Under the pieces are notes generated by a model. That model did not search any database and had not been told where the DNA came from. It saw nothing but the letters and a program-made list of their open reading frames with translations. From Mycobacterium sp. ITM-2016-00317 (GTDB lineage: Bacteria > Actinomycetota > Actinomycetes > Mycobacteriales > Mycobacteriaceae): DNA of 64,000 nucleotides. Positions 1-64,000 of this stretch are shown in pieces. The stretch is from positions 4,402,001 through 4,466,000 of the forward strand of contig NZ_CP134399.1 in NCBI RefSeq assembly GCF_002968295.1, written 5' to 3'. Position numbers and translations under genes: made by a program. The first letter of the stretch is position 1. Every line of letters begins with the position of its first letter.

Positions 1-176
1 CCCACGTCGGGCTGACCAATGTCGACCATCGTCTGCGGGCCGCGTTCGGCAACGATTACGGTCTGGTGGTCGAGACGGCGATCGGCGCCGGCACGAAGGT
101 GCTCATGCGGGTGCCCAAGTTCCGGTCGGGCGTGCGGGCCAGCGGAGGTGGGTTCGGAGTGGGTCGAAATGAGTAG
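1..176 (+). CDS. Sensor histidine kinase, LytS type (C-terminal end only)
   Basis: The last 57 codons of a frame that enters from the left edge and ends in TAG three bases before the response regulator start. The visible part reads like the end of a GHKL ATPase domain: a GLTNVDHRLRAAFG stretch, as after the G2 box of LytS kinases, then GAGTKVLMRVP, the usual last strand with the G3 glycines. Kinases of this class phosphorylate a LytTR response regulator, which is exactly what follows. The sensor domain lies outside the window, so the ligand cannot be told. The position before two acetate/pyruvate-type symporters suggests a carboxylate signal (inference). Confidence 0.75.
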   Translation, partial: HVGLTNVDHRLRAAFGNDYGLVVETAIGAGTKVLMRVPKFRSGVRASGGGFGVGRNE

Positions 177-179
177 CGC

Positions 180-977
180 GTGACCAGGTCGCTCACCGTG
201 CTCGCCGTCGACGACGAAGCTCCCGCCCTCGACGAACTCGCCTATCTCCTCGGCAGACATCCCTGCGTCGCGGAGGTCCACCGCGCCGGCGATGCCACGT
301 CGGCGCTGCGGGAGCTGAACCTGCGCACCATCGACGCGGTGTTCCTCGACATCAACATGCCCGGCCTGTCAGGCATCGAACTGGCCGGTGTGCTGGCCAA
401 TTACGCGCAGCCGCCGGCGATCGTGTTCGTCACCGCGCACGACGACAAGGCCGTCGCCGCCTTCGACGTCGGCGCTGTGGACTATCTGCTCAAGCCCATC
501 CGGGAGGGCCGCCTCGACGACGCGGTCCGCCGCGCGGCCGCGGCCCGGTCCGCAGCCCCGGCGGCCGAAACCGTCGACGAGGAGCCGGATTCCGGCGTCG
601 TCCCGGCCGAGCTCGGCGGCGTCACCCATCTGGTCCCCCGGGACAGCATCGGCTGGATCGAAGCCGAGGGCGACTACGCCCGGCTGCACTCGGCGTCGGG
701 TTCGCATCTGGTGCGGATCCCGCTCAGCACGCTCGAAACCCGCTGGCGCGACCACGGGTTCCAGCGGGTGCACCGGTCCTACCTGGTGGCACTGCGCCTG
801 GTCACCGGGCTGCGCACCGCCGACGGCGCGGTGCTGGTGCGGTTGCGCGCCAACGGCGCCTCCCCCGCGGTCGAACTCCCGGTGAGCAGGCGCCAGGCCC
901 GCGAGCTGCGCGACCGTCTGGTGCGCACCCCGATGCGCAGCCTGCGACCGGCCGGAGGCGTCGATGACCAGCAGTGA
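180..977 (+). CDS. LytTR-family response regulator
   Basis: A 265-residue DNA-binding response regulator. Residues 5-120 form a receiver domain with the acidic pair DD (11-12), phospho-acceptor Asp in FLDINMPG (about 57), the T of FVTAHDD and the K of LLKPI. A linker rich in Ala/Glu follows, then a LytTR domain (about 150-250) with IGWIEAEGDYARLH and FQRVHRSYLV, typical of LytR/AlgR proteins. The GTG start lies 3 bases after the kinase stop, so both are cotranscribed. The likely target is the LytTR-type direct repeat at 3086-3115, ahead of the DUF485-symporter operon. By gene content this resembles the enterobacterial BtsSR-BtsT pyruvate system, but the symporter family here is SSS, so the similarity is functional only. 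Confidence 0.9.
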   Translation: MTRSLTVLAVDDEAPALDELAYLLGRHPCVAEVHRAGDATSALRELNLRTIDAVFLDINMPGLSGIELAGVLANYAQPPAIVFVTAHDDKAVAAFDVGAVDYLLKPIREGRLDDAVRRAAAARSAAPAAETVDEEPDSGVVPAELGGVTHLVPRDSIGWIEAEGDYARLHSASGSHLVRIPLSTLETRWRDHGFQRVHRSYLVALRLVTGLRTADGAVLVRLRANGASPAVELPVSRRQARELRDRLVRTPMRSLRPAGGVDDQQ

Positions 978-1338
978 GCGGCCGCAACGCCGGCGGGTGG
1001 TGCTGGCGCACCGGCGCGGCGCCCGCATGGTGCGGACCCGGGTGGAGGTGCAGGAGCAGACGCAAGTCGGCGACGCGCTCGTGCGCGGCCTGATGCGCGC
1101 CCAGCTGGGTCTGGCACTGCGGCTGGCCGCTGTCGTGGTCGGCCTGATCGGCGCCATCCCGTTGCTCAATGCGCTGTTCCCCGAACTCGGCAGCATCACG
1201 GTGTTCGGGGTCCGGTTGAACTGGCTGGTGCTGGCCGCACTGGTGTACCCGCTGTTGTACGGGATCGGCTGGTTCTACGTGCGCCTGGCCGAACAGGCCG
1301 AGCGGGATTTCGTCGGCGTCGTCGACTCCGAGCCGTGA
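964..1338 (+). CDS. Small two-span membrane protein before symporter
   Basis: A 124-residue protein with a strongly basic N-terminus (RPQRRR...HRRGARM), a hydrophobic helix at about 48-68 and a second at about 84-104, then an acidic tail. It overlaps the regulator's end by 14 bases and the symporter start by 4 bases, so it is translationally coupled to both. The layout, a small two-helix protein directly before an SSS symporter, parallels the DUF485 protein before the second symporter at 3575, but the sequence is not an obvious DUF485. I infer an accessory subunit helping assembly or control of the symporter. No catalytic motif is visible. Confidence 0.75.
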   Translation: MTSSERPQRRRVVLAHRRGARMVRTRVEVQEQTQVGDALVRGLMRAQLGLALRLAAVVVGLIGAIPLLNALFPELGSITVFGVRLNWLVLAALVYPLLYGIGWFYVRLAEQAERDFVGVVDSEP

Positions 1339-3077
1339 CCGGTTCCGCACTGACGGCAGCCGCGCTGCTGAGCGCGGCGGTGGCCACCGTCGCGATCGGC
1401 GCCTACGGCGTCCGCTTCTCGCGCACCACCTCCGACTTCCTGGTCGCGTCCCGCACCGTCGGGTCGAGATGGAACGCCGCCGCGATCTCCGGCGAATACC
1501 TCTCGGCTGCCTCGTTTCTCGGGGTGGCCGGGCTGATCGCCAAGTACGGCGCCGACGCACTGTGGTATCCGGTCGGGTTCACCGCCGGCTACCTCGGCCT
1601 GTTGCTGTTCGTCGCCGCGCCGCTGCGCCGATCGGGCGCCTACACGGTGCCCGACTTCGCCGAGTTCCGGCTCGGCTCGGCACGGCTGCGCAAGATGGCG
1701 ATGCTGGTGGTCGTCGTGATCTGCGTGTTCTACCTGGTCCCGCAGTACCAGGGCGCCGGCCTGGCCCTGAAAACGCTTCTCGGCATTCCGGTCTGGCTCG
1801 GCCCGCTGGCGGTCGGCACGATCGTCATCACCAACGTCGTCGCCGGCGGGATGCGCTCGATCACGTTCGTGCAGGCGTTCCAGTACTGGCTCAAGCTGAC
1901 CGCGGTCGCGATTCCCGCGCTCGCCCTGGCCGGGCTGTTCCTGACCGACCGGGGCGGCGAACTGGGCGGCCCGCTGCCGCCGACCGTGCAGCAGGACACC
2001 ACCGTCGAGATCGAGACCGACGTCGTGGTGCAGGTTGCCGAACCCGGCGGGATCACCGTGACCGGCACGCTGGACGGCCGACCGGTCGAGGGCGTGATGA
2101 TCGGCCCGGCGGGCGAGCACACGCTGGGCGCGGGCAGCACGCTGTCCCTGTCGGCGGGCGCGGCCACCCCGGTGGTGGCAGGCACCCCGAGCGCGGGCAC
2201 CGACTGGATCGCCTCCGGCGGCGGACTCGGCGGTCATCATCCGCTGTACCAGGTGCTCTCGATCATGGTGGCGACGTTCCTGGGCACCATGGGGCTGCCG
2301 CACGTGCTGGTCCGCTTCTACACCAACCCCGACGGCCGCGCGGCGCGGCGCACGGCGCTGACGGTGATCGCGCTGCTGTCGCTGTTCTATCTGTTCCCGA
2401 CGCTGCTGGGGGTGTTCTCCCGGCTGTACGTGCCGCAGCTGCTGATCACCGGAACAGCCGACGCCGCGGTGCTTCTGGCGCCGGAGTCGGCGATCGCCGG
2501 GGCCGCCGGACAGCTGCTGGGCGCGCTCGTGGCCGCCGGTGCGATCGCGGCGTTCCTCGCGACCTCGTCGGGTCTGCTGGTCAGCTTCGCCGGCGCGCTG
2601 GCCACCGACGTGCTGCCGGGCCGGGTACGTGACTTCCGCGCCGCGGCCGTGGTCGGCGGTCTGATCCCGATCCCGTTGGCGCTGGCCGCATCCGGCGAAC
2701 TGGAGCTGTCCCGCAGTGTCGGGCTGGCGTTCGCGGTCGCGGCGTCGACACTGTGTCCGCTGCTGGTGCTGGGCATCTGGTGGCGTGGGCTGACCGCAAC
2801 CGGGGCGATGTCGGGACTGGCCGTGGGCGGCCTGTTGTCCGGCGGCGCGGTCACCGTCGCGGTGGCCGGCGGCGTCGACGAGGACGTGCTGGGCGGCTGG
2901 CCCGCGGTGCTGGTCGGCTACCCCGCGGCCGTCACCGTGCCGGTGGCGTTCGCGACGATGCTGGTGGTCAGCCGCCTCACCCGCGCCACCGCGCCCGCCG
3001 ACGTCGCGCAGACCTTCGCGCGGATGCACGTGCCGGAGCATCTGGGCATGGGGGTCGAGCGGGTGCCGAACCGGTGA
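1335..3077 (+). CDS. Sodium:solute symporter (SSS), cation-acetate symporter-like
   Basis: A 580-residue polytopic permease of the SSS family, with the ActP/MctC-like signature SGEYLSAASFLGVAG (52-66) in the first core helices and GTMGLPHVLVRFYT (317-330), both also present in the second symporter at 3575. Likely substrate: acetate, pyruvate or propionate with Na+ (family knowledge). Residues about 204-305 form a hydrophilic, beta-prone insert outside the membrane, rich in Gly, Thr and Val, which the neighbouring symporter lacks. The GTG start overlaps the stop of the small membrane gene (GTGA). It forms one operon with the LytS/LytR genes, so this copy is probably expressed with its own sensor. 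Confidence 0.88.
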   Translation: MTGSALTAAALLSAAVATVAIGAYGVRFSRTTSDFLVASRTVGSRWNAAAISGEYLSAASFLGVAGLIAKYGADALWYPVGFTAGYLGLLLFVAAPLRRSGAYTVPDFAEFRLGSARLRKMAMLVVVVICVFYLVPQYQGAGLALKTLLGIPVWLGPLAVGTIVITNVVAGGMRSITFVQAFQYWLKLTAVAIPALALAGLFLTDRGGELGGPLPPTVQQDTTVEIETDVVVQVAEPGGITVTGTLDGRPVEGVMIGPAGEHTLGAGSTLSLSAGAATPVVAGTPSAGTDWIASGGGLGGHHPLYQVLSIMVATFLGTMGLPHVLVRFYTNPDGRAARRTALTVIALLSLFYLFPTLLGVFSRLYVPQLLITGTADAAVLLAPESAIAGAAGQLLGALVAAGAIAAFLATSSGLLVSFAGALATDVLPGRVRDFRAAAVVGGLIPIPLALAASGELELSRSVGLAFAVAASTLCPLLVLGIWWRGLTATGAMSGLAVGGLLSGGAVTVAVAGGVDEDVLGGWPAVLVGYPAAVTVPVAFATMLVVSRLTRATAPADVAQTFARMHVPEHLGMGVERVPNR

Positions 3078-3085
3078 ACGCCGTC

Positions 3086-3115
3086 ACCGTTCGTCGTCGC
3101 TGATCGACCGTTCAC
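3086..3115 (+). promoter_or_regulatory. LytTR-type operator (two direct repeats)
   Basis: ACCGTTCGT (3086-3094) and ACCGTTCAC (3107-3115) are direct repeats separated by 12 bases, so they repeat every 21 bases. The first fits the published LytTR consensus [TA][AC][CA]GTTN[AG][TG] fully; the second differs at the last base only. The site sits about 115 bases before the DUF485 gene start. A further TACGTTCAC (3181) and CCGGTTCAC (3197) lie closer to the gene, at a different spacing. I infer that the LytTR protein at 180-977 binds here. Confidence 0.6.
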
Positions 3116-3227
3116 CGCAGCCTGCCCCGAGCTTGCCGTGTCGGCGCCCGCGACCCTGGGTATGTGACCCGCATCTCAACTACGTTCACCCGAGAGCCGG
3201 TTCACAGCAGTCAGGAGTGCGATCAAG

Positions 3228-3578
3228 GTGTCCGAGACAGACCTTCCGATTCGCCCGGAAGCCATCAGCGGCGAACGCTATCTAGAAGTCCAGGCCAGCC
3301 CCGAGTTCCAGGAACTGCGAAGCAGGCTGCGCCGCTTCGTCTTTCCGATGACCGCGATCTTCCTGATCTGGTACACCACCTACGTCCTGCTGGGCGCCTT
3401 CGCCCACGACTTCATGGCCACCAGGGTCTGGGGTGACATCAACGTCGGGCTGCTCATCGGCCTGGGGCAGTTCCTGTCGACGTTCCTGATCACCGGCCTG
3501 TACGTGCGGTTCGCCAACCGGGAACTCGACCCGAAGTCCGAGGCCATCCGCGCCCAACTGGAGAGTGAGCTCAAATGA
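3228..3578 (+). CDS. DUF485 membrane protein, partner of symporter
   Basis: A 116-residue protein of the DUF485 family: soluble N-terminus with SPEFQELRSRLRRFVFP, a first helix about 38-58 (with WYTTYVLLGAFAHDF), a second about 73-95 and the conserved end YVRFANRELDP. Such proteins are encoded immediately upstream of acetate/monocarboxylate symporters (yjcH-actP in E. coli; mctB-mctC in Corynebacterium). The same arrangement is seen here: its stop overlaps the next ATG by 4 bases. The start is GTG at 3228, with AGGAG at 3212-3216 only about 11 bases upstream. A LytTR-type operator lies upstream. Confidence 0.88.
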   Translation: MSETDLPIRPEAISGERYLEVQASPEFQELRSRLRRFVFPMTAIFLIWYTTYVLLGAFAHDFMATRVWGDINVGLLIGLGQFLSTFLITGLYVRFANRELDPKSEAIRAQLESELK

Positions 3579-5218
3579 CCACCCTCATGGCCCAGTCCGA
3601 GACGGTGGGCAACCCACTGGCCAACATCGGCATCTTCAGCCTGTTCGTGATCGTGACCATGGTCGTGGTGATCCGGGCCAGCAAGCGTAACGCCACCGCC
3701 GACGAGTTCTTCACCGGCGGCCGCGGCTTCTCCGGCCCGCAGAACGGCATCGCGATCGCCGGTGACTACCTGTCGGCGGCCAGCTTCCTCGGCATCGCAG
3801 GCGCGATCGCGGTCTACGGCTACGACGGCTTCCTGTACTCGATCGGCTTCCTGGTGGCGTGGCTGGTCGCGCTGCTGCTGGTCGCCGAATTGCTGCGCAA
3901 CACAGGCAAATTCACCATGGCGGACGTGCTGAGCTTCCGCCTGCGGCAGCGGCCGGTGCGGCTGGCCGCGGCCACCAACACACTGACGGTGTCGCTGTTC
4001 TACCTGCTGGCCCAGATGGCGGGTGCCGGCGGTCTGGTCGCGCTGCTGCTGGACATCAACAGCCGCGCCGGGCAGTCGCTGGTGATCGCCGTGGTCGGCG
4101 TGCTGATGATCGTCTACGTGCTGGTCGGTGGCATGAAGGGCACCACGTGGGTGCAGATCATCAAGGCAGTGCTGCTGATCGTCGGCGCGGGCTTGATGAC
4201 GGTGATGGTGCTCGCGAAGTTCGGGCTGAACTTCTCCGAGATCCTCGGGTCCGCGCAGTCGGCCATCAGCGGCGCGACCACCGCCGGTGTCGCCGACCGT
4301 GACGTGCTGGCCCCCGGCGCGCAGTACGGCGGCTCGCTGACCTCGCAGATCAACTTCATCTCGCTGGCGCTGGCGCTGGTGCTCGGCACCGCGGGCCTGC
4401 CGCACGTGCTGATGCGCTTCTACACGGTGCCGACCGCCAAAGAGGCCCGACGGTCCGTCGTGTGGGCGATCGCGCTGATCGGCGCGTTCTACCTGTTCAC
4501 CCTGGTGCTGGGCTACGGGGCCGCGGCGCTGGTCGGCCCGGACCGCATCCTCGGCGCCGCGGGCGGGGTCAACTCGGCGGCACCGTTGCTGGCCTTCGAA
4601 CTCGGCGGGGTGATCCTGCTCGGCGTCATCTCCGCGGTCGCGTTCGCGACGATCCTGGCGGTCGTGGCCGGACTGACCATCACCGCGTCGGCATCGTTCG
4701 CCCACGACATCTACGCCAGCGTGCTGCGTGGTGGTCCGGGCAAGAAGCCGGTCACCGAGGCCGAGCAGGTCAGGGTCTCCCGGATCACGGCCGTGGTGCT
4801 CGGCGTGCTCGCGATCGGGCTGGGCATCCTGGCCAACGGCCAGAACATCGCGTTCCTGGTGGCGCTGGCGTTCGCGGTGGCCGCGGCGGCCAACCTGCCG
4901 ACGATCATCTACTCGCTGTACTGGCGGCGGTTCAACACCCGCGGCGCGCTGTGGAGCATGTACGGCGGTCTGATCTCGACGATCGTGCTGATCGTGTTCT
5001 CCCCGGCGGTGTCGGGGTCGAAGACCGCGATGATCCCTGGCGTCGATTTCGCGTGGTTCCCGCTGGCCAACCCGGGCATCGTGTCGATTCCGCTGGCGTT
5101 CATCCTGGGCATCGTCGGCACCCTGACCTCGCCTGATAACGAGGACCCGAAGGTGGCCGCCGAGATGGAGGTGCGCTCGCTGACCGGCATCGGCGCCGAG
5201 AAGGCTGTCTCGCACTAA
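3575..5218 (+). CDS. Cation/acetate (monocarboxylate) symporter, SSS family
   Basis: A 547-residue, about 13-helix symporter of the ActP/MctC group. It carries IAGDYLSAASFLGIAGAIAV early, a FTGGRGFSGPQNG stretch before it, GTAGLPHVLMRFYT in the middle, and VAGLTITASASFAHDIY near the end, all usual for Na+/acetate-pyruvate-propionate symporters. It is coupled by an ATGA overlap to the DUF485 gene, matching mctBC of Corynebacterium. A strong inverted repeat lies 12 bases after the stop and probably ends the transcript. It is the second SSS permease in 3 kb; the first has a large outer loop and this one does not, so the two may differ in affinity or signalling role. Confidence 0.9.
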   Translation: MTTLMAQSETVGNPLANIGIFSLFVIVTMVVVIRASKRNATADEFFTGGRGFSGPQNGIAIAGDYLSAASFLGIAGAIAVYGYDGFLYSIGFLVAWLVALLLVAELLRNTGKFTMADVLSFRLRQRPVRLAAATNTLTVSLFYLLAQMAGAGGLVALLLDINSRAGQSLVIAVVGVLMIVYVLVGGMKGTTWVQIIKAVLLIVGAGLMTVMVLAKFGLNFSEILGSAQSAISGATTAGVADRDVLAPGAQYGGSLTSQINFISLALALVLGTAGLPHVLMRFYTVPTAKEARRSVVWAIALIGAFYLFTLVLGYGAAALVGPDRILGAAGGVNSAAPLLAFELGGVILLGVISAVAFATILAVVAGLTITASASFAHDIYASVLRGGPGKKPVTEAEQVRVSRITAVVLGVLAIGLGILANGQNIAFLVALAFAVAAAANLPTIIYSLYWRRFNTRGALWSMYGGLISTIVLIVFSPAVSGSKTAMIPGVDFAWFPLANPGIVSIPLAFILGIVGTLTSPDNEDPKVAAEMEVRSLTGIGAEKAVSH

Positions 5219-5230
5219 CCCCCTTTCCGA

Positions 5231-5286
5231 CGAAATTGCATTCCAGTAGGCAAGAATCGATAAACGCCTACTGGAATGCAATTTCG
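5231..5286. terminator. Perfect 21-bp inverted repeat, probable terminator
   Basis: Left arm 5231-5251 (starts CGAAATTGCATTCC) and right arm 5266-5286 (ends GGAATGCAATTTCG) are exact reverse complements with a 14-base loop. The arms are clearly A/T-richer than the surroundings. Its position 12 bases after the symporter stop suits a transcription terminator; the perfect arms would also suit a dispersed intergenic repeat. The right arm contains an ATG in frame with the next gene, which I do not take as a start because it would put coding sequence in the hairpin. Confidence 0.65.
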
Positions 5287-5323
5287 GCCGTTCTGCGTTT
5301 ACCGAGCAGTGCCCACCCGTGAG

Positions 5324-6514
5324 ATGTCCGCCTCCGCCACGCCCACCCGCCGCCGCGACTTCGCGCTGCTGACCTATGTGTTGGCGGCCGTGATGCTGGG
5401 TGCCACGCTGCCGACACCCATGTACGACCTCTACGGGCGGCAACTGCACTTCTCGGTGCTGACCACCACCGTCATCTTCGCCGTCTACGCGGGCGGGGTG
5501 CTCGGCGCGTTGCTGCTGTTCGGCCGCTGGTCCGATGTGGTCGGCCGCAAACCGATGCTGCTGGCCGCCGCGCTGCTGGCGATCGGCAGCTCGGTGGTCT
5601 TCCTGGCCGCCGATTCGGTCGCGGCGCTGCTGGTCGGGCGGGTGCTGTCGGGTCTCTCGGTCGGCATCGTCACGGGCACGGCGACCGCCGCGATCCTGGA
5701 ATCGGCACCACCGCGGTGGCGCACCCGGGCCGCGGGCGTCGCGACGCTGGCCAACCTGGGCGCGCTGGGGCTGGGCCCGATGGTGGCGGGTGCGCTGATC
5801 CAGTTCGCGCCCGCGCCGCTGGATACCGCGTTCGTCGTGCACATTGTGCTGATGGCGCTCGCGGTGCTGGCGCTCGCGATGACCGGTGAGACGGCCGAGC
5901 GGGGCGGCCGGCTCAGCGTCCAACGCCTCTCGTTGCCGCCGCAGACGCGCGCGGTGTTCGCGGTGGCCGCGACCGCGGCATTCGCCGGCTTCGCGGTGAA
6001 CGCCATGTTCACCTCGCTCGCACCGACGTTTGTGACCACGTTGATGGGTGTGCAGAGCCACGCCGTGGCCGGTGTGGTGGCGGGTCTGACGGTGTTGACC
6101 GCGGGCGTGGTGCAGCCCGCCGCAGTGCGGGTGGCCCCGTCACGCGCGATCGCGGTCGGCAGCGCCGTGCTGGTCTTGGCGATGGTGATGTTGCTTGTGG
6201 CACTGACGTTCTCGTCGCTGTGGGGATTGATCGTCGCCGCGGTCGTGGCGGGCATCGGCCAGGGGCTCAGTTTCGGTCGCGGGCTGGCGGCGGTGTCGGA
6301 GCGGACACCGCCGGATCGGCGCGCGGAGGTCAGTTCGTCCTACTTCCTGGTCGCCTACGTCGCGCTGTCGCTGCCGATCGTCGCGATGGGGGCCGCCGCC
6401 CGCGCCTGGGGTCTGCAGGCCGCGGGCGAGGTGTTCGCGATCGTGATCGGAGTCCTCGCGCTGGTCTGCTTCGTGTCGATCGTGCTCCAGGAGCGGCGTC
6501 GCCCGGTCGGGTAG
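5324..6514 (+). CDS. MFS transporter (drug/sugar-type)
   Basis: A 396-residue major facilitator protein with about 12 helices. After TM2 it has the motif-A-like sequence LFGRWSDVVGRKPMLLAA, and RVLSGLSVGIVTGTATAAI in TM4, common in MFS antiporters. A second half begins after ETAERGGR. I chose ATG 5324 (MSASATPTRRRDFALL), which leaves a short basic tail before TM1. An in-frame GTG at 5309 is possible, and the ATG at 5276 lies in the inverted repeat and is rejected. The substrate cannot be told from sequence. It stands alone between a terminator-like repeat and the acyltransferase gene. Confidence 0.82.
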   Translation: MSASATPTRRRDFALLTYVLAAVMLGATLPTPMYDLYGRQLHFSVLTTTVIFAVYAGGVLGALLLFGRWSDVVGRKPMLLAAALLAIGSSVVFLAADSVAALLVGRVLSGLSVGIVTGTATAAILESAPPRWRTRAAGVATLANLGALGLGPMVAGALIQFAPAPLDTAFVVHIVLMALAVLALAMTGETAERGGRLSVQRLSLPPQTRAVFAVAATAAFAGFAVNAMFTSLAPTFVTTLMGVQSHAVAGVVAGLTVLTAGVVQPAAVRVAPSRAIAVGSAVLVLAMVMLLVALTFSSLWGLIVAAVVAGIGQGLSFGRGLAAVSERTPPDRRAEVSSSYFLVAYVALSLPIVAMGAAARAWGLQAAGEVFAIVIGVLALVCFVSIVLQERRRPVG

Positions 6515-6560
6515 TTCTACCTAGGCACCGCCGAGCCGCCGCGCCCTAGCGTGGGGTGTC

Positions 6561-7851
6561 ATGACCACCTCGGCGTTCCCCACGCCCGCCGACGTCGCGG
6601 CGCGCACCCCGCCCGAGCGGGACCGGGCCATCGACGTCATCCGGATCACCGCGCTGATCGCCGTCGTGGCCGGGCACACGGTGATGGCCACCAGCACGAT
6701 CCGCGACGACGTCTTCATCTGGGAGAACCTGCTCGCCGAGGTGCCGGTGTTCCAGGCGCTGACGTGGGTGTTCCAGGTCATGCCGCTGTTCTTCTTCGCC
6801 GGGGTCGCCGCGTCGGTCGGGTCGTGGCGCCCCGGCGCCGGCTGGGGCAACTGGTTGCTGCGCCGCTGCACCCGGCTGTACCGGCCGGTGTTCTGCTACC
6901 TGGCGTTCTGGGCCGTGGCACTGGTGATCCTGCGGTCGTTGCTGCCGGTCCACGTCTACGAACCCGTGGCCGGGATCTCCACCCAGCTGCTGTGGTTCCT
7001 CGGCGCGTACGTGCTGGTGCTCGCCGCCGTCCCGGTGCTGGCCCGGATCACGACGACAGGCAGGTTCGTCGTCGCGGTGCGGCCACCTATGCCGGCGTCG
7101 CGGCGGTCGACGCGATCAGGCTCGCCACCGACGTCCCCGTGCCGTTCGGCTACCTGAACCTGGCGGCGTGGCTGATCCCCGGCATGTGCGGCGTGGCGTA
7201 CCGGCGGCGCCTGCTGTCGGTGCCTGCGGCATGGCGACCGGTTCGGCGATGTTCGCGGTGAACGTGGCACTGGTGGCGTTCGGCCCGTACGAGCTGAGCC
7301 TCGTCGGCATCGAGACCCAGGAACTGAAGAACATGGCGCCGCCGTCGCTACTGATGGCTGGGCACGCAATCATGGTGTGCGCGTGGGCGATCGCCGCGGC
7401 ACCGCTGATCGCCCGATGGGCCCGCAGGCCCCGGGTGTGGCACCTGACAGTCCTCGGCAACAGCGGCGCGATGACGCTCTACCTGTGGCACATCCCGCTG
7501 CTGCTGGGCATGCACCTGGTCTTCGACTATCTCGGTCACCCGCGCTTCGATCCGGCCGCCCCGGGCTTCGTCGCGCTGTCGGTGGTGCAGATGCTGGTGA
7601 TGGCGGTCGCGGTCGGCGCCGCGTTCGTGGTGCTGCGGCCGCTGGAGAACGATCCGCTCCCGTTCTGGGACGGCGGGTGCGTCTCCGGGCCGGGTCTGCG
7701 CAGTGCGGCGGTGGGGACGCTGCTGTGCGTCGCCGGCGCCGCGACGCTGGCCTCGGTCGGGTGGGGCCTCAAGGACCAGGGGCTGCACCTGACCACGGTG
7801 ATGCTGGCGGCGCTGGCCGGGGCGCGCATGCTCGCCACCGACAGCCGGTGA
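6561..7851 (+). pseudogene. Acyltransferase family 3 membrane protein, two frameshifts
   Basis: The protein would be an Acyl_transf_3 (OafA/YrhL-like) integral membrane acyltransferase of about 430 residues, modifying glycans or lipids. The N-terminus RDRAIDVIRITALIAVVAGH is typical. The reading frame is broken twice. Homology leaves the first frame near 7075 (after GRFVVAV), continues in a second frame (ATYAGVAAVDAIRL ... VAYRRRLLSVPA) to about 7228, then moves to a third (GMATGSAMFAVNVALVAFG) that runs to 7851. Each change equals loss of one base. All three parts keep good membrane-protein sequence without stops, so the damage is recent or a sequencing/assembly error. The gene ends 3 bases from the convergent DUF5302 gene. 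Confidence 0.75.
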
Positions 7852-7854
7852 AGC

Positions 7855-8040
7855 TCAGCCGCTCTTGCGGCGGAACTCCCGACGGTTCTCCAGCGGGCCG
7901 TGCGCGCCGCGCGACTGCTTGGCTCCGGCGTCGCGGTGGGCCGAGCCGTCGACGGCCTTGGCATTCTTGCGCTCGAGCGCTTCTTTGAATCTGCGCTTCT
8001 GATCGTCCTCGCCGGCTTCGACGGGCTCATTGGATGCCAT
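7855..8040 (-). CDS. DUF5302 small protein
   Basis: A 61-residue, highly charged protein. EDDQKRRFKEALERKNAK is the helical core and HGPLENRREFRRKSG the basic end; both match the actinobacterial DUF5302 family as I remember it. There is no membrane segment or signal peptide, so it should be a small cytoplasmic protein of unknown role. ATG start at 8040. It is convergent with the acyltransferase gene and lies 42 bases downstream of the PPOX gene on the same strand, so it may be cotranscribed with it. Confidence 0.75.
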   Translation of the reverse strand: MASNEPVEAGEDDQKRRFKEALERKNAKAVDGSAHRDAGAKQSRGAHGPLENRREFRRKSG

Positions 8041-8082
8041 GACGGCAGCCTAGTCCTATTGCGAGGTCGCTCGCGTCAGCGC

Positions 8083-8559
<477 letters not shown>

Positions 8560-8590
8560 TCATCGTGCACGTGGGCCGATTTTCGCCGGG

Positions 8591-9124
8591 ATGTGGGCCG
8601 TGACGCGGTATGCGGCGTTCCTGCGCGGGGTCAACGTCGGCGGGGTGAACCTGAAGATGGCCGCCGTCGCGCACACTCTGGAGGCCGCCGGGTTCACCGA
8701 CGTGACGACGATCCTGGCCAGCGGCAACGTGCTGTTGAGTACCCGCGGAGGCGCCGCCGCGGCGCGGCAGCGGGCCGAGCGGGCGCTGCGCGACGAGTTC
8801 GGTTACGACGCCTGGGTGCTGGTCTACGACCTGGACTCCGTCGCCGCGATCTCGGCCGCGTTCCCGTTCGAGCGGGAGGTGCCCGAGCACCACTCCTACG
8901 TCACGTTCGTCAGCGACGACGACGTGTTCGGCGAGCTGTCCGGGCTGGCGCGCCGGCCCGCCCCCGACGAGCTGATCCAGCCGGGCGACGGCGTCGTGTA
9001 CTGGCAGGTGCCGCGGGCCGCGTCCGTCACCAGCACGATGGGCAAGACGATGGGCGCCAAGAGGTACCGGTCCTCGACGACCACGCGCAACCTGCGCACC
9101 ATCGACAAGATCCTGCGCAGTTGA
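8591..9124 (+). CDS. DUF1697 protein
   Basis: A 177-residue member of DUF1697. The hallmark N-terminus TRYAAFLRGVNVGGVNLKM, the ILASGNVLL strand and the end STTTRNLRTIDKIL are all present. The function of this widespread bacterial family is unknown; the fold is small alpha/beta, and there is no signal or membrane helix. Start is ATG 8591 or GTG 8600, three codons on (VTRYAAFL), which fits the family just as well. It is divergent from the PPOX gene and followed after 23 bases by the methyltransferase, in the place of Rv1154c in the M. tuberculosis order. Confidence 0.8.
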   Translation: MWAVTRYAAFLRGVNVGGVNLKMAAVAHTLEAAGFTDVTTILASGNVLLSTRGGAAAARQRAERALRDEFGYDAWVLVYDLDSVAAISAAFPFEREVPEHHSYVTFVSDDDVFGELSGLARRPAPDELIQPGDGVVYWQVPRAASVTSTMGKTMGAKRYRSSTTTRNLRTIDKILRS

Positions 9125-9147
9125 CGCGGGGCGGAACAGGAGAGCTC

Positions 9148-9996
9148 ATGGAACCCGGCGACAAGCCCAACGGCAAACACGACGCCGCCGACGTCACCGG
9201 CGTCTCGGAGACCGCGCTGCTGACGCTGCTGGTCCGCGCGACCGAGGCCAGGCGCCCCGACGCGCTGCTCAAGGATCCGATGGCGATCCACCTGGTGGAC
9301 TCCATCGACTTCGACTTCGCCAAGTTCGGCTTTGTGCGGCGCCAGGATATGTCGTTGCGCTCGTTGGCATTCGACAAACAGACCAGCCGCTACCTGCACG
9401 ACCATCCGAAGGCCACGGTGGTGGCGCTGGCCGAGGGGCTGCAGACCAGTTTCTACCGGCTCGACGCGCAACCCGGCATCAGCCACGACTTCCGCTGGCT
9501 GACCGTCGATCTGCCCCCGATGATCGAGCTGCGCCGCAAACTGCTTCCGGCATCCGACCGGGTGCGCATGCTCGCGCAGTCCGCGCTCGACTTCAGCTGG
9601 ATGGACCAGGTCGACCCGAGTGAGGGCGTGTTCATCACCGCCGAGGGGCTGCTGATGTACCTGCAACCCGAGGAGTCGATGGGCCTGATCACCGAGTGCG
9701 CGGCCCGGTTCCCGGGCGGGCGGATGATGTTCGACCTGCCGCCGGCGGGCTTCGCCCCACTGGTGCGCCGCGGTATGCGCGCGTCGCGCCGCTACAAGGT
9801 GCCGCCGATGCCGTTCACGATGTCGGTCGCCGAGGCCGCCGACCTGGTCAACACCGTTCCCGGGGTGCGCGCCGTCCACGACGTGCCTGCCGAACACGCG
9901 CGCGGCCGGGTGCTCAACGCGCTGCTGTGGACCGCACAGCGGGTGCCGCTGCTCGATCCGTTCCGGCCCATGTTCACACTGCTCGAGTTCGGCTGA
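9148..9996 (+). CDS. omt: SAM-dependent O-methyltransferase, LCM/Omt family
   Basis: A 282-residue class I methyltransferase of the leucine carboxyl methyltransferase-like group (polyketide/small-molecule O-methyltransferases). Visible features: SETALLTLLVRATEARRPDALLKDP at the N-terminus, the SAM-binding strand as VVALAEGLQTSFYRLD (the G-x-G is degenerate, as often in this group), VDLPPMIELRRKLLP and FITAEGLLMYLQPEE. ATG at 9148 has a good ribosome site (AGGAGAGCTC). It corresponds by order to M. tuberculosis Rv1153c (omt). The substrate is unknown. It converges on the GntR gene 27 bases on. Confidence 0.85.
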   Translation: MEPGDKPNGKHDAADVTGVSETALLTLLVRATEARRPDALLKDPMAIHLVDSIDFDFAKFGFVRRQDMSLRSLAFDKQTSRYLHDHPKATVVALAEGLQTSFYRLDAQPGISHDFRWLTVDLPPMIELRRKLLPASDRVRMLAQSALDFSWMDQVDPSEGVFITAEGLLMYLQPEESMGLITECAARFPGGRMMFDLPPAGFAPLVRRGMRASRRYKVPPMPFTMSVAEAADLVNTVPGVRAVHDVPAEHARGRVLNALLWTAQRVPLLDPFRPMFTLLEFG

Positions 9997-10023
9997 CCGG
10001 CCGCGCCGGGCGGATTACCCCGC

Positions 10024-10389
10024 TCAGCCGAAAGCCGTCTCGATGTATTTGAGCGCCTCCCCCTTGTCGACCCCGAGCGCACGTGCCGCGGACACGTAGG
10101 TGTGCGCCGCGGTCGCCATCGCCGCATCAGCCGGGTCCGAACGCGCGACGAAGGTGCCGAAGCGTCCCCTCGTCTCCAGAATCCCCGCCGCTTCCAACTC
10201 CCGGTACGCCCGCGCCACGGTGTTCACTGCCAGGTTGATCTGACCCGCCAGTTCGCGGACCGTCGGGAGCCGGGTGCCGGGCGTGAGCCTGCCTTCCCGA
10301 ATACCCCCGATGATCTGCGTTCTGAGCTGGTCAAACAGCGGCCTGGCAGCGTGCGGATCAACGCGTACCCAATCCCCCAACTCGGCCAC
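10024..10389 (-). CDS. GntR/YtrA-type regulator (Rv1152-like)
   Basis: A 121-residue short GntR regulator, the same length as Rv1152. The winged helix comprises residues 12-82: [39 protein letters not shown] (recognition helix) and [13 protein letters not shown] (wing). Only about 35 residues follow, so there is no ligand-binding domain; this is the YtrA-like architecture, usually controlling membrane or efflux genes. I took the GTG at 10389 because it gives the family length. It is divergent from the sirtuin gene across 36 bases, so it may control both itself and the sirtuin. Confidence 0.85.
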
Positions 10390-10425
10390 GTGCCCAGTAT
10401 CACCCACAGCCGCTAATTTGGGGGT

Positions 10426-11142
10426 GTGCAGGTGACGGTATTCAGCGGTGCGGGGATCTCCGCCGAGAGCGGTGTCCCGACGTTCCGTGACGTCGAGACC
10501 GGCTTGTGGGCCAAGGTCGACCCGTACGAGATCTCCAGCGCCGAGGGCTGGCGGGCGCACCCGGACCGGGTGTGGGCGTGGTATCTGTGGCGCCATCACA
10601 TGATGAGCGCCGTGGCGCCGAACAACGCGCACCGGGCGGTCGCGGCATGGCAGGACTACGCCGACGTGCACGTGGTCACCCAGAACGTCGACAACCTGCA
10701 CGAACGTGCGGGCAGTACCCGGGTCCACCACGTGCACGGCAGCCTTTTCGAGTTCCACTGCGACCGGTGCGGGACCGCCTACACCGGCGAGGTGCCCGCG
10801 ATGGCCGAGCCGGTGGAGTCCGTCGCGCCTCCGACCTGTGAGGTGTGCGGCGGACTGATCAGGCCCAACGTGGTGTGGTTCGGGGAGGCGCTGCCCGACG
10901 ACGCATGGGAGAAATCGGTCGCCGCGGTGGTCAACGCCGACCTGGTCGTGGTGGTCGGGACGTCGTCGGTGGTATACCCGGCGGCCGGACTGCCCGAGCT
11001 GGCGGTGGCCAACGGCACGCCCGTCATCGAGGTCAACCCCGAGCCGACCCCGCTGTCGGCCAGCGCCACGGTGACCCTCCGGGAGAAGGCGGCCGCGGCG
11101 CTGCCCGGGCTGCTGCAGCGCCTGCCCGCGCTGCTGGATTAG
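10426..11142 (+). CDS. cobB: NAD-dependent protein deacylase (sirtuin, CobB)
   Basis: A 238-residue sirtuin that removes acyl groups from protein lysines using NAD+. [14 protein letters not shown] (8-21) binds [11 protein letters not shown] (85-92) and the catalytic His104 (VHGS) follow. The zinc ribbon is Cys112/Cys115/Cys138/Cys141. Later there are NVVWFGE and [10 protein letters not shown]. Tyr53 and Arg56 (YLWR) form the Y-x-x-R pair that in E. coli CobB and human SIRT5 recognises succinyl/malonyl lysine, so desuccinylase activity is expected. The counterpart is Rv1151c. Its stop overlaps the convergent methyltransferase by 4 bases. The start is the first codon of a frame beginning [12 protein letters not shown]. 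Confidence 0.93.
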
Positions 11143-11768
11143 GGACGGACCGCCACCCCGAGCGCGAACTCGGCCGTGGGCACCGGCACCCACGCCGGGA
11201 ACGCCCACACCCGGCGGGCTCCGGTGACCCGGAAGCCGGCGGCGGTGATGGTCTTTTCGGTGTCCCTGTGCGTGTGGCAGTTGCCCAACAGTCGCGGCCA
11301 CACGGTGGCGTCGGCGAAGCGCTGCAGCCGGGCCCGGGGCCCGGTCGAGGCGATGTGTTCCAGGTAGCGCAGCTCCCCACCCGGTCGCAGCATGGAGAAT
11401 AGTTGCGCCACAACCGATTCCGGGTCCCTGACCGAGCACAGCACCAGTGAGCACACCACCGCGTCGAACGGTTCGGCGCCGGCGTACTCTTCGACGGTCT
11501 CGGTGCCGACGGCGATCGGCACCGCGGCGCGGTCGGCGGCCTCTTGCGCGGCCGCGGCGAGCCTGTGTTCGGGTTCGACGGCCACCACCTCGGTCACCGT
11601 GTCGGGATAGAACGCGAAGTTGCTTCCCGTGCCTGCGCCGACCTCCAGTACCCGACCGGTCAGCCCGGCAAGGTTGTCCCGGCGCATCGCGCGCAGGTTC
11701 TCGGGTTCGCGTGCGGCCATCGCCGTCCACACCCGCGCGAAGAACGGGTTATCCACGCTGTCGCTCAT
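11139..11768 (-). CDS. Class I SAM methyltransferase (Rv1147-like)
   Basis: A 209-residue small methyltransferase with motif [16 protein letters not shown] (about 40-54), acidic strand VAVEPEHRL, motif [15 protein letters not shown] and [12 protein letters not shown]. The pattern fits the METTL7/PmtA-like methyltransferases, which act on lipids or small thiols. It is the last gene of a leftward operon mmpL-tetR-methyltransferase; its ATG overlaps the TetR coding end by 20 bases. In M. tuberculosis, Rv1147 occupies the same place after mmpL13ab, which supports joint action on a lipid exported by the MmpL (inference). Confidence 0.85.
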
Positions 11769-12453
11769 CCACCGCCTCCTTCAGCCAACCCATGATGTCC
11801 TGCGGCGAATCCTCCGGCCGGATCGCCGCGGACACCACGTGGCCGCAGCACACCGCCCGCATCAGACTGTCGGCGAACTGCTCCACGTCGCCCCAGGGTA
11901 GATAGGGCCGGGAGATGAGCATCGCGGCGATCCCGTGCACGGCGGTCCACAGCTGCAGGGCCAGTATCGTCGGGTCCCCCGGCGGGTAGATCCCCTCTGA
12001 GATCAACGCCTGCACCGTCGCGCGCAGGTGTGCGAACGCCGAACTGTTCAACGCGACGTCGACGTCGCTGCCGGGACTGCCCGGACCCAGCATCGCGATC
12101 CGGTACAGCACAGGCGTTTTCATCGCGAACGACAGATAGGCCATGCCCTGGGCGCGCAGCACGTCCAGCGCAGGCACGGACGCCTCGGCCGCGGCCTGCA
12201 TCTCCTCGTCGAGCTTCTCGAAGTAGTGGCTGCACACCGCGTTCAGCAACGCGGTCTTGTCGGCGAAGTGCAGGTAGATAGACGGCGGTGTCACCCCGAC
12301 CCGTTCGGCGACCGCCCGGATCGACACCGCCTTCTCGTCCCCGCTCTCGAGCAGCAGTTCGGTGGCGGCGTCGAGGATCTCGTCGTGCAGCTGCTCGCCG
12401 GCGCCGCGCGGTGCGCGGTGTCGACGCCGTCGTGGCGCGCTGGTCTCAGTCAT
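11749..12453 (-). CDS. TetR/AcrR-family regulator
   Basis: A 234-residue repressor. After a basic tail (APRRRRHRAPRGAG) the HTH lies at about 22-66: ILDAATELLLESGDEKAVSIRAVAERVGVTPPSIYLHFADK (positions quoted; helix-turn-helix V-A-E-R-V-G-V-T). The C-terminal part is a helical ligand pocket with a TetR_C-like AAMLISRPYLPWGDVEQF segment. The start is ATG 12453, inside the last codons of the MmpL gene (8-base overlap), so the regulator is translated with the transporter and probably represses it. The repeat at 14782-14802 before mmpL is the likely operator. Confidence 0.88.
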   Translation of the reverse strand: MTETSAPRRRRHRAPRGAGEQLHDEILDAATELLLESGDEKAVSIRAVAERVGVTPPSIYLHFADKTALLNAVCSHYFEKLDEEMQAAAEASVPALDVLRAQGMAYLSFAMKTPVLYRIAMLGPGSPGSDVDVALNSSAFAHLRATVQALISEGIYPPGDPTILALQLWTAVHGIAAMLISRPYLPWGDVEQFADSLMRAVCCGHVVSAAIRPEDSPQDIMGWLKEAVDERQRG

Positions 12454-14755
12454 TCTCGTTCCCGGTCGCAACCCGTTCCCCGGGCTTGCGTGCGGCGGGG
12501 ACCTCGACGTCCCCCAGCGTCTCACTGAACCCGATCCGTTCGTGCAGTTTCACCAACGGTTTCGGCGCCCACCAGTTCCAGCGACCGAGCATGTGCATGA
12601 ACGTGGGCACCAGAAGCATGCGCACCAGGGTGGCGTCGGCGAGGATCGCCAGCGTCAGGCCGACGCCGAACATCCGCATGAACGCGACCTTGGCCGCGAT
12701 CAGCGCGGCGAACGAGATCGACATCACCAGCGCCGCTGCGGTGACGACCCGGCCGGTGCGGGCCAGGCCGAGGGCCACGGCCTCGTCGCTGCGCCGGTGG
12801 GCGTCAACGGAACCACCCTCGGCGGACGACCCGCCCGAGGCCAGCCAGTACTCGCGGATGCGCGAGATCAGGAACACCTCGTAGTCCATCGACAGGCCGA
12901 AGGCGATGCAGAACAACAACACCGGCATCGTCGCGACGAGCGTTCCGGTCGGTGTGGTGCCGAGCGCTCCGAGATGGCCGTCCTGGAAGATCCACACCAG
13001 CGCCCCGAATGCCGCGGTCAGCGACAAGATGTTGAGCACCAACGCTTTCAGTGGCAGCACCACACTGCCGGTGAGCAGGAACAGCAGCACGAACGTGATG
13101 ACCGCGATCACCGACAGCACCAGGGGCAGCCGGGAGGTGATGGCGTCGGAGCTGTCGCGGTTGATCTGGGCCAGGCCGGTCAACAGCACGTCCTGGCCTT
13201 CGGGCGGGGCGATGTCGTGCAGCCCGTCGAGCTGCCTCTCCGAGGCGTCGGTGAACAGCGGCGCGGTGCTGGTGACGGTGAGAAATGCGCTGCCGTCGGC
13301 GATCCCGGTGGGCGACGACGGTGGACCCACCGTGACGCCGCCGACGAAGGTGCCGCCGGGCGCCGACACCGACGACACGTCCGGGACGCGGGACAGTTCG
13401 GCGGCGTAGCCGTCGATGGCATCGGGCGGCAGGCCTTCGGCGTCCGGCAGCACCACGACGACGTTGTTGGAGGAGTCGACGGCGAAGTCCGTGCGCATGT
13501 CGTCACCGACCTGGCGCGCCGATGCGGTGTCCGGCAACACGCGGTCGTCGGGGAATCCCCAGTTCGCACCGAGGAACGGCGCGCCGAGCAGGAGCAGCAG
13601 CGCGACGACGGCGGTGCCGATCGGGATCGAGCGCCGCATCACGAATTTCGTGGAGCGGTACCAGAACATCTGCTCGATCTGCTTGGGCGCCGGCTCGGGC
13701 CGGTGCAACACCCGCCGGATCAGCTTGCGGACGTCCATCGAGTCGAGTCTGTCGCCGGCCAGTGCGATCGCCGCGGGTGCGACCACGATCGCGGCCACGG
13801 CGGCGAAGCCGACGACGGCGATGCCCGCGTAGGCGAACGACTTCAGGAAGTACATCGGGAACAGGATCATCGCGACCATCGACAGCGCGACGGTCAGCGC
13901 CGAGAACAGCACGGTGCGGCCGGCGGTCATCATGGTGCGCACCAGGGCGGTGTCGCGGTCGTGTCCGTCCGCCAGTTCGTCGCGGTAGCGACTGATGATC
14001 AGCAGGGTGTAGTCGATCGCCAGCGCCAGCCCCATCGCGATGGACAGGTTCAGCGCGAAGATCGACACGTCGGTGACCAAGGTGACCGCGCGCAGCACCG
14101 CCATCGATCCGAGGATCGCGAACGCGCCGACGGCCAGCGGCAGTGCGGCCGCGAGCAGGCCGCCGAACACCCACACCAGCACGACGAAGCTCAGCGGAAT
14201 CGCGATCGACTCCATCATCAGCAGATCTTTTTCGGTCTGCGCGTTGATCTGGACGTAGGTCATCGCGACGCCCCCGGCGCGCACGGTGACCTCGCCGCGG
14301 TCGTGGACCAGCTCGTCGGACAGCGCCTTGGCGTGCTTCTGCGCCTCGCTCTCCCCGCCGGTGATCCCGGCGACGATCAGACCGGTCTTCCCGTCCTTGC
14401 TCAGCAGTGCCGCGGCCGCCGACGGTTCCGCCGTCCACGGCGAGATCACCGACGCCACGTGCGGGGACGCATCGAGACGGCGGGCGAGGTCGGTGCCGAC
14501 GGCCTGCGCGGCGGGGCTGTCGGCGCCCTGGTCGTCGGTGACGCTGATCAGCAGCTCCATGTCGCCCTGGTCGAACTTGTCGACCAGCAGTCCGGTGGCG
14601 CGCGCGGACTCCGACGTCGGGTCCTGGAAGCCCCCCGCCGACAGGTGTCCCACCACCGGCGCGCCGAAGATTCCGCAGGCCACGGTGATCAGCAGCGCAG
14701 CGACGAGGACGCGGCGCGGTGCCGCGATGGCTAACAGAGCGATGCGATGAAGCAC
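12446..14755 (-). CDS. mmpL13: MmpL-family RND transporter (MmpL13-like, intact)
   Basis: A 769-residue lipid-type RND exporter. One helix near the N-terminus is followed by an outer domain (about 37-165), a block of five helices, a second outer domain (about 400-520) and the final helix block. The proton-relay Asp-Tyr pairs are seen in LALAIDYTLLIISRYRDEL and FGLSMDYEVFLISRIREYW. M. tuberculosis has the homologous locus split into mmpL13a and mmpL13b; here a single frame of about their summed length is kept. Operon with TetR and methyltransferase. Lipid cargo unknown. The outer loops are short compared with the 950-residue MmpL proteins. Confidence 0.9.
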   Translation of the reverse strand: MLHRIALLAIAAPRRVLVAALLITVACGIFGAPVVGHLSAGGFQDPTSESARATGLLVDKFDQGDMELLISVTDDQGADSPAAQAVGTDLARRLDASPHVASVISPWTAEPSAAAALLSKDGKTGLIVAGITGGESEAQKHAKALSDELVHDRGEVTVRAGGVAMTYVQINAQTEKDLLMMESIAIPLSFVVLVWVFGGLLAAALPLAVGAFAILGSMAVLRAVTLVTDVSIFALNLSIAMGLALAIDYTLLIISRYRDELADGHDRDTALVRTMMTAGRTVLFSALTVALSMVAMILFPMYFLKSFAYAGIAVVGFAAVAAIVVAPAAIALAGDRLDSMDVRKLIRRVLHRPEPAPKQIEQMFWYRSTKFVMRRSIPIGTAVVALLLLLGAPFLGANWGFPDDRVLPDTASARQVGDDMRTDFAVDSSNNVVVVLPDAEGLPPDAIDGYAAELSRVPDVSSVSAPGGTFVGGVTVGPPSSPTGIADGSAFLTVTSTAPLFTDASERQLDGLHDIAPPEGQDVLLTGLAQINRDSSDAITSRLPLVLSVIAVITFVLLFLLTGSVVLPLKALVLNILSLTAAFGALVWIFQDGHLGALGTTPTGTLVATMPVLLFCIAFGLSMDYEVFLISRIREYWLASGGSSAEGGSVDAHRRSDEAVALGLARTGRVVTAAALVMSISFAALIAAKVAFMRMFGVGLTLAILADATLVRMLLVPTFMHMLGRWNWWAPKPLVKLHERIGFSETLGDVEVPAARKPGERVATGNEND

Positions 14756-14781
14756 TGACGTTCCCCCCTGGATATCGCCGC

Positions 14782-14802
14782 TAAGTTATCATCGGTAAGT
14801 TA
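14782..14802 (-). promoter_or_regulatory. Direct repeat before mmpL, candidate TetR operator
   Basis: Two copies of TAAGTTA (14782-14788 and 14796-14802) repeat every 14 bases, 27-47 bases upstream of the mmpL start, in an otherwise GC-rich intergenic stretch. Read in the gene's direction they are TAACTTA...TAACTTA. This is the only conspicuous pattern between the divergent mmpL and DoxX genes, and the operon encodes a TetR protein, so operator function is inferred. Either copy might also serve as part of a -10 region. Confidence 0.4.
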
Positions 14803-14858
14803 CGGGGTCAATGCCGGGACACCGATGAGTTTTCGGCTGTCCGCCGGTCAGTCCGGTC

Positions 14859-15425
14859 ATGAATGAGAGCCCCACACGACAGTCCGCCCGCCCACCCGGT
14901 TCGGAAGCGGCCGGCGACAGTCGCGCCATCGACCTTGGCCTGTTGATCCTGCGCCTCGGGATCGGCGCGGCGGTACTTCAGGCCGGCCTGATCAAGGTCA
15001 CCGATTTCTCGATGACGACCCAGTTCATGGCCGACGCCGACTGGCGACTGCCGGGTTTCGCCGCGGCGATGGTCAGCGCCACCGAGATCCTCGGCGGCCT
15101 GGCACTGCTGCTCGGCGTGCTCACCCCGCTGGCCGGGTGCGCGGCACTCGGCGCGATGCTGTGCGCCTGGGCGGTCAACGTCTCGGGGGCGGCGTTCTGG
15201 TCCGAACCCTTCAACGTGCCGTTCCTGCTCGGACTGGGCGCGGCCACGATGATCTTCACCGGGGCGGGCAGGTACTCGATCGACGGCCTCGTCCCGGGCC
15301 GGGTCGCCTGGCCGGTGCGGGTCCGCGTGCTACTGGTGGCGCTCGCGTTCGTGGTGGCGGTGGCGACCTGGGTGGCGCTCTACGGCGTCAATCCGATCCA
15401 CTTCACCGCGCCGCAGGCGCCGTGA
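14859..15425 (+). CDS. DoxX-family membrane protein
   Basis: A 188-residue protein with four membrane helices after a 25-residue hydrophilic start. LGLLILRLGIGAAVLQAGLIKVTDF and ATEILGGLALLLGVLTPLAGC are the usual DoxX motifs. DoxX-like proteins are linked to thiol/redox handling in membranes (for instance the mycobacterial DoxX-SseA-SodA complex), though this copy has no such neighbours. It is divergent from mmpL across about 100 bases. The biochemical role is unknown. Confidence 0.82.
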   Translation: MNESPTRQSARPPGSEAAGDSRAIDLGLLILRLGIGAAVLQAGLIKVTDFSMTTQFMADADWRLPGFAAAMVSATEILGGLALLLGVLTPLAGCAALGAMLCAWAVNVSGAAFWSEPFNVPFLLGLGAATMIFTGAGRYSIDGLVPGRVAWPVRVRVLLVALAFVVAVATWVALYGVNPIHFTAPQAP

Positions 15426-15518
15426 GGGCTACTGGCCGGTAACCCGCGAACCTACCCGGCGGTAAGAATTGCCACAGTTTTCCGATAGCAGGCTCAAAGA
15501 TTCCTTAGAGCCCGTGGT

Positions 15519-15524
15519 TACTGT
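15519..15524 (+). promoter_or_regulatory. -10 element for leaderless small gene
   Basis: TACTGT fits the mycobacterial -10 pattern TANNNT and ends 7 bases before the ATG at 15532. With the normal 6-8 base distance, transcription would start at or next to the A of ATG, giving a leaderless mRNA. No convincing -35 is seen, which is common in mycobacteria. Confidence 0.45.
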
Positions 15525-15531
15525 TCAGTAC

Positions 15532-15663
15532 ATGTGGATCGACGACACCAACGCTGATGTCATCAAAGTTGATTTCGAGGCTCTCTACCACGGCGATGTC
15601 CTGGTGGAAGGGCTGACCTCGGAGCAGCTCGACGACGAGCAGGCCCTACCCACCGCAGTGTGA
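15532..15663 (+). CDS. Small acidic protein, unknown
   Basis: A 43-residue protein starting MWIDDTNADVIKVDFEALYH and ending in an acidic ...SEQLDDEQALPTAV tail. I do not recognise it. It has no membrane helix, signal or cysteine; 12 residues are Asp/Glu against one Lys. Longer starts exist (GTG 15514, TTG 15469), but ATG 15532 sits 7 bases after a TANNNT element and suits leaderless translation. A 12-bp terminator stem starts 2 bases after the stop. A tiny gene with its own promoter and terminator is more likely real than chance; function unknown. Confidence 0.55.
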   Translation: MWIDDTNADVIKVDFEALYHGDVLVEGLTSEQLDDEQALPTAV

Positions 15664-15665
15664 AA

Positions 15666-15693
15666 GAACGCGCGCCCTCCCGGGCGCGCGTTC
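15666..15693. terminator. Intrinsic terminator hairpin
   Basis: A perfect 12-bp stem (GAACGCGCGCCC, 15666-15677, with its complement at 15682-15693) and a 4-base loop TCCC. It begins 2 bases after the stop of the small gene. There is no U-tract, as usual in mycobacteria. It may also stop transcription coming leftward, though the next leftward gene ends about 70 bases away. Confidence 0.8.
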
Positions 15694-15763
15694 CTCCGTC
15701 TGCGGGTTTGCCCGACGCCCGGGCACCTCTGGCGGATCCGAGGTGCTCTCGAGCGTCCGGCGC

Positions 15764-17513
<1,750 letters not shown>

Positions 17514-17544
17514 AGATCTGTTTCCTTCCTGTCTTGGTGGTGCT

Positions 17545-18639
17545 CTAAACCCATTCCTGCAGAACAGCTTCGGTGTCCGCGCCCGGCACGCCCGGCGCCT
17601 TGGGGGCCGCCGGGACGCTGCGCGAGAACCGCGGCGCGGGCGCCGGGTACAGGGAACCGTTCTCGGTGTAGAAGGTGTCGCGTTCGGTGTTGTGCGGCTC
17701 CGACTCGACCTCGGCGAACGACAGCACCGGGGTGACGCAGGCGTCGGTGCCGGCGAACACCTTCGCCCAGTGGTCGCGGTCGTGGGCGACGAAGGCCTTG
17801 GTGAACACCTCGCGCAGCTCCGGCCAGCGGCTCATGTCGTTCTGGTCGGGCAGGTCCGCCGGATCCAGGCCGAGGCCGGCCAACAGCTGGGCGTAGAACT
17901 GCGGCTCGATCGCGCCGACCGCGACGTGGCGGCCGTCGGCGCAGGTGTAGGTGTCGTAGTACGGCGCGCCGGTGTCGAGCATGTTCACCCCGCGCTCGTC
18001 GCTCCACATCCCCATACCGCGGAACGACCACATCATCATCGACAGCACGCTGGCGCCGTCGACCATCGCGGCATCGACGACCTGGCCCTTGCCCGAGCGC
18101 TCCCGCTCGTAGAGCGCCGAGAGCACGCCGACGAGCAGGAACATCGAGCCGCCACCGAAGTCGCCGACCAGGTTGAGCGGCGGCACCGGGCGTTCACCCG
18201 CACGGCCGATCGCGTGCAGCGCGCCGTTGAGCGAGATGTAGTTGATGTCGTGGCCGGCCTGCTGAGCGCGCGGGCCGTCCTGCCCCCAGCCGGTCATCCG
18301 CGCGTAGATCAGCTTGTCGTTGACCTTGGCGCAGTCCTCGGGGCCCAGGCCCAGGCGCTCGGTGACGCCGGGCCGGAAGCCCTCGATCAGCACGTCGGCC
18401 TTGGCGATCAGCCGCAGGACCATCTCGCGGTCCTCTTCGCTCTTCAGGTTCGCCGCGACCGATCGCCGGTTGCGCAGCAGGTAGTCGCCGCCCGGTTTGG
18501 TCGCCGGGCCGGGGCCCTTGCCGGGGCGTTCGATGCGCACGACGTCGGCGCCGAGATCGCCGAGAATCATTGCCGCGTGCGGCCCAGGGCCGATGCCGGC
18601 CAGTTCCACGACTCGAAGTCCCTGTAGTGGTCCAGCCAT
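17545..18639 (-). CDS. mcr: Alpha-methylacyl-CoA racemase
   Basis: A 364-residue class III CoA-transferase-fold racemase that interconverts 2R and 2S methyl-branched acyl-CoA, required before beta-oxidation of sterol side chains and phytanate-like acids. N-terminus [20 protein letters not shown]; catalytic residues by alignment with M. tuberculosis MCR (His126, Asp156, Glu241) are His130 in [10 protein letters not shown], Asp160 in LVGDFGGG and Glu245, all offset by 4. ATG 18639 gives the family length; a longer frame runs into the promoter. First gene of the leftward operon; divergent from echA. Confidence 0.93.
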
Positions 18640-18669
18640 GCCTAAGCGCCCTTCGTCAGAATCGTTCGG

Positions 18670-18701
18670 TTGACCGCCGACATAGCTTACTTGTATAACC
18701 A
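18670..18701 (+). promoter_or_regulatory. Sigma-A promoter for echA with FadR-type operator
   Basis: TTGACC (18670-18675), 18 bases, TATAAC (18694-18699) is a credible sigma-A promoter facing echA. Over its -10 lies TTGTATAACCA (18691-18701), which fits the GntR/FadR-subfamily consensus TNGTNNNACNA, inside a wider ACTTG-N6-CAAGT palindrome. A FadR-like repressor could block both echA and the divergent mcr operon. Which regulator binds is not known; a FadR-type protein is encoded at 43629 in this window. Confidence 0.5.
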
Positions 18702-18757
18702 AGTCGGACCGCCACGGGGCTTCAGCTGTCGGGAAGGCCCAGATCAAGGGGACGCAC

Positions 18758-19579
18758 ATGACCACGACCGACCCGCACACCGACGCCTACGAGGGCATCG
18801 ACGACCTCACCGTCGGGCTGGAGGGCGGCGTTCTGAGCGTCACCCTGAACCGGCCCGACAGCCTGAACTCGCTCACCGCGCCGATGCTGCAGACGTTCGC
18901 CTCGACCCTGGAGCGCGCCGCGAGCGACCCCCGGGTGCGGGTCGTGCGCATCGGCGGCGCCGGCCGCGGCTTCTGCTCGGGCGCGGGCATCAGCGAAGAG
19001 GACCATGCCAACCCGGGCGCTTCGGGCACCCCGGCCGACGTGCTCGACGCGGCCAACCGCTGCATCCGCGCGATCGCCGCCCTGCCCCAGCCCGCGGTCG
19101 CCTGCGTGCAAGGCGCGGCGGCGGGCGTGGGCGTCTCGCTGGCGCTGGCCTGCGATGTCGTACTCGCTTCGGAGAGGGCGTTTTTCATGCTCGCCTTCAC
19201 CAAGATCGGCCTGATGCCCGACGGCGGGGCCTCGGCGCTGATCGCCGCCGCTGTGGGCCGAATCCGCGCGATGCGGATGGCGCTGCTGGCCGAACGGATC
19301 CCCGCGGACGAGGCGTACGGGTGGGGCCTGGTCAGCGCGGTGTACCCGGCCGCCGACTTCGACGCCGAGGTCGACAAGGTGGTCGACACGCTGGTGTCCG
19401 GACCCGCGGTGGCTCTGCGCAAGACCAAGAACGCGATCAACGCCGCGACGCTGTTCGAGCTCGACGGCGCCCTCGAGCTGGAGAAGACCGGGCAGCTGAT
19501 CCTGTTGGAGTCCGCCGATTTCCGCGAGGGCACCAAGGCCTTCCAGCAACGGCGGGCCGCGAACTTCACCGACTCCTGA
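18758..19579 (+). CDS. Enoyl-CoA hydratase/isomerase family protein (EchA10/11-like)
   Basis: A 273-residue crotonase-fold enzyme. The oxyanion-hole segments are [13 protein letters not shown] and [33 protein letters not shown] is the region of the second acidic residue, here Asp instead of the hydratase Glu, so isomerase-like or other chemistry is possible. The C-terminus [15 protein letters not shown] is the usual family end. It is divergent from mcr as Rv1142c (echA10) is in M. tuberculosis. Its 3' part is repeated, with a deletion, at 33088-33349, marking the island border. Confidence 0.9.
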
Positions 19580-19955
19580 GTGATCCCGGTGTAGTTGTTC
19601 AACGTCAGCGTGGCCAACTACACCGAAATCGCCTGAGGCGTCCCAGGATCCACCCACGGCGCAGATACGCGGCGTCGCGACGACGCGGCGTAGTCGCCAG
19701 CAGGCCGGGCTGCGCGCAGCGTGCCCGAAACCCCGCCATCCGGACCTCGAGATCGCTCCGCCCCCGGGATGCCGTCCGGGGCGTATTCGAGAGCCACCGA
19801 ACCCCGACCGCAAGTCGCGCTTTCGCTTGCACCTCGCGCCTCTCCCCTCGCACCCCGAACATTGACGACACAAGGAATGACGGCCTAAAGTCTGATTTGC
19901 AGAAAGCATTTCCCCATTACGGAAGTATCGAGAGCTCACGAAGAAAGGGGATGTA
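19580..19955. other. 376-base gap with hairpin at 19587-19625
   Basis: No supported gene. Right after the echA stop is an 11-bp perfect inverted repeat (CGGTGTAGTTG, 19587-19597; complement 19615-19625) with a 17-base loop, a likely echA terminator. The middle part (about 19640-19850) is GC-rich without a credible reading frame. The last 90 bases before the VOC gene become A/T-richer (CTAAAGTCTGATTTGCAGAAAG region) and should hold its promoter. The left edge of the proposed island lies in this stretch. Confidence 0.6.
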
Positions 19956-20348
19956 GTGCGCATCCGACACCTTGGAATCGTTGTGAAGGATCTCGAAACG
20001 ACTGCCGAGTTCTACCAGAACGTCCTCGGCTTCACCCGCCTCGGCGATATCCGCACCCCTGGCCACTACCCGGGCAACGCACTCGATCTCAGCGACGGTG
20101 AGGTCAACTACTCGCTGCTGCAGCCCAACGAGGACATCAAGCGGTCTGAGTGGACCTACGGAGCCATGGGGCCCAACCACATCGGCGTAACCATCGAGGA
20201 CACCGGCACCGTCGTTGCGGCCCTGAAGGAGCGCGGGATCGAGGTGTACGGCGCCGAACAGGCTGACCCGCCACGCTTCTTCAAGTTCCGCGACCCCGAT
20301 GGCGTCGAGGTGGACGTCGCCACGCCCGAGCGCGGTTGGAAGTTCTGA
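19956..20348 (+). CDS. VOC superfamily (glyoxalase-like) protein
   Basis: A 130-residue protein with two beta-alpha-beta-beta-beta modules: RIRHLGIVVKDLETTAEFYQ and NHIGVTIEDTGTVVAALKERG. Metal-ligand candidates are His5, His75 and Glu118 (DGVEVDV), with one more needed, so it may be a lyase, dioxygenase or epimerase. The GTG start is preceded by GAAAGGGGATGTA (AAGGGG). First gene inside the island and 50 bases before the MFS gene on the same strand, so the two may form a pair handling one compound. No substrate can be named. Confidence 0.8.
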   Translation: MRIRHLGIVVKDLETTAEFYQNVLGFTRLGDIRTPGHYPGNALDLSDGEVNYSLLQPNEDIKRSEWTYGAMGPNHIGVTIEDTGTVVAALKERGIEVYGAEQADPPRFFKFRDPDGVEVDVATPERGWKF

Positions 20349-20398
20349 CCGAGGCGAACCCCGGCGCCGTTCATCGGCGCCCGAGGTTCGACTGAGCC

Positions 20399-21604
20399 AT
20401 GAGCGTGTTTTCGGGGCGCACATTGCCGCCGTGGTGGTTCGGGGGAACCATGGCCGCGATCTTTCTGCTTCAGGTCGCAGTCACACTGGCCCGCCCCGTA
20501 TCGACCTACCGAATGCTGGCGCTGGATGCGGGCGGTACCGCGCTGGGCGTAGCCGCCGGATGCTTCGCGCTGCCCCCCATGCTGCTGGCGGTCGGCTTCG
20601 GCCGGTGGTCTGAAAAGCACCATCCTGCTTTGCTTCTCGGCTTCGGACTGGCAGTAGCTGCCGGCGCGTCGTTCGCGCTCGTCCTGGCTGAGTCGGTACT
20701 GAACATCGCTTTGGCCACCACCGCGCTGGGGATCGGGCACATGTCGGGCACCATCGGCGCCCAGAGCCTGATGGCTCAGTCTCAGAGCACACTGTCGCGC
20801 ATCAACAGGTTCGGCATGTTGACCACATTCTCGGCGCTGGGTCAGATCGTGGGACCCGTTACCGGCGGCGTAATCATCGGACACTCCGATCAGCCCAGCC
20901 TCGACGCCACCTCATCTGCGCTGCTTGTGGCCGGATGGGTGTTCGTGGCGGGTATACCCGCGGCAATTCTCGCCTGGCGCAGTAGGATTCAGCGATCGAC
21001 CATCCGAACCGGGCCAGCCCAACGGGTATGGCATCTGTTGCATCGGCGGGGCATGCCCGCGGCACTAATGACAAGTTTCTCCGCCAAGAGCGGTATCGAC
21101 CTGTTGCTGGTCTACCTACCACTGCTCGGTGCCGCGGTCGGACTCACCCCCTCTCACGTCGGGCTGCTCTTGGGCATCAGTTCGACTGGGGCGGTCTTGG
21201 CGCGGGCGGCCACACCGGCATTCGTGCAGCGGGTCCCCACCTTGCGCCTGACCGTCGGCGCAACGGCAGTGGCTTCAGCATGCATGCTGCTCCTTGCGTT
21301 TTCGAGCAGCATGTTCGTGTTGGTCATCGCAATGGGGGTACTCGGCTTTGCGCTCGGCCTGTCGCAGACCACAACGATGGACTGGGTGGTCAATTTGGTC
21401 GACAAGACGAGTCGCGGATCCGCACTCGGGCTACGCGTGGCAACCAACCGCCTCGGCCAAACCTTCGTCCTGGTTGCTGCGGGCGCAGTGTCCGGATGGC
21501 TGGGCGTCCGGATGGCTTTCGTCATGCTTGCGGTGGTCATGCTCAGCACCGCGGCGTCCGGTTTGGTGAGCGAACGAGGAGAACGCGGCGACGCCAACGG
21601 CTGA
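20399..21604 (+). CDS. MFS transporter
   Basis: A 401-residue, 12-helix major facilitator. GVAAGCFALPPMLLAVGFGRWSEK contains a weak motif A (G-R-W-S-E-K after TM2); QIVGPVTGGVIIG is a motif-C-like antiporter segment in TM5, suggesting proton-coupled export or exchange. It follows the VOC gene by 50 bases on the same strand and is convergent with the IclR gene. Codon use is less GC-extreme than in the echA gene to the left, in line with foreign origin. Substrate unknown. Confidence 0.82.
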   Translation: MSVFSGRTLPPWWFGGTMAAIFLLQVAVTLARPVSTYRMLALDAGGTALGVAAGCFALPPMLLAVGFGRWSEKHHPALLLGFGLAVAAGASFALVLAESVLNIALATTALGIGHMSGTIGAQSLMAQSQSTLSRINRFGMLTTFSALGQIVGPVTGGVIIGHSDQPSLDATSSALLVAGWVFVAGIPAAILAWRSRIQRSTIRTGPAQRVWHLLHRRGMPAALMTSFSAKSGIDLLLVYLPLLGAAVGLTPSHVGLLLGISSTGAVLARAATPAFVQRVPTLRLTVGATAVASACMLLLAFSSSMFVLVIAMGVLGFALGLSQTTTMDWVVNLVDKTSRGSALGLRVATNRLGQTFVLVAAGAVSGWLGVRMAFVMLAVVMLSTAASGLVSERGERGDANG

Positions 21605-21650
21605 AAACGATTCAGCGGAAACCGGTTCCGCCGCGACCCGGCGGGGCGGA

Positions 21651-22426
21651 CTATCCGGCCAGGCCCTCAGCGATTGTCGAGTTCATCAGCTCACCGATGC
21701 GGTCGATGCGCTGCGGGTCCAGACGACTCGACGGCGCCGCCACAGCGATAGCAGCCGGCCGGCTCGATCACGGAACGCCACCGCCACCGACCCGACATCG
21801 TCCTCGGTCTCCCCCGAGTTGACGGCATAGCCACGCGAGCGCGCTTCCGCAATCTCGTTCAAGAGTTCGGCCTGCGTGGTGATCGAGCGCGCGGTGCGCG
21901 CCACGAACGGCTCTGCCGACAATGGATACAGTGCGGTCAGCTCCTGATCCGTCAACAAAGACAGGAGTGCCTTGCCCAGCGATGCGCAATGCGCAGGCAC
22001 CAAGGTGCCGGTACGCGCGACCACACGCAACGCCCGTTCCGATTCCACCGCATCGACGTAGCGAACCTCGTTTCCTTCGAGCACACCGAGGTGGACGGTT
22101 TCGCCGAGTTTGGCGTTCAACTTTTCCATCGCCGGACGGGCCTGCTTGCGAACGTTCAACGAACTCACGACCGCTAAACCGACCTCAACGAGCGCAGGGC
22201 CCGCCACATATGCGCGCGTGACCGGTTCCTGCTGCACGAACCCGTGGTGAGCCAGCATCGCCAGCAGCCGGTGCGCCGTGGAGTGTGCAACGCCGAGGTA
22301 CTTACATGCGTCGGTCAACCGCACCCGCTGTTGCTCGCGAAACAACAACAACAGCAACAGCGCATTGTTCACCGAAGCGATCGGATAGGCGGGACCCGTT
22401 TCGCCGTCCGACCTGGCTTTCTGCAT
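21651..22426 (-). pseudogene. IclR-family regulator, frameshifted near the C-terminus
   Basis: An IclR regulator of about 258 residues if read through. HTH at the N-terminus (RVRLTDACKYLGVAHSTAHRLLAML), then the IclR effector domain with LGETVHLGVLEGNEVRYVDAVES and HCASLGKALLS. After SVAVAFRDRAGR the open frame runs on as a nonsense tail ending at 21686. The next frame gives the proper family end AAIAVAAPSSRLDPQRIDRI ... AEGLAG, stopping at 21651. One missing base near 21760 explains this. ATG 22426 is chosen since the ATG at 22444 lies in the operator. The truncation may inactivate it, or it may be a sequencing error. Confidence 0.75.
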
Positions 22427-22437
22427 AGAAGAAAGCC

Positions 22438-22457
22438 TACCCATCCATCGATGGGTA
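22438..22457. promoter_or_regulatory. Palindrome TACCCAT-N6-ATGGGTA, candidate IclR operator
   Basis: Perfect 7-base arms (22438-22444, 22451-22457) with a 6-base spacer that itself continues the symmetry partly (CCATCGATGG). It lies 11-31 bases upstream of the IclR start, facing the decayed tctC on the other side. IclR proteins normally bind such sites before their own gene and a divergent catabolic operon. The intact operator beside a damaged regulator and a damaged target suggests recent decay. Confidence 0.55.
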
Positions 22458-22630
22458 ACTCCGGCAGGACTGGCCGAAAACGTGGTGCTTGACCCACCGC
22501 GAAATGCGTCCCATTTGCCATATCAAGAATCTGTTTCTACTAAGAAGACATCGCATCGCAACACGCCTCCGGCTGCATCCAAGCTGCTACGCCACCCCCT
22601 CGCCGCCCTCTCAACCCGAAGGAACATCAG

Positions 22631-23512
22631 ATGGCACGGCCAACGAAGACCTTGACTGTCGCTGCCGCAGCACTTGCGCTGGCGGTGCCCGCCTGTGGCA
22701 GCAGCGGCTCGGACAAAGCCGAGACCGGTTCGGCCGGTGCGAAACGTGCCCGCCGGCGACGAATCGGCGCCATGTCCTACCTCATCGACAGGAGGGAAAA
22801 GCGGGCCTGCCCGCACAGGTCACGCCCCCGGGCTGACGACCATGACCGTGCCGGACGCCGGTGTCAAAGTCGGAATGCTGACCCAGATCACGCTGGTGGC
22901 GACCGAACCGCAGGTCGTGGTGACAAAGGCCGGCGGAAAGTTCACGTCCATGGCTGGATTCTTCGACGCCGCGAAGGCCGCTCCCGGCACCTTGGTGCAG
23001 GCCGGCGGTTCCAGTGCCGCCAACAACGCTCTCACGAGACTGGTCCTGGAGGAGACGACCAGCGCCAAACGGAAGTTCCTGTCGTTCGAGGACACCGGCT
23101 CCCGGATCACCGCACTGCTTCGCGGCGATGCAGACATCATGCTCGGCAGCGCGTCCGATAGCTCCGAACAGGTTCGCGCAGTTCAACTCCCGGTCATCGC
23201 CGTCGTCGGCGAGGAACGGCTGCAGGCATTCCCCGATGTGCCGACCACGGTCGAGTAGGGCATCGACACCTCCAACGTCCCGGTTCAGTTCCGCGCCGTG
23301 ATGGGTGCCCCTGACATGCCCGCCGACGCCGCCAGGAGTGCCGGGACGACCTGTCCGAGATGGTCGAGACGGAGGGCTGGAAAACCCTGGCCACCAACGA
23401 CGGTCTGGTCACTCTCAACTTGCAGGATCAGGAGTTCATCGACTATCTCGACAAGCAGACCGAGATCGTCGGCACCCTGCTCGCAGATCTGGGCCTGAGG
23501 AAGGATCGTTGA
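22631..23512 (+). pseudogene. tctC: Decayed tctC (tricarboxylate-binding lipoprotein)
   Basis: Remnant of a TctC/Bug-type solute-binding lipoprotein, paralogous to the intact gene at 26930. It keeps the lipoprotein start (lipobox AVPAC), then about 60 codons corresponding to the early mature part are missing. The frame shifts near AMSYLIDR, then matches again from LVATEPQVVVTKAGGKF through FEDTGSRITALLRGDADIML. There is an in-frame TAG at 23256-23258, and beyond it the match goes on (GIDTSNVPVQFRAVMGAPDM, then a further shift) to LADLGLRKDR and a stop at 23512. Identity to the intact copy is high at protein and DNA level by eye. Not functional. Confidence 0.85.
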
Positions 23513-24830
23513 TCCAGCCAGCTCATACCGCGGATTTGGCTAAGTTCGTCGCAGAGTACGAGATCGAAGCAATGGCTGAGGCTGTGCTGCACGACGTGCG
23601 ACGAGCCCTGGTGGACCACATCGGGTGGCCGTCGCCGGGTCCGGTGACGACGCCGCGCGCCGGTCCCGTGACGCCCTGGGCCGAGTCAAAGCGGCTGTGG
23701 GGCAACGCTGATCGGTACGGACCCGCGAGCGCCGGAACCCTACGCGGCCTTCCTCAACGCGTTCGCCGCCCACGTACTCGATCTCGACGACGTCTACACC
23801 CCCCCGGCACCACCGTGCACGGCAGCTGTTCGGTCTGGCCGGCGATCTTCGCCGCGGCCGCCACTCGGCCGACCACCGGTAGAGAGGCGTTGGTCACCTG
23901 CGCGCTCGGATTCGAGGTGGAGACTCGCGTCGCTCACTCCGCAGGGCAGGCGCATTACAACACGGGCTGGCATGTCACCGGAACCTCCGGCCATGTCGGC
24001 GCCGCCGCGGCCGCCGCCCGCACCGTGCGACTCGGCGCCGAACAGGTCGAGCACGCGATCGCGGCCCGCGCCGCCCAGGCGGTCGGCCTGCGGGTGATGG
24101 CGGGCAGTGACCTCAAGAGCATGCACCCCGGAAAGGCCGCGATGGACGGGGTCCTGGCGGCCGCGCTGGGCGCGCAGGGATTGACCGCGGGTGCTGCGGC
24201 GCTCGAGGGCGACTTCGGCTACCTCGCGGTGATATGAGCGACGACCCTGCACCCGAGAAGATCACGACAGGCCTGGGCGCGTCATGGAACGTCACCGCCA
24301 ACGGATTCAAGCTGTATCCGAGCGGATCGCTGACCCATCCGATGATCGACGGCGTGCTCTCCTTGCTGACCGGACGCGCTGTCACCGCATCCGATGTCGC
24401 CGCGATGGAGGTGCGGTCTCGCGGCCCGCGGCCCGATTCACAGACCTGCGCCGACCGACCTCACGCACCCAGGCCAAGTGCAGCCTCCGGCACTGCGCGG
24501 CCGCGGCGGTCACCTGTGGCCGCGTCGGCACCGACGAGCTCGAGGAAGCCGCACTGACCCGCAAGGATCTGGTGGGCCTACGGGATCGGGTGAAGATCGT
24601 CGCGGACCCTGCTCTCGGCAAGCAGGACGCCGACCTCGAAATCGTCCTGGCGTCGGGCCAGACTTTGTCGACCGAGATCCGCGATAATCGCGGCACTCCG
24701 GCGGCACCGTTGGGAGACGACGAGCTCGGGACGAAGTTCCTCAGCCTCGTCGTCCCGGTCCTGGGCTCTGCGCGCGCCGAAGCTCTTCTCGAGGAATGCT
24801 GGCGATTCGACGAGTCGACAGATGCGTCAA
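23509..24830 (+). pseudogene. Decayed MmgE/PrpD gene
   Basis: Remnant of a prpD-type gene, paralogous to 25566-26933, in the same order after tctC and with the same kind of 4-base start/stop overlap. Frames change at least three times. The N-terminal part reads AEYEIEAMAEAVLHDVRRALVDHIG, then AAFLNAFAAHVLDLDDVYT in another frame. The centre keeps YNTGWHVTGTSGHVGAAAAA and MHPGKAAMDGVLAAALG but has a stop at 24235-24237; then NGFKLYPSGSLTHPMIDGVL, and a last shift before VKIVADPALGKQDADLEIVL. The catalytic His/Lys region is still visible, so decay is not ancient. Confidence 0.85.
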
Positions 24831-24885
24831 CGCTCTCGCCAATACGGTGCCGCCGACCGGTGCCTGATGCGCGGCGGCCGGCTGA

Positions 24886-25569
24886 TCAGGTCGACGGACC
24901 GGCCTCGATCAGCTGACCGGTGACACCGAACGCGGCTGCTGAGGCCAGGAACGCGACGGTCTGCGCGACCATGCCGCGACGACGTTCGGCTTCCTGCTCG
25001 TTCGCGTTGTCGGGCCGCATCTTTCCTGGGGACACGGCGTTGACGGTAATGCCGTCGTCCGCGCACGCCGCCGCCAGCGCCTTCGTCATCCCAACCAGGC
25101 CGTGCTTGGCCGCGGAGACGTGAACACGGCCTGGGTCGCCACGCAGCGCGTTACCACCGATCATCGTGACGATCCTCCCGCTGTCCGTGGCGCGCAGCCT
25201 GGGCAGGGCCGTAAGAGCGCAGTGCATTGCACCGTCCAGCGTCACCGAACGCACAGCCTGCCAGTCCTCGATCATCAACTCCGACAACGGCACCCGGGTA
25301 CGCAAGGCGGCGTTGTTGACCAAGACCCGTAGAGGGCCGAGCCGGTCGACGGCCTCGAACAACCGCCCAACCTCGTCCGGATCGGCGACGTCGGCGAGCG
25401 CAGCGGTCGCCGACACACCGAGGGCCCGGGCCTCCGCTGCCGTCCTCTCGGCGCCCTCGGCATCAGTCTTTGCGTTGACGACGACATCGTAGCCGGAGCG
25501 CGCCAGCGCCAGCACCAATGATCGGCCGAGGTTACGGGCCCCGCCTGTCACCACCGCGACGCCGCTCAG
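24886..25569 (-). CDS. SDR-family protein with degenerate active site
   Basis: About 227 residues. It has the Rossmann start SGVAVVTGGARNLG and VNNAALRTRVPLSEL, then RIVTMIGGNALRGDPGRVHVSAAKHG. The SDR Ser is replaced by Gly and the Tyr of YxxxK by Val (VSAAK), so normal SDR oxidoreduction is doubtful. The end ITVNAVSPGKMRPDN and GVTGQLIEAGP are family-like. Start is uncertain: CTG 25569 follows AAGGAGG by 5 bases and overlaps the PrpD stop, while the nearest usual start, GTG 25632, lies far inside prpD. Last gene of the lysR-prpD-tct operon, so it should act on the same substrate or its product. Confidence 0.75.
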   Translation of the reverse strand: MSGVAVVTGGARNLGRSLVLALARSGYDVVVNAKTDAEGAERTAAEARALGVSATAALADVADPDEVGRLFEAVDRLGPLRVLVNNAALRTRVPLSELMIEDWQAVRSVTLDGAMHCALTALPRLRATDSGRIVTMIGGNALRGDPGRVHVSAAKHGLVGMTKALAAACADDGITVNAVSPGKMRPDNANEQEAERRRGMVAQTVAFLASAAAFGVTGQLIEAGPST

Positions 25570-26933
25570 GACGGCCTCCTTGTGAGCCGCACGATCCCAG
25601 CGAAGTCGTCCGCATGCTCGGCTGCCCAGCACGCGGCGGCCAACACACCAGCTGCCTCCGCGCCGAGGCGCGGCGCCACGTTGTCGGTGAACTTCTCGGT
25701 CAGCTCATCGTCTGAGAGCGGGTTGTCCGGGGTGCCCTTGTTGTCGTCGATGCGGCACGTCACCGATGTGCCGTCCGCCAACTCCACGGTCACCTCGGCC
25801 GCACGCTTGCCGATCGCGGTGTCGGACAACACGTCGATGAGCGCACGAGCGGCGGCGACCTCAGGATCCCGCGCGGCCGAGTCGGTAAAATGCTCGGGCT
25901 GCGGACGACGAGCCAGAAGCGCCACCGCGACCGCATGCGTCAAGCTGAACTTGGCCTCAAGCCCGCTGCGCGGATCCACCTTACCCGTGACCGTCGCCGC
26001 CTTCGAGTTCACGCTCGCACGAACACGTTTGACGTCGGCTACGACAAAACCGTGCTGCGCTCGCAGCTGAAGTACGGCGTCGATCGCCGGATGTGTGAGC
26101 GATCCGTTCGGGTAGGCCTTGTAACCGTTGGCCAGTAGGTGCCACCGCGAGCCGAGCTCCTCGAGCAGCTTCGCCGGTGCCGGATCGGCGGACATCACGG
26201 CGAGGATGCCACGTGGGCCCTCGATGATGTCGGACGACGAGGTGATGCCCTCCTGTGCCATGACCGCCGACAGCAGACCGTCCATCGCCGCCTTACCGGC
26301 GTGCAGGGGCTTGCCGTCGGTACCGTACACCGACTTCAGACCTGCGGCCTGGGTGCCCGCGCTACCCAACGCCATGGTCAGCAAGTGCGGGGTGAGATTC
26401 AGCGCCCGGCCCGCCGCAGCAGCGGCGCCGACATGTCCCGCCGTTCCCGTTACATGCCAACCTATTTCGTAGTGCGTATCCCCCGCCGCGCGACCCAGCC
26501 GGCACGCCACCTCGAAACCCGCGGCGAATGCCGTCAACGCCTCCCGCCCCGTAACCGTCTGATTCTCGGCGAGCGCGAAGATCACCGGCCACACCGGGGC
26601 ACCGCCATGGACGGTGGTGTCGCCGGGGTTGAAGGTGTCGTCGTAATCGAAGAGGTGCGCTGCGAAGCCGTTGGTCAGTGCCGCATACGGCATGGACGTG
26701 GTCTCTCGGCGACCCATCAGGGTGTACGAGCCGAAGCCGACCAGCCGTGCCGATACCCGTACCAGGGCGTCGACCGAGGCCTCACCGGACGCGACGACGG
26801 CCACCCCGATGTGGTCGATCAGCGCGCGCTTCGCTTCGTGAACCACCGCGTCAGGCAGATCGACGAACTGCAGCTCCGCTGCGTACGCCGCCAACGCCGA
26901 CGTCAAACCGGACGATCGGGCAGATTCGGTCAC
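25566..26933 (-). CDS. MmgE/PrpD family protein (full length)
   Basis: A 455-residue MmgE/PrpD protein. The family includes 2-methylcitrate dehydratase, cis-aconitate decarboxylase and iminodisuccinate epimerase, all acting on tri- or dicarboxylates. Active-site positions of the family are kept: FDYDDT (95-100), His109 (TTVHGG), His160 (GWHVTGT) and Lys214 (HAGKAAMDG), and the NGYKAYPNGSLTHPAID segment of the small domain. The GTG start overlaps the tctC stop by 4 bases and its stop overlaps the SDR start, so translation is coupled. A tct partner predicts a carboxylate substrate. The exact reaction cannot be read from sequence. Confidence 0.9.
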   Translation of the reverse strand: MTESARSSGLTSALAAYAAELQFVDLPDAVVHEAKRALIDHIGVAVVASGEASVDALVRVSARLVGFGSYTLMGRRETTSMPYAALTNGFAAHLFDYDDTFNPGDTTVHGGAPVWPVIFALAENQTVTGREALTAFAAGFEVACRLGRAAGDTHYEIGWHVTGTAGHVGAAAAAGRALNLTPHLLTMALGSAGTQAAGLKSVYGTDGKPLHAGKAAMDGLLSAVMAQEGITSSSDIIEGPRGILAVMSADPAPAKLLEELGSRWHLLANGYKAYPNGSLTHPAIDAVLQLRAQHGFVVADVKRVRASVNSKAATVTGKVDPRSGLEAKFSLTHAVAVALLARRPQPEHFTDSAARDPEVAAARALIDVLSDTAIGKRAAEVTVELADGTSVTCRIDDNKGTPDNPLSDDELTEKFTDNVAPRLGAEAAGVLAAACWAAEHADDFAGIVRLTRRPS

Positions 26934-27928
26934 TGATCCTTCCTCAGGCCCAGATCCCCGAGCAGGTTGCCGACGATTTCCTTCTGTTGCGCCAGGTAGT
27001 CGGTGAATTCTGCGCCCTGCAGGTTCTGCGTCACCAGGCCGTCATTGGTGGCGAGGGTCTTCCAGCCTTCGGTCTCCACCATCTTCGACAGGTCGTCCCG
27101 GTATCCCTGGACGGCAGCCTCGGGCATGTCGGGGGCGCCCATGATGGCGCGGAACTGGACCGGTACCTGTGAGGAGTCGATGCCCTGCTCCTCGATGGTC
27201 GACACCTCGGGGAAAATGTCTAGCCGCTTGTTGCCGACCACTCCGATCACCGAGAGCTGTTCCGCCCGAACCTGTTCGGCGACGTCGGAGGCGCTGCCCA
27301 GCATGATGTCGGCGTCGCCACGCAGCAGCGCGGTGATGCGAGAACCGGTGTCTTCGAACGACAGGAACTTCCATCTGGCGTCCACGGTGTCCTGCAGCAC
27401 CGACCGGGTAAGAGCATCGTTGGCGGTACTGGAGCCGCCCGCCTGCACCAGCGTGTCGGGCGCGCTCTTGGCTGCGTCGACGAAATCGGCGAAGGAGCCG
27501 AAGTCACCGCCGGCTTTGGTCACCACGACCTGCGGTTCGGTGGCCACCAGCGCGATGGGGGTGAGCCGGTCCAGGTTGACCGGGCTGTTGGCGATGGTCA
27601 TCGGGGTGGCCAGCCACGTTGGTGTCACCTGGGCGAGCAGACCCGCGTTCCCCGGCCGATCGATGAGAAACGACATCGCGCCGATCCCGTCGCCGGCAGG
27701 AACGTTGCGCACCGGCCACTGGGTATCGATGATCTTGTTGTCGTACATCACCTTGACCATCTGGCGGGTGAACACGTCGGAGCCGCCGCCGACGCCGGTG
27801 TGCGTGACCACCTCCACCTTCTCTGACCGGCCCCCCTCGGCCTGCTGAGAACTACCACCGCAGGCAGCCAGTGCGAGGACCGACAGCGCAGTTCCCGTGA
27901 CGGTGAGGAATCTTCTGACACGAACCAT
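26930..27928 (-). CDS. tctC: TctC-type tricarboxylate-binding lipoprotein
   Basis: A 332-residue extracytoplasmic binding protein of the tripartite tricarboxylate transporter (TTT). Signal with lipobox SVLALAACGGS, mature start THTGVGGGSDVFTRQM (the GGxxD carboxylate loop), VATEPQVVVTKAGGDF, VQAGGSSTANDALTR and FEDTGSRITALLRGDADIMLG. ATG 27928 has AAGGTGG upstream and gives a normal signal peptide; an earlier start at 27976 would overlap tctA and lack a signal. In the family this subunit binds citrate-like acids and delivers them to TctAB. Next to tctA and prpD. Confidence 0.92.
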   Translation of the reverse strand: MVRVRRFLTVTGTALSVLALAACGGSSQQAEGGRSEKVEVVTHTGVGGGSDVFTRQMVKVMYDNKIIDTQWPVRNVPAGDGIGAMSFLIDRPGNAGLLAQVTPTWLATPMTIANSPVNLDRLTPIALVATEPQVVVTKAGGDFGSFADFVDAAKSAPDTLVQAGGSSTANDALTRSVLQDTVDARWKFLSFEDTGSRITALLRGDADIMLGSASDVAEQVRAEQLSVIGVVGNKRLDIFPEVSTIEEQGIDSSQVPVQFRAIMGAPDMPEAAVQGYRDDLSKMVETEGWKTLATNDGLVTQNLQGAEFTDYLAQQKEIVGNLLGDLGLRKDQ

Positions 27929-27968
27929 GACATCCACCTTGCAAATCGTTGTTGAGAGTTGTTGAAAA

Positions 27969-29483
27969 TCAGGCATCGCTTTCCACCATCTGTTCGCGAA
28001 CCTTGCGGGTCCGGCGGCCGAAGGTGAGCACCACCAGCAGCACGACCGACAGGCCGATGAGTACTGCGGAGATGGGGCGCTCCAGGTAGATCATCGGGCT
28101 GTTGTCGCTCAGCAGCAGCGCCTGGCGAATGGAATTCTCCGCGATCGGGCCGAGCACGAAGGCGAGAACCAGTGGGGCAGGCGGTATATCGAGCTTGCGC
28201 ATGGCGTACCCCAGGAGCCCGAAGATCACCAGCAACCAGACGTCGAACACCGAGAAGTTGACGCTGAACACGCCGATGACCGAGATCAGCAGGATGCCCG
28301 GGTAGAGCACCTTGTACGGGGTGTTCAACAGCTTCGCGAAGAACGGCACCATCGGCAGGTTCATGATCACCAGGACCACGTTGCCCAGGTACATGCTGGC
28401 GATGATCGGCCACACCACGTCGGAATGCTCGTGGAACAGCAGCGGCCCCGGATTGAGTCCGTAGAGCACCAGCGCACCCAGGAGCACCGCGCCAGTGCCG
28501 GATCCGGGAATGCCCATGGTCAGCAGCGGCACCATCGCACCACCGGTCTCGGAGTTATTGGCCGCTTCCGGAGCCGCGACGCCCTCGATGGCGCCCTTGC
28601 CGAACTCCTCCGGATGCTTCGACGTCCGCTTGGCGACGATGTAGGACACGAACGAGGCGACCGTCGAGCCTGCGCCGGGCAGGATTCCGATGATGAAGCC
28701 GAGAACGCCGCCCTGGACCATCGCCGGCGTCGACCGCTTGATGTCCTTGCCCGACGGCAGCATCTCGCGGAACTTCTTGGGAACGGCGAACAGCGGCTTC
28801 TGTGTCTTCTGTTCGATGTTGACCAGCACCTCACCGATGGCGAAGATGCCGATCGACAGCGCGATGAACTCGATCCCGCCGGCCAGTTCGATCTCACCTC
28901 CGGTGAAGCGTTGTTCGCCGGAGAACAGGTCGGTACCAATCGTGGCCAGAAACAGCCCGATGAACATCGAGATGAAGCCCTTGATCAACGAATCCCCGGC
29001 CAGCATTATCACCAGCAGCAGCGCGAAGATCATCAATGCCGAGTACTCCGGCGGACCGAAGTTGACCGCGACATCGGCCGCCAGGGGCGCCAGGAACGTC
29101 AGCCCGATCACGCCGATGGTGCCTGCGACGAACGAGGCGATCGCCGCGATACCCAACGCTTGTCCGGCCCGCCCCTTCTTGGCCATCTGGTAGCCGTCCA
29201 AACACGTTACGACAGAAGAGGACTCGCCGGGGATGTTCATCAGGATCGAGGTGGTCGAACCGCCGTACTTGGCGCCGTAGTAGATGCCGGCCATCATGAT
29301 CAGGCCGGTGGCCGGGTCGAAACCGGTGGCCAGCGGCAACAGGATCGAGATCGTCGCCGGCGGCCCGAGGCCGGGCAAGATACCCACCAGCGTGCCCAAC
29401 AGGCAGCCCACGACCAGCCACATCAAGTTCGTCGGCGTCAGCGCGGCCGCGAACCCCGACAACAGACCGTTCAACGCGTCCAT
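27969..29483 (-). CDS. tctA: TctA-type large permease subunit
   Basis: A 504-residue protein with about 11-12 helices, the main channel of a TTT transporter. Family motifs: [20 protein letters not shown] (N-terminal), [40 protein letters not shown] and [20 protein letters not shown]. The start is ATG 29483 with GGAGG upstream; the TTG one codon earlier is not needed. It sits 46 bases after tctB. TTT systems use an ion gradient to import citrate, tricarballylate or related acids. I know of no such system in M. tuberculosis, so this is an accessory trait. Confidence 0.94.
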
Positions 29484-29529
29484 CAACTACCTCCGATCAC
29501 AGTCGCCCGAGCAAAGCTCTCAAATGCGT

Positions 29530-30111
29530 TCATTGCCAGATGGTTCCAATCGGGAGGTCGACCTCGAGCAGGACTGCGAACAGCAGGTAGAACACCGGCG
29601 GCAACAGCAGCAGTGCGATGACCTGCGGGATCGCGCGCATCCGTTCGACGAGGAGGATGATCGCCAAGATCAGCACCTCGCCCGCCAACAGGAAGCCTGC
29701 GGGTTCGAGCAGCGCTGTGCAGACCGCCAGCGCCAGCCACACCATGAGCGCCCGGCTGATCTCAGCCCGGCCGAACGAGAGCGTCGGCGCCTCGGCACTA
29801 CGCGCGCGCGGTCCGAACGCCGAGACCACGGACAGCAGCAGCCCGAGCGCAACCAGGCAGGTCGTCAACAGCACCGGCAGCAACCCCGGTCCTGGCTCAC
29901 CGTTCTCGCCGCTGAACGGCAGCTCGGTCACGCTGCGGTACAGCAGCCACGCACCCAACGCCGCCACGACCGCGCCGAGCACCACGTGCACCCGTCGGGT
30001 CAGCCCGAGCTCCCCCTCCGTCGCCGGCTCCGATTCGGCAGCGAAGTCAGGGAGCTCCGGCTCACGGGGCTGCTTTCGAGCATCAACTTTCCCGCTCGAG
30101 TCATTTACCAT
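29530..30111 (-). CDS. tctB: TctB-type small permease subunit
   Basis: A 193-residue protein with a hydrophilic N-terminus of about 40 residues, then four helices: VHVVLGAVVAALGAWLLYRS, GLLPVLLTTCLVALGLLLSV, a double segment around ALMVWLALAVCTALLEPAGF, and VIALLLLPPVFYLLFAVLLE. The layout and the PGPGLLPVLL motif are typical of TctB. ATG 30111 has GAGGAGG 6 bases upstream. It overlaps the preceding short prpD-like gene by 11 bases and precedes tctA, the standard tctB-tctA order. Confidence 0.88.
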   Translation of the reverse strand: MVNDSSGKVDARKQPREPELPDFAAESEPATEGELGLTRRVHVVLGAVVAALGAWLLYRSVTELPFSGENGEPGPGLLPVLLTTCLVALGLLLSVVSAFGPRARSAEAPTLSFGRAEISRALMVWLALAVCTALLEPAGFLLAGEVLILAIILLVERMRAIPQVIALLLLPPVFYLLFAVLLEVDLPIGTIWQ

Positions 30112-30652
30112 GATGCACCTCCTCGGATCGCGTTCCTCCGTCGAAGGTCGACGGCGTGGCGACGCCCGGCGCCATCAGAGCGAACAGACCTCTGCGCCCC
30201 GTCAATCCATCCGCCGAAGAGGTGAAACCGTTGGACACGAGCAACGCAGCCTCCACCGCGTCGGCGGCGGCCTTGGAGACCTGCAGCGTGCCGGTTTCGG
30301 TGTCTTCGAGGCTCCGTAGACCCGTCGCCTGCGTGGCGCACAAGCCAAGTAGGTGGCGCAGCTTGACGTGGTCGAAGCCGAACAGTCGGCCGACGGCGGC
30401 GCCGGCACCGATCGCGCCGGCGACGCTGCGTCGGCTCCAGCCGTCGGCCGACTCCGCCGAGTCGATCACTGCGGCGATGTTGTCGGCGACCCGGCATCCC
30501 ACCGCGTAGGCCAGTGAGGTGTCGGTCTCCTGGGTGTGTTCGGCGGCGACGGCGACGGCTTCGCGGACCGCGTCCCACCGCTGCGGGGACTGAGAGTCAG
30601 ATCGCGGATCGGCAGTCTCGATGAACGCGACGATCTCGTCGATGTAGGTCAT
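30101..30652 (-). CDS. Short MmgE/PrpD-like protein
   Basis: A 183-residue protein matching only the middle of MmgE/PrpD proteins: a helical stretch with RSVAGAIGAGAAVGRLFGF ... LCATQATGLRSLEDTETG and then LQVSKAAADAVEAALLVSNG, the equivalent of the HAGKAAMDG segment, with its Lys kept but the preceding His lost, followed by FTSSADGLTGRRGLFALMAPG. The DYDDT and GWHxTG active-site parts and the C-terminal domain are missing. It is not a decayed gene: the frame is clean, its start overlaps prpD (ATGA) and it has its own place in the operon. It may be a partner subunit of one of the full PrpD proteins (inference). Confidence 0.75.
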   Translation of the reverse strand: MTYIDEIVAFIETADPRSDSQSPQRWDAVREAVAVAAEHTQETDTSLAYAVGCRVADNIAAVIDSAESADGWSRRSVAGAIGAGAAVGRLFGFDHVKLRHLLGLCATQATGLRSLEDTETGTLQVSKAAADAVEAALLVSNGFTSSADGLTGRRGLFALMAPGVATPSTFDGGTRSEEVHHGK

Positions 30653-32004
30653 ATCTGTTCCCTCTCCTGAGCCGGAAGCCCCGCTGTCAGCAACTCGGCG
30701 AATTCTGTCGATGTGCCGATCTTCTCGACCGCGCGATGGAGCGTCGCCCCGCTGTCGGCGCCGAGCACCGGCTCGGTGAGGGCGCTGACCTTGGCCAGCA
30801 GTTCGTCGTCAGTGAGCGGTCGGGCCAAGCTGCCGCGGGCGTGCGGTACGTGTGCGACTACAGGATCGCGGTCGGACGAGTGCACCGTCACCGTCGCCTC
30901 GTCGCGGGCGCAGTGCTCGGCCGGGATCAGTTTCGTGACGGCCCGCAGCCGGGCGGCGTCGTCCGAGGTGGCCCGGGCGTCGCTGAACTGCGTCAGCCCG
31001 ACGGCGCCGTCGAGCAGCCCGGTGGCGACGCCGTGGCGGGCCGAGAACCGCGCCTGCAGGCCGTCTTTGGGCTGCAAGATGCCCATCAGCTCCGGTACGA
31101 GGGCATGGCAGCTGACGTCGATGCCGACGATGGTGTCAGGATCGACCTTGCCGCTGGCCTCGACTGCCGCGTCGATCGCCGGGTGCGCGACGATGCCGCA
31201 GGGATACGGTTTGAAGGCGTTCTTCTCGAGCTCCCAGTCGCGGTCCCACGATCCGAATAGATCGGCCTCGTCGACCTCGTCGGCCAGCATCCGCAGGATG
31301 CCATCGTCGCCGAGGGCCTCGAAGGGGGACGTGCCGTCGGCCCCGCGCCGGGCCGCGAGGATTCCGTTCGAGGCGGCCTTACCCGCATGGAACGGCTTGG
31401 TCATCGACCCGAATGCCTCGCGGTGACCGAGTGTCATCGCCGAGGCGGCAGCCAGGGCAGCGTCCAACTGGTCGGCGTTGTAGCCAAGGATCACCGCGGC
31501 CGCCACGGTCGCGCCGAAGACCCCGCAGGTCCCGGTGATGTGCCAGCCGCGGTCGTAGTGGTTCGGCGAGATGGCGTTGCCGATCCGCAGTTGGGCCTCG
31601 CACCCGAGCGCGAATGCGCGCAGGAACACCTCCCCGTCGACCGGTGCATCGTGCAGGGCGACCACTGCGCCGAGGGTGGCGGCGCCGGGGTGGATCACGG
31701 TGGCCAGGTGGGTATCGTCGAAATCGTCGTAGTGGCCGGCGGTTCCCGCGAGGAGGGCACCCCAGTGCTGGTCGACGGTTTCCCGGCGGCCCAGGACCGG
31801 CACCGATCCGGTGATCTCGAGGCCTCGCGCGGTTTCGAGCATCACCTCGACTGCGGGCGACATGGCCGCCCCGATCGTTGTACCGAGCACATTGAACAAC
31901 GAACGCCGCGCCGCGCGATCGGCACCGTCGGGCAGCGGCCGGGAGGCTGCGTGAGCCAAGTCGTGGCTGAACCGGGATGTGCGCTGAGGCACAGATTTGA
32001 GCAT
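30649..32004 (-). CDS. MmgE/PrpD family protein (full length, second type)
   Basis: A 451-residue MmgE/PrpD protein, distant from the one at 25566. Active-site set: HYDDFDDTH (91-99), His105 (TVIHPGA), His155 (RGWHITGTCG) and Lys209 (KPFHAGKAASNG); FKPYPCGIVAHPAIDA in the small domain. The Cys at PCG is typical of one PrpD subgroup, where others have NGS. ATG 32004 chosen over 32040 because it begins nearer the usual family N-terminus. First enzyme gene after lysR (54-base gap). Two different full PrpDs with one transporter suggest successive dehydration/hydration, isomerisation or decarboxylation steps. Confidence 0.9.
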   Translation of the reverse strand: MLKSVPQRTSRFSHDLAHAASRPLPDGADRAARRSLFNVLGTTIGAAMSPAVEVMLETARGLEITGSVPVLGRRETVDQHWGALLAGTAGHYDDFDDTHLATVIHPGAATLGAVVALHDAPVDGEVFLRAFALGCEAQLRIGNAISPNHYDRGWHITGTCGVFGATVAAAVILGYNADQLDAALAAASAMTLGHREAFGSMTKPFHAGKAASNGILAARRGADGTSPFEALGDDGILRMLADEVDEADLFGSWDRDWELEKNAFKPYPCGIVAHPAIDAAVEASGKVDPDTIVGIDVSCHALVPELMGILQPKDGLQARFSARHGVATGLLDGAVGLTQFSDARATSDDAARLRAVTKLIPAEHCARDEATVTVHSSDRDPVVAHVPHARGSLARPLTDDELLAKVSALTEPVLGADSGATLHRAVEKIGTSTEFAELLTAGLPAQEREQI

Positions 32005-32058
32005 GCGATGAACGCTACGAAGGCCGATCAGGGCGAACAACGCCGTGGCCCGACGCGA

Positions 32059-32991
32059 TCATTGCAATTTCTGAAATGATTCCTGGCGCGTGCGCGCCCG
32101 CAGTAGTGCAATCTTGCTCAGCAACTGCACGTTGGCGTATTGCACGCCGGCCAGCGGGTACACCAGCAAGATGGTCCGGTCGGGAACCAGCGGGTGGGCA
32201 ATCGGCAGTCGCACGACACGGGCGTGCTGGTGGTCGGTCATCCCTTGCGGCACCAGTGAGACGCCGATCCCCGCGCCGACCATCGATTCGACAACGAACA
32301 GGTCGTTGCCCTCCGCGACGATGCGCGGCACGAATCCCGCTCTGGCGCAGGCGCTCACCATCGATGCGCGACTACTCGCGCCGAGCTCCATGGCGACGAA
32401 CGGGCGGTCGCGCACATCCTCAAGCGATGCGCTTCCGGCCGAAGCCAACGGATCGTCTGCGGGCACGGCCAGCAAAAGCGCCTCGGTGAACAGGGGCTCG
32501 ACCACGAAGTCGCGCTCGGACGGCGCCACCGAGGTGAAGCCGATGTCCGCCTCACCGCGCAGCAGTGCCGCAATAACGTCGGTCGCCGTCCCCTGCCAGC
32601 ACCGAAACCGCACTCCCGGGACGGACTCGAGCAGTTCGGCAAGCACGCCGGGCACAAAGCCGAGTCCGAGCGAGTGGGTGTGGGCTATTCGCACCAGACT
32701 CGTGTGACCGGCGTCGGCGCGAGTATTCGAAATCGCGTCCTGTCTGCCGCGAAGTACGGCGTGTGCCTCGCGCTCGAACACCCGCCCCGCTGGGAGCATG
32801 CGCACCCGCCGACCCGACTGTTCGACCAGCGACACACCGAGCTTGCGTTCCAGCGATCGGACCGCACGCTGCACGGTGGCGACGCTGACTCCGAGGTCGG
32901 TCGCCGCGTGACCGAAGTGCTCGGTGCGTGCGAACACCACGAACGTCTCGAGATCGACGAACGTGACGTCTTTGGCTCCCTCCTGCGTCAT
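32059..32991 (-). CDS. LysR-family regulator of the Tct/PrpD operon
   Basis: A 310-residue LysR-type regulator. The HTH at about 10-65 includes FVVFARTEHFGHAATDLGVS and VATVQRAVRSLERKLGVSLV; the effector domain has VRIAHTHSLGLGFVPGVLAELL and GEADIGFTS, as in the GltC/CynR-like subgroup that senses small acids. Unusually for LysR, it is read in the same direction as the operon it heads, 54 bases upstream of prpD, so it would regulate itself and the operon together. ATG 32991 gives the normal N-terminus; a GTG at 33042 would add an Arg-rich tail. Confidence 0.88.
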   Translation of the reverse strand: MTQEGAKDVTFVDLETFVVFARTEHFGHAATDLGVSVATVQRAVRSLERKLGVSLVEQSGRRVRMLPAGRVFEREAHAVLRGRQDAISNTRADAGHTSLVRIAHTHSLGLGFVPGVLAELLESVPGVRFRCWQGTATDVIAALLRGEADIGFTSVAPSERDFVVEPLFTEALLLAVPADDPLASAGSASLEDVRDRPFVAMELGASSRASMVSACARAGFVPRIVAEGNDLFVVESMVGAGIGVSLVPQGMTDHQHARVVRLPIAHPLVPDRTILLVYPLAGVQYANVQLLSKIALLRARTRQESFQKLQ

Positions 32992-33087
32992 CGCGAGATC
33001 ACGGCGGCGTCTGCGTCTCCTTTCACGGCGGAAAGAATGCACCCTACGCCACCGAGAGTCCCGGCCGGTGCCCGACGAGGACGAGTG

Positions 33088-33349
33088 CGCCCAACACCAA
33101 GTTCGGGCTGGACGGCGGGGCGTCGGCGCTGATCGCCGCCGTGGGCCGTATCCGCGCGATGCGGATGGCGCTGCTGGCCGAACGGATCCCGGCCGACGAG
33201 GCGTACGGGTGGGGCCTGGTCAGCGCGGTGTACCCGGCCGCCGACTTCGACGCCGAGGTCGACAAGGTGGTCAACACGCTGGTGTCTGGACCCGCGAGGG
33301 CACCAAGGCCTTCCAGCAACGACGGGCCGCGAACTTCACCGACTCCTGA
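33088..33349 (+). pseudogene. Truncated copy of the echA 3' end
   Basis: This segment repeats 19220-19579 in the same orientation. Over about 155 bases (33140-33294) I count five differences, near 97% identity. The 5' half of the gene is absent; similarity begins about ACCAAGTTCGGG. Inside, the copy lacks the stretch from VALRKTKN to DFREG. The junction falls in a CGCG shared by both ends of the lost piece, pointing to deletion by microhomology, and the reading frame is broken there. The last codons ([17 protein letters not shown] and TGA) are kept. It marks the right border of the island. Confidence 0.88.
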
Positions 33350-33364
33350 CGCGGCACCCGCCGA

Positions 33365-33415
33365 TTGTGGGCTCTGTGTACGGAACTGACCGAATCGCGT
33401 ACATATCCCCCACAA
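33365..33415. terminator. Compound hairpin after the echA copy
   Basis: Outer arms TTGTGGG (33365-33371) and CCCACAA (33409-33415) enclose inner arms TGTACG (33377-33382) and CGTACA (33398-33403). The position, 16 bases after the stop of the truncated echA copy, suits a terminator. The hairpin after the intact echA (19587-19625) is different in sequence, so the repeat does not extend past the stop codon. Confidence 0.5.
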
Positions 33416-33474
33416 CTCGGCGCCGCACGGAAAATCATTCGACGTGAACCGGGCGCGTCGGCGACCATCGACCG

Positions 33475-34755
33475 GTGAGCGCGCAGTACCAGATCGAGCA
33501 GCCGGTGGCCCCCGCCGGCTGGCGCGTGCTCGCGCCATTTCGATCCCGTGAATACCGGCTGCTGATCGCGGCGGTCTCGCTGTCGATCTTTGCCGAGGGC
33601 ATGTGGGCGGTGGTGATGGCCCTGCAGGTCATCGAGCTGTCCGGCGACCCGGTGGCGCTGTCGCTGGTGGCCGGGTGCATGGGCGCGGGCCTGGTGTCCT
33701 TCGTGCTGGTCGGTGGTCTGGCCGCCGACCGGCTCCCCCAGCGCGGCATCATCATCGCCGTCGAGATCGTCAACACGGTCGCGGTGTCCGCCGTCGCGGT
33801 GCTCGGCCTCGTCGGTGCACTGCGCATCTGGCATATGGCGGTGGCGGCAGCGGTGCTGGGTATCGCGGCCGCGTTCTTCTTCCCGGCCTACAGCGCGCTG
33901 CTGCCCAGGATCCTGCCCGCCGACCAGCTGCTGGCCGCCAACGGCGTGGAAGGTGTGGTGCGCCCGGTGTTCCAGCGCGCCGCCGGCCCGGCGGTGGCCG
34001 GCCTGGTGGTCGGGGCGACGATACCCTCGGCAGGCGCGGTCGTGGTGGCCGCGTTGTTCGCGGTCGGCCTGATCCTGCTGGTGGCCACCCGCCCGCAGCT
34101 GACCGGCGCTGCGGCACAGCCTGTTTCGCAGACGAAGCTGCTGCAGGATCTGCGCGAGGGCTGGGCGTTCGTGGTCCGCACCCCGTGGCTGTCGTGGACG
34201 CTGCTGTTCGCGAGCATGTTCGTGCTCGTGGTGCTCGGGCCGATCGAGGTCCTGTTGCCGTTCATCGTCGCCGACAGGTTCACCCACGGCGCACAGACCT
34301 ACGGGTTCATCCTGGCGTTCTTCGGGATGGGCAGTGCCGCAGGCGCGTTGGCGGTGTCCTCACGGCGGCTGCCGCGCCGGTACCTCACCGTGATGATGAC
34401 GATGTGGGGCCTGGGCTCGGCTCCGCTGGTGATCGTCGGCGTGACGTCGTCGTTTCCGCTGATGGCCGCGGCGACGTTCGTCGTCGGGCTCACCGACGGC
34501 GCCGGCATGGTCATCTGGGGCACGCTGCTGCAGCGCCGCGTGCCCACCGCGATGCTGGGCCGGGTGTCCAGCCTGGACTTCTTCGTGTCGCTGGCGTTCA
34601 TGCCGGTGTCGTTCGCGATCGCAGGCCCGTTGTCGAAAGTCGTGCCGATGGAGGCGATCTTCCTGGCCGCGGGCCTGCTGCCGGTGTTGCTGGCCGCCGT
34701 GGCGGTGACGGCCGCCCGGATGCGTCGCGACGAACTGGCCCACCCGCTCGATTAG
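33475..34755 (+). CDS. MFS transporter (EntS/Tap-like efflux type)
   Basis: A 426-residue, 12-helix facilitator of the MFS_3 type (EntS/Tap-like exporters). The N-terminus FRSREYRLLIAAVSLSIFAEGMWAVVMAL and LVGGLAADRLPQRGIIIAVE (motif A after TM2) are typical; the centre has PRILPADQLLAANGVEGV. Members export siderophores or drugs. GTG start at 33475, just after the island border, so it belongs to the core chromosome. Its stop overlaps the convergent methionine aminopeptidase gene by 3 bases. Confidence 0.85.
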   Translation: MSAQYQIEQPVAPAGWRVLAPFRSREYRLLIAAVSLSIFAEGMWAVVMALQVIELSGDPVALSLVAGCMGAGLVSFVLVGGLAADRLPQRGIIIAVEIVNTVAVSAVAVLGLVGALRIWHMAVAAAVLGIAAAFFFPAYSALLPRILPADQLLAANGVEGVVRPVFQRAAGPAVAGLVVGATIPSAGAVVVAALFAVGLILLVATRPQLTGAAAQPVSQTKLLQDLREGWAFVVRTPWLSWTLLFASMFVLVVLGPIEVLLPFIVADRFTHGAQTYGFILAFFGMGSAAGALAVSSRRLPRRYLTVMMTMWGLGSAPLVIVGVTSSFPLMAAATFVVGLTDGAGMVIWGTLLQRRVPTAMLGRVSSLDFFVSLAFMPVSFAIAGPLSKVVPMEAIFLAAGLLPVLLAAVAVTAARMRRDELAHPLD

Positions 34756-35522
34756 GGCGCCGCGGTCAGCACCCGCGGGCCGTGGTCGGTGACGGCGATG
34801 GTGTGCTCGGTGTGCGCGGTGCGGGAGCCGTCCGCCGAGCGCAGCGTCCAGCCGTCCGGGTCGACGACCAGGCGGCGCGTGCCCCGCGCCCACCACGGTT
34901 CCAGGGCCAGCGTCAGGCCCGGCCGCAGCGCCAAGCCGCGCCCCCGCTTGCCGCGGTTGGGGACGTGCGGATCCTCGTGCATGGTGCGGCCGAGGCCGTG
35001 GCCGCCGAAATCGGTGTTGACGCCGTAACCTTCGGCGGCCGCGACCTCTCCGATGGCCGCCGAGATGTCACCGAGATGCCCGCCGGGGACCGCGGCCGCG
35101 ATCCCCGCGTCCAGCGCCCGGCGGGTGGACTCGACCAGCGCGACGTCGCCCGGGTCGGCGGGGTCTCCGACGATCACCGTCACCGCGGCGTCGGCCACCC
35201 ACCCGTCGATCGACACCGCGAAGTCCATGGTGAGCAGGTCACCGTCACGCAACTCGTAGTCGTGCGGAAGGCCGTGCAGCACAGCGTCGTTGACCGACAG
35301 GCAGATGACATTGCGGAACGGGCCCCTGCCGAACGACGGCGCATAGTCCCAGTAGCACGAGACGGCACCGCGCTCGTCGACCAGCGCCCTGGCCCGGTGC
35401 TCCAGTTGCATCAGGTTGACGCCGGGTTCGGCGTCGCGGCTCAGCGTCGCGAGCGTGCGGCCGACGAATTCGCCGGTGACCGCCATCTTGTCGATTTCTC
35501 CGGCGGTCTTGAGTTCGATCAT
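34752..35522 (-). CDS. map: Methionine aminopeptidase, type I
   Basis: A 256-residue type I MetAP that removes the initiator Met from nascent proteins. Metal ligands Asp100, Asp111, His175, Glu208 and Glu239, plus His83 and His182 of the pocket, are all present (VLHGLPH; TMDFAVSIDGWVADAAV; GGHGLGRTMHEDP; LEPWW). There is no N-terminal SH3-binding extension. The Trp-Trp after Glu208 replaces the usual P-M/P-x. The start is ATG 35522; an earlier frame enters the operator region. Divergent from a small XRE regulator over twin palindromes, so expression is probably controlled, unlike a housekeeping copy; this may be a second, specialised MetAP. Confidence 0.92.
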   Translation of the reverse strand: MIELKTAGEIDKMAVTGEFVGRTLATLSRDAEPGVNLMQLEHRARALVDERGAVSCYWDYAPSFGRGPFRNVICLSVNDAVLHGLPHDYELRDGDLLTMDFAVSIDGWVADAAVTVIVGDPADPGDVALVESTRRALDAGIAAAVPGGHLGDISAAIGEVAAAEGYGVNTDFGGHGLGRTMHEDPHVPNRGKRGRGLALRPGLTLALEPWWARGTRRLVVDPDGWTLRSADGSRTAHTEHTIAVTDHGPRVLTAAP

Positions 35523-35540
35523 GGGCACAGCTTCCGTCTC

Positions 35541-35560
35541 GGCGGTATTTTTATACCGCC
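35541..35560. promoter_or_regulatory. Palindrome 1 between map and XRE gene
   Basis: GGCGGTAT-TTTT-ATACCGCC, with perfect 8-base arms. Centre 31 bases (three helical turns) from the second palindrome. Lies 19-38 bases upstream of the map start, within its promoter region. Likely bound by the XRE protein encoded at 35604 (inference). Confidence 0.65.
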
Positions 35561-35573
35561 ACCGTACCAGCAT

Positions 35574-35596
35574 CGGTATTTCTATACCGCTATGCT
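35574..35596 (+). promoter_or_regulatory. Palindrome 2 and leaderless -10 of XRE gene
   Basis: CGGTAT-TTCT-ATACCG (35574-35589) shares the core GGTATTTYTATACC with palindrome 1. Directly after it is TATGCT (35591-35596), a TANNNT -10 element, and 7 bases later the ATG at 35604. That distance places the transcript start on the start codon, so the mRNA should be leaderless. A protein on the palindrome would cover the -35 region and block transcription of its own gene. Confidence 0.6.
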
Positions 35597-35603
35597 GTGC
35601 GGC

Positions 35604-35879
35604 ATGGTCCGTGTGCCGCTCAGCCCCGAACAGATCCGAGCCGGTCAGCGCCTCGGCGCGCTGATGAGGACGGCGCGCGCCGGTCGCTCCCCCGAGGACG
35701 TCGCGCGGGACGCGGGAATCTCACCGGAGACGCTACGCAAGATCGAGGTGGGCCGGATGCCCAGCCCGAGCTTCGGCACGGTGGTGGGACTGTGCGAGGC
35801 GCTCGGCCTGCCGCTGCAGCGGGCGGTCGAGGTGTGGCGCGCCGATGCGCGGGACGACGACGAACAGGTCGCGATCTGA
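35604..35879 (+). CDS. Small XRE-family HTH regulator
   Basis: A 91-residue DNA-binding protein made of little more than one XRE/Cro helix-turn-helix: RLGALMRTARAGRSPEDVAR, DAGISPETLRKIEVGRMPSP, then SFGTVVGLCEALGLPLQRAV. No sensor domain is visible. ATG 35604 fits a leaderless transcript; ATG 35592 lies in the -10. Divergent from map, with which it shares two palindromes. A likely autorepressor that also controls map. Its stop is 1 base from the convergent CPBP gene. Confidence 0.85.
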   Translation: MVRVPLSPEQIRAGQRLGALMRTARAGRSPEDVARDAGISPETLRKIEVGRMPSPSFGTVVGLCEALGLPLQRAVEVWRADARDDDEQVAI

Positions 35880-35880
35880 G

Positions 35881-36591
35881 CTAGACGCCGAACATCGGCG
35901 GCAGTGCCAGCACCATCACCAGACCCCAGAAGAAGTGGGTCAGCATCGGCGCGAGCACTCCCCCGGTGGCGCGCCGCAGCAGTGCGCAGATGGTGCCCAG
36001 GATGATCGCGGCGAACCCGAGCATCGGGTTGCCGGTGGTCGCCGCCGTCGCGATGACGTACAGCGCGGTCGACACGATCACCGGGTGGTACTTGAGCAGC
36101 GCGGTGTAGAGCGCGCCGCGGAAGAACATCTCCTCGGCCACGCCGTTGATCACCGTGATGAACACGATCAGGTACAGCGGGCCTGCGTTGGAGTACTGCA
36201 GCACCTCGCGGACGTAGTCGTTGACGCCGGGGATCTCGCGCACCACCAGCGCGCCGACGACGAAGACCGCACCGAGCAGCAGCCCGACCACGGTCCCGGT
36301 GAGCACCGGCCGCTGGTTGCGCCCGCGGACACAGATGTGCCCCATGTGCAGCGGGCCCGACGCGAAGGCGCCGGCCGCCCACACCCCGGCGAGGGCGAGC
36401 GTGAGCCAGATGAAGGTCTCGTCGCCGGGCGGGCGGCTCAACGAGTAACCCAGTAGCGCGGCGCCGATGAGCAGGAAGCCACCCACCACGAACTTGCGCC
36501 GCCCGATCACGCCCGGCGGCTCGTTGTACGGCGGCGCCTTCGTACTCGCGATCTTGCGCAGCTCGCCCGCCCAGCTCACCGGGGCGCTCAC
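35881..36591 (-). CDS. CPBP (CAAX/Abi-type) intramembrane protease
   Basis: A 236-residue membrane protein of the CPBP family. The glutamate motif EEMFFRG (EExxxR) and, later, LTHFFWG with the second conserved His are both present, within a bundle of about eight helices. Such proteins are intramembrane endopeptidases. The start is GTG 36591, overlapping the epimerase stop (GTGA), so the gene is coupled to it. A much longer frame upstream is only a shadow of the epimerase gene. Substrate unknown. Confidence 0.85.
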   Translation of the reverse strand: MSAPVSWAGELRKIASTKAPPYNEPPGVIGRRKFVVGGFLLIGAALLGYSLSRPPGDETFIWLTLALAGVWAAGAFASGPLHMGHICVRGRNQRPVLTGTVVGLLLGAVFVVGALVVREIPGVNDYVREVLQYSNAGPLYLIVFITVINGVAEEMFFRGALYTALLKYHPVIVSTALYVIATAATTGNPMLGFAAIILGTICALLRRATGGVLAPMLTHFFWGLVMVLALPPMFGV

Positions 36592-37736
36592 GCGGGAATC
36601 ACCTTGGGCACCAGTCCGAGCATCGTGTCCAACCCGGTCCGCACCGCCGCGGCCACCGGACCGGGGACGAAGCCGAGCAGGCCGAGGAACGGCCGCACGA
36701 CCGGCGGTGTGACCGCGGCGGCGAGCTGGCGCAGCCGCAGGGTGTCGCCGCCGGCCCAGTCGGGATCGGTGTCGGCGAGGTGGTGCGGGTCGGGCAGTTC
36801 GTCGACCGGCCTTCGCGGTGGACTGGCCACGGAGCGCTGGACTGCCTCCTCGACGCCGACCAGCCCGTCGGCCGGTTCGGGCACCCGGTCGCGCAGACTG
36901 CGCGCCGACGCCATCATCGGAAAGTCCAGTGATTCGACGAGATCGGCGGCCAGCCCGCCCGGCACCGGCAGCACCACCCCGGTCAGCTTCGACACCAGCG
37001 AGGTGTCGACGCCGTACACGGCGACCGGCGCGCGCCAGATGCCCGCGGCCCGGGCGTAGGTGCGCAGCAGGTCGCCGTAGGTGGTGGTCTCCGGCCCGGC
37101 GATGTCGTAGGCGCCGGCGGGCACGGTGTCGGAGTCTGCCGCGGCGACCAGGTAGTGCAGTGCGTCGCTGATCGAGATCGGGTCGATGGGGTTGGCCGAC
37201 CATTCCGGCATCGGCAGCACCAGGAACCGGTCGCCGACGTAGCGCAGCATCTCGAACGACGTGGACCCGGCGCCGATGATGATCGCCGCGCCCAGCCACA
37301 CCACGTCCGGTCCGCCGTCGATGGTCAGTGCCGCGGCCACCTCGGCGCGGCTGGCCAGATGCTCGGACAGCACATCGCCGTCGGGCACGAACCCGCCGAG
37401 ATAGACGATGCGGCGCACCCCCGCCGCTTTGGCCGCGACGGCCACGTTGGCCGCGGCCCGGTTGTCGGCTTCCCGGAAACCGGGCTGGCCGATGCCGTGC
37501 ACCAGGTAGTAGAGGACGTCGACGGGTCCCGCGTCGGTGAACGCCTGACCCACCGACACCTCGTCGTGCGCGTCGAGGGTGACCGTCGACACATCCTCGT
37601 ACCAGCCGAAATCGGCCAGTCGATCCCGGTTGCGGCTCGCCGCGACGACCTGATGGCCCTCGTCGAGCAGCGCAGCGACCAGCCGCGATCCGATATAGCC
37701 GGTCGCGCCGGTGACCAGGGTGCGCACGGAATTCAC
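36588..37736 (-). CDS. NAD(P)-dependent epimerase-like protein (extended SDR)
   Basis: A 382-residue atypical SDR. TLVTGATGYIGSRLVAALLDEGH is the NAD(P)-binding start, with Arg in VVAASRNRDRL suggesting NADP; VRRIVYLGGFVPDG follows, and the usual catalytic Y-x-x-x-K is replaced by HLASRAEVAAAL, as in NmrA/YwnB-like and COQ11-like proteins. PISISDALHYLVAA and DIAGPETTTYGDLLR are family-like. The last 80 residues hold a hydrophobic end (PFLGLLGFVPGPVAAAV). It is coupled to the CPBP protease. Possibly a lipid- or quinone-related reductase; not certain. Confidence 0.8.
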   Translation of the reverse strand: MNSVRTLVTGATGYIGSRLVAALLDEGHQVVAASRNRDRLADFGWYEDVSTVTLDAHDEVSVGQAFTDAGPVDVLYYLVHGIGQPGFREADNRAAANVAVAAKAAGVRRIVYLGGFVPDGDVLSEHLASRAEVAAALTIDGGPDVVWLGAAIIIGAGSTSFEMLRYVGDRFLVLPMPEWSANPIDPISISDALHYLVAAADSDTVPAGAYDIAGPETTTYGDLLRTYARAAGIWRAPVAVYGVDTSLVSKLTGVVLPVPGGLAADLVESLDFPMMASARSLRDRVPEPADGLVGVEEAVQRSVASPPRRPVDELPDPHHLADTDPDWAGGDTLRLRQLAAAVTPPVVRPFLGLLGFVPGPVAAAVRTGLDTMLGLVPKVIPA

Positions 37737-37793
37737 GGTAGGCCTATACCCAGGCCTACGCGGTTCAGAACCCGCGGCGCCGCGTTAACTGGG

Positions 37794-38315
37794 TCACGCC
37801 GGATTCCGGTGCAGCTTGACCAGCTCCCGATACAGCGCCGCGTTGGTCCGGATGCCGGCGATCTCGTCGTCGCTGAGCTGGCGCCGCACCTTGCCCGGGA
37901 CACCGGCGACCATCGACCCCGGCGGGATCACCGCGCCCTGCGGCACCACCGCGCCGGCCGCGATCAGCGAACCCGATCCGACGACGGCGCCGTTGAGCAC
38001 CACCGCTCCCATCCCGACCAGGGAGTCGTCTTCGATGGTGCAGCCGTGCAGCACCGCGTTGTGCCCGACGCTGACCCCGGCGCCGATCCGGGCCGGGAAG
38101 CCGGGGTCGACGTGGATCGTCACCCCGTCCTGGATGTTGGCGCCCGCCCCGATGTCGATGAGCTCGGCCTCGGCGCGCAGGATCGTGCCGTACCAGGCGC
38201 TCGCGCCCTCGGCGAGACGGACGTGACCGACGATGGTGGCGTTCGGCGCCACCCAGCTGTCGGGATGCAGTTGGGGGGCACGTCCGGCGACGGGCAGGAT
38301 CAGAGGCTCGGGCAT
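37794..38315 (-). CDS. Gamma-carbonic anhydrase-like hexapeptide-repeat protein
   Basis: A 173-residue left-handed beta-helix. After MPEPLILPVAGRAPQLHPDSW come hexapeptide repeats (APNATIVGHVRLAEGASAWYG and later). His68, His85 and His90 (TIHVDPG; VGHNAVLHGC) match the metal-binding histidines of the gamma-CA/PaaY group. The C-terminal helix REQL..IAGIRTNAALYRELV is usual. ATG 38315 fits homologues such as Rv3525c; ATG 38324 three codons earlier is possible. Divergent from the SDR gene over about 70 bases. May be a carbonic anhydrase or a thioesterase-like helper. Confidence 0.85.
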   Translation of the reverse strand: MPEPLILPVAGRAPQLHPDSWVAPNATIVGHVRLAEGASAWYGTILRAEAELIDIGAGANIQDGVTIHVDPGFPARIGAGVSVGHNAVLHGCTIEDDSLVGMGAVVLNGAVVGSGSLIAAGAVVPQGAVIPPGSMVAGVPGKVRRQLSDDEIAGIRTNAALYRELVKLHRNPA

Positions 38316-38387
38316 GGCCGTCATCGTAGGAGCCGCCGGACGGGGCCGGGTGCGGACGCTCTGGGCGCGGCGTGCGATCCTCACGTC

Positions 38388-39344
38388 GTGACATCGACGT
38401 CAGCCCCCACCGCACTGGAAATCGTCGACGGAGTCGACCTCACCGGCAAGACCTGCGTCATCACCGGCGCCTCGTCGGGACTGGGCCGCGAGTCCGCCCG
38501 CGCGCTGGCCAAGACCGGCGCCCACGTGATCCTGGCGGCCCGCAACACCGAAGCGCTCGCCGAGACCGAGGCGTGGGTGCGCGCGGAGCTGCCCGCCGCC
38601 CGGCTGTCCGTGGTGCACCTGGACCTGACGTCGCTGGCGAGCGTCTCGACCGCGGCCGAAGAGATCGCCGAGCTGACGCCCGCGGTGCACGTGCTGATGA
38701 ACAACGCCGGAGTGATGTTCACCCCGTTCGGGCGCACCGCCGAGGGCTTCGAAATGCAGTTCGGCACAAACCATCTGGGCCACTTCGAGCTGACCCGGTT
38801 GCTGTTCCCGGCACTGGTCGCCGCCGACGGGGCGCGGGTGGTCAACCTGTCGTCGGAAGGCCACCGGATGGGTGACGTCGACTTCGAGGACCCGAACTGG
38901 GAGCACCGCGAGTACGACAAGTTCGCCGCCTACGGCGCGTCGAAGACCGCCAACATCCTGCACGCGGTGGAGCTGGATCGCCGGCTGCGCGACAGCAGCG
39001 TGCGCGCGTTCGCGGTGCATCCCGGGATCGTGGCCACCTCGCTGGCGCGGCACATGACCAACGACGACTTCGCGGCCCTGAACAAGTCGAGTTCGTCGCG
39101 GGCGGGCGACAAGCCGCCGACGGACTTCCGCAAGCAGTTCACGACGCCGGAACACGGTGCGGCCACCCAGGTGTGGGCGGCCGTCAGCGACGAACTCGAC
39201 GGCACCGGCGCTGTGTACCTGGCCGACTGCCAGGTGCGGGACGCCGCGCCGTATGCCGCGGACGAGTCCCGCGCGCTGGCGCTGTGGGCGCTGTCGGAAC
39301 ATCTCTGCACCGCCGGCGCGGCCGGTCTGGGCTCGCGTGCGTGA
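38388..39344 (+). CDS. SDR-family oxidoreductase (retinol dehydrogenase/WWOX-like)
   Basis: A 318-residue classical SDR. TGASSGLG with CVITGASSGLGRESARAL, the NNAG motif (LMNNAGVMFTPFG), NHLGHFELTRLLFP, Ser of VVNLSSEGHRM and Y-x-x-x-K in FAAYGASKTANIL. The NADP-type Arg follows the second strand (LAARNTEAL). The ending with FTTPEHGAATQVWAAVSDEL is typical of the RDH11/WWOX-like actinobacterial group acting on hydrophobic alcohols or ketones. The GTG at 38388 was chosen because the longer frame overlaps the divergent hexapeptide gene. Confidence 0.88.
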   Translation: MTSTSAPTALEIVDGVDLTGKTCVITGASSGLGRESARALAKTGAHVILAARNTEALAETEAWVRAELPAARLSVVHLDLTSLASVSTAAEEIAELTPAVHVLMNNAGVMFTPFGRTAEGFEMQFGTNHLGHFELTRLLFPALVAADGARVVNLSSEGHRMGDVDFEDPNWEHREYDKFAAYGASKTANILHAVELDRRLRDSSVRAFAVHPGIVATSLARHMTNDDFAALNKSSSSRAGDKPPTDFRKQFTTPEHGAATQVWAAVSDELDGTGAVYLADCQVRDAAPYAADESRALALWALSEHLCTAGAAGLGSRA

Positions 39345-39462
39345 ACCGGGATGCGGAGGTCATCTACCTTCGCTCCCACGGTGAACGGGACCGCTCGACT
39401 TGGCCCACGCCAATCCGGGCACATAACATGCCAGTCGACTTGACGACTGTAAGGAGCACCAC

Positions 39463-40209
39463 GTGAAGACCCGTACCAGCAAGGCCATCGGCGTCGCTGT
39501 CAGTGTCGCCGCGATCGGCCTGTCGGTCCCGCTGTCCATCACCGCGAACGCCGAGCCGTCCACCCCGGTCGTCGAGATCCCCGATCCCCAGGGACCGGAC
39601 TGCGGCGCGTTCAAGGAGGCGCTGCCGAACTGGAAGGGCCTGGCGAACATGCCGGTCAGCACCGCGCTGGCCTCGATCCCCGACATCTCGACGTTCAACT
39701 CCGCGATCTCCGGTCAGCTCAACCCCGCGGTCAACATCACCAGCGTGCTCGACAACGGCCCGTACGTGGTGTTCGCGCCCACCGACGAGGCGTTCGCCGC
39801 GCTTCCGCCCGAGCAGCTCGAAGTGCTGCGCACCGATCCGGCGGCGCTGACCAGCCTGGTGTACTACCACGCGTTCCTCGGTCTGCTGGGCCCCGACGAC
39901 GTCAAGGGCCAGCGTCCGACCCAGGAGGGCACCGAGATCGAGGTGACCGGCTCCGGCGGCGACATCCAGGTCAACGAGACCGCCGAGGTGGTGTGCGGCG
40001 GCATCCAGGCGGAGAACGCGCGCATCTACATCGTGGACAAGGTGCTCAACCCGGCCGAGGCTCCGGCGCCGATCGCCCCGACCACCACGAGCACCACCGA
40101 GACGGCGACCACCACGGCCGAGACCACCGCCGAGACCACCCCGGAGACGGCTCCGCCGGCGCCGGCCGAGTCACCGGTGTCCCCGGCCGCCGAGGCGCCG
40201 ATCGGCTGA
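39463..40209 (+). CDS. Secreted fasciclin-domain protein (MPT70/83-like)
   Basis: A 248-residue exported protein. Signal peptide with AVSVAAIGLSVPLSITANA; one fasciclin domain (about 60-195) with the H1 motif VVFAPTDEAFAALPP and the YYHAFLG motif, then ARIYIVDKVL. Cys47 and Cys168 may pair. The last 50 residues are Thr/Glu/Pro/Ala repeats (TTTAETTAETTPET), a low-complexity tail likely to be glycosylated or wall-spanning and absent from MPT70. There is no lipobox, so it should be secreted rather than lipid-anchored. GTG start with AAGGAG 5 bases upstream. Confidence 0.88.
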   Translation: MKTRTSKAIGVAVSVAAIGLSVPLSITANAEPSTPVVEIPDPQGPDCGAFKEALPNWKGLANMPVSTALASIPDISTFNSAISGQLNPAVNITSVLDNGPYVVFAPTDEAFAALPPEQLEVLRTDPAALTSLVYYHAFLGLLGPDDVKGQRPTQEGTEIEVTGSGGDIQVNETAEVVCGGIQAENARIYIVDKVLNPAEAPAPIAPTTTSTTETATTTAETTAETTPETAPPAPAESPVSPAAEAPIG

Positions 40210-40221
40210 TCTTCCGCAGAG

Positions 40222-40272
40222 CGAATCGGGCGCGTTCCGCGACACCCAGTGTCGCGAAACGCGCCCGATTCG
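40222..40272. terminator. Strong bidirectional terminator
   Basis: A 24-bp stem with one mismatch: CGAATCGGGCGCGTT (40222-40236) pairs with 40258-40272, then CGCGACAC (40238-40245) with GTGTCGCG (40249-40256), with a 3-base loop. It lies between the convergent fasciclin and acyl-CoA dehydrogenase genes and ends both transcripts. Confidence 0.85.
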
Positions 40273-40286
40273 TTTGGTCCAGCCGG

Positions 40287-41435
40287 CTAGACGCCGAGGT
40301 CGCGGCCGATGATCTCTTTCATGATCTCGGTGGTGCCACCGAAGATCGTCTGGATCCGACCGTCGACGTAGGCACGTGCGACGCGGTATTCCAGCATGTA
40401 GCCGTAGCCGCCGTGCAGCTGCACGCACTGGTCGACGACCTTCTTGGCGGTCTCGGTGGCCCACCACTTGGCCTTGGCCGCCTCGACCGCGGTCAGCTCA
40501 CCGTCGACGACGCCCTGCAGGCAGCGGTCGATGTAGGTCTCGGTGATCTCGAGCTCGGTCTCCATCTCGGCGAGCAGGAACCGGTTGTGCTGGAAGCTGC
40601 CGATGGGCTGCCCGAATGCCTTGCGGTCCTTGGAGTACTGCAGCGTCTCGTCGAACACCGCACGTGCGCCCGCGATCGCCGAGATCGCGATCGACAGCCG
40701 CTCCGAGGGCAGGTTGGTCATCAGGTGGTAGAAGCCGCGACCTTCCTTGCCGAGCAGGTTCGCGTTCGGCACGCGGACGTTCTCGAAGTGCAGCTCGGAG
40801 GTGTCCTGGCTGTGCAGGCCCATCTTGTCGAGCTTGCGGCCGCGGGTGAAGCCCTCCATGTCGCGCTCGACCACGAACAGCGAGAAGCCCTTGTGTCCGG
40901 CTTCGGGGTCGGTGCGGGCGACGACGACGCACAGGTCGCAGTTGATGCCCGACGAGATGAACGTCTTGGAGCCGTTGATGATCCAGTCGTCACCGTCGCG
41001 CACCGCGGAGGTGCGGATGCCCGCGAGGTCGCTGCCCGCGCCGGGCTCGGTCATCGCGACCGCGATGATCGTCTCGCCGCTCGCGATACCCCGCAGCCAC
41101 CGCTTCTTCTGCTCGTCGTTGGTCAGGTCCTTGAAGTACGGCCCGACGACGTCGTTGTGCAGGCTCAGCGCGGGACCGTGCACCCCGGACTTCGCCATCT
41201 CCTCGTCGATGATCGCGTTGAACCGGAAGTCATCCGATCCGCCGCCGCCGTACTCCTCGGGCATGTTGAACCCGATGAGGCCGTACTTGCCCGCCGCGGT
41301 GTAGGCCGACCGGTCGACGATGCGCTCGGTCTCCCACTTCTCGGAGTTCGGGACGAGCTCGCGCTCGATGTACTCCTTGACGGTGTCGCGGAACGCCTCG
41401 TGCTCGGCGTCGTAAATCGTTCGTTTCAAAGGCAT
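40287..41435 (-). CDS. fadE: Acyl-CoA dehydrogenase
   Basis: A 382-residue FAD-dependent acyl-CoA dehydrogenase, carrying out the first step of beta-oxidation. ITIMPEEYGG-like (FNMPEEYGGGG), the signature AMTEPGAGSDLAGIRT, WIINGSKTFISSG, FGQPIGSFQHNRFLLAEM and QLHGGYGYMLEYRVARAYVDG, with the Glu of MLEY in the place of the catalytic base, then IFGGTTEIMKEIIGRDL. All FAD and substrate motifs are intact. Last gene of fadA-echA-fadE, 28 bases after echA. Chain-length preference cannot be read; the operon lacks a hydroxyacyl-CoA dehydrogenase. Confidence 0.93.
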   Translation of the reverse strand: MPLKRTIYDAEHEAFRDTVKEYIERELVPNSEKWETERIVDRSAYTAAGKYGLIGFNMPEEYGGGGSDDFRFNAIIDEEMAKSGVHGPALSLHNDVVGPYFKDLTNDEQKKRWLRGIASGETIIAVAMTEPGAGSDLAGIRTSAVRDGDDWIINGSKTFISSGINCDLCVVVARTDPEAGHKGFSLFVVERDMEGFTRGRKLDKMGLHSQDTSELHFENVRVPNANLLGKEGRGFYHLMTNLPSERLSIAISAIAGARAVFDETLQYSKDRKAFGQPIGSFQHNRFLLAEMETELEITETYIDRCLQGVVDGELTAVEAAKAKWWATETAKKVVDQCVQLHGGYGYMLEYRVARAYVDGRIQTIFGGTTEIMKEIIGRDLGV

Positions 41436-41463
41436 TTCGTCTTCCTTACTTGGCTTGCTTGGC

Positions 41464-42279
41464 TTACTTGGCCTTCCAGACCGGCTCGCGCTTCTGCGCG
41501 AAGGCCAGCGGTCCTTCCATGGCGTCCTCGGTCTTCAGCAGCGTCGAGAACTCACCGAACGTCTGCTTCCAGAACGGTTCCTCGTCGCCGACCACGCCGT
41601 CGATGGCGCCGTAGGACACCCGCTTGCTGGCGCGTACGGCCAGCGGCGCGTTGCAGGTGATCCGCTCGGCCAGCGCCAGAGCCGCGTCGACGACGGTGCC
41701 GTCGGGCACGACCTGGTTGATCAGGCCCCAGCGCAGCGCGTCGGCGGAGCTGATCGGCTCACCGGTGTAGATCAGCTCCAGCGCCACCTTGCGCGGCAGC
41801 TGCTCGACGATGCGGAAGACCCCGCCCGCTCCGGCGATCAGGCCGCGTTTCACTTCGGGCAGACCGAATTTCGCGCGTTCCTCGGCGACCACCAGATCGC
41901 TGGCCAGGGCCAGCTCGGTGCCGCCGCCCAGCGCGGTGCCGTTGACCGCCGCGATGGTCGGCTTGTCGATGAAGTGCCGCACGTAGCCGGCGAAGCCCCA
42001 CTCCGAATGCTCGGGATGGAACAGGTTCTCGCCGCGCGAGATCGCCTTGAGATCCGCTCCGGCACAGAAGGATTTGTCGCCGGCGCCGGTCAGGATCACC
42101 GCGCGGACCTCGGGGTCCTCCTGCGCGGCCTGCAGCGCGTCGCCGACGGCCGTGCTCACCGACGCGTTGATCGCGTTGCGGGCCTCGGGACGGTTGATAG
42201 TGATGACCAGTACGTCATTGTTCCTGCCCCGACGCTCGGTCAGAGCGCCGGGGGCGGTTTCGGTCGCGGTTTCGGTCAC
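41464..42279 (-). CDS. echA: Enoyl-CoA hydratase
   Basis: A 271-residue crotonase. NRPEARNAINASVSTAVGDAL, GDKSFCAGADLKAISRGEN and NGTALGGGTELALASDLVVAEE are the CoA/oxyanion-hole motifs; FGLPEVKRGLIAGAGGVFRI holds the second acidic residue (Glu of LPEVK) expected for hydratases, while the first Glu is in GGGTELA. Both are present, so hydratase activity is likely. The GTG start overlaps the fadA stop (GTGA). The N-terminal TETATETAPGALTERRG is a short hydrophilic lead. Confidence 0.92.
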   Translation of the reverse strand: MTETATETAPGALTERRGRNNDVLVITINRPEARNAINASVSTAVGDALQAAQEDPEVRAVILTGAGDKSFCAGADLKAISRGENLFHPEHSEWGFAGYVRHFIDKPTIAAVNGTALGGGTELALASDLVVAEERAKFGLPEVKRGLIAGAGGVFRIVEQLPRKVALELIYTGEPISSADALRWGLINQVVPDGTVVDAALALAERITCNAPLAVRASKRVSYGAIDGVVGDEEPFWKQTFGEFSTLLKTEDAMEGPLAFAQKREPVWKAK

Positions 42280-43433
42280 AGCAGTTCCAGGATGGTCGCG
42301 TTGGCCTGGCCGCCGCCCTCGCACATCGTCTGCAGGCCGTACTGAATGTTGTTGTCCCGCATGTGGTAGAGCAGCGTGGTCAGGATGCGCGCACCCGAGC
42401 CGCCGAGCGGATGGCCCAGTGCGATCGCGCCGCCGTTGGGGTTCAGCTTGGTCTCGTCCGCGCCGATGTCCTTGAGCCAGGCCATCGGAACCGGGGCGAA
42501 CGCCTCGTTGACCTCGAACACGCCGATCTGGTCCAGGCTCAGGCCGGACTTCTTCAGCGCCTTCTGGGTGGCCGGGATCGGGGCGGTCAGCATGATCACC
42601 GGGTCGGCGCCTGCGAGCACCGCGGTGTGCACCTTGGCCAGCGGCTTGAGGCCCAGCTCGTTGGCCTTCTCGGCCGACATCAGCAGCAGTGCGGCCGAGC
42701 CGTCGGAGATCTGGCTGGAGTTACCGGCGTGGATCACGCCGTCCTCCTTGAACGCCGGCTTGATCTTGGCCATCGACTCGACGGTGCCGCCGCGGCGGAT
42801 GCCGCCGTCTTCGAGCACGACGGTGTCGTTGCCGTCGGCGTCCTTGGTCGTGATGCCGACGATCTGGTCCTTGAACGCACCGGAATCCTGTGCGGCAGCT
42901 GCCTTCTCATGCGAGCGCAGCGAGAACTCGTCGAGCTGGGTGCGGCTCAGGCCCCACTGCTCGGCGATCATCTCGGCGCCGACGCCCTGGTTGGGGGTCT
43001 TGTCGTAACGAGCCTTGAACGACTCGCCGTAGGGGTTTCCGCCGTTGGCCAGCGAGGAGCCCATCGGGGTGCGCGACATCGACTCGACACCGCCGGCGAC
43101 GACGACGTCGTAGTGACCGGCGATCACCCCGGCGACGGCGAAGTGCAGCGACTGCTGGCTGGAGCCACACTGACGGTCCACGGTGACACCGGGAACGGTC
43201 TCGGGCCAACCGGCGGACAGCACCGCGGTGCGGGCGATGTCGAGCGCCTGCTCACCGGCCTGCATGACGCAGCCCCAGATCACGTCGTCGACGAGCGCGG
43301 GATCCACCCCGGCCCGCTCCACCAGACCGTTGAGGACCTGGGCCGACAACTCGGCCGGATGGATTCCCGACAACGCACCGTTTCGCTTTCCGACTGGAGA
43401 GCGCACTGCCTCGACGATCACGGCTTCAGCCAT
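42276..43433 (-). CDS. fadA: Acetyl-CoA acetyltransferase (thiolase)
   Basis: A 385-residue thiolase. Nucleophile Cys89 in VTVDRQCGSSQQ, His341 in GGAIALGHPLGGSGAR, Cys371 in TMCEGGGQ and NEAFAPVP: the full catalytic set. It resembles the FadA6-type thiolases (Rv3556c is about the same length). ATG 43433 has AAGGAG about 7 bases upstream and a good sigma-A promoter (TTGACC-N17-TACTTT). First gene of the operon and divergent from a FadR-type regulator. With EchA and FadE it covers three of four beta-oxidation steps. Confidence 0.93.
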   Translation of the reverse strand: MAEAVIVEAVRSPVGKRNGALSGIHPAELSAQVLNGLVERAGVDPALVDDVIWGCVMQAGEQALDIARTAVLSAGWPETVPGVTVDRQCGSSQQSLHFAVAGVIAGHYDVVVAGGVESMSRTPMGSSLANGGNPYGESFKARYDKTPNQGVGAEMIAEQWGLSRTQLDEFSLRSHEKAAAAQDSGAFKDQIVGITTKDADGNDTVVLEDGGIRRGGTVESMAKIKPAFKEDGVIHAGNSSQISDGSAALLLMSAEKANELGLKPLAKVHTAVLAGADPVIMLTAPIPATQKALKKSGLSLDQIGVFEVNEAFAPVPMAWLKDIGADETKLNPNGGAIALGHPLGGSGARILTTLLYHMRDNNIQYGLQTMCEGGGQANATILELL

Positions 43434-43468
43434 GGAGATACTCCTTCTTTGGATCGGCTTTACGCACG

Positions 43469-43508
43469 AAAGTAACGAACAAGGTTTACTAGGTCAACCT
43501 ACTGGTTG
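43469..43508 (-). promoter_or_regulatory. fadA promoter and adjoining palindrome
   Basis: Read leftward: -35 TTGACC (complement of 43492-43497), a 17-base spacer, -10 TACTTT (complement of 43469-43474). The palindrome CAACC-TACT-GGTTG (43495-43508) abuts and overlaps the -35, a good position for repression. It does not match the KstR or FadR consensus, so another regulator, or the FCD-type protein next door, may bind. Confidence 0.6.
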
Positions 43509-43585
43509 GCAGGCCTCCGAGCGGGCCGCGACCTGCGCCGACCTCGACCGATCCGGACATCGGGCCTGCACATGGTTTACTGAGT

Positions 43586-43602
43586 TGCACAGCTGGTGTG
43601 CA
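43586..43602. promoter_or_regulatory. Inverted repeat before the FadR-like gene
   Basis: TGCACA (43586-43591) and TGTGCA (43597-43602) with a 5-base spacer, 27-43 bases before the regulator start. GntR/FCD regulators often bind such spaced repeats in their own promoters, so autoregulation is likely (inference). Confidence 0.45.
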
Positions 43603-43628
43603 GCGTAGTCGACCGTCGAGGAGGTGTG

Positions 43629-44420
43629 ATGACCCGTAGCACTCCCCTGGCTCCGATGATCGGGCCGGACGCCGTCGCCTCCCGCGCCGCGGTCCGGTCC
43701 CCCAAGACCGCTGAGCTCGTCGCCGGCACGTTACGCCGGATGGTGGTCGACGGGCAGCTCAAGGACGGCGACTTCCTGCCGAATGAGGCCGAGCTGATGG
43801 CCCACTTCGGTGTCAGCCGCCCGACGCTGCGCGAAGCGGTCCGCGTGCTGGAGTCCGAGCGCCTGGTCGAGGTGCGCCGCGGATCGCGCACCGGTGCGCG
43901 GGTCCGGGTGCCCGGCCCCGAGGTGGTCGCCCGGCCCGCCGGGCTGCTGCTGGAGCTGTCCGGCGCAACGATCGCCGACCTGCTGACCGCGAAGTCGGGT
44001 ATCGAACCGATGGCTGCGCGACTGCTCGCCGAGTCCGGTTCGGACGAGGCGTTCGACGAGCTCGAGCGGATGCTGGAGGAACTCGCCGCCGACGGCCATC
44101 AGTCCAGTCGGCTGGCCGAGACCACCGGGCTGTTCCATCTGCGCGTGGTGCAACTGTCGGGCAACGCGACGCTGAGCATCATCGCGGGCATGCTGCACGA
44201 GATCACGGTCAGGCACACGGCTTTCGTGTTCAACGAGCGCCGGCCGGTATCCAAGGCCGACTACGACACGCTGTTGCGGTCCTACCGCAAGCTGATGCAG
44301 TTCCTGCGCGCGGGCGACGCCGTCGGCGCCGAGACGCACTGGCGCAAGCACCTCGACAAGACGCGCGAGCTGCTGCTCACCGGCCTGGAGAGTGTGCCCG
44401 TCCGCGACGTGATGGGCTAG
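43629..44420 (+). CDS. FadR-type GntR regulator (FCD domain)
   Basis: A 263-residue regulator. Winged HTH: TAELVAGTLRRMVVDGQLKD, LPNEAELMAHFGVSRPTLRE (recognition helix) and RLVEVRRGSRTGARV; then an all-helical FCD domain with TAKSGIEPMAARLLAESG and TGLFHLRVVQLSGNATLSII, holding the Asp/His metal-ligand region (FHLRVV; ITVRHTAFV). It probably binds an acyl-CoA or carboxylate and represses the divergent fadA-echA-fadE operon. ATG 43629 follows GAGGAGG by 4 bases. Its stop overlaps the convergent DUF3556 gene. Confidence 0.9.
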   Translation: MTRSTPLAPMIGPDAVASRAAVRSPKTAELVAGTLRRMVVDGQLKDGDFLPNEAELMAHFGVSRPTLREAVRVLESERLVEVRRGSRTGARVRVPGPEVVARPAGLLLELSGATIADLLTAKSGIEPMAARLLAESGSDEAFDELERMLEELAADGHQSSRLAETTGLFHLRVVQLSGNATLSIIAGMLHEITVRHTAFVFNERRPVSKADYDTLLRSYRKLMQFLRAGDAVGAETHWRKHLDKTRELLLTGLESVPVRDVMG

Positions 44421-46147
44421 TCGCCCCGCTGCCAGGTGACGTGCGCCGGCACGGTGTCGTCCCACGGCTGGCGGGTCACCATGTCGGCGACCATCACGTA
44501 GCCGCGCTCGAACTCACCGGTGGCGGCGTCCACCAGCCGGTATTCCTGACGCTGCCGATGGATTGGTTGCGCGTCGAGCAGCAGCACCCGCACCTCGCCG
44601 GGTTCGAAGTGGCACCGCTTCTGCAGTGCCGCGATCAACTGCTCGTTGTGCATGTGCCCGTCGCCGAAGTTCCAGCCAATCGCGGTGCTGCAGATCCGTT
44701 CGCCGTCGGTCAGCACGTAGTCGTCCTCGTTCCAGCCTGCCATCGCCCGGTGGGCCAGCGTGAACATCGCGCGGCCGTGGGTGTTGAACGAACGGAACGC
44801 ATACCCCATGTACTGGTAGATCTCGGCGGTCTCCTTGCTGCCGTAGAACTTCTCCATCTGCGCGGCGGGCATGCTCGCGATTGCGACGATGCCGTTGGAG
44901 ATCTTCTCGGCCGCCGACGGTTTCACACACCACAGCGAGGTGTCCCAGTTGCCGGCGTAGTAGCGCATGCCGGGCAGGAAGGACACCTTGCGCGGGAACA
45001 GGTTTCCGATCACGACGGTGCCGGCGACAACCGCGAACAACAGGATCGGCCACGGGCTCTGCAGATCCGAGAGCCCGACGCCGGCGTTGCCGACGAACAG
45101 CGCCAGCACGCTGAACATCATGAAGACGTTCCACTCCAGCGGCACGCCCATCGGGATCGCCGACAGGATGCCGAAGTGGAAGATCAGCATCACCGTCGCC
45201 GCGATCGCGGTGGCCCAGCCGCCATGGGAGAAGAACAGTGCCAGTGGCACGAGCATCTCGATCGCCGTCGAAAAGTGCGCCAGCACGCGCGACGCGCGGC
45301 CGGGCCGCAGGTCGTCCGGGAAGTGCTCGAAGAACTTCCGTTTGATCGACCGCGGCCGGATGATCGGGTTGTTGCTCATCATCGTGGAGATGACGAACGG
45401 GAAGTGCTTGTTCAGCTTGGACGTGGCCGCACCCACCCAGATCACCAGGCACACGAGCTTGGCTGCGATGACGATGTCGGCGCCGCTGAACAGGAAGCAC
45501 ACCGCCAGCGCGCCGTACACCTCGCCGCGGGCGGCCAGGAACAGCACCTTGTCGCGCAGCCCGGCCACCACCAGCAGGCCGACGACGGCGGCGGTCTGCC
45601 AGACCGGCAGCACGCCGACCTCGGATCCGAGTTCGGGGATGGGCCCCGTGCCGTCGGAGAACAACGCGATCACCAGGACCACCAGCAGCGCGGCGTAGAG
45701 CACCACGTCGACCGGGGTGCGGGTGTCCCCGGCGGTCAGGGGCACCCGGTTCGGCCACGGTGGCAGCCGAATCGTCTTGGGCCGCAACCAGTACAGGATC
45801 GACCCCATCGGCGGGAAGAACCGGTTGTTCAGCGGGCCGAAGCCGCAGCCGAGGCCGACGATCTCGAACAGCATCGTGTAGAGGACGACCTTCTGGTACA
45901 CGATCGGCTCGTGGTACCAGGCGGCCACGTCGGTGAAGCCGTCTATGCCGCTGGTGGTCAGGACGATCAGCCAGGCGCCCAAGATGTAGAGCAGGATCTT
46001 GACCACGTAGAACAGGTGCATCACCACCGGCGTGCCGAAGCCGACCTCGGCCCAGTGGCGCGCCATGGGCACGATCCGCTCGGCCCGGGTGCCCTTGCTC
46101 CATTCCGCGTAGTCGACGACGGGCGCGTCCTGCTTCAGAAACCCCAT
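44417..46147 (-). CDS. DUF3556 polytopic membrane protein
   Basis: A 576-residue protein I assign to DUF3556 (mycobacterial transmembrane family) from its N-terminus MGFLKQDAPVVDYAEWSKGT and overall layout. About nine helices lie between residues 45 and 400, and a cytoplasmic part of about 170 residues follows with KISNGIVAIASMPAAQMEKFY and a strongly conserved RSFNTHGRAMFTLAHRAM. No known catalytic motif. The ATG at 46147 lies 6 bases after a TAGTCT -10, suggesting a leaderless mRNA, and a KstR-like operator overlaps that promoter, so I infer a role in sterol or lipid metabolism or transport. Confidence 0.75.
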   Translation of the reverse strand: MGFLKQDAPVVDYAEWSKGTRAERIVPMARHWAEVGFGTPVVMHLFYVVKILLYILGAWLIVLTTSGIDGFTDVAAWYHEPIVYQKVVLYTMLFEIVGLGCGFGPLNNRFFPPMGSILYWLRPKTIRLPPWPNRVPLTAGDTRTPVDVVLYAALLVVLVIALFSDGTGPIPELGSEVGVLPVWQTAAVVGLLVVAGLRDKVLFLAARGEVYGALAVCFLFSGADIVIAAKLVCLVIWVGAATSKLNKHFPFVISTMMSNNPIIRPRSIKRKFFEHFPDDLRPGRASRVLAHFSTAIEMLVPLALFFSHGGWATAIAATVMLIFHFGILSAIPMGVPLEWNVFMMFSVLALFVGNAGVGLSDLQSPWPILLFAVVAGTVVIGNLFPRKVSFLPGMRYYAGNWDTSLWCVKPSAAEKISNGIVAIASMPAAQMEKFYGSKETAEIYQYMGYAFRSFNTHGRAMFTLAHRAMAGWNEDDYVLTDGERICSTAIGWNFGDGHMHNEQLIAALQKRCHFEPGEVRVLLLDAQPIHRQRQEYRLVDAATGEFERGYVMVADMVTRQPWDDTVPAHVTWQRGD

Positions 46148-46153
46148 GCACAC

Positions 46154-46171
46154 AGACTAGAACGTGTTCCA
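46154..46171 (-). promoter_or_regulatory. KstR-type operator over a leaderless -10
   Basis: TAGAACGTGTTCCA (46158-46171) fits the published KstR consensus TNNAACNNGTTNNA at every fixed position. Read leftward, TAGTCT (46159-46154) is a -10 six bases before ATG 46147. Operator and -10 overlap by two bases. KstR represses cholesterol catabolism genes in mycobacteria. Confidence 0.6.
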
Positions 46172-46219
46172 GTTTCGATTCCCGCGAACAGACACAAAAT
46201 CGCCGAGACTATCCAGAAA

Positions 46220-46429
46220 CTAGATCGACCCGCTAACTCCTGGTTGATGGGACTTCTTGATCTCGCTCGCGATCTTCTTACTGATGTCCACTTTCGAGTA
46301 CTCAGCGAACTGCCGGTGTAAGGCCTCTGCCGAGCTCTTGATGTCGGTCGCCGCCACCGCGTGTGTCATTCCAGCGGCCGCAATCAACGACTGCGCGGTT
46401 GCCTTGACTCGGTCAGCAAGTGTAGCCAT
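46220..46429 (-). CDS. Small 69-residue protein, unknown
   Basis: Not recognised. MATLADRVKATAQSLIAAAG begins a helix-prone chain rich in Ala, Lys and Ser (SAEALHRQFAEYSKVDISKK); no cysteine, signal or membrane helix. Basic overall at the C-terminus. ATG 46429 has GGAAGGA about 5 bases upstream and its own -10 (TATTAT at 46456-46451), so it is probably transcribed apart from the signalling operon that ends 143 bases upstream. Its position directly after that operon suggests a functional tie (target or effector), which is an inference. Confidence 0.65.
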   Translation of the reverse strand: MATLADRVKATAQSLIAAAGMTHAVAATDIKSSAEALHRQFAEYSKVDISKKIASEIKKSHQPGVSGSI

Positions 46430-46450
46430 GCGGTTCCTTCCAGTGTGTTA

Positions 46451-46456
46451 ATAATA
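46451..46456 (-). promoter_or_regulatory. -10 element of the 69-residue gene
   Basis: Read leftward TATTAT (complement of 46451-46456), fitting TANNNT, 22 bases before the ATG with a purine-rich ribosome site between. The stretch is distinctly A/T-rich. No clear -35. Confidence 0.45.
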
Positions 46457-46572
46457 AGGCTAGTGACGCCATTTTGAGTTCCATGTTCGTGTGTGTGAAC
46501 CCGGGGCAGTCCCCAACGCGACCCGTTCTCGGGCGCGGCGCTGGCCCTAGGACTTGCGTCCGACGGGGGCGT

Positions 46573-47535
46573 CTAAGGCCTGGGTCCAAGAAGGGTGAAG
46601 GCGATGGCTGCCATCACGACGGTGGCGACGACAGCCACCGCCACTGGCAGATTTTGGTTCTTCTGCGGGGCACTGCCCATTATCGGAGCGTGGACGACCA
46701 TCATCAATCCACCGATTCGTAGACGACTGCCGTCCACAAGTGGCGTACGCTTTCCCGTCGCGGTCTCGATATGTTCGACCAGCCCATCTTTGAAGACAAG
46801 GCTCGAAACTTGGGGAGGGAGCCCCTTCTTAAAGATATGTTCTTCTCCTCCCCCGCCAACGAATATTGGCTGTGCGCCCAGACCGACGTGTGATGTTTCA
46901 TAGGGTGCCCATTCCACTTCGACGCTGGCTTCTCGGGCCATACTCTGGACGAAGTACATCGCCAAGCCCAGTGCTAGTCCCAGCACGGCAATCCCTGTGA
47001 CTCGTCCAGCCAAGCCCGGCAAGAACATCGATGCCAACAAGAAGCCCATACACCCGACGGCACCTCCGATGGCACCTGCGCCGATACCGCGAATTAAGCC
47101 GAGGTTGGGGACCGCTTTGGACAGCATGGCTCCGAGCATCGCTCCCATCAGTGACCATGCCAAGATTCGTAAGGCGTAGAACTTGAGTTCAAAAGAACCG
47201 ACGTCCATGTTGAAAAGTACCTGTGCTGCCGCACCGGAGACGAAACCCGCCAGAGCACTGGCTCCCAGAACCTGCGCTCCGCGACTGGCCGTCAGATCGT
47301 GCCGCCGATACCACTCGCCAGCGGCGAACAACATGAACCCCAGGACACTCGCGAAGGCCGCTGACCACAGACCCATTTCCACCACCAGCCGAAACTGGTT
47401 GACAACGACGTAGTTCTCCTCCCCATCGCCGACCAAAATATCGGCAAGCACTGCTCCGAGCGCACCGCCCACTGTCCCTGCCGTGGCATACAACAGCTGC
47501 TGGTTCGATCTGAGTGCGTTTATGCCATTGGCCAC
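46573..47535 (-). CDS. Polytopic membrane protein with cytoplasmic FHA-like segment
   Basis: A 320-residue protein, last in the vWA-PP2C-kinase operon. Six N-terminal helices (for example TAGTVGGALGAVLADILVG and FASVLGFMLFAAGEW) are followed by about 85 soluble residues (VGLGAQPIFVGGGGEEHIF ... VDGSRLRIGGLMMVVHAP) and a last helix (VAVAVVATVVMAAIAFTLL). The soluble part is beta-rich, and its G-K-R-T-P-L-V-D-G-S-R-L-R-I-G order recalls the end of an FHA domain, which would suit a reader of kinase phosphorylation. The match is weak. Start GTG 47535 is the first start after the upstream gene's stop. Third-position GC is lower than in the core genes. Confidence 0.7.
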   Translation of the reverse strand: MANGINALRSNQQLLYATAGTVGGALGAVLADILVGDGEENYVVVNQFRLVVEMGLWSAAFASVLGFMLFAAGEWYRRHDLTASRGAQVLGASALAGFVSGAAAQVLFNMDVGSFELKFYALRILAWSLMGAMLGAMLSKAVPNLGLIRGIGAGAIGGAVGCMGFLLASMFLPGLAGRVTGIAVLGLALGLAMYFVQSMAREASVEVEWAPYETSHVGLGAQPIFVGGGGEEHIFKKGLPPQVSSLVFKDGLVEHIETATGKRTPLVDGSRLRIGGLMMVVHAPIMGSAPQKNQNLPVAVAVVATVVMAAIAFTLLGPRP

Positions 47536-47569
47536 GAAACCATCCCCGCTTCTTCCTAGATCAGAACTT

Positions 47570-48499
47570 TCAGCAGTGAGCCCCTGGAAAAAACCCCAGG
47601 TGGTCCAGAACCCATGCAGATAACGTATCGAGTTGTGTCGACCCGGTTTGAAACCCGCCATCGGATGCTTGTGCCGCCAAGGCAATCCCGACAGAACCGG
47701 ATTCCGTTTCAACCAAGGCGATTTGGCGCACCAGGTAGGGACCTTCCGGTGAGGGGCCCCAGCCCCCTTTGACGGCGGCATGATTTTTGCCGGCCAGTCC
47801 CCATTGTTGGTTGCCTGCCACGTCGCCCATGTCGTTGATTACGGAATCGCTTCGACTTAGGCACCGTAGTTTGGATGCGAATGTCGCTTGATTAGCCAGG
47901 GACCAGTCGGTTTGCCCAAATGCGGTGAACTCGCTCCGTCTGCGTTCGGACTCCACGATGGTCGAGCTGTCGCCAGCCTCCACGAGGACGGCGCCCACGG
48001 ATGCTGCAGCTTCTTCGGGTTGCCCCAGCTGCGCCCATAGAGCCTCCGCTGCGGCGTTATCGGAGCTCCTGATTGCGGGGTCAACAAAAGGCGCGGCGGC
48101 TTCCTGCGAGTTCCGAAGCGCAGCGATTGCCAGAGGCACCTTGATCGTTGACCATGCCGGCCCCGTCCTCCACGAGCCGAAACTCCGAACTCCGTTGGCA
48201 CTGGCGATGGCAACCCCAACGTCACCGGCTATGTCGCTACTGACCGCTTCGAAACTTCGTTGAAGCTCATCGACGCCGCCAACCGCCACCGATGGTGAAG
48301 CGGCGGTCGTCCCTACGATCGCTTCGGGACGATTTGTATCCGAAGCTTCAACGCTGTGCTCATCGCGCAGTTCTGCGGTGGCCAGGTTTCCGTCAGCGCT
48401 GCAAGAAGTGACTCCCACTGCACACGCCACCGCCATTGCTGCAAAAAAAGCACTGCGCCAAAGATGCGCAGTATTGCTAATAGAGATATACCTCCGCAT
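47570..48499 (-). CDS. Class A beta-lactamase-like lipoprotein
   Basis: A 309-residue exported lipoprotein: signal FFAAMAVACAVGV and lipobox VTSC (Cys33). The serine-hydrolase set of class A beta-lactamases is visible: Ser117-x-x-Lys120 (WSTIKVPL), Ser146-Asp147-Asn148 (SDN) and a KGG motif in HAAVKGGWG. The Omega-loop Glu of true beta-lactamases is not evident, so it may be a penicillin-binding or peptidoglycan-sensing relative (compare mycobacterial LppW-type proteins). ATG 48499 overlaps the kinase end by 23 bases, so it is translated together with the kinase. It may report wall damage to the kinase, an inference. Confidence 0.82.
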   Translation of the reverse strand: MRRYISISNTAHLWRSAFFAAMAVACAVGVTSCSADGNLATAELRDEHSVEASDTNRPEAIVGTTAASPSVAVGGVDELQRSFEAVSSDIAGDVGVAIASANGVRSFGSWRTGPAWSTIKVPLAIAALRNSQEAAAPFVDPAIRSSDNAAAEALWAQLGQPEEAAASVGAVLVEAGDSSTIVESERRRSEFTAFGQTDWSLANQATFASKLRCLSRSDSVINDMGDVAGNQQWGLAGKNHAAVKGGWGPSPEGPYLVRQIALVETESGSVGIALAAQASDGGFQTGSTQLDTLSAWVLDHLGFFPGAHC

Positions 48500-50036
48500 C
48501 TTTACCACCCCAGCATGTAATCCAATCATTCTCGGCAGGAGCAGCACACGTCACCTCGAACAACTGACCACCGGGTGCACAAGATGCCCCAGGAACACTG
48601 TCGCACCGAACCGCCCCAACCACGTCCATGGTGCGCCGCTCCTTAGAGGGCTCGCTGAAGTTGTCCCAATACGCACGGAGGATGTTCTCGGTGAACTTGC
48701 ATGACGTTTTCGGAGTTCCCCGTATGGCTTTCGTGGCCCAGCCTGACCGATTCGTCAGGTGATAGCCACCGGTGCACGACTGTTGGTTGGCGTCAAGCCC
48801 AGGCGCCTCTGGTGGTGGAATCACGTTAGTGGGAGTAGGTGCCGTCGTGGGCATCGGCGCGATGGGAGGAGTACTCCACGCTCGCGTGTACGGAGCTGTT
48901 GGCGTCGCGGAGAGGCTCGGTTCCGAGCCACTCCCTTCGTCAGAAGACGACCCGGGGTTCACCTTGAGACCCACGACCGCCGCACCGAGCACGACAGGAA
49001 CCAGCAGCCAAGCCATCTTCGCGGGCAATCTCGGTGAAGCGGCGGGGGTCGGTTGAGGCGAGTGGGGCTGGGTGACCGTTATAGCCGGGGAACTCCGTCG
49101 ATGCACCGCAGGAACTGGCGCCGTCGGCGCAACCACCGGGGCCGGCGGGACCGAAGCGGGCGGCGGCGGATTCACTGGCGCCGCCTTCCATGCCTGCTCC
49201 AATGCTGAATCCCAGCTGGACAAGGTCGGTCGATCGGTTGCGGGCCGGGTCAATGTGTCGCCAATGACCTGACGCAAGCTCGGGTGGACCGAGGCAGGCA
49301 GCCTTGCGCGGCTGGTGGCGTCCTGGCTACCGACTATCAATCTCAATGCCAGAAGTCCCAGTTTGTAACGGTCCGACGAGGTTGTCGCCTTTCTCTCGCC
49401 GGCGGGAACCTCCCAACCCGGCGTTTCCAACTGAGTGGTCAACGACACGCCGTTGACACGCATGGCATCACAGTCGATGAAATAGATCTCCGGGCGGCTG
49501 GACAAAGCAAAGAGGAGATTCTTGGGCGATAGATCGCCGACACAGATGCCGTGACCGTGCAGAAACGTCAGGGCTGAGACCAAACTGCGCAGCAATCCGT
49601 ACCGCTGACGATCGGAAACAACCTGTCCTCCAAAGCTTCTCGCAAGTACATGCGGTTCGTTGAGCAAGTGTTGGAACTCGGCGGCAATCGTTGACGGACC
49701 CTTGACTGTCCAAAACGTGGTGAAGAACTCGTCGGGGATACTCGGCATCACGAAGCCCTTGGCCTTGCCGTTGTCCTCCACTACTCGGCATGGCCACGCC
49801 GCGATGCTGATGAGTCGCGCCCCTTCACCGTACGGAAGCGCCTCCAGGAAGGCTGGCATTGCCTTGAGGGCATTCACGTCAAGTGCGGCTAATGCTGCAG
49901 GCTTGTATTCCTTGTACACCATCGATTTGGCGAAAGGAATGCTCACCTGCGGGGCTCTATAAACGACACCTTGGCCGCCCTGGCCTATCTTGACCAGCGT
50001 CGACGAAATCCTTCTGAGTTCGATGGGCTCAGTCAC
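48477..50036 (-). CDS. Membrane Ser/Thr kinase-like protein with outer Cys-rich domain
   Basis: 519 residues. Kinase-like domain 1-285: Gly loop IGQGGQGVVY (17-26), Lys42 (MVYKEYKP), catalytic loop CVGDLSPKNLLF with Asp168 and Asn173 (no HRD His, Lys at 172), metal motif DCD (188-190) in place of DFG. Then a Pro-rich linker, one helix (341-359) and an outer domain of about 160 residues with at least six cysteines (SCTGG, SCKF, RCDS, SCAP, VTCAA, ITCWG). All core catalytic residues are kept, so activity is plausible. Upstream lies the PP2C gene. The design is like the PASTA-type sensors but with a different outer domain. Confidence 0.88.
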   Translation of the reverse strand: MTEPIELRRISSTLVKIGQGGQGVVYRAPQVSIPFAKSMVYKEYKPAALAALDVNALKAMPAFLEALPYGEGARLISIAAWPCRVVEDNGKAKGFVMPSIPDEFFTTFWTVKGPSTIAAEFQHLLNEPHVLARSFGGQVVSDRQRYGLLRSLVSALTFLHGHGICVGDLSPKNLLFALSSRPEIYFIDCDAMRVNGVSLTTQLETPGWEVPAGERKATTSSDRYKLGLLALRLIVGSQDATSRARLPASVHPSLRQVIGDTLTRPATDRPTLSSWDSALEQAWKAAPVNPPPPASVPPAPVVAPTAPVPAVHRRSSPAITVTQPHSPQPTPAASPRLPAKMAWLLVPVVLGAAVVGLKVNPGSSSDEGSGSEPSLSATPTAPYTRAWSTPPIAPMPTTAPTPTNVIPPPEAPGLDANQQSCTGGYHLTNRSGWATKAIRGTPKTSCKFTENILRAYWDNFSEPSKERRTMDVVGAVRCDSVPGASCAPGGQLFEVTCAAPAENDWITCWGGKDAEVYLY

Positions 50037-50093
50037 TTATAGACGCCTTACGCAACGTCAATAGCCCCCAAATCTGCCGATGCCAAGTCTTTA

Positions 50094-51311
50094 TCACTTC
50101 GAACCAGGCGTACGCGGACGGATCGCCACCAGTGTGCGATCGTCGTCGAAGGTCTCACGACTGAAATCCACCGCGTGAGCGAACTCGATGAGCGAGGGCG
50201 CGGCGGCCCCGAACAGCTCCCTGAAGAGATTCCCGACCCCCCCTTGTCCACCTCCGAGCGGATCACCGATCCCATCGGTACCGAGAAGCAGCACGTCGCC
50301 ATGTCCAAACTCCACAATCGAAGGCTCAATGCGGGAGGGCACTCGCGGCAGACCTGAGACCGCCGAGGATGAAATACCGCCCTCCCCAACTGTTTTGCCG
50401 TCGAGTACGGGCCTAAACTCGCCGTCATGGAGCAGCCACGCACCGGAATCGCCGACTCCGATCACGAAGGCTCTATAGGCTCCGGAGTCCACCTCCTCCA
50501 CTACTGCACAGGTCATGGTGGTGGCTAATTCGTTCTCGGCCAAACCCGGGTCGGGCTCTGGGGTCTTGAAGACAACCTGTGCCCGCTCCGTCAATGCCCA
50601 TGCCGTACTCTTGACTAACGCCTCCCAGTCCGTCGCTTCGGTCGCCGTGGGAACTTGGGAGAGCAACCACTGTGCCGCATAGTTGACCACGGCGCTCGAC
50701 CCGAGATGTGACTGAGCAGCCGCAGACACCCCATCAGCAACGATAGCCACAATTCGACCGTCCTGCATTAGATGAATCGCAAAGTCGTCCTGACGTGGCG
50801 AACCGTTGTACCTGTGGAAATGTCCACGCAGCGACGCTCCCCACACCGTCATCGCATTAGTTGACCACCCATCAACAATAGTGTCGGGTCGAAAGGGCAA
50901 CGACCGGAACGCTTCTCCTATCGGGGTCGCCTCAACATCGGGTGAGGCGGAACCAATTATCAACTGCGGCACCCGAACCGGCCCTGAAACCTCCGAGACA
51001 ACAGCTCGCCGAACGCCCTCGGATTGGGTTTCCGACGCCTCGCGATCGTTTGGTTCGAGCTCTCCGTCGATGGGAGCAACAGTCCCGACCGAAATAGCGA
51101 CGTCCGGAACCGAATGCCAACCTGCTTCTGAGGGTCGCGGCACCCCGTTAATCCCGAGCACTCTGTGTGATTGCTCCGAATCCAGCAAGATCTCTACAGC
51201 GAACTCGTCAGACGCATTACCCGCTGCGGTGGGCAAGCTCTCGTCGTCAGCGCCAGTCACCTTTTGCGACTGTGACCGCTTGCCCCATCGACGTTTTGGC
51301 GTACCAGCCAT
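50094..51311 (-). CDS. PP2C-family protein phosphatase
   Basis: A 405-residue protein. Residues 1-150 are low-homology and charged; a PPM/PP2C domain fills 155-398. Metal-binding motifs: RQDDFAIH (173-180), VADGVSAAAQSHLGS (191-205), GVGDSGAWLL, LLGTDGIGDP (Asp346) and FDDDRTLVAI (Asp391). This is a Mg/Mn-dependent Ser/Thr phosphatase, the natural opponent of the kinase encoded next. It is 12 bases from the vWA gene upstream and 57 bases from the kinase downstream, all leftward. Cytoplasmic; no helix or signal. Confidence 0.9.
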   Translation of the reverse strand: MAGTPKRRWGKRSQSQKVTGADDESLPTAAGNASDEFAVEILLDSEQSHRVLGINGVPRPSEAGWHSVPDVAISVGTVAPIDGELEPNDREASETQSEGVRRAVVSEVSGPVRVPQLIIGSASPDVEATPIGEAFRSLPFRPDTIVDGWSTNAMTVWGASLRGHFHRYNGSPRQDDFAIHLMQDGRIVAIVADGVSAAAQSHLGSSAVVNYAAQWLLSQVPTATEATDWEALVKSTAWALTERAQVVFKTPEPDPGLAENELATTMTCAVVEEVDSGAYRAFVIGVGDSGAWLLHDGEFRPVLDGKTVGEGGISSSAVSGLPRVPSRIEPSIVEFGHGDVLLLGTDGIGDPLGGGQGGVGNLFRELFGAAAPSLIEFAHAVDFSRETFDDDRTLVAIRPRTPGSK

Positions 51312-51323
51312 AGCCGTTTACCG

Positions 51324-51989
51324 CTACAGGATGTCGACAGCCAGCGAGAAACCTTCCGGCTTCTCCATTTGCAGCTCGGCAGCCCCTGACGCCAGCGCCT
51401 GGCCGGAACTGATCACCGATTGCGTTAAAGAGGTGATGAATTCGCTGATCGCCGCGCCTGTATCGACGCCCTTGGCCGCGATAAACGCATATTCTGGTTT
51501 AGTGGCGATTTCTTTCACGGTCGCGGCGTCTGCCTCACCGATTCCGAAGGCTAGAATGTTGGGGCGACCGTGCTGCGCCAGAAGATTTGATCGCGCAGTC
51601 TGCCAATCTTCGCCTGAGTTCGGCTGACCATCGGTCAGGAAAAACACCGCAGGCCGGTTCACGGCATACCCTAAAGATTTAAGTTTGGGAATGTCCTGAT
51701 TGACACGTGAAGTGAGTTCATCAAACGCTGCAGAATATGAAGTCATCCCTCTCGCCTGCAGCGTCGGCATCGCAGGAAGCTCACGCAAATCACTAGGCAC
51801 AAGGTAGGTGTGTGCAGTGTCGGAGAAACCCACAACCGAAAAACGCACCTTAGCGGCGGCGAACGACTCCTTTTGTAGCGAGTCTTGAAGTGTTACCAGC
51901 CCCTCGTTGAGTTCTGAGATATTCGGAGTCATCGAACCCGATTCGTCGGCGACGAAATACACCGGAAGCACCGTGCCCTGTGGTTCCAC
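51324..51989 (-). CDS. vWA-domain protein (TerY-like)
   Basis: A 221-residue single von Willebrand A domain. The metal-dependent adhesion site is complete: DxSxS at 15-19 (ADESGSM), Thr83 (GMTSYSAAF) and Asp120 (FFLTDGQPNSGEDW). It closely follows the TerY pattern, including VYFVADESGSM and FLTDGQPNS. TerY proteins occur in a three-gene set with a PP2C phosphatase and a kinase (TerY-P triad; Anantharaman, Iyer and Aravind), which is exactly what follows. First gene of the operon, ATG 51989. The gene and its neighbours have more A/T at third positions than the flanks. Confidence 0.9.
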   Translation of the reverse strand: MEPQGTVLPVYFVADESGSMTPNISELNEGLVTLQDSLQKESFAAAKVRFSVVGFSDTAHTYLVPSDLRELPAMPTLQARGMTSYSAAFDELTSRVNQDIPKLKSLGYAVNRPAVFFLTDGQPNSGEDWQTARSNLLAQHGRPNILAFGIGEADAATVKEIATKPEYAFIAAKGVDTGAAISEFITSLTQSVISSGQALASGAAELQMEKPEGFSLAVDIL

Positions 51990-52103
51990 CCTTATGTCCC
52001 CTTCGCTGCGTCAGCTGCTGGCCTCCCCCCGCGGGTAGACCATTGGATTCAACCACAGACGCGCGCTACAGAAGCAGGTCCCGAAAATTTGCCAGCGCTG
52101 AGA

Positions 52104-52625
52104 CTAGGCGTCCTGTTTGGCGGGCGGGCGGTAGAAGATCACCAGCTGGCCGATGCCGCCGGCCAGGCCGAGCACGACGGCGATGAGCAGGCCCCACCAG
52201 CCGTGCAGCAGGTCGTAGAAGGCGCTGCCGGAGAACAGCAGGTAGTCGAGGCTGAGCTTGCCCGCGCCGATCGTGGCGATGCCGACCGCCGAGGCCGCGA
52301 GCACGAGGTTGTACTCCCAGCCCTCCTTGACGATGAAGAACCCGTTGGCCCGGTGCACGGTCCAGGCCGCGACGAGCATCAACGCGACGAAGCCGGCTGC
52401 CGGGACCGGGGTCAGCAGGCCCAGCGCCAGCCCGATGCCCGCGGCCATCTCGGTGCTCGCGGCGATCCGGGCGTGGAACATGCCCGGCCGCATCCCCATG
52501 CTGTCGAACCAGCCGGCGGTGCCTTTCAGTCCGCCCTTGCCGAAGAACTTGTTGTAACCGTGTGCGGCCATCGTCAGACCGAGGACGACTCGCAGGATCA
52601 GGACTCCGACGTCATAGGCACTCAT
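52104..52625 (-). CDS. DoxX-family membrane protein
   Basis: A 173-residue four-helix protein: GVLILRVVLGLTMAAHGYNKFFGKGG is the DoxX start, ASTEMAAGIGLALGLLTPVPA the second helix pair, then NLVLAASAVGIATIG. Many homologues carry the HGYNKFF motif in this place. ATG 52625; the longer frame upstream is rejected since no start or ribosome site fits it. Second DoxX protein of the window, unlike the one at 14859. It may be involved in redox or thiol balance in the membrane. It ends 114 bases from the vWA start. Confidence 0.85.
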   Translation of the reverse strand: MSAYDVGVLILRVVLGLTMAAHGYNKFFGKGGLKGTAGWFDSMGMRPGMFHARIAASTEMAAGIGLALGLLTPVPAAGFVALMLVAAWTVHRANGFFIVKEGWEYNLVLAASAVGIATIGAGKLSLDYLLFSGSAFYDLLHGWWGLLIAVVLGLAGGIGQLVIFYRPPAKQDA

Positions 52626-52671
52626 GTAACAGAACTTAGAACATCTGTCACGTCGCTGCCCAGCCCCCGTC

Positions 52672-54111
52672 CTACTCCGCCGGCACCCAGTTGCCGTGGA
52701 AACCCGCCGGCACCCGGTGCGGTAATCGGACCGCGGCGACGTCGTCGAGGGTCTGTGCGTCCAGGATCGCCAGCTCGCTGCGATCGGTGGCACGGTCGTA
52801 CACGTAACCCATCAGCACACCGTCGTCCTCGCCGGCGTCGGGTGCCGACGGGTGGAAGACGAACTCACCGACGGTCTTTTCGTTCCCGAAGGACCGGGAC
52901 ATCGAACCGGATCCGGTGAAGTCGTGCTTGAGCAGGGTGTCGGCGCAGGATCCGCCTCCGGTGACCGTCGGGGCGTAGCCGTAGCGGTGCGGCCGGCCCA
53001 CCACGCGTTCGTCGACGCGCGGGAACTCTTGCCCCCGGTCGTCGATCCGGGACTCCCGCACCTTGCCGTCTGCCAGATCGACGGTCCACCTATCCAGCGT
53101 CGGCATGCCCTCGTTGGGCCCGAGACGGTCGGTGGCGAACATCTTCTCGTGCCGCACGACGTCGAGCACGACGGTGTCGCCGTCGTCGAACGCGTTCATC
53201 GGGTGGAACACGTAGCAGGGCTCGATCTCGAACCAGCGGACGTCGGCGTTGCCGCCCTCGCGGGGCATGACGCCGATTCGGGCCGGGTACCGCGGGTTCC
53301 ACGAGTACGGGAACGCCGGGTCGCCGGACCGCCGGCCCGGGCGGCGCGCGGCGACCGGGTCGGGGATGCGCACCCGGCCGATCAGCGCGGACAACACCAG
53401 GCGCGCGGGCAGTTGCAGCCAGCGCGGCACACCGACCGCGGCGGCCCGCCGCGCGTCGAAGGTGACCGGAAGGTCGTAGAACACCACATGGCGCTCGGTC
53501 AGCGAGAAGTCGTGCATCATCGGGCTGCCCGTGACCTCGACGTCGATGGTGCGTCTGGCCCGTCCGTCTGTCCCGATCACCGAGTACTGCACCGTGTTTC
53601 CGTTGAGCAGGCAGTAGGACACCGCATGCAGTTCGCCGGTCTGCGGGTCGCGCTTGGGGTGTGCGGTGTAACCGCCGGTCAGGGTCCCGTCGAAATCGCA
53701 GACGCCGACGGTCTCCAGTTCGTCGGTCAGCTCGTACTGCGCGACGCCGGATTCGATCAGCGCGAGCGTCTTGCCCGCATGCCCGATCACGTTGGTGTTG
53801 GCGCCGATCGGGGTGAGGCCGAAGTCCCCGCGGGGCGGGCTCTCCCCCAATGCCTCGGCCACGACGGGACTGCGCACCCAGCGGTTGCGGTACCACTGCG
53901 CTCTTCCGTCCCGGAGGCGGATGCCGTGCACCATGCCGTCGCCGGTGAACCAGTGGTAGAGCTCGGGGTCGACCTCGGCGACCGGATTGGGCCCGTTGCG
54001 CAGGTAACGGCCGTCCAGATAGTCGGGGATGCGGCCCCGCACGTCGAGGTCGGTGAGCGTGTACTCGTCCACCAACGGTGCGAACGCGCCTTCGAGGTAC
54101 TGGTTGGCCAT
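52672..54111 (-). CDS. Carotenoid (apocarotenoid) cleavage oxygenase
   Basis: A 479-residue RPE65-family dioxygenase that cleaves conjugated double bonds in carotenoids or stilbenes using non-haem Fe(II). The four iron-binding histidines are His151 (YTAHPK), His200 (MMHDFS), His303 (VFHPMN) and His472 (GFHGNW), all in the usual motifs. The N-terminus GRYLRNGPNPVAEVDPELYHWFTGDGM is the family signature. Length is typical and similar to M. tuberculosis Rv0654. Monocistronic between DoxX and the acyltransferase pseudogene. Natural substrate unknown. Confidence 0.94.
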   Translation of the reverse strand: MANQYLEGAFAPLVDEYTLTDLDVRGRIPDYLDGRYLRNGPNPVAEVDPELYHWFTGDGMVHGIRLRDGRAQWYRNRWVRSPVVAEALGESPPRGDFGLTPIGANTNVIGHAGKTLALIESGVAQYELTDELETVGVCDFDGTLTGGYTAHPKRDPQTGELHAVSYCLLNGNTVQYSVIGTDGRARRTIDVEVTGSPMMHDFSLTERHVVFYDLPVTFDARRAAAVGVPRWLQLPARLVLSALIGRVRIPDPVAARRPGRRSGDPAFPYSWNPRYPARIGVMPREGGNADVRWFEIEPCYVFHPMNAFDDGDTVVLDVVRHEKMFATDRLGPNEGMPTLDRWTVDLADGKVRESRIDDRGQEFPRVDERVVGRPHRYGYAPTVTGGGSCADTLLKHDFTGSGSMSRSFGNEKTVGEFVFHPSAPDAGEDDGVLMGYVYDRATDRSELAILDAQTLDDVAAVRLPHRVPAGFHGNWVPAE

Positions 54112-54156
54112 TGCGGTCCGCTCCCCTGCATCGTCCGTGCACCCTGTATAGCACCA

Positions 54157-55418
54157 CTACGGGGGCGAACGTAGCTCCCAGGTGAGCCGGTCCAGGTAGG
54201 CGTCCAGGTCACCGATCACCGAATCCGCGGCGTGCACGCTGACCGCGACCGCACCGCCGATGCCGTGCACGCCGTGTGTCAGGCCCATCATCGGCGACAA
54301 CGACGGGAAGCCCGCGGTGAGCACCACGGGGTCGCCGCCGAACGTCAGATCCGCCGGCCCCCGGTTGACGCTGGAGACCACGGTGTTGCCGGTGACCTCC
54401 GCCGACCGCACGTTCGGATCGAATTGCGCGACGCCCCAGCGCAACAGCGGCGCGGGCAGGGCGGCCAGTGCGGCGGCCTCGGCGCGCAGCGCCGGATGTA
54501 CGGCCCGCCGCCGGCGCCGGCGCAGATCGGCGGCGATCGCCGCACTGCGCTCCGGTGCGGGCAGTTCCGGGTACAGCTCCACGCTGACATTGCCGTAGTG
54601 GTTGCGCGCCTGCCTCGGTGCCGTCCGCGCCATCGGAACCTCGGCGCCCAGCCGTGCCGGATCGTCACCGTGCGCACGCAGATGCCCGGCGAGCGCTGCC
54701 GACACCGCCGCGAGCACCCCGACGGTCACCGTCGCCGCGCCGAACTGCTCGCGGCGGCACACCACGGTCCGCAGGTGCCGCGGGCCGGCAGCGTGTTGGT
54801 GCGCAGCGCCGGACGTGGAAGCGCCTGTGGCGGAACGAGGCCCGCATCGGTGTCGCGGACCAGTCGGCGGTGCGCGCGCCCGGCGGCTGACGCACGCCAC
54901 GGCAGGGCCGCAGCCCGCACCGGCGTCGCGGTCACCGTAGGCACCGCGCCGTCGCGGCCGAACAGATGCGCCGCCAGCGCCGAGGCCAGCACACCGTCGG
55001 CGAGGGCATGAGAGATCTGCAGCACGGCAACCGAACCCGGCCCCGCACCGGGGATTTCCCCGACATCGGGGAACACATGCAGGCGCCAGGTGGCGTCGCG
55101 GGCGTCGAGCGACTCGTCGGTCAACCCCGCAACGGTGGTCAGGCATCCCTGCCACGTCGGCGGGTCGACCTCGTGCACCACGATCTGGTCGGTGGTCACC
55201 TCGCGGTGCACCCAGACCGGATAGGTCCAGAACGCGGTGTCGTCGACGCGCATCCCGAAGTCGGCACAGGCCCGCGCCCGGTCGCGCACCGCGGCGAGAG
55301 CGGCCTCGAGGCTGTCCGGGCGCCCGCCGAACGCGTAGAGCAAGAACTGGTCGCTGGGGACCGAGGCCGACATCCAATAGGTCTGGGCGTCGACCGCTGC
55401 GAGCCGGCGCACCGTCAT
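54157..55418 (-). pseudogene. WS/DGAT-type acyltransferase, frameshifted
   Basis: Would be a wax ester synthase/diacylglycerol acyltransferase-like protein of about 420 residues. It begins MTVRRLAAVDAQTYWMSASV, with FRPxWVHREV-like text (TYPVWVHREVTTDQIVVHEV) and the active-site region ISHALADG, where the first His of HHxxxDG is Ser. The frame breaks near 54780: after LRTNTLPARG the match continues in another frame with HLRTVVCRREQFGAATVTVG and later NHYGNVSVELYP, VVSSVNRGPADLTFGG and GLTHGVHGIGGAVAV, ending at TAG 54157-54159. One missing base explains it. Either decay or a sequencing error. Confidence 0.8.
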
Positions 55419-55442
55419 GGGCCCCAGGCTAGGCTGGCCCGC

Positions 55443-56252
55443 ATGCCGACGCTGCCGGGGCCCTCCGCCACCGGGGCGGCGCTGGTCACCGGCGCGTCGT
55501 CGGGGATCGGTGAGCACATCGCCCGCGAGTTCGTCCGGCGTGGACACCAGGTGATCCTGGTGGCCCGTCGCGCCGACCGCCTCCGCGAGCTCGCCGCGGA
55601 GCTCGGCCCTGGCGCACATGTGCTGGCCGCCGACCTGGCCCGGCCCGCTGACCGGGCGGCGCTGCCGGACCGGGTGGCCGAACTCGGGCTGACGGTGGAT
55701 GTGCTGGTCAACAACGCCGGCATGGCGAACGTCGGCGGGGTCGCCGGCATGGACGTGGACGCCGAGCTGCGGCTGATCGAGGTCGACGTCGCCGCGGTGG
55801 TCGATCTGTGCACCCGTTTCGTGCCCGGCATGGTCGCCCGCGGCCGGGGCGCGGTGCTCAATGTCGCATCGGTCGGCGCGTTCGGGCCGGTGCCGTGGCA
55901 GGCGTCCTACGGAGCGGCGAAAGCGTTCGTGCTGTCCTACACCGAGGCGATGGCCGAGGAGTTGAAGGGCACCGGCGTCGCCGCCGCGGTCGTGTGTCCG
56001 GGCCCGGTGCGGACCGGATTCGGCGAAGCCGCAGGCATTCCCGACGCCGAGGCGGAGAAGCTGCTGCCGAAGTTCTTGTGGGAGCAGCCCGACGACGTCG
56101 CCCGGACCGCACTCGACGGTCTGGCCGGCGGTAGACGGGTGATCGTGCCCGGCCGAGCGAACCGCGTCGCCGCGGCGCTGAACCGGCTCGCACCACGCTG
56201 GATCCTGTTGCCGATGCTGGGCCGCGGCCACCCGGGCCGCGACCGCCGCTGA
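55443..56252 (+). CDS. SDR-family oxidoreductase
   Basis: A 269-residue classical SDR: TGASSGIGEHIAREF, an NADP-type Arg after the second strand (LVARRADRLRELA), NNAGMANVGG, the Ser in VLNVASVGAF and YGAAK (Tyr-x-x-x-Lys) with KAFVLSYTEAMAEEL, then VVCPGPVRTGF. The pattern is that of the 17-beta/3-ketoacyl reductase-like (HSD17B12/DltE) group. The last 50 residues are basic (RRVIVPGRANRVAAAL). Start ATG 55443, 25 bases from the divergent acyltransferase gene. Convergent with the mce operon end. Confidence 0.88.
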   Translation: MPTLPGPSATGAALVTGASSGIGEHIAREFVRRGHQVILVARRADRLRELAAELGPGAHVLAADLARPADRAALPDRVAELGLTVDVLVNNAGMANVGGVAGMDVDAELRLIEVDVAAVVDLCTRFVPGMVARGRGAVLNVASVGAFGPVPWQASYGAAKAFVLSYTEAMAEELKGTGVAAAVVCPGPVRTGFGEAAGIPDAEAEKLLPKFLWEQPDDVARTALDGLAGGRRVIVPGRANRVAAALNRLAPRWILLPMLGRGHPGRDRR

Positions 56253-56256
56253 GCGG

Positions 56257-56898
56257 CTACACCGGGTCGAACTTGGAGATCAGCCAGCGGTCGCCGTCCT
56301 TCTCCAACGTGACCCGCACGCTCGACGCCGTGTCGGTGGGCGCGGCCGCACCAACGGACACCGTCTGGTTCACGAACAGCAGCACCACGGCCTCGCCGGG
56401 AGTGGCCGACACCGACGCCGCTGCCGGCACCGAGGCGACCGCGGAGATCTGCTGCTCCTTTGCGCCGGGAATCACCACGTCGTCGGTCAGTGACGTGTAG
56501 GCCTCCCGGAAATCGCCGGTCAGCAGATCGCGCGCCGCACCGAGCTGCTCCTCGACCTTGTCGGGGGTGTAGGACAGCAGCGCGATCGTGCTGTCGCGGG
56601 CCGCCTGCACGGAGGTCATCGCGGCGATCTCGTTGTTGCGCACCGAGTTGTCGCGCCACTTCAGATATCCCGCGCCCATCGCGAGCACCAGGGCCAGTGC
56701 CGGCAGCAGCCCGAACGCGACCACCCGCGACCACGCCATCGGCTTCTTGGGCGGCGCGACTGCGTCGGTGGACTCGTCGGCGGCCTCGGTGGACTCAGTG
56801 ACCTCGGTGGACTCGTCGGGCTCGGTGACGTCAACTGTGTCGTCGACGATCTCGCTCTTCTCGTCGCCGGGCACGTTGCGTTTCACATCTTCACTCAC
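56257..56898 (-). CDS. Mce-associated membrane protein (Mam-like)
   Basis: A 213-residue protein. Acidic, Thr/Glu/Ser-rich cytoplasmic start (about 50 residues), one helix (SRVVAFGLLPALALVLAMGAGY), then an outer domain with AARDSTIALLSYTPDKVEEQLGAARDLLTGDF, the hallmark of Mce-associated proteins. These stabilise Mce complexes (for example LucA/OmamA). Last gene of the mce operon, overlapping the previous one by 4 bases. The two Mam genes here share layout, suggesting tandem duplication. Confidence 0.88.
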   Translation of the reverse strand: MSEDVKRNVPGDEKSEIVDDTVDVTEPDESTEVTESTEAADESTDAVAPPKKPMAWSRVVAFGLLPALALVLAMGAGYLKWRDNSVRNNEIAAMTSVQAARDSTIALLSYTPDKVEEQLGAARDLLTGDFREAYTSLTDDVVIPGAKEQQISAVASVPAAASVSATPGEAVVLLFVNQTVSVGAAAPTDTASSVRVTLEKDGDRWLISKFDPV

Positions 56899-57578
56899 GG
56901 CACGAACTCCACTTTCGAAACCTTGGCATCGCCGTCGACCTCTTGCACGGATATCCGCATCCGCCAGGCCCGCGGCTGTTGTTCGGGCGCACCGGCATTC
57001 GTCGTCTGCACGGTCACCGCGACGAGCACCTGGGCCTCGTTGTCGCCGACGCTCTCCAGACCGGCCTCGGCGACGGTGCCGACCGACTTCGACTGGGCCT
57101 GCTTGACCACCTCGACGAAAGGCTCTGCACGCTGCTGGAACTCGTCGTAGAACGTGCCGGTCGCCGAATCGAGAATGCGCTGCACGTCGGCGTCGGCGTT
57201 CTCCCAGTCGATGGTCGTCAGATTCACCGCGCCCTGGCGACCGACCTGCAGGAACACATTGCGCTGCGCCTCGGCACGATCGGACTCGTAGGTCCGATAG
57301 CCGAGCCAGCCGGTGAGCGCCGCGAGCGCCACCACCGCGACGATCCCGGCGATCAGCGCGAGCTTCACGTGCGAGATCGGGTTGCGGGTCGCTGGTTCGG
57401 TGTCCTCGACGGTCTCGGCAACGGCCTCGTCACCGACGGTCTCGTCGGCCGCGGAATCCGTGGAATCCGCGGCCTCTACCGCCCCGGACTCGGGTTCGAC
57501 GGTGCCGGACTCGGGCTCGCCCGCCTGCGCGGTCGGCTTTTTCAGTTCCCCGTCGGGGGCAGCAGCATCGTCTGCCAT
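56895..57578 (-). CDS. Mce-associated membrane protein (Mam-like)
   Basis: A 227-residue protein: acidic start (TVEDTEPAT region, about 80 residues), helix (VKLALIAGIVAVVALAALTG), outer domain with RNVFLQVGRQGAVNLTTIDW and ILDSATGTFYDEFQQRAEPF, typical Mam. Its ATG 57578 lies 37 bases inside the end of mceF in another frame, so it is tightly coupled. A longer frame exists but runs deep into mceF and is rejected. Confidence 0.88.
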   Translation of the reverse strand: MADDAAAPDGELKKPTAQAGEPESGTVEPESGAVEAADSTDSAADETVGDEAVAETVEDTEPATRNPISHVKLALIAGIVAVVALAALTGWLGYRTYESDRAEAQRNVFLQVGRQGAVNLTTIDWENADADVQRILDSATGTFYDEFQQRAEPFVEVVKQAQSKSVGTVAEAGLESVGDNEAQVLVAVTVQTTNAGAPEQQPRAWRMRISVQEVDGDAKVSKVEFVP

Positions 57579-59002
57579 GTTCGCTCCTCTGTGGCACTTT
57601 CTGCCAGATTGGACTGTGCGTACACACGTCCGTCCGGACCAACGTACGTGCCGTCGGCGGGATCGTATTCGGCGACCGCCACCGGCGGCTGGGCCGGGCC
57701 GGGTGGGGCAGCAGCTTCGGCAGGTTGCTGACCCGGCCGCAGCTGGGGCACGGCCTGCCCCGACAGCGTCGCGTTCGGGTCGCCCTTCCAGTTGTATCCC
57801 TCGTTCAGCGGGACGTAGACCTCGTCGCTCTCGCACATGGCGGCGCTGGGCGCACGCTTACCGGGCGCGGTGATGCAGGGCAGGTTGCGGGCACCGCGCA
57901 CGTTGAACGCACTGTCCTGCGGCACCCGGCAGTAGAGGTCCCCTGCGGGCCGTTCGGGATAGTCCTCGAACGTCGGCCCACGCTGCTGCTGAGCCGGCAG
58001 GAAGCCGGTGGTGCACGGCGGCGGCACGTTCAGGTTCAGGTTGAACACCAGGTAGTCGCCCATGTAGTCCTGCTTGGTCCCGTGCTTGGCGATGCCGACG
58101 GCCTGGGTCACGGCGGTGCCCTGGGGCAGCAGCACCAGCAGCTGCTCCAGGCTGGGCTGGTAGGCGACGGCCACCTCGCCGACACTGACCAGGTTGGCGA
58201 GCACGACGGGCAGCGTCGGCTGCAGCCGGTCGAACAGCGCCCTGGTCTCCTCTGCCGCACCGGGGCCTTTGCTGAGCAGGCCGGAGACCGCGGCGTCCTC
58301 GCGCTGCAGTTGCCCGGTGACGTCCGCCAGGTTGGCTGCCCACGCCCGGATCGAGCTCGACGTGTCGATCTGGGAGTCCAGTACCGGCTCGGACTGGTCG
58401 ATCAGCGTGGTCAGTGAGTCGAGCTCTTGGCGCGCATCGATGGCCAGTTGAGTCGATCCGCTCACCAGCCGGCGCAGTTCGGGTCCCAGACCGCCCACCG
58501 CCTCGTAGGCCTCGTCGACGACCGTCCGCAGGTTGTCCTGCGGAATCGCCTGCAGGCCCAGGTTGGTCAGCTCCAGAACCGCGTTGACGTCGGCAGGCAC
58601 CTTGGCCCGGTCGCGCGGGATCACGTCGCCGTCGCGCAGTTGCGGGCCACCGGCGCTCTGCGGCGTCAGCTGCACGAACTGTTCGCCCACCGCCGACTGG
58701 CTGCGCACCTCGGCCACGACGTCGGCCGGGATCTCGATGTCGGAGTTCAACGACAACTCGGCCGCCACCCCGCGGTCGGTCAACCCGACGCTGTCGACGA
58801 CGCCGACCTGCGAACCCCGGTAGGTGACGTTGCTGCGCTCGTAGAGCCCGCCGGTCTCGGGCAGCTCGACGGTCACCTTGTACTGGCCGATGCCGACCAT
58901 CTCCGGCAGCCGCATGTAGCCGAAGACCATCGTCCCGACGGCGGCCACGGCCAGCACCGAGAAGATCGCCACCTGGATCAGCATCTTGCGTGTCAGTCGC
59001 AT
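57542..59002 (-). CDS. mceF: MceF family protein
   Basis: A 486-residue Mce protein. One N-terminal helix (IQVAIFSVLAVAAVGTMVFG), the MlaD-like domain (about 38-115; YKVTVELPETGGLYERSNVTYRG, GEQFVQLTP), then a long helical region with coiled character and a tail with Cys residues and Pro/Ala/Gln repeats. Six Mce subunits (A-F) form the outer tunnel of an ABC-type lipid importer (cholesterol or fatty acids). MceF is the last Mce subunit, 1 base after mceE. The tail ends EERTWQTMLLPPTGN, a common MceF end. Confidence 0.93.
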   Translation of the reverse strand: MRLTRKMLIQVAIFSVLAVAAVGTMVFGYMRLPEMVGIGQYKVTVELPETGGLYERSNVTYRGSQVGVVDSVGLTDRGVAAELSLNSDIEIPADVVAEVRSQSAVGEQFVQLTPQSAGGPQLRDGDVIPRDRAKVPADVNAVLELTNLGLQAIPQDNLRTVVDEAYEAVGGLGPELRRLVSGSTQLAIDARQELDSLTTLIDQSEPVLDSQIDTSSSIRAWAANLADVTGQLQREDAAVSGLLSKGPGAAEETRALFDRLQPTLPVVLANLVSVGEVAVAYQPSLEQLLVLLPQGTAVTQAVGIAKHGTKQDYMGDYLVFNLNLNVPPPCTTGFLPAQQQRGPTFEDYPERPAGDLYCRVPQDSAFNVRGARNLPCITAPGKRAPSAAMCESDEVYVPLNEGYNWKGDPNATLSGQAVPQLRPGQQPAEAAAPPGPAQPPVAVAEYDPADGTYVGPDGRVYAQSNLAESATEERTWQTMLLPPTGN

Positions 59003-59003
59003 G

Positions 59004-60143
59004 TCAGCGCCCCTGATCCCAGCGGTACGGCGCCACCAGCGGGTTGCCCGCGGTGTACGGGCTCGGCATCTGCCCGATAGTGCGGCCCCACTGCAACTCT
59101 AGTTCGGTCAGGTCGCCTTCCCAGCGGGTGCCGGTGAAGAACCCGGAGTCGAGGCGGCTCAGCGTCATGTCGACGACCAGGGTCAGGTTCGCGTAGTCGC
59201 CGCGCATCCAGTTCGTCAGCGTCTCCTTGGGAAACGGGAACGTCGGCAGGAAGCTCAGCGAGCGGGTCAGCGCGGGTCCGGCGTCGGCCAGCGACTGCAG
59301 CACCGGGCCGAGGTCTCTGAGTTCCTGGACGAGCGCCTCGCGGGTCTGGTTGACCGAGTCGGCGGCCAGTGCGCTGAACCGGCCGAGCTGCACCAGCGCC
59401 TCGGACAGGGTGTCGCGCTGGTCGCGCAGCACCGCCAGCGCGTCCGGGATCGTCTTCAGCGCCCGGTCCACCACCGGCTTCTGCTCGGCGATCTGACCGA
59501 CCACATTGTTCAGGCTCTCGGCGGTCGCGATGATGTCGTCGGTCTGGTCCTCCAGGTGCCCGACCGCGATGTCGAGTTGTTCGATCAGGCTGCGCAGGTC
59601 GTTCTCGCGCCCGGTGAACGCGGTCGACAGCGCGTCGGTGATGTCCTGGATGTTGCCGATGCCACCGCCGTTGAGCAGCAGCGCGACCGCCGCCAGCGCC
59701 TGCTCGGTGGTCGGGTACGCACCCGCGGACGCCAGTGGGATCACCGACCCCTGCGCCAACCTGCCCTGTGGAGCGTCCTCGGTGGGCGCGGCGAGCTCGA
59801 TGTGCTGGGAGCCCAGAAGGCTGGTCTGACCGACCTTGGCGATCGCGTTGGCCGGCAGCACCACGCCGGGGTTGAGGGACATCGTCACCAGCGCGTTCCA
59901 GCCCTGGCGCTCGATCTTGGTGACGGTGCCGACGTTGACGTCGCCGACCCGGACGCGCGAGTTCTGCTCGACGTTGTCGACGTCGGGCATCTGCGCCTGG
60001 ACGGTGAACGAGCCGGGCCCGCCGCCCTGAGTTCCCGGCAGCGCAACGGAATTCAGTCCGCGCCAGTCGCTGCAACCGGACGTCACGAGCGCCGCGCAGA
60101 GCACCGCGACCGCTGCCCCGAGGCGGGTCCTGGAGGTGGTCAC
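59004..60143 (-). CDS. mceE: MceE lipoprotein
   Basis: A 379-residue lipoprotein of the Mce complex. Signal and lipobox LCAALVTSGCSDW, MlaD domain with VEQNSRVRVGDVNVGTVTKI and SLLGSQHIELA, then a long helical part (ALSTAFTGRENDLRSLIEQLD). The GTG 60143 overlaps mceD (GTGA). The E subunit is the lipoprotein in all mce operons (LprK/LprL/LprM/LprN type), as here. The end reads GNPLVAPYRWDQGR. Confidence 0.93.
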   Translation of the reverse strand: MTTSRTRLGAAVAVLCAALVTSGCSDWRGLNSVALPGTQGGGPGSFTVQAQMPDVDNVEQNSRVRVGDVNVGTVTKIERQGWNALVTMSLNPGVVLPANAIAKVGQTSLLGSQHIELAAPTEDAPQGRLAQGSVIPLASAGAYPTTEQALAAVALLLNGGGIGNIQDITDALSTAFTGRENDLRSLIEQLDIAVGHLEDQTDDIIATAESLNNVVGQIAEQKPVVDRALKTIPDALAVLRDQRDTLSEALVQLGRFSALAADSVNQTREALVQELRDLGPVLQSLADAGPALTRSLSFLPTFPFPKETLTNWMRGDYANLTLVVDMTLSRLDSGFFTGTRWEGDLTELELQWGRTIGQMPSPYTAGNPLVAPYRWDQGR

Positions 60144-61447
60144 GATCCGCCTCCCGGCACCATCATGCCCAGCAGACCGTCGTTCGGGTTCGTCGGTGTC
60201 GGGACCTCGGCGGCCAGCGCCGGGGTGTCGGACTCGGCGCCGAGCGGGACGGGCAGCCCCGGCGGCGGCGGAGCGGCAGGCGGGATGTAATCCGGGCGCA
60301 GCCAGTCCTCGCTGTAGGTCAGCTCGTTGGGCCGGGTGGTGGCGCCGACGAACTGGTTCAGGCCCAGCGGCGGGAAGTTGTACTGGCGGTTCTTGATGAT
60401 CGGCGCCAGGTACTGCACGCACAGCTTGGCCGACTCCTCGGCACCCAGCCGGGACGCGGCCTGCACTGCGCCGCAGAGGAACTGGATGGGATTGGCGAAG
60501 TTGTTGATCTGCGGGACGCTGCTGATCGCGCCCTGCGCCGGCTGCCAGATGTTGGTGTAGTTCTGGAACGTCGTCGGCGCCACGTGCAGGAACTGCTTGA
60601 TGTCCTCGAGGCTCTCGTTGAGCGCGGTGGTGACGCCCGCCAGCTTGTCCGACGTGGTGCCGAGCGCCTCACGGTTCTCGGCGACGAAGCTCTGCACCTC
60701 GCCGACGGCGTCGTTGAGATCCCTTACCGCAGCGCCCACTTCGTCCGGGCCGTCGGCCAGCACACCGGTGACCGAGGCCAGGTTCTGGTTCAGCTGCCGC
60801 ATCAGGTCGGTGCTGTCCTGCAACGCCGACACCAGGATCGCCAGGTTCTTGATCGTCGAGAAGACGTCGGTGCTGTGGTCGCCGAGCGCCGAGATCGCCT
60901 GGGACAGTTTGACGACGGTCTGCCGGATGTTGACGCCCTGGCCGCGCAGGTTGTCGGCGGTGGTGTTGATGACCGAGCCGAGCGGGCTCACCCCGCCGGG
61001 TTCGGTGGGCTGCAGCGTCTCGCTGAGCCGCTGCAACTGCTGGCGCACCTGGTCCCATTCGACGGGAACGACGGTGCGCTCCAACGGGATCACGGTGTCG
61101 TCGCCCATCACCGGGCCTCCGGTGTAGACGGGGGTCAGCTGGATCGCGCGGGCGGTCACCAGCGCCGGCGACAGGATGGCGGCCTTCGCGTCGGCCGGCA
61201 CGTCGTAGCGGTCGTCGTACCAGAACGAGATCTTCACCCGTTCGGGTTCGGGGTCGATCGAGGTGATCTTGCCGACCGGCACGCCGAGGACACGCACGTC
61301 GTCACCGACGTAGATACCGTTGCTGTTCTCGAAGTACGCGACGACGTTGACTCTGTTCACCTTGTCGGTGGTACGCACCAGTGTCGCGACGCCGGCGACC
61401 AGCAGCAGGACCAGCACGAGGCCGACCCAGGTCCGGGGGTTTCTCAT
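60140..61447 (-). CDS. mceD: MceD family protein
   Basis: A 435-residue Mce protein: N-terminal helix (WVGLVLVLLLVAGVATLV), MlaD domain (YFENSNGIYVGDDVRVLGV, ILSPALVTARAIQLTP), helical region with LNQNLASVTGVLADGPDEVG, and a C-terminal Pro-rich tail (PAAPPPPGLPVPLG). The 4-base overlaps on both sides show coupling with mceC and mceE. MceD proteins carry such tails commonly. Confidence 0.93.
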   Translation of the reverse strand: MRNPRTWVGLVLVLLLVAGVATLVRTTDKVNRVNVVAYFENSNGIYVGDDVRVLGVPVGKITSIDPEPERVKISFWYDDRYDVPADAKAAILSPALVTARAIQLTPVYTGGPVMGDDTVIPLERTVVPVEWDQVRQQLQRLSETLQPTEPGGVSPLGSVINTTADNLRGQGVNIRQTVVKLSQAISALGDHSTDVFSTIKNLAILVSALQDSTDLMRQLNQNLASVTGVLADGPDEVGAAVRDLNDAVGEVQSFVAENREALGTTSDKLAGVTTALNESLEDIKQFLHVAPTTFQNYTNIWQPAQGAISSVPQINNFANPIQFLCGAVQAASRLGAEESAKLCVQYLAPIIKNRQYNFPPLGLNQFVGATTRPNELTYSEDWLRPDYIPPAAPPPPGLPVPLGAESDTPALAAEVPTPTNPNDGLLGMMVPGGGS

Positions 61448-62802
61448 GGCGTGTCCTCCACGGGGACGAGCGGAGGCGCTTCACCGGGGGCCGGGTCGAA
61501 CACCGCAGCCGGGTTCGGGCTCGGCGTCGACGCGACACCGTGCGGCGCGAGTGCGGGCGGACCGGGCGGCGGACCGCCCGGTGCCGGCGCGGGCCCGGGC
61601 TCGCGGTACGGGTAGCAGCCGGTCGGACCGGGCAGCGGGATCCCCGCCGGGCCGCAACCCTGGTCTCCCGGGTTGCCGGTGATGGCGTCCGGAATCGTCA
61701 TCCGCGGCTCGCCGCCCTGGCCGGTCCGCGGGAACGGCACCGGCATCGCCGGGGTGCCGGGCTGGCCGACCTGCGGGTCGCTGCGCTGCGACGGCAGCAG
61801 CACGTTCGGGTCCAGACCTAGGTCGGAGAACGCGACGTCGATGAACGGCTGCAGGAACTGGCCGGGCAGCAGGTTGGCCACGTAGGTCTTGAAGAACGGG
61901 CCCGCCGACACCGACTCCCCCAGCGACATCGCGTACTGGTTGAGCAGGCTCAGCGACTTCTGCAGCCGCTCCTTGCGGTTGTCCAGGATGGTGAGCACGC
62001 CGTTGAGCTTGTCCAGCGCGGGTTTGACCGTCGCGCGGTTCTCGCCGATGGCGCCCTGCAGCTGCTGGCTGAGCGCCGAGATGTTGCCCGAGATCTGGTC
62101 CAGCGCCGCGCTCTGGTTGCGCAGTTCGGCCAGCAGCGCGTTGGTGTCGGAGACCAGGCTGACCACCTGATCGCTGCGCTCGGCCAGCACAGTGGTGGCC
62201 TTGTTCGCGTTGGCCAGCAGGCCACGCAGCTGTGCGTCGCGCTCGTTGAGCGTGTCGGAGAACCGTGCCACGCCCTCGACGGCGATCTTGAGCTGCGGCG
62301 GGGTGTCGGCGAACGTCGTCGAGAGCACCCGCAGGGACTCCGACAGTTGATCGGTGTCCAGGCCACTGATGGTCGCCGACAGGTCGCCGAGGGCATCGGG
62401 CAGCTGGTAGGGCGAGGTGGTGCGGTCCAGCGGGATGACCCCGTCCTGCTGACCGTCGCCGCGGGCGACGACCTCCAGCACCTTGGTGCCCAGCAGGCCC
62501 TTGGTCTTGATCGCGGCCTCGGTGCGGTCGCCGAGGCGGATGTCCTTGTCGACGGTGAAGGTCACCAGCACCTGCGGGCCGTCCAGTTCGATGGACTCGA
62601 CCTGACCCACCTTGAAGCCCGAAACCTGAACGGAGGCATCGGTGGTCAGGCCACCGGCCTCGGCGAAGTGCGCGGTGTACTGACGGCCCTGGTCGACGAA
62701 CGGCAGCTTGTCGTAGTTCACCGCGCCGAAGATGACGGCGGCGGTGACGCCGAGCCCGACGGCGCCGATGACCACCTGGTTGCGTTCACTGAAGGGCCTC
62801 AT
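61444..62802 (-). CDS. mceC: MceC family protein
   Basis: A 452-residue Mce protein: helix VVIGAVGLGVTAAVIFGAV, MlaD domain (YTAHFAEAGGLTTDASVQVSG, GLLGTKVLEV), long helical region (LNERDAQLRGLLANANKATT), then an extended Pro/Gly/Ala tail (PGPAPAPGGPPPGPPALAP and beyond), about 100 residues of low complexity. ATG 62802 overlaps mceB by 4 bases; an upstream start would read into mceB and is rejected. Confidence 0.93.
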   Translation of the reverse strand: MRPFSERNQVVIGAVGLGVTAAVIFGAVNYDKLPFVDQGRQYTAHFAEAGGLTTDASVQVSGFKVGQVESIELDGPQVLVTFTVDKDIRLGDRTEAAIKTKGLLGTKVLEVVARGDGQQDGVIPLDRTTSPYQLPDALGDLSATISGLDTDQLSESLRVLSTTFADTPPQLKIAVEGVARFSDTLNERDAQLRGLLANANKATTVLAERSDQVVSLVSDTNALLAELRNQSAALDQISGNISALSQQLQGAIGENRATVKPALDKLNGVLTILDNRKERLQKSLSLLNQYAMSLGESVSAGPFFKTYVANLLPGQFLQPFIDVAFSDLGLDPNVLLPSQRSDPQVGQPGTPAMPVPFPRTGQGGEPRMTIPDAITGNPGDQGCGPAGIPLPGPTGCYPYREPGPAPAPGGPPPGPPALAPHGVASTPSPNPAAVFDPAPGEAPPLVPVEDTP

Positions 62803-63830
62803 CGCGGCGCACACCTCCCGCTGGACTGACCGGCGACCTTCACGTACACCGGTTGTCCGCCCTTGCCGTTGAGTTTGAGCACGATGTCGCAAAGATAGAA
62901 GCTGAAGAAGTCGCCGTAGATGCCCTGCCGCGCCAGCGCCTGGTAGGCGTCGGGCAGCGTGTTGATCACGTTGTCGAAGTACTCGTGGTCGGCCACGACG
63001 ATGCCTGCGGTGCGGTCGGTTTCGTCGATCGTCTTCTTCAGCGGCGGCCGGGCCTCGGCGAGCATGTCGGCGATGCTGCCTGCCGCGGCGTTGGTGTAGG
63101 CGAGTCCGTCGCTGATCTCCCGGCCGCGCGAGGACAGTCCGTCGACCAGTTCGGACAGCGCGTCGACGGCCGTGGCGAATTGGTCGCTCTGGTCTCCCAG
63201 CGAGCCGAGCACGGTGTTGAGGTTCACGACGACATCACCGATCAGCTGGTCGCGATCGGCCAGCGTGCTGGTCAACGCCGCGGTCTGGGCCAGGAATGAG
63301 TTGATGGTGCCGCCCTGGCCCTGCAGCGCGGAGATCAACTGCCCTGACAGCGCGTTGATCTGGTCGGGGTCGAGCGCCCGGAACAGCGGCCGGAAGCCGC
63401 CGATCAGCGCGTCGAGGTCCAGTGCCGGGGACGTGCGGGCGAGCGGGATCGTCTGGCCGGGCTGCAGCGTGGCCGTCGCGCCGGCGCCCTCTTCCAGCGC
63501 CAGGTAGCGGCCGCCGATGAGGTCGTCGTAGCGGATGACGGCACGGCTGCCCTCGGTCAGCACCACCGAGTCGTCGGCGGTGAACTCCACCAGAGCCGTG
63601 GTGTCCGGCTGGATCTCGACGCTCTTGATCTTGCCGACCTCGACGCCGGCGATCCGGACGAAATCGTTGGTCTCCAACCCGGTCACGTTCACGAACTCGG
63701 CCAGGTAGCGATGGCTCTTCTCGCCGAAACGCATCTGCCCGAACACCGCGAACAAGCCGAACACCCCGAGCAGGCAGACAGCCAGGAACACCCCGAGACG
63801 CGTGGCGTCTCGCCGGATACTGACTGACAT
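62799..63830 (-). CDS. mceB: MceB family protein
   Basis: A 343-residue Mce protein of standard MceB length: helix LGVFLAVCLLGVFGLFAVFG, MlaD domain (YLAEFVNVTGLETNDFVRIAG, LIGGRYLALEEG), helical part (FATAVDALSELVDGLSSRG) and a short C-terminus with FYLCDIVLKLNGKGGQPVYV, typical of MceB, and two cysteines. It starts 59 bases after the mceA stop. Tunnel component of the lipid importer. Confidence 0.94.
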   Translation of the reverse strand: MSVSIRRDATRLGVFLAVCLLGVFGLFAVFGQMRFGEKSHRYLAEFVNVTGLETNDFVRIAGVEVGKIKSVEIQPDTTALVEFTADDSVVLTEGSRAVIRYDDLIGGRYLALEEGAGATATLQPGQTIPLARTSPALDLDALIGGFRPLFRALDPDQINALSGQLISALQGQGGTINSFLAQTAALTSTLADRDQLIGDVVVNLNTVLGSLGDQSDQFATAVDALSELVDGLSSRGREISDGLAYTNAAAGSIADMLAEARPPLKKTIDETDRTAGIVVADHEYFDNVINTLPDAYQALARQGIYGDFFSFYLCDIVLKLNGKGGQPVYVKVAGQSSGRCAPR

Positions 63831-63889
63831 CGGTTACCTCTCAGTGCGTTCGGAAGCTGCGGGAACTAGCCGGGCGGGTCGGGCGGGAA

Positions 63890-64000
63890 CTAACTGGGCG
63901 GTCCGGGCTGCGCCGGGACCGGCGGCGGCACGAACGGATACGGCACGGCCGTCGGCTGCATCTGGGCCGGGTTCGGCACCACGAACGGTTCCGAACCGGG
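63890..64000 (-). CDS. mceA: MceA family protein, C-terminal end only
   Basis: The last 36 codons of a leftward gene leaving the window: a tail rich in Pro, Val and Ala (PNPAQMQPTAVPYPFVPPP...) ending in TAG at 63892-63890. Composition and position before mceB identify it as mceA, whose C-terminal tails are often Pro-rich. The MlaD domain and the upstream yrbE permease genes lie outside the window. Confidence 0.8.
   Translation of the reverse strand, partial: PGSEPFVVPNPAQMQPTAVPYPFVPPPVPAQPGPPS

What the first reader, a model, noticed from the sequence alone, without database searches (positions are those of the whole stretch)
46220..51989. TerY-P-type signalling operon with added envelope proteins
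Seen: a leftward, tightly packed set of a vWA protein with complete metal site, PP2C phosphatase, kinase with one helix and Cys-rich outer domain, class A beta-lactamase-like lipoprotein and polytopic membrane protein, then a separately promoted 69-residue gene. Known: the vWA-PP2C-kinase trio is the TerY-P triad described for Ter-type stress systems. Inference: here the triad has been joined to a cell-surface sensing branch (outer domain, penicillin-binding-like lipoprotein), perhaps a wall-damage or phage-response system. TerD/TerC genes are absent nearby, and the operon is lower in GC than its flanks, pointing to transfer.
Basis: partly seen in the sequence, partly recalled or inferred. Interest (0 to 1): 0.78.

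Follow-up and report, generated by a model that had tools for sequence, protein, structure and literature searches.

The report
Kinase switch wired to wall enzymes
A transferred set of genes in a mycobacterium links an internal protein-phosphorylation switch to an outer sensor domain that travels with a cell-wall-type enzyme, which suggests a previously unrecognised way for these bacteria to monitor their cell wall.

Summary
The five-gene operon is real: vWA protein, PP2C phosphatase, transmembrane kinase, class A beta-lactamase-like lipoprotein and 7-TM protein, head to tail, at low GC, in a site that is empty in most related loci checked. The triad resembles TerY-P, but the kinase lacks the zinc-ribbon or OB tail; it has a TM helix and a six-cysteine outer domain ("WITC"). 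(1) WITC and the lipoprotein are a pair. In 28 kinase loci, 16 of 16 with WITC have the lipoprotein family and 0 of 12 without. Among 40 further WITC loci, mostly on ordinary Hanks kinases, 26 have it within 64 bp. Among 43 control kinase loci only the two with WITC do. Other outer domains go with other wall enzymes (GH3, M14), and one kinase-TM-GH3 fusion exists. (2) The 7-TM protein may hold a cytosolic FHA-like domain and in relatives carries a TerD-fold domain, missing here. Best reading: a wall-state receptor (outer domain plus wall enzyme) driving a TerY-P-like phospho-switch. Genomic linkage is shown; ligand, phosphotransfer and direction are inferred. A phage role found no positive support.

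The parts
51324..51989 (-). vWA protein, 221 aa, no signal or TM seen, MIDAS residues complete by eye
   Evidence: PF00092 1.7e-9; sequence
50094..51311 (-). PP2C phosphatase, 405 aa, catalytic aspartates present by eye
   Evidence: PF13672 6.7e-20
49165..50036 (-). kinase domain of the 519-aa kinase (gene 48477-50036)
   Evidence: PF00069 1.2e-5, below cut-off; AlphaFold2 pLDDT 87-98 by block of ten over residues 1-290; Foldseek: kinase folds, best IRAK4 2e-10
48957..49013 (-). single transmembrane segment of the kinase, after a Pro-rich linker (read by eye)
   Evidence: sequence
48480..48794 (-). WITC outer domain of the kinase; six Cys invariant in the family alignment
   Evidence: alignment A5 of ten sequences; HMM 3.9e-45; AlphaFold2 pLDDT 88-97 by block; no Pfam domain and no PDB sequence relative at E 1
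47570..48499 (-). class A beta-lactamase-like lipoprotein, 309 aa (STIK, SDN, KGGWGP)
   Evidence: PF13354 1.4e-5; motifs in 16 of 16 cluster copies and 47 of 47 WITC-linked copies examined
46573..47535 (-). 7-TM membrane protein, 320 aa; many relatives carry a further TerD-fold domain, absent here
   Evidence: homologues; model of P0002
46681..46941 (-). possible FHA-like soluble part between TM6 and TM7, predicted cytosolic
46220..46429 (-). 69-aa ORF, seen only in two lineages, probably not part of the system
46200..52050 (.). inserted low-GC island between the DUF3556 (44417-46153) and DoxX (52104-52793) genes
   Evidence: DoxX within 1.5 kb of DUF3556 in 25 of 29 relatives' loci; GC

Best explanation
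This is a transferred envelope-to-cytosol phospho-signalling module. Outside the membrane, the WITC domain of the kinase and the membrane-anchored beta-lactamase-like serine enzyme form one receptor that reports the state of peptidoglycan stems (or beta-lactam attack on them). The signal changes the activity of the cytosolic kinase domain. The kinase phosphorylates the vWA protein and a partner read or bound by the FHA-like part of the 7-TM protein; the PP2C resets the switch. The output acts at the membrane through the 7-TM protein (in relatives through its outer TerD-fold domain). Shown: gene content, fold and motif conservation, the tight WITC-lipoprotein and WVPQ-GH3 linkage, the insertion. 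Inferred: physical contact, ligand, direction (outside-in or inside-out), substrates and output.
For: WITC-lipoprotein linkage: 16 of 16 WITC loci against 0 of 12 without WITC; 26 of 40 further WITC loci have it within 64 bp, in varying orientations and mostly on a different kinase class; of 43 control kinase loci 41 lack WITC and none of the 41 has it. A second pair: WVPQ outer domain with GH3, 6 of 7 kinase loci, 3-22 bp apart, GH3 signature kept. A third: VGTCDEGG outer domain beside M14 in 3 of 3 M14 loci of the sample. One kinase-TM-GH3 fusion ORF. Partner families are ones that act on peptidoglycan: Beta-lactamase2, GH3, Amidase_3, M14 (the substrate is known from the families, not tested). 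The enzyme's three motifs are kept in 47 of 47 linked copies examined, 43 of 47 with a hydrophobic N-terminal segment. Kinase and FHA-like/TerD parts.
Against: 9 of 40 WITC loci have none of the four enzymes in the fetched stretch, and 5 have GH3 instead of the lipoprotein, so the outer domain does not fix the partner absolutely. One of the 26 lipoprotein hits (L208) is an 88-aa piece. Two WVPQ proteins outside the triad clusters (L129, L134) and one inside (L059) have no GH3. Triads with another outer domain (G030, G321, G358) have no such enzyme, so the triad does not need it. The lipoprotein family is in 200 of 396 genomes, and 8 of 14 hand-picked loci outside triad clusters have no WITC neighbour. 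Only 15 of 47 linked copies show a lipobox-like motif. Outside the genus, 13 of 13 loci with this kinase family have no such enzyme nearby. The FHA match is weak, and the usual phosphothreonine-binding motifs are not evident by eye. Related genomes are not independent events. No activity data.
Confidence: 0.55

Rival explanations
1. Beta-lactam sensing or resistance island: the lipoprotein is a penicillin-binding sensor or weak beta-lactamase, and the kinase switches on a drug response.
For: Beta-lactamase2 match with STIK, SDN and KGG motifs; no invariant acidic residue between SDN and KGG in 16 sequences, so slow deacylation is possible.
Against: Enzymes found in neighbouring or equivalent places are a glycosidase, an amidase and a peptidase, which a beta-lactam-only reading does not explain. 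Homologues without a WITC neighbour exist.
Confidence: 0.2
2. Inside-out control: the kinase does not sense but controls the wall enzyme through the WITC domain, so that the operon remodels the wall on a cytosolic signal read by the vWA and PP2C.
For: The same linkage data; partner enzymes keep their family motifs.
Against: Does not by itself explain the kinase-TM-GH3 fusion with a seemingly altered catalytic loop, nor the FHA-like membrane protein.
Confidence: 0.2
3. Anti-phage or conflict system of the TerY-P-like kind (as for the kinase-OB modules), with the envelope parts as infection sensors.
For: TerY-P-like modules with an OB-fused kinase are reported as stand-alone defence (PMC11090510, passages seen); sparse distribution, 22 of 396 genomes; inserted island; partial kinase hits to defence models.
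Against: No zinc-ribbon or OB part found in the kinase and no nuclease among the operon's genes; no copy found in the viral, phage or plasmid collections with the queries used; recurrent partners are wall-type enzymes.
Confidence: 0.12
4. Hitch-hiking: the enzyme and kinase are linked by shared mobility, not function.
For: The triad clusters look mobile.
Against: Linkage tracks the outer-domain type, not the kinase type, and persists with varying gene orientation in loci without the triad.
Confidence: 0.05

Closest known systems
TerY-P triad (Anantharaman 2012, as cited in PMC11090510)
   Same: vWA, PP2C and kinase encoded together
   Different: Kinase tail is TM plus WITC outer domain instead of zinc ribbon or OB; no DNA or RNA processing genes in the operon; wall-type enzyme and 7-TM protein added
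E. coli YegL/YegK(PphC)/YegI(PmkA) (recalled, not compared here)
   Same: vWA, PP2C, atypical kinase set
   Different: No WITC outer domain or wall enzyme known to me
Mycobacterial Hanks-type transmembrane kinases (pknF/pknH expansions, PMC6917791, passages seen)
   Same: Cytosolic kinase, one TM, outer domain; some carry the same WITC domain
   Different: Kinase class here is the TerY-P type with vWA and PP2C
Class A beta-lactamases / Beta-lactamase2 family
   Same: SxxK, SDN, KGG motifs
   Different: No conserved Glu166-type residue; membrane anchored; linked to kinases
TerD/SCP2 domain proteins (3ibz, 2kxt)
   Same: Fold of the C-terminal domain of relatives of the membrane protein
   Different: Predicted outside the membrane; not detected by Pfam; absent from the window copy

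Membership tests
TerY-P triad | TerY-like vWA with MIDAS | tested here: met
   PF00092, MIDAS residues by eye; a specific relation to TerY among vWA proteins was not tested
TerY-P triad | PP2C phosphatase | tested here: met
   PF13672 6.7e-20
TerY-P triad | Ser/Thr kinase | tested here: met
   Weak Pkinase hit, kinase fold, catalytic residues invariant in 50 sequences
TerY-P triad | Kinase fused at its C-terminus to a zinc ribbon (or OB fold) | tested here: not met
   C-terminus is TM plus WITC outer domain; only Pkinase found by Pfam
TerY-P triad | Association with TerD genes | tested here: not met
   No PF02342 in the genome; a TerD-fold domain is fused to the membrane protein in relatives only. 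Other Ter genes not searched
TerY-P triad | Phosphotransfer within the triad | not testable with these tools
   needs biochemistry
Class A beta-lactamase | SxxK, SDN and K[TS]G-like motifs | tested here: met
   STxK, SDN, KGG in 47 of 47 linked copies examined
Class A beta-lactamase | Glu166-type deacylation residue | tested here: not met
   No invariant Asp/Glu between SDN and KGG in 16 sequences
TerD domain (relatives' membrane protein) | TerD fold | tested here: met
TerD domain (relatives' membrane protein) | Pfam PF02342 score | tested here: not met
   No hit for P0002 or P0015
FHA domain | FHA fold with phosphothreonine-binding residues | tested here: inconclusive
Stand-alone TerY-P-like defence (STK-OB) | Kinase with OB fold | tested here: not met
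   STK_OB model matches kinase residues 148-218 only, E 0.01

The most novel reading that the evidence does not exclude
Mycobacteria build wall-state receptors as two-piece units: a transmembrane kinase whose outer domain type (WITC, WVPQ, VGTCDEGG) largely predicts a dedicated peptidoglycan-acting partner enzyme (beta-lactamase-like, NagZ-like GH3, M14 peptidase). The units are plug-in modules: here one has been mounted on a TerY-P-like kinase with vWA, PP2C and an FHA-like 7-TM/TerD output protein.
Probability: 0.55. Interest if true: 0.86.

Novelty: new variant of a known kind. Interest (0 to 1): 0.77.

Why it matters
What most mycobacterial transmembrane kinases sense is an open question (from general knowledge). 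A rule that ties an outer domain to a wall enzyme gives a direct, testable candidate ligand source for a class of kinases in mycobacteria. It also extends TerY-P-like switches, so far tied to metal and DNA/RNA conflict systems, to the cell envelope.

Tried and rejected
Phage or plasmid carriage: no relative of the membrane protein in viral contigs; one distant plasmid hit, in a cyanobacterium; no plasmid DNA match of the island; no phage match of the kinase. Sequence searches of PDB found no FHA or TerD relative, only weak hits for the lipoprotein, none for the vWA protein and none for the WITC alignment. A terminator-like hairpin after the kinase stop is not conserved in three relatives and was dropped. 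No Rfam match in 40000-58000, no tRNA in the window. Outside the genus, 13 of 13 fetched loci with this kinase family had no lipoprotein, GH3 or Amidase_3 neighbour. Membrane-protein relatives in Verrucomicrobia-type and other MAG loci showed no triad in the stretch held. Foldseek with the kinase model listed kinases only, so the WITC domain was not fold-tested.

Rows dropped before counts: L039 and L065 (contig ends inside the kinase) and L007, L008, L016 (same places as L055, L059, L043) from the 28-locus table; L006 entered through the membrane-protein search, not the kinase search; L044 has no kinase of this family. Several of the 28 loci share a genome. The 40 loci are every second place of the list below those already held as loci, places fetched before left out; the weak tail of that list was not sampled, and three of the 40 (L177, L192, L206) are cut by contig ends. 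The set with 1.5-kb flanks (L139-L168, 15 of 30 with the lipoprotein) was not used because it includes known loci. The 47 copies leave out the 88-aa piece in L208. The 14 loci and the ten genomes were picked by hand; the 30 loci are among its best-scoring matches, not a random draw.
Full report
Observation. Five genes on the minus strand (46573-51989) encode a vWA protein, a PP2C phosphatase, a kinase with one TM helix, a beta-lactamase-like lipoprotein and a polytopic membrane protein. Spacing is operon-like, including a 23-bp overlap of kinase and lipoprotein. GC is 0.591 inside against 0.669 and 0.702 outside. The organism is a mycobacterium (closest named relatives of the proteins: M. porcinum and M. 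peregrinum); its genome is 6.06 Mb in one contig. The 69-aa ORF at 46220-46429 is seen in two lineages only, and its separate promoter is not above chance.

Insertion. The DUF3556 gene has matches in 110 of 118 genomes; of the 29 best loci besides the window, 25 have a DoxX gene within 1.5 kb of it, two have the carotenoid-oxygenase-type gene (named by eye) there instead, and two neither. The operon splits this pair in the window. None of the window's five flanking genes was found in eight loci of 12-20 kb from relatives that carry the cluster. The kinase family is sparse: 22 of 396 genomes of the genus at E 1e-10. This fits transfer; no carrier element was found.

Triad. The kinase is atypical (weak Pkinase hit) but keeps K42, D168, N173 and D188 in all 50 aligned sequences; its model has a kinase fold. 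The published TerY-P description includes a zinc ribbon at the kinase C-terminus, with OB-fused variants in defence (PMC11090510, passages seen; TerY-P also in PMC4978471, passages seen). Here the C-terminus is a Pro-rich linker, a TM helix and a 100-residue outer domain with six invariant cysteines in a ten-sequence alignment, called WITC here. So the set may work like TerY-P but fails one defining feature.

Lipoprotein. It matches Beta-lactamase2. STxK, SDN and KGGWGP are kept in 16 of 16 cluster copies and 47 of 47 WITC-linked copies examined; no acidic residue between SDN and KGG is invariant, unlike Glu166 of class A enzymes (recalled). Of the 47, 43 have a hydrophobic N-terminal segment and 15 a lipobox-like motif. 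It is more likely a penicillin-binding or DD-peptidase-like protein than a fast beta-lactamase (inference).

Co-occurrence. In regions around the kinase family, 15 of 22 genomes have the lipoprotein family within 10 kb of a kinase match; expectation from its genome-wide density is 0.09 genomes (no phylogenetic correction). Sorted by outer domain, all 16 loci with WITC have the lipoprotein within 3.3 kb, and 0 of 12 loci without WITC have it (Fisher 3e-8). In L042 the WITC domain is on a second, Hanks-like kinase beside the divergent triad. A second outer domain, WVPQ, has a GH3 enzyme 3-22 bp away in 6 of 7 loci, with no GH3 in the other 21; these GH3 proteins keep the KH(F)PGHG-DSH signature. 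The membrane protein accompanies the triad in 6 of the 22 genomes (G000, G385, G278, G363, G032, G400) and in M. senegalense.

Test beyond the triad. WITC was searched in 396 genomes of the genus: 117 carry it at E 1e-8. Of 40 sampled loci not fetched before, 26 have the lipoprotein family within 64 bp, in differing orientations (one of them, in L208, an 88-aa piece); 5 of the other 14 have GH3 in the stretch and 9 have none of the four enzymes searched for. Most WITC domains sit on Hanks-type kinases (56 of 71 WITC ORFs in the 70 loci); some are on proteins in which no kinase domain was found (L129, L189, L193). As control, 43 kinase loci (13 from the window's genome, 30 of the 258 matches in ten other genomes) were checked with 1.5-kb flanks: two have WITC, the same two have the lipoprotein, and none of the other 41 has any of the four enzymes. 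Among 14 hand-picked lipoprotein loci outside the triad clusters, 6 lie beside a WITC protein and 8 do not.

Other pairs. Three of the 40 loci hold an M14 peptidase gene; each lies directly beside a kinase with a third outer domain (VGTCDEGG). The same domain and an M14 gene accompany the 7-TM protein in L015. Amidase_3 genes occur in 7 of the 40 loci and near the kinase in 3 of the 22 genomes. In L189 one ORF joins a kinase domain (its HRD aspartate replaced, by eye), a TM segment and a GH3 domain. This fusion is the strongest single hint that kinase and wall enzyme act together. Exceptions are told above: WITC with GH3 instead of the lipoprotein (5 of 40), and WVPQ without GH3 in L059, L129 and L134.

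Mechanism. The best-supported reading is a wall-state receptor (outer domain plus wall enzyme) driving a TerY-P-like switch with an FHA-like membrane output. Linkage is shown; contact, ligand, direction and substrates are inferred. Main rivals are inside-out control of the enzyme, a beta-lactam sensor, and a defence module. Outside the genus the triad kinase occurs without these enzymes (13 of 13 loci), so the envelope branch looks like an addition within mycobacteria.

Literature. The searches showed no listing that describes a pairing of mycobacterial kinase outer domains with wall enzymes; only search listings were seen apart from passages of three papers (PMC11090510, PMC4978471, PMC6917791). 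PMC6917791 (passages seen) reports pknF and pknH expansions in non-tuberculous mycobacteria and has no occurrence of beta-lactamase in its main text. Most subscription papers are not held, so novelty is provisional.

Noticed in passing
L189:512-2458 (-): Single ORF of 648 aa joining a kinase domain with an altered catalytic loop, a TM segment and a GH3 (NagZ-type) domain, beside WVPQ and WITC outer-domain proteins.
   Followed up: partly
L198, L200, L207: M14 peptidase genes each beside a kinase with a third outer domain (VGTCDEGG...GAYVN.VYL), SH3b-like by eye; Pfam does not detect it.
   Followed up: partly
L037:15579-17942 (-) and L042:13306-16011 (-): FHA-ABC transporter genes inside or beside triad clusters, another possible phospho-reader output.
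   Followed up: partly
L011, L014: Relatives of the 7-TM protein in Verrucomicrobia-type or other MAG loci without the triad, followed by a DUF3298-type gene (L014 by Pfam, L011 by eye).
   Followed up: partly
L129:2500-4473 (-), L134:3452-4759 (-): WVPQ-type domain on long proteins without a Pfam match next to the lipoprotein, with a WITC TM protein on the other side.
   Followed up: no
window 48451-48473 (-): Terminator-like hairpin just after the kinase stop inside the lipoprotein signal region; not conserved in three relatives.
   Followed up: yes
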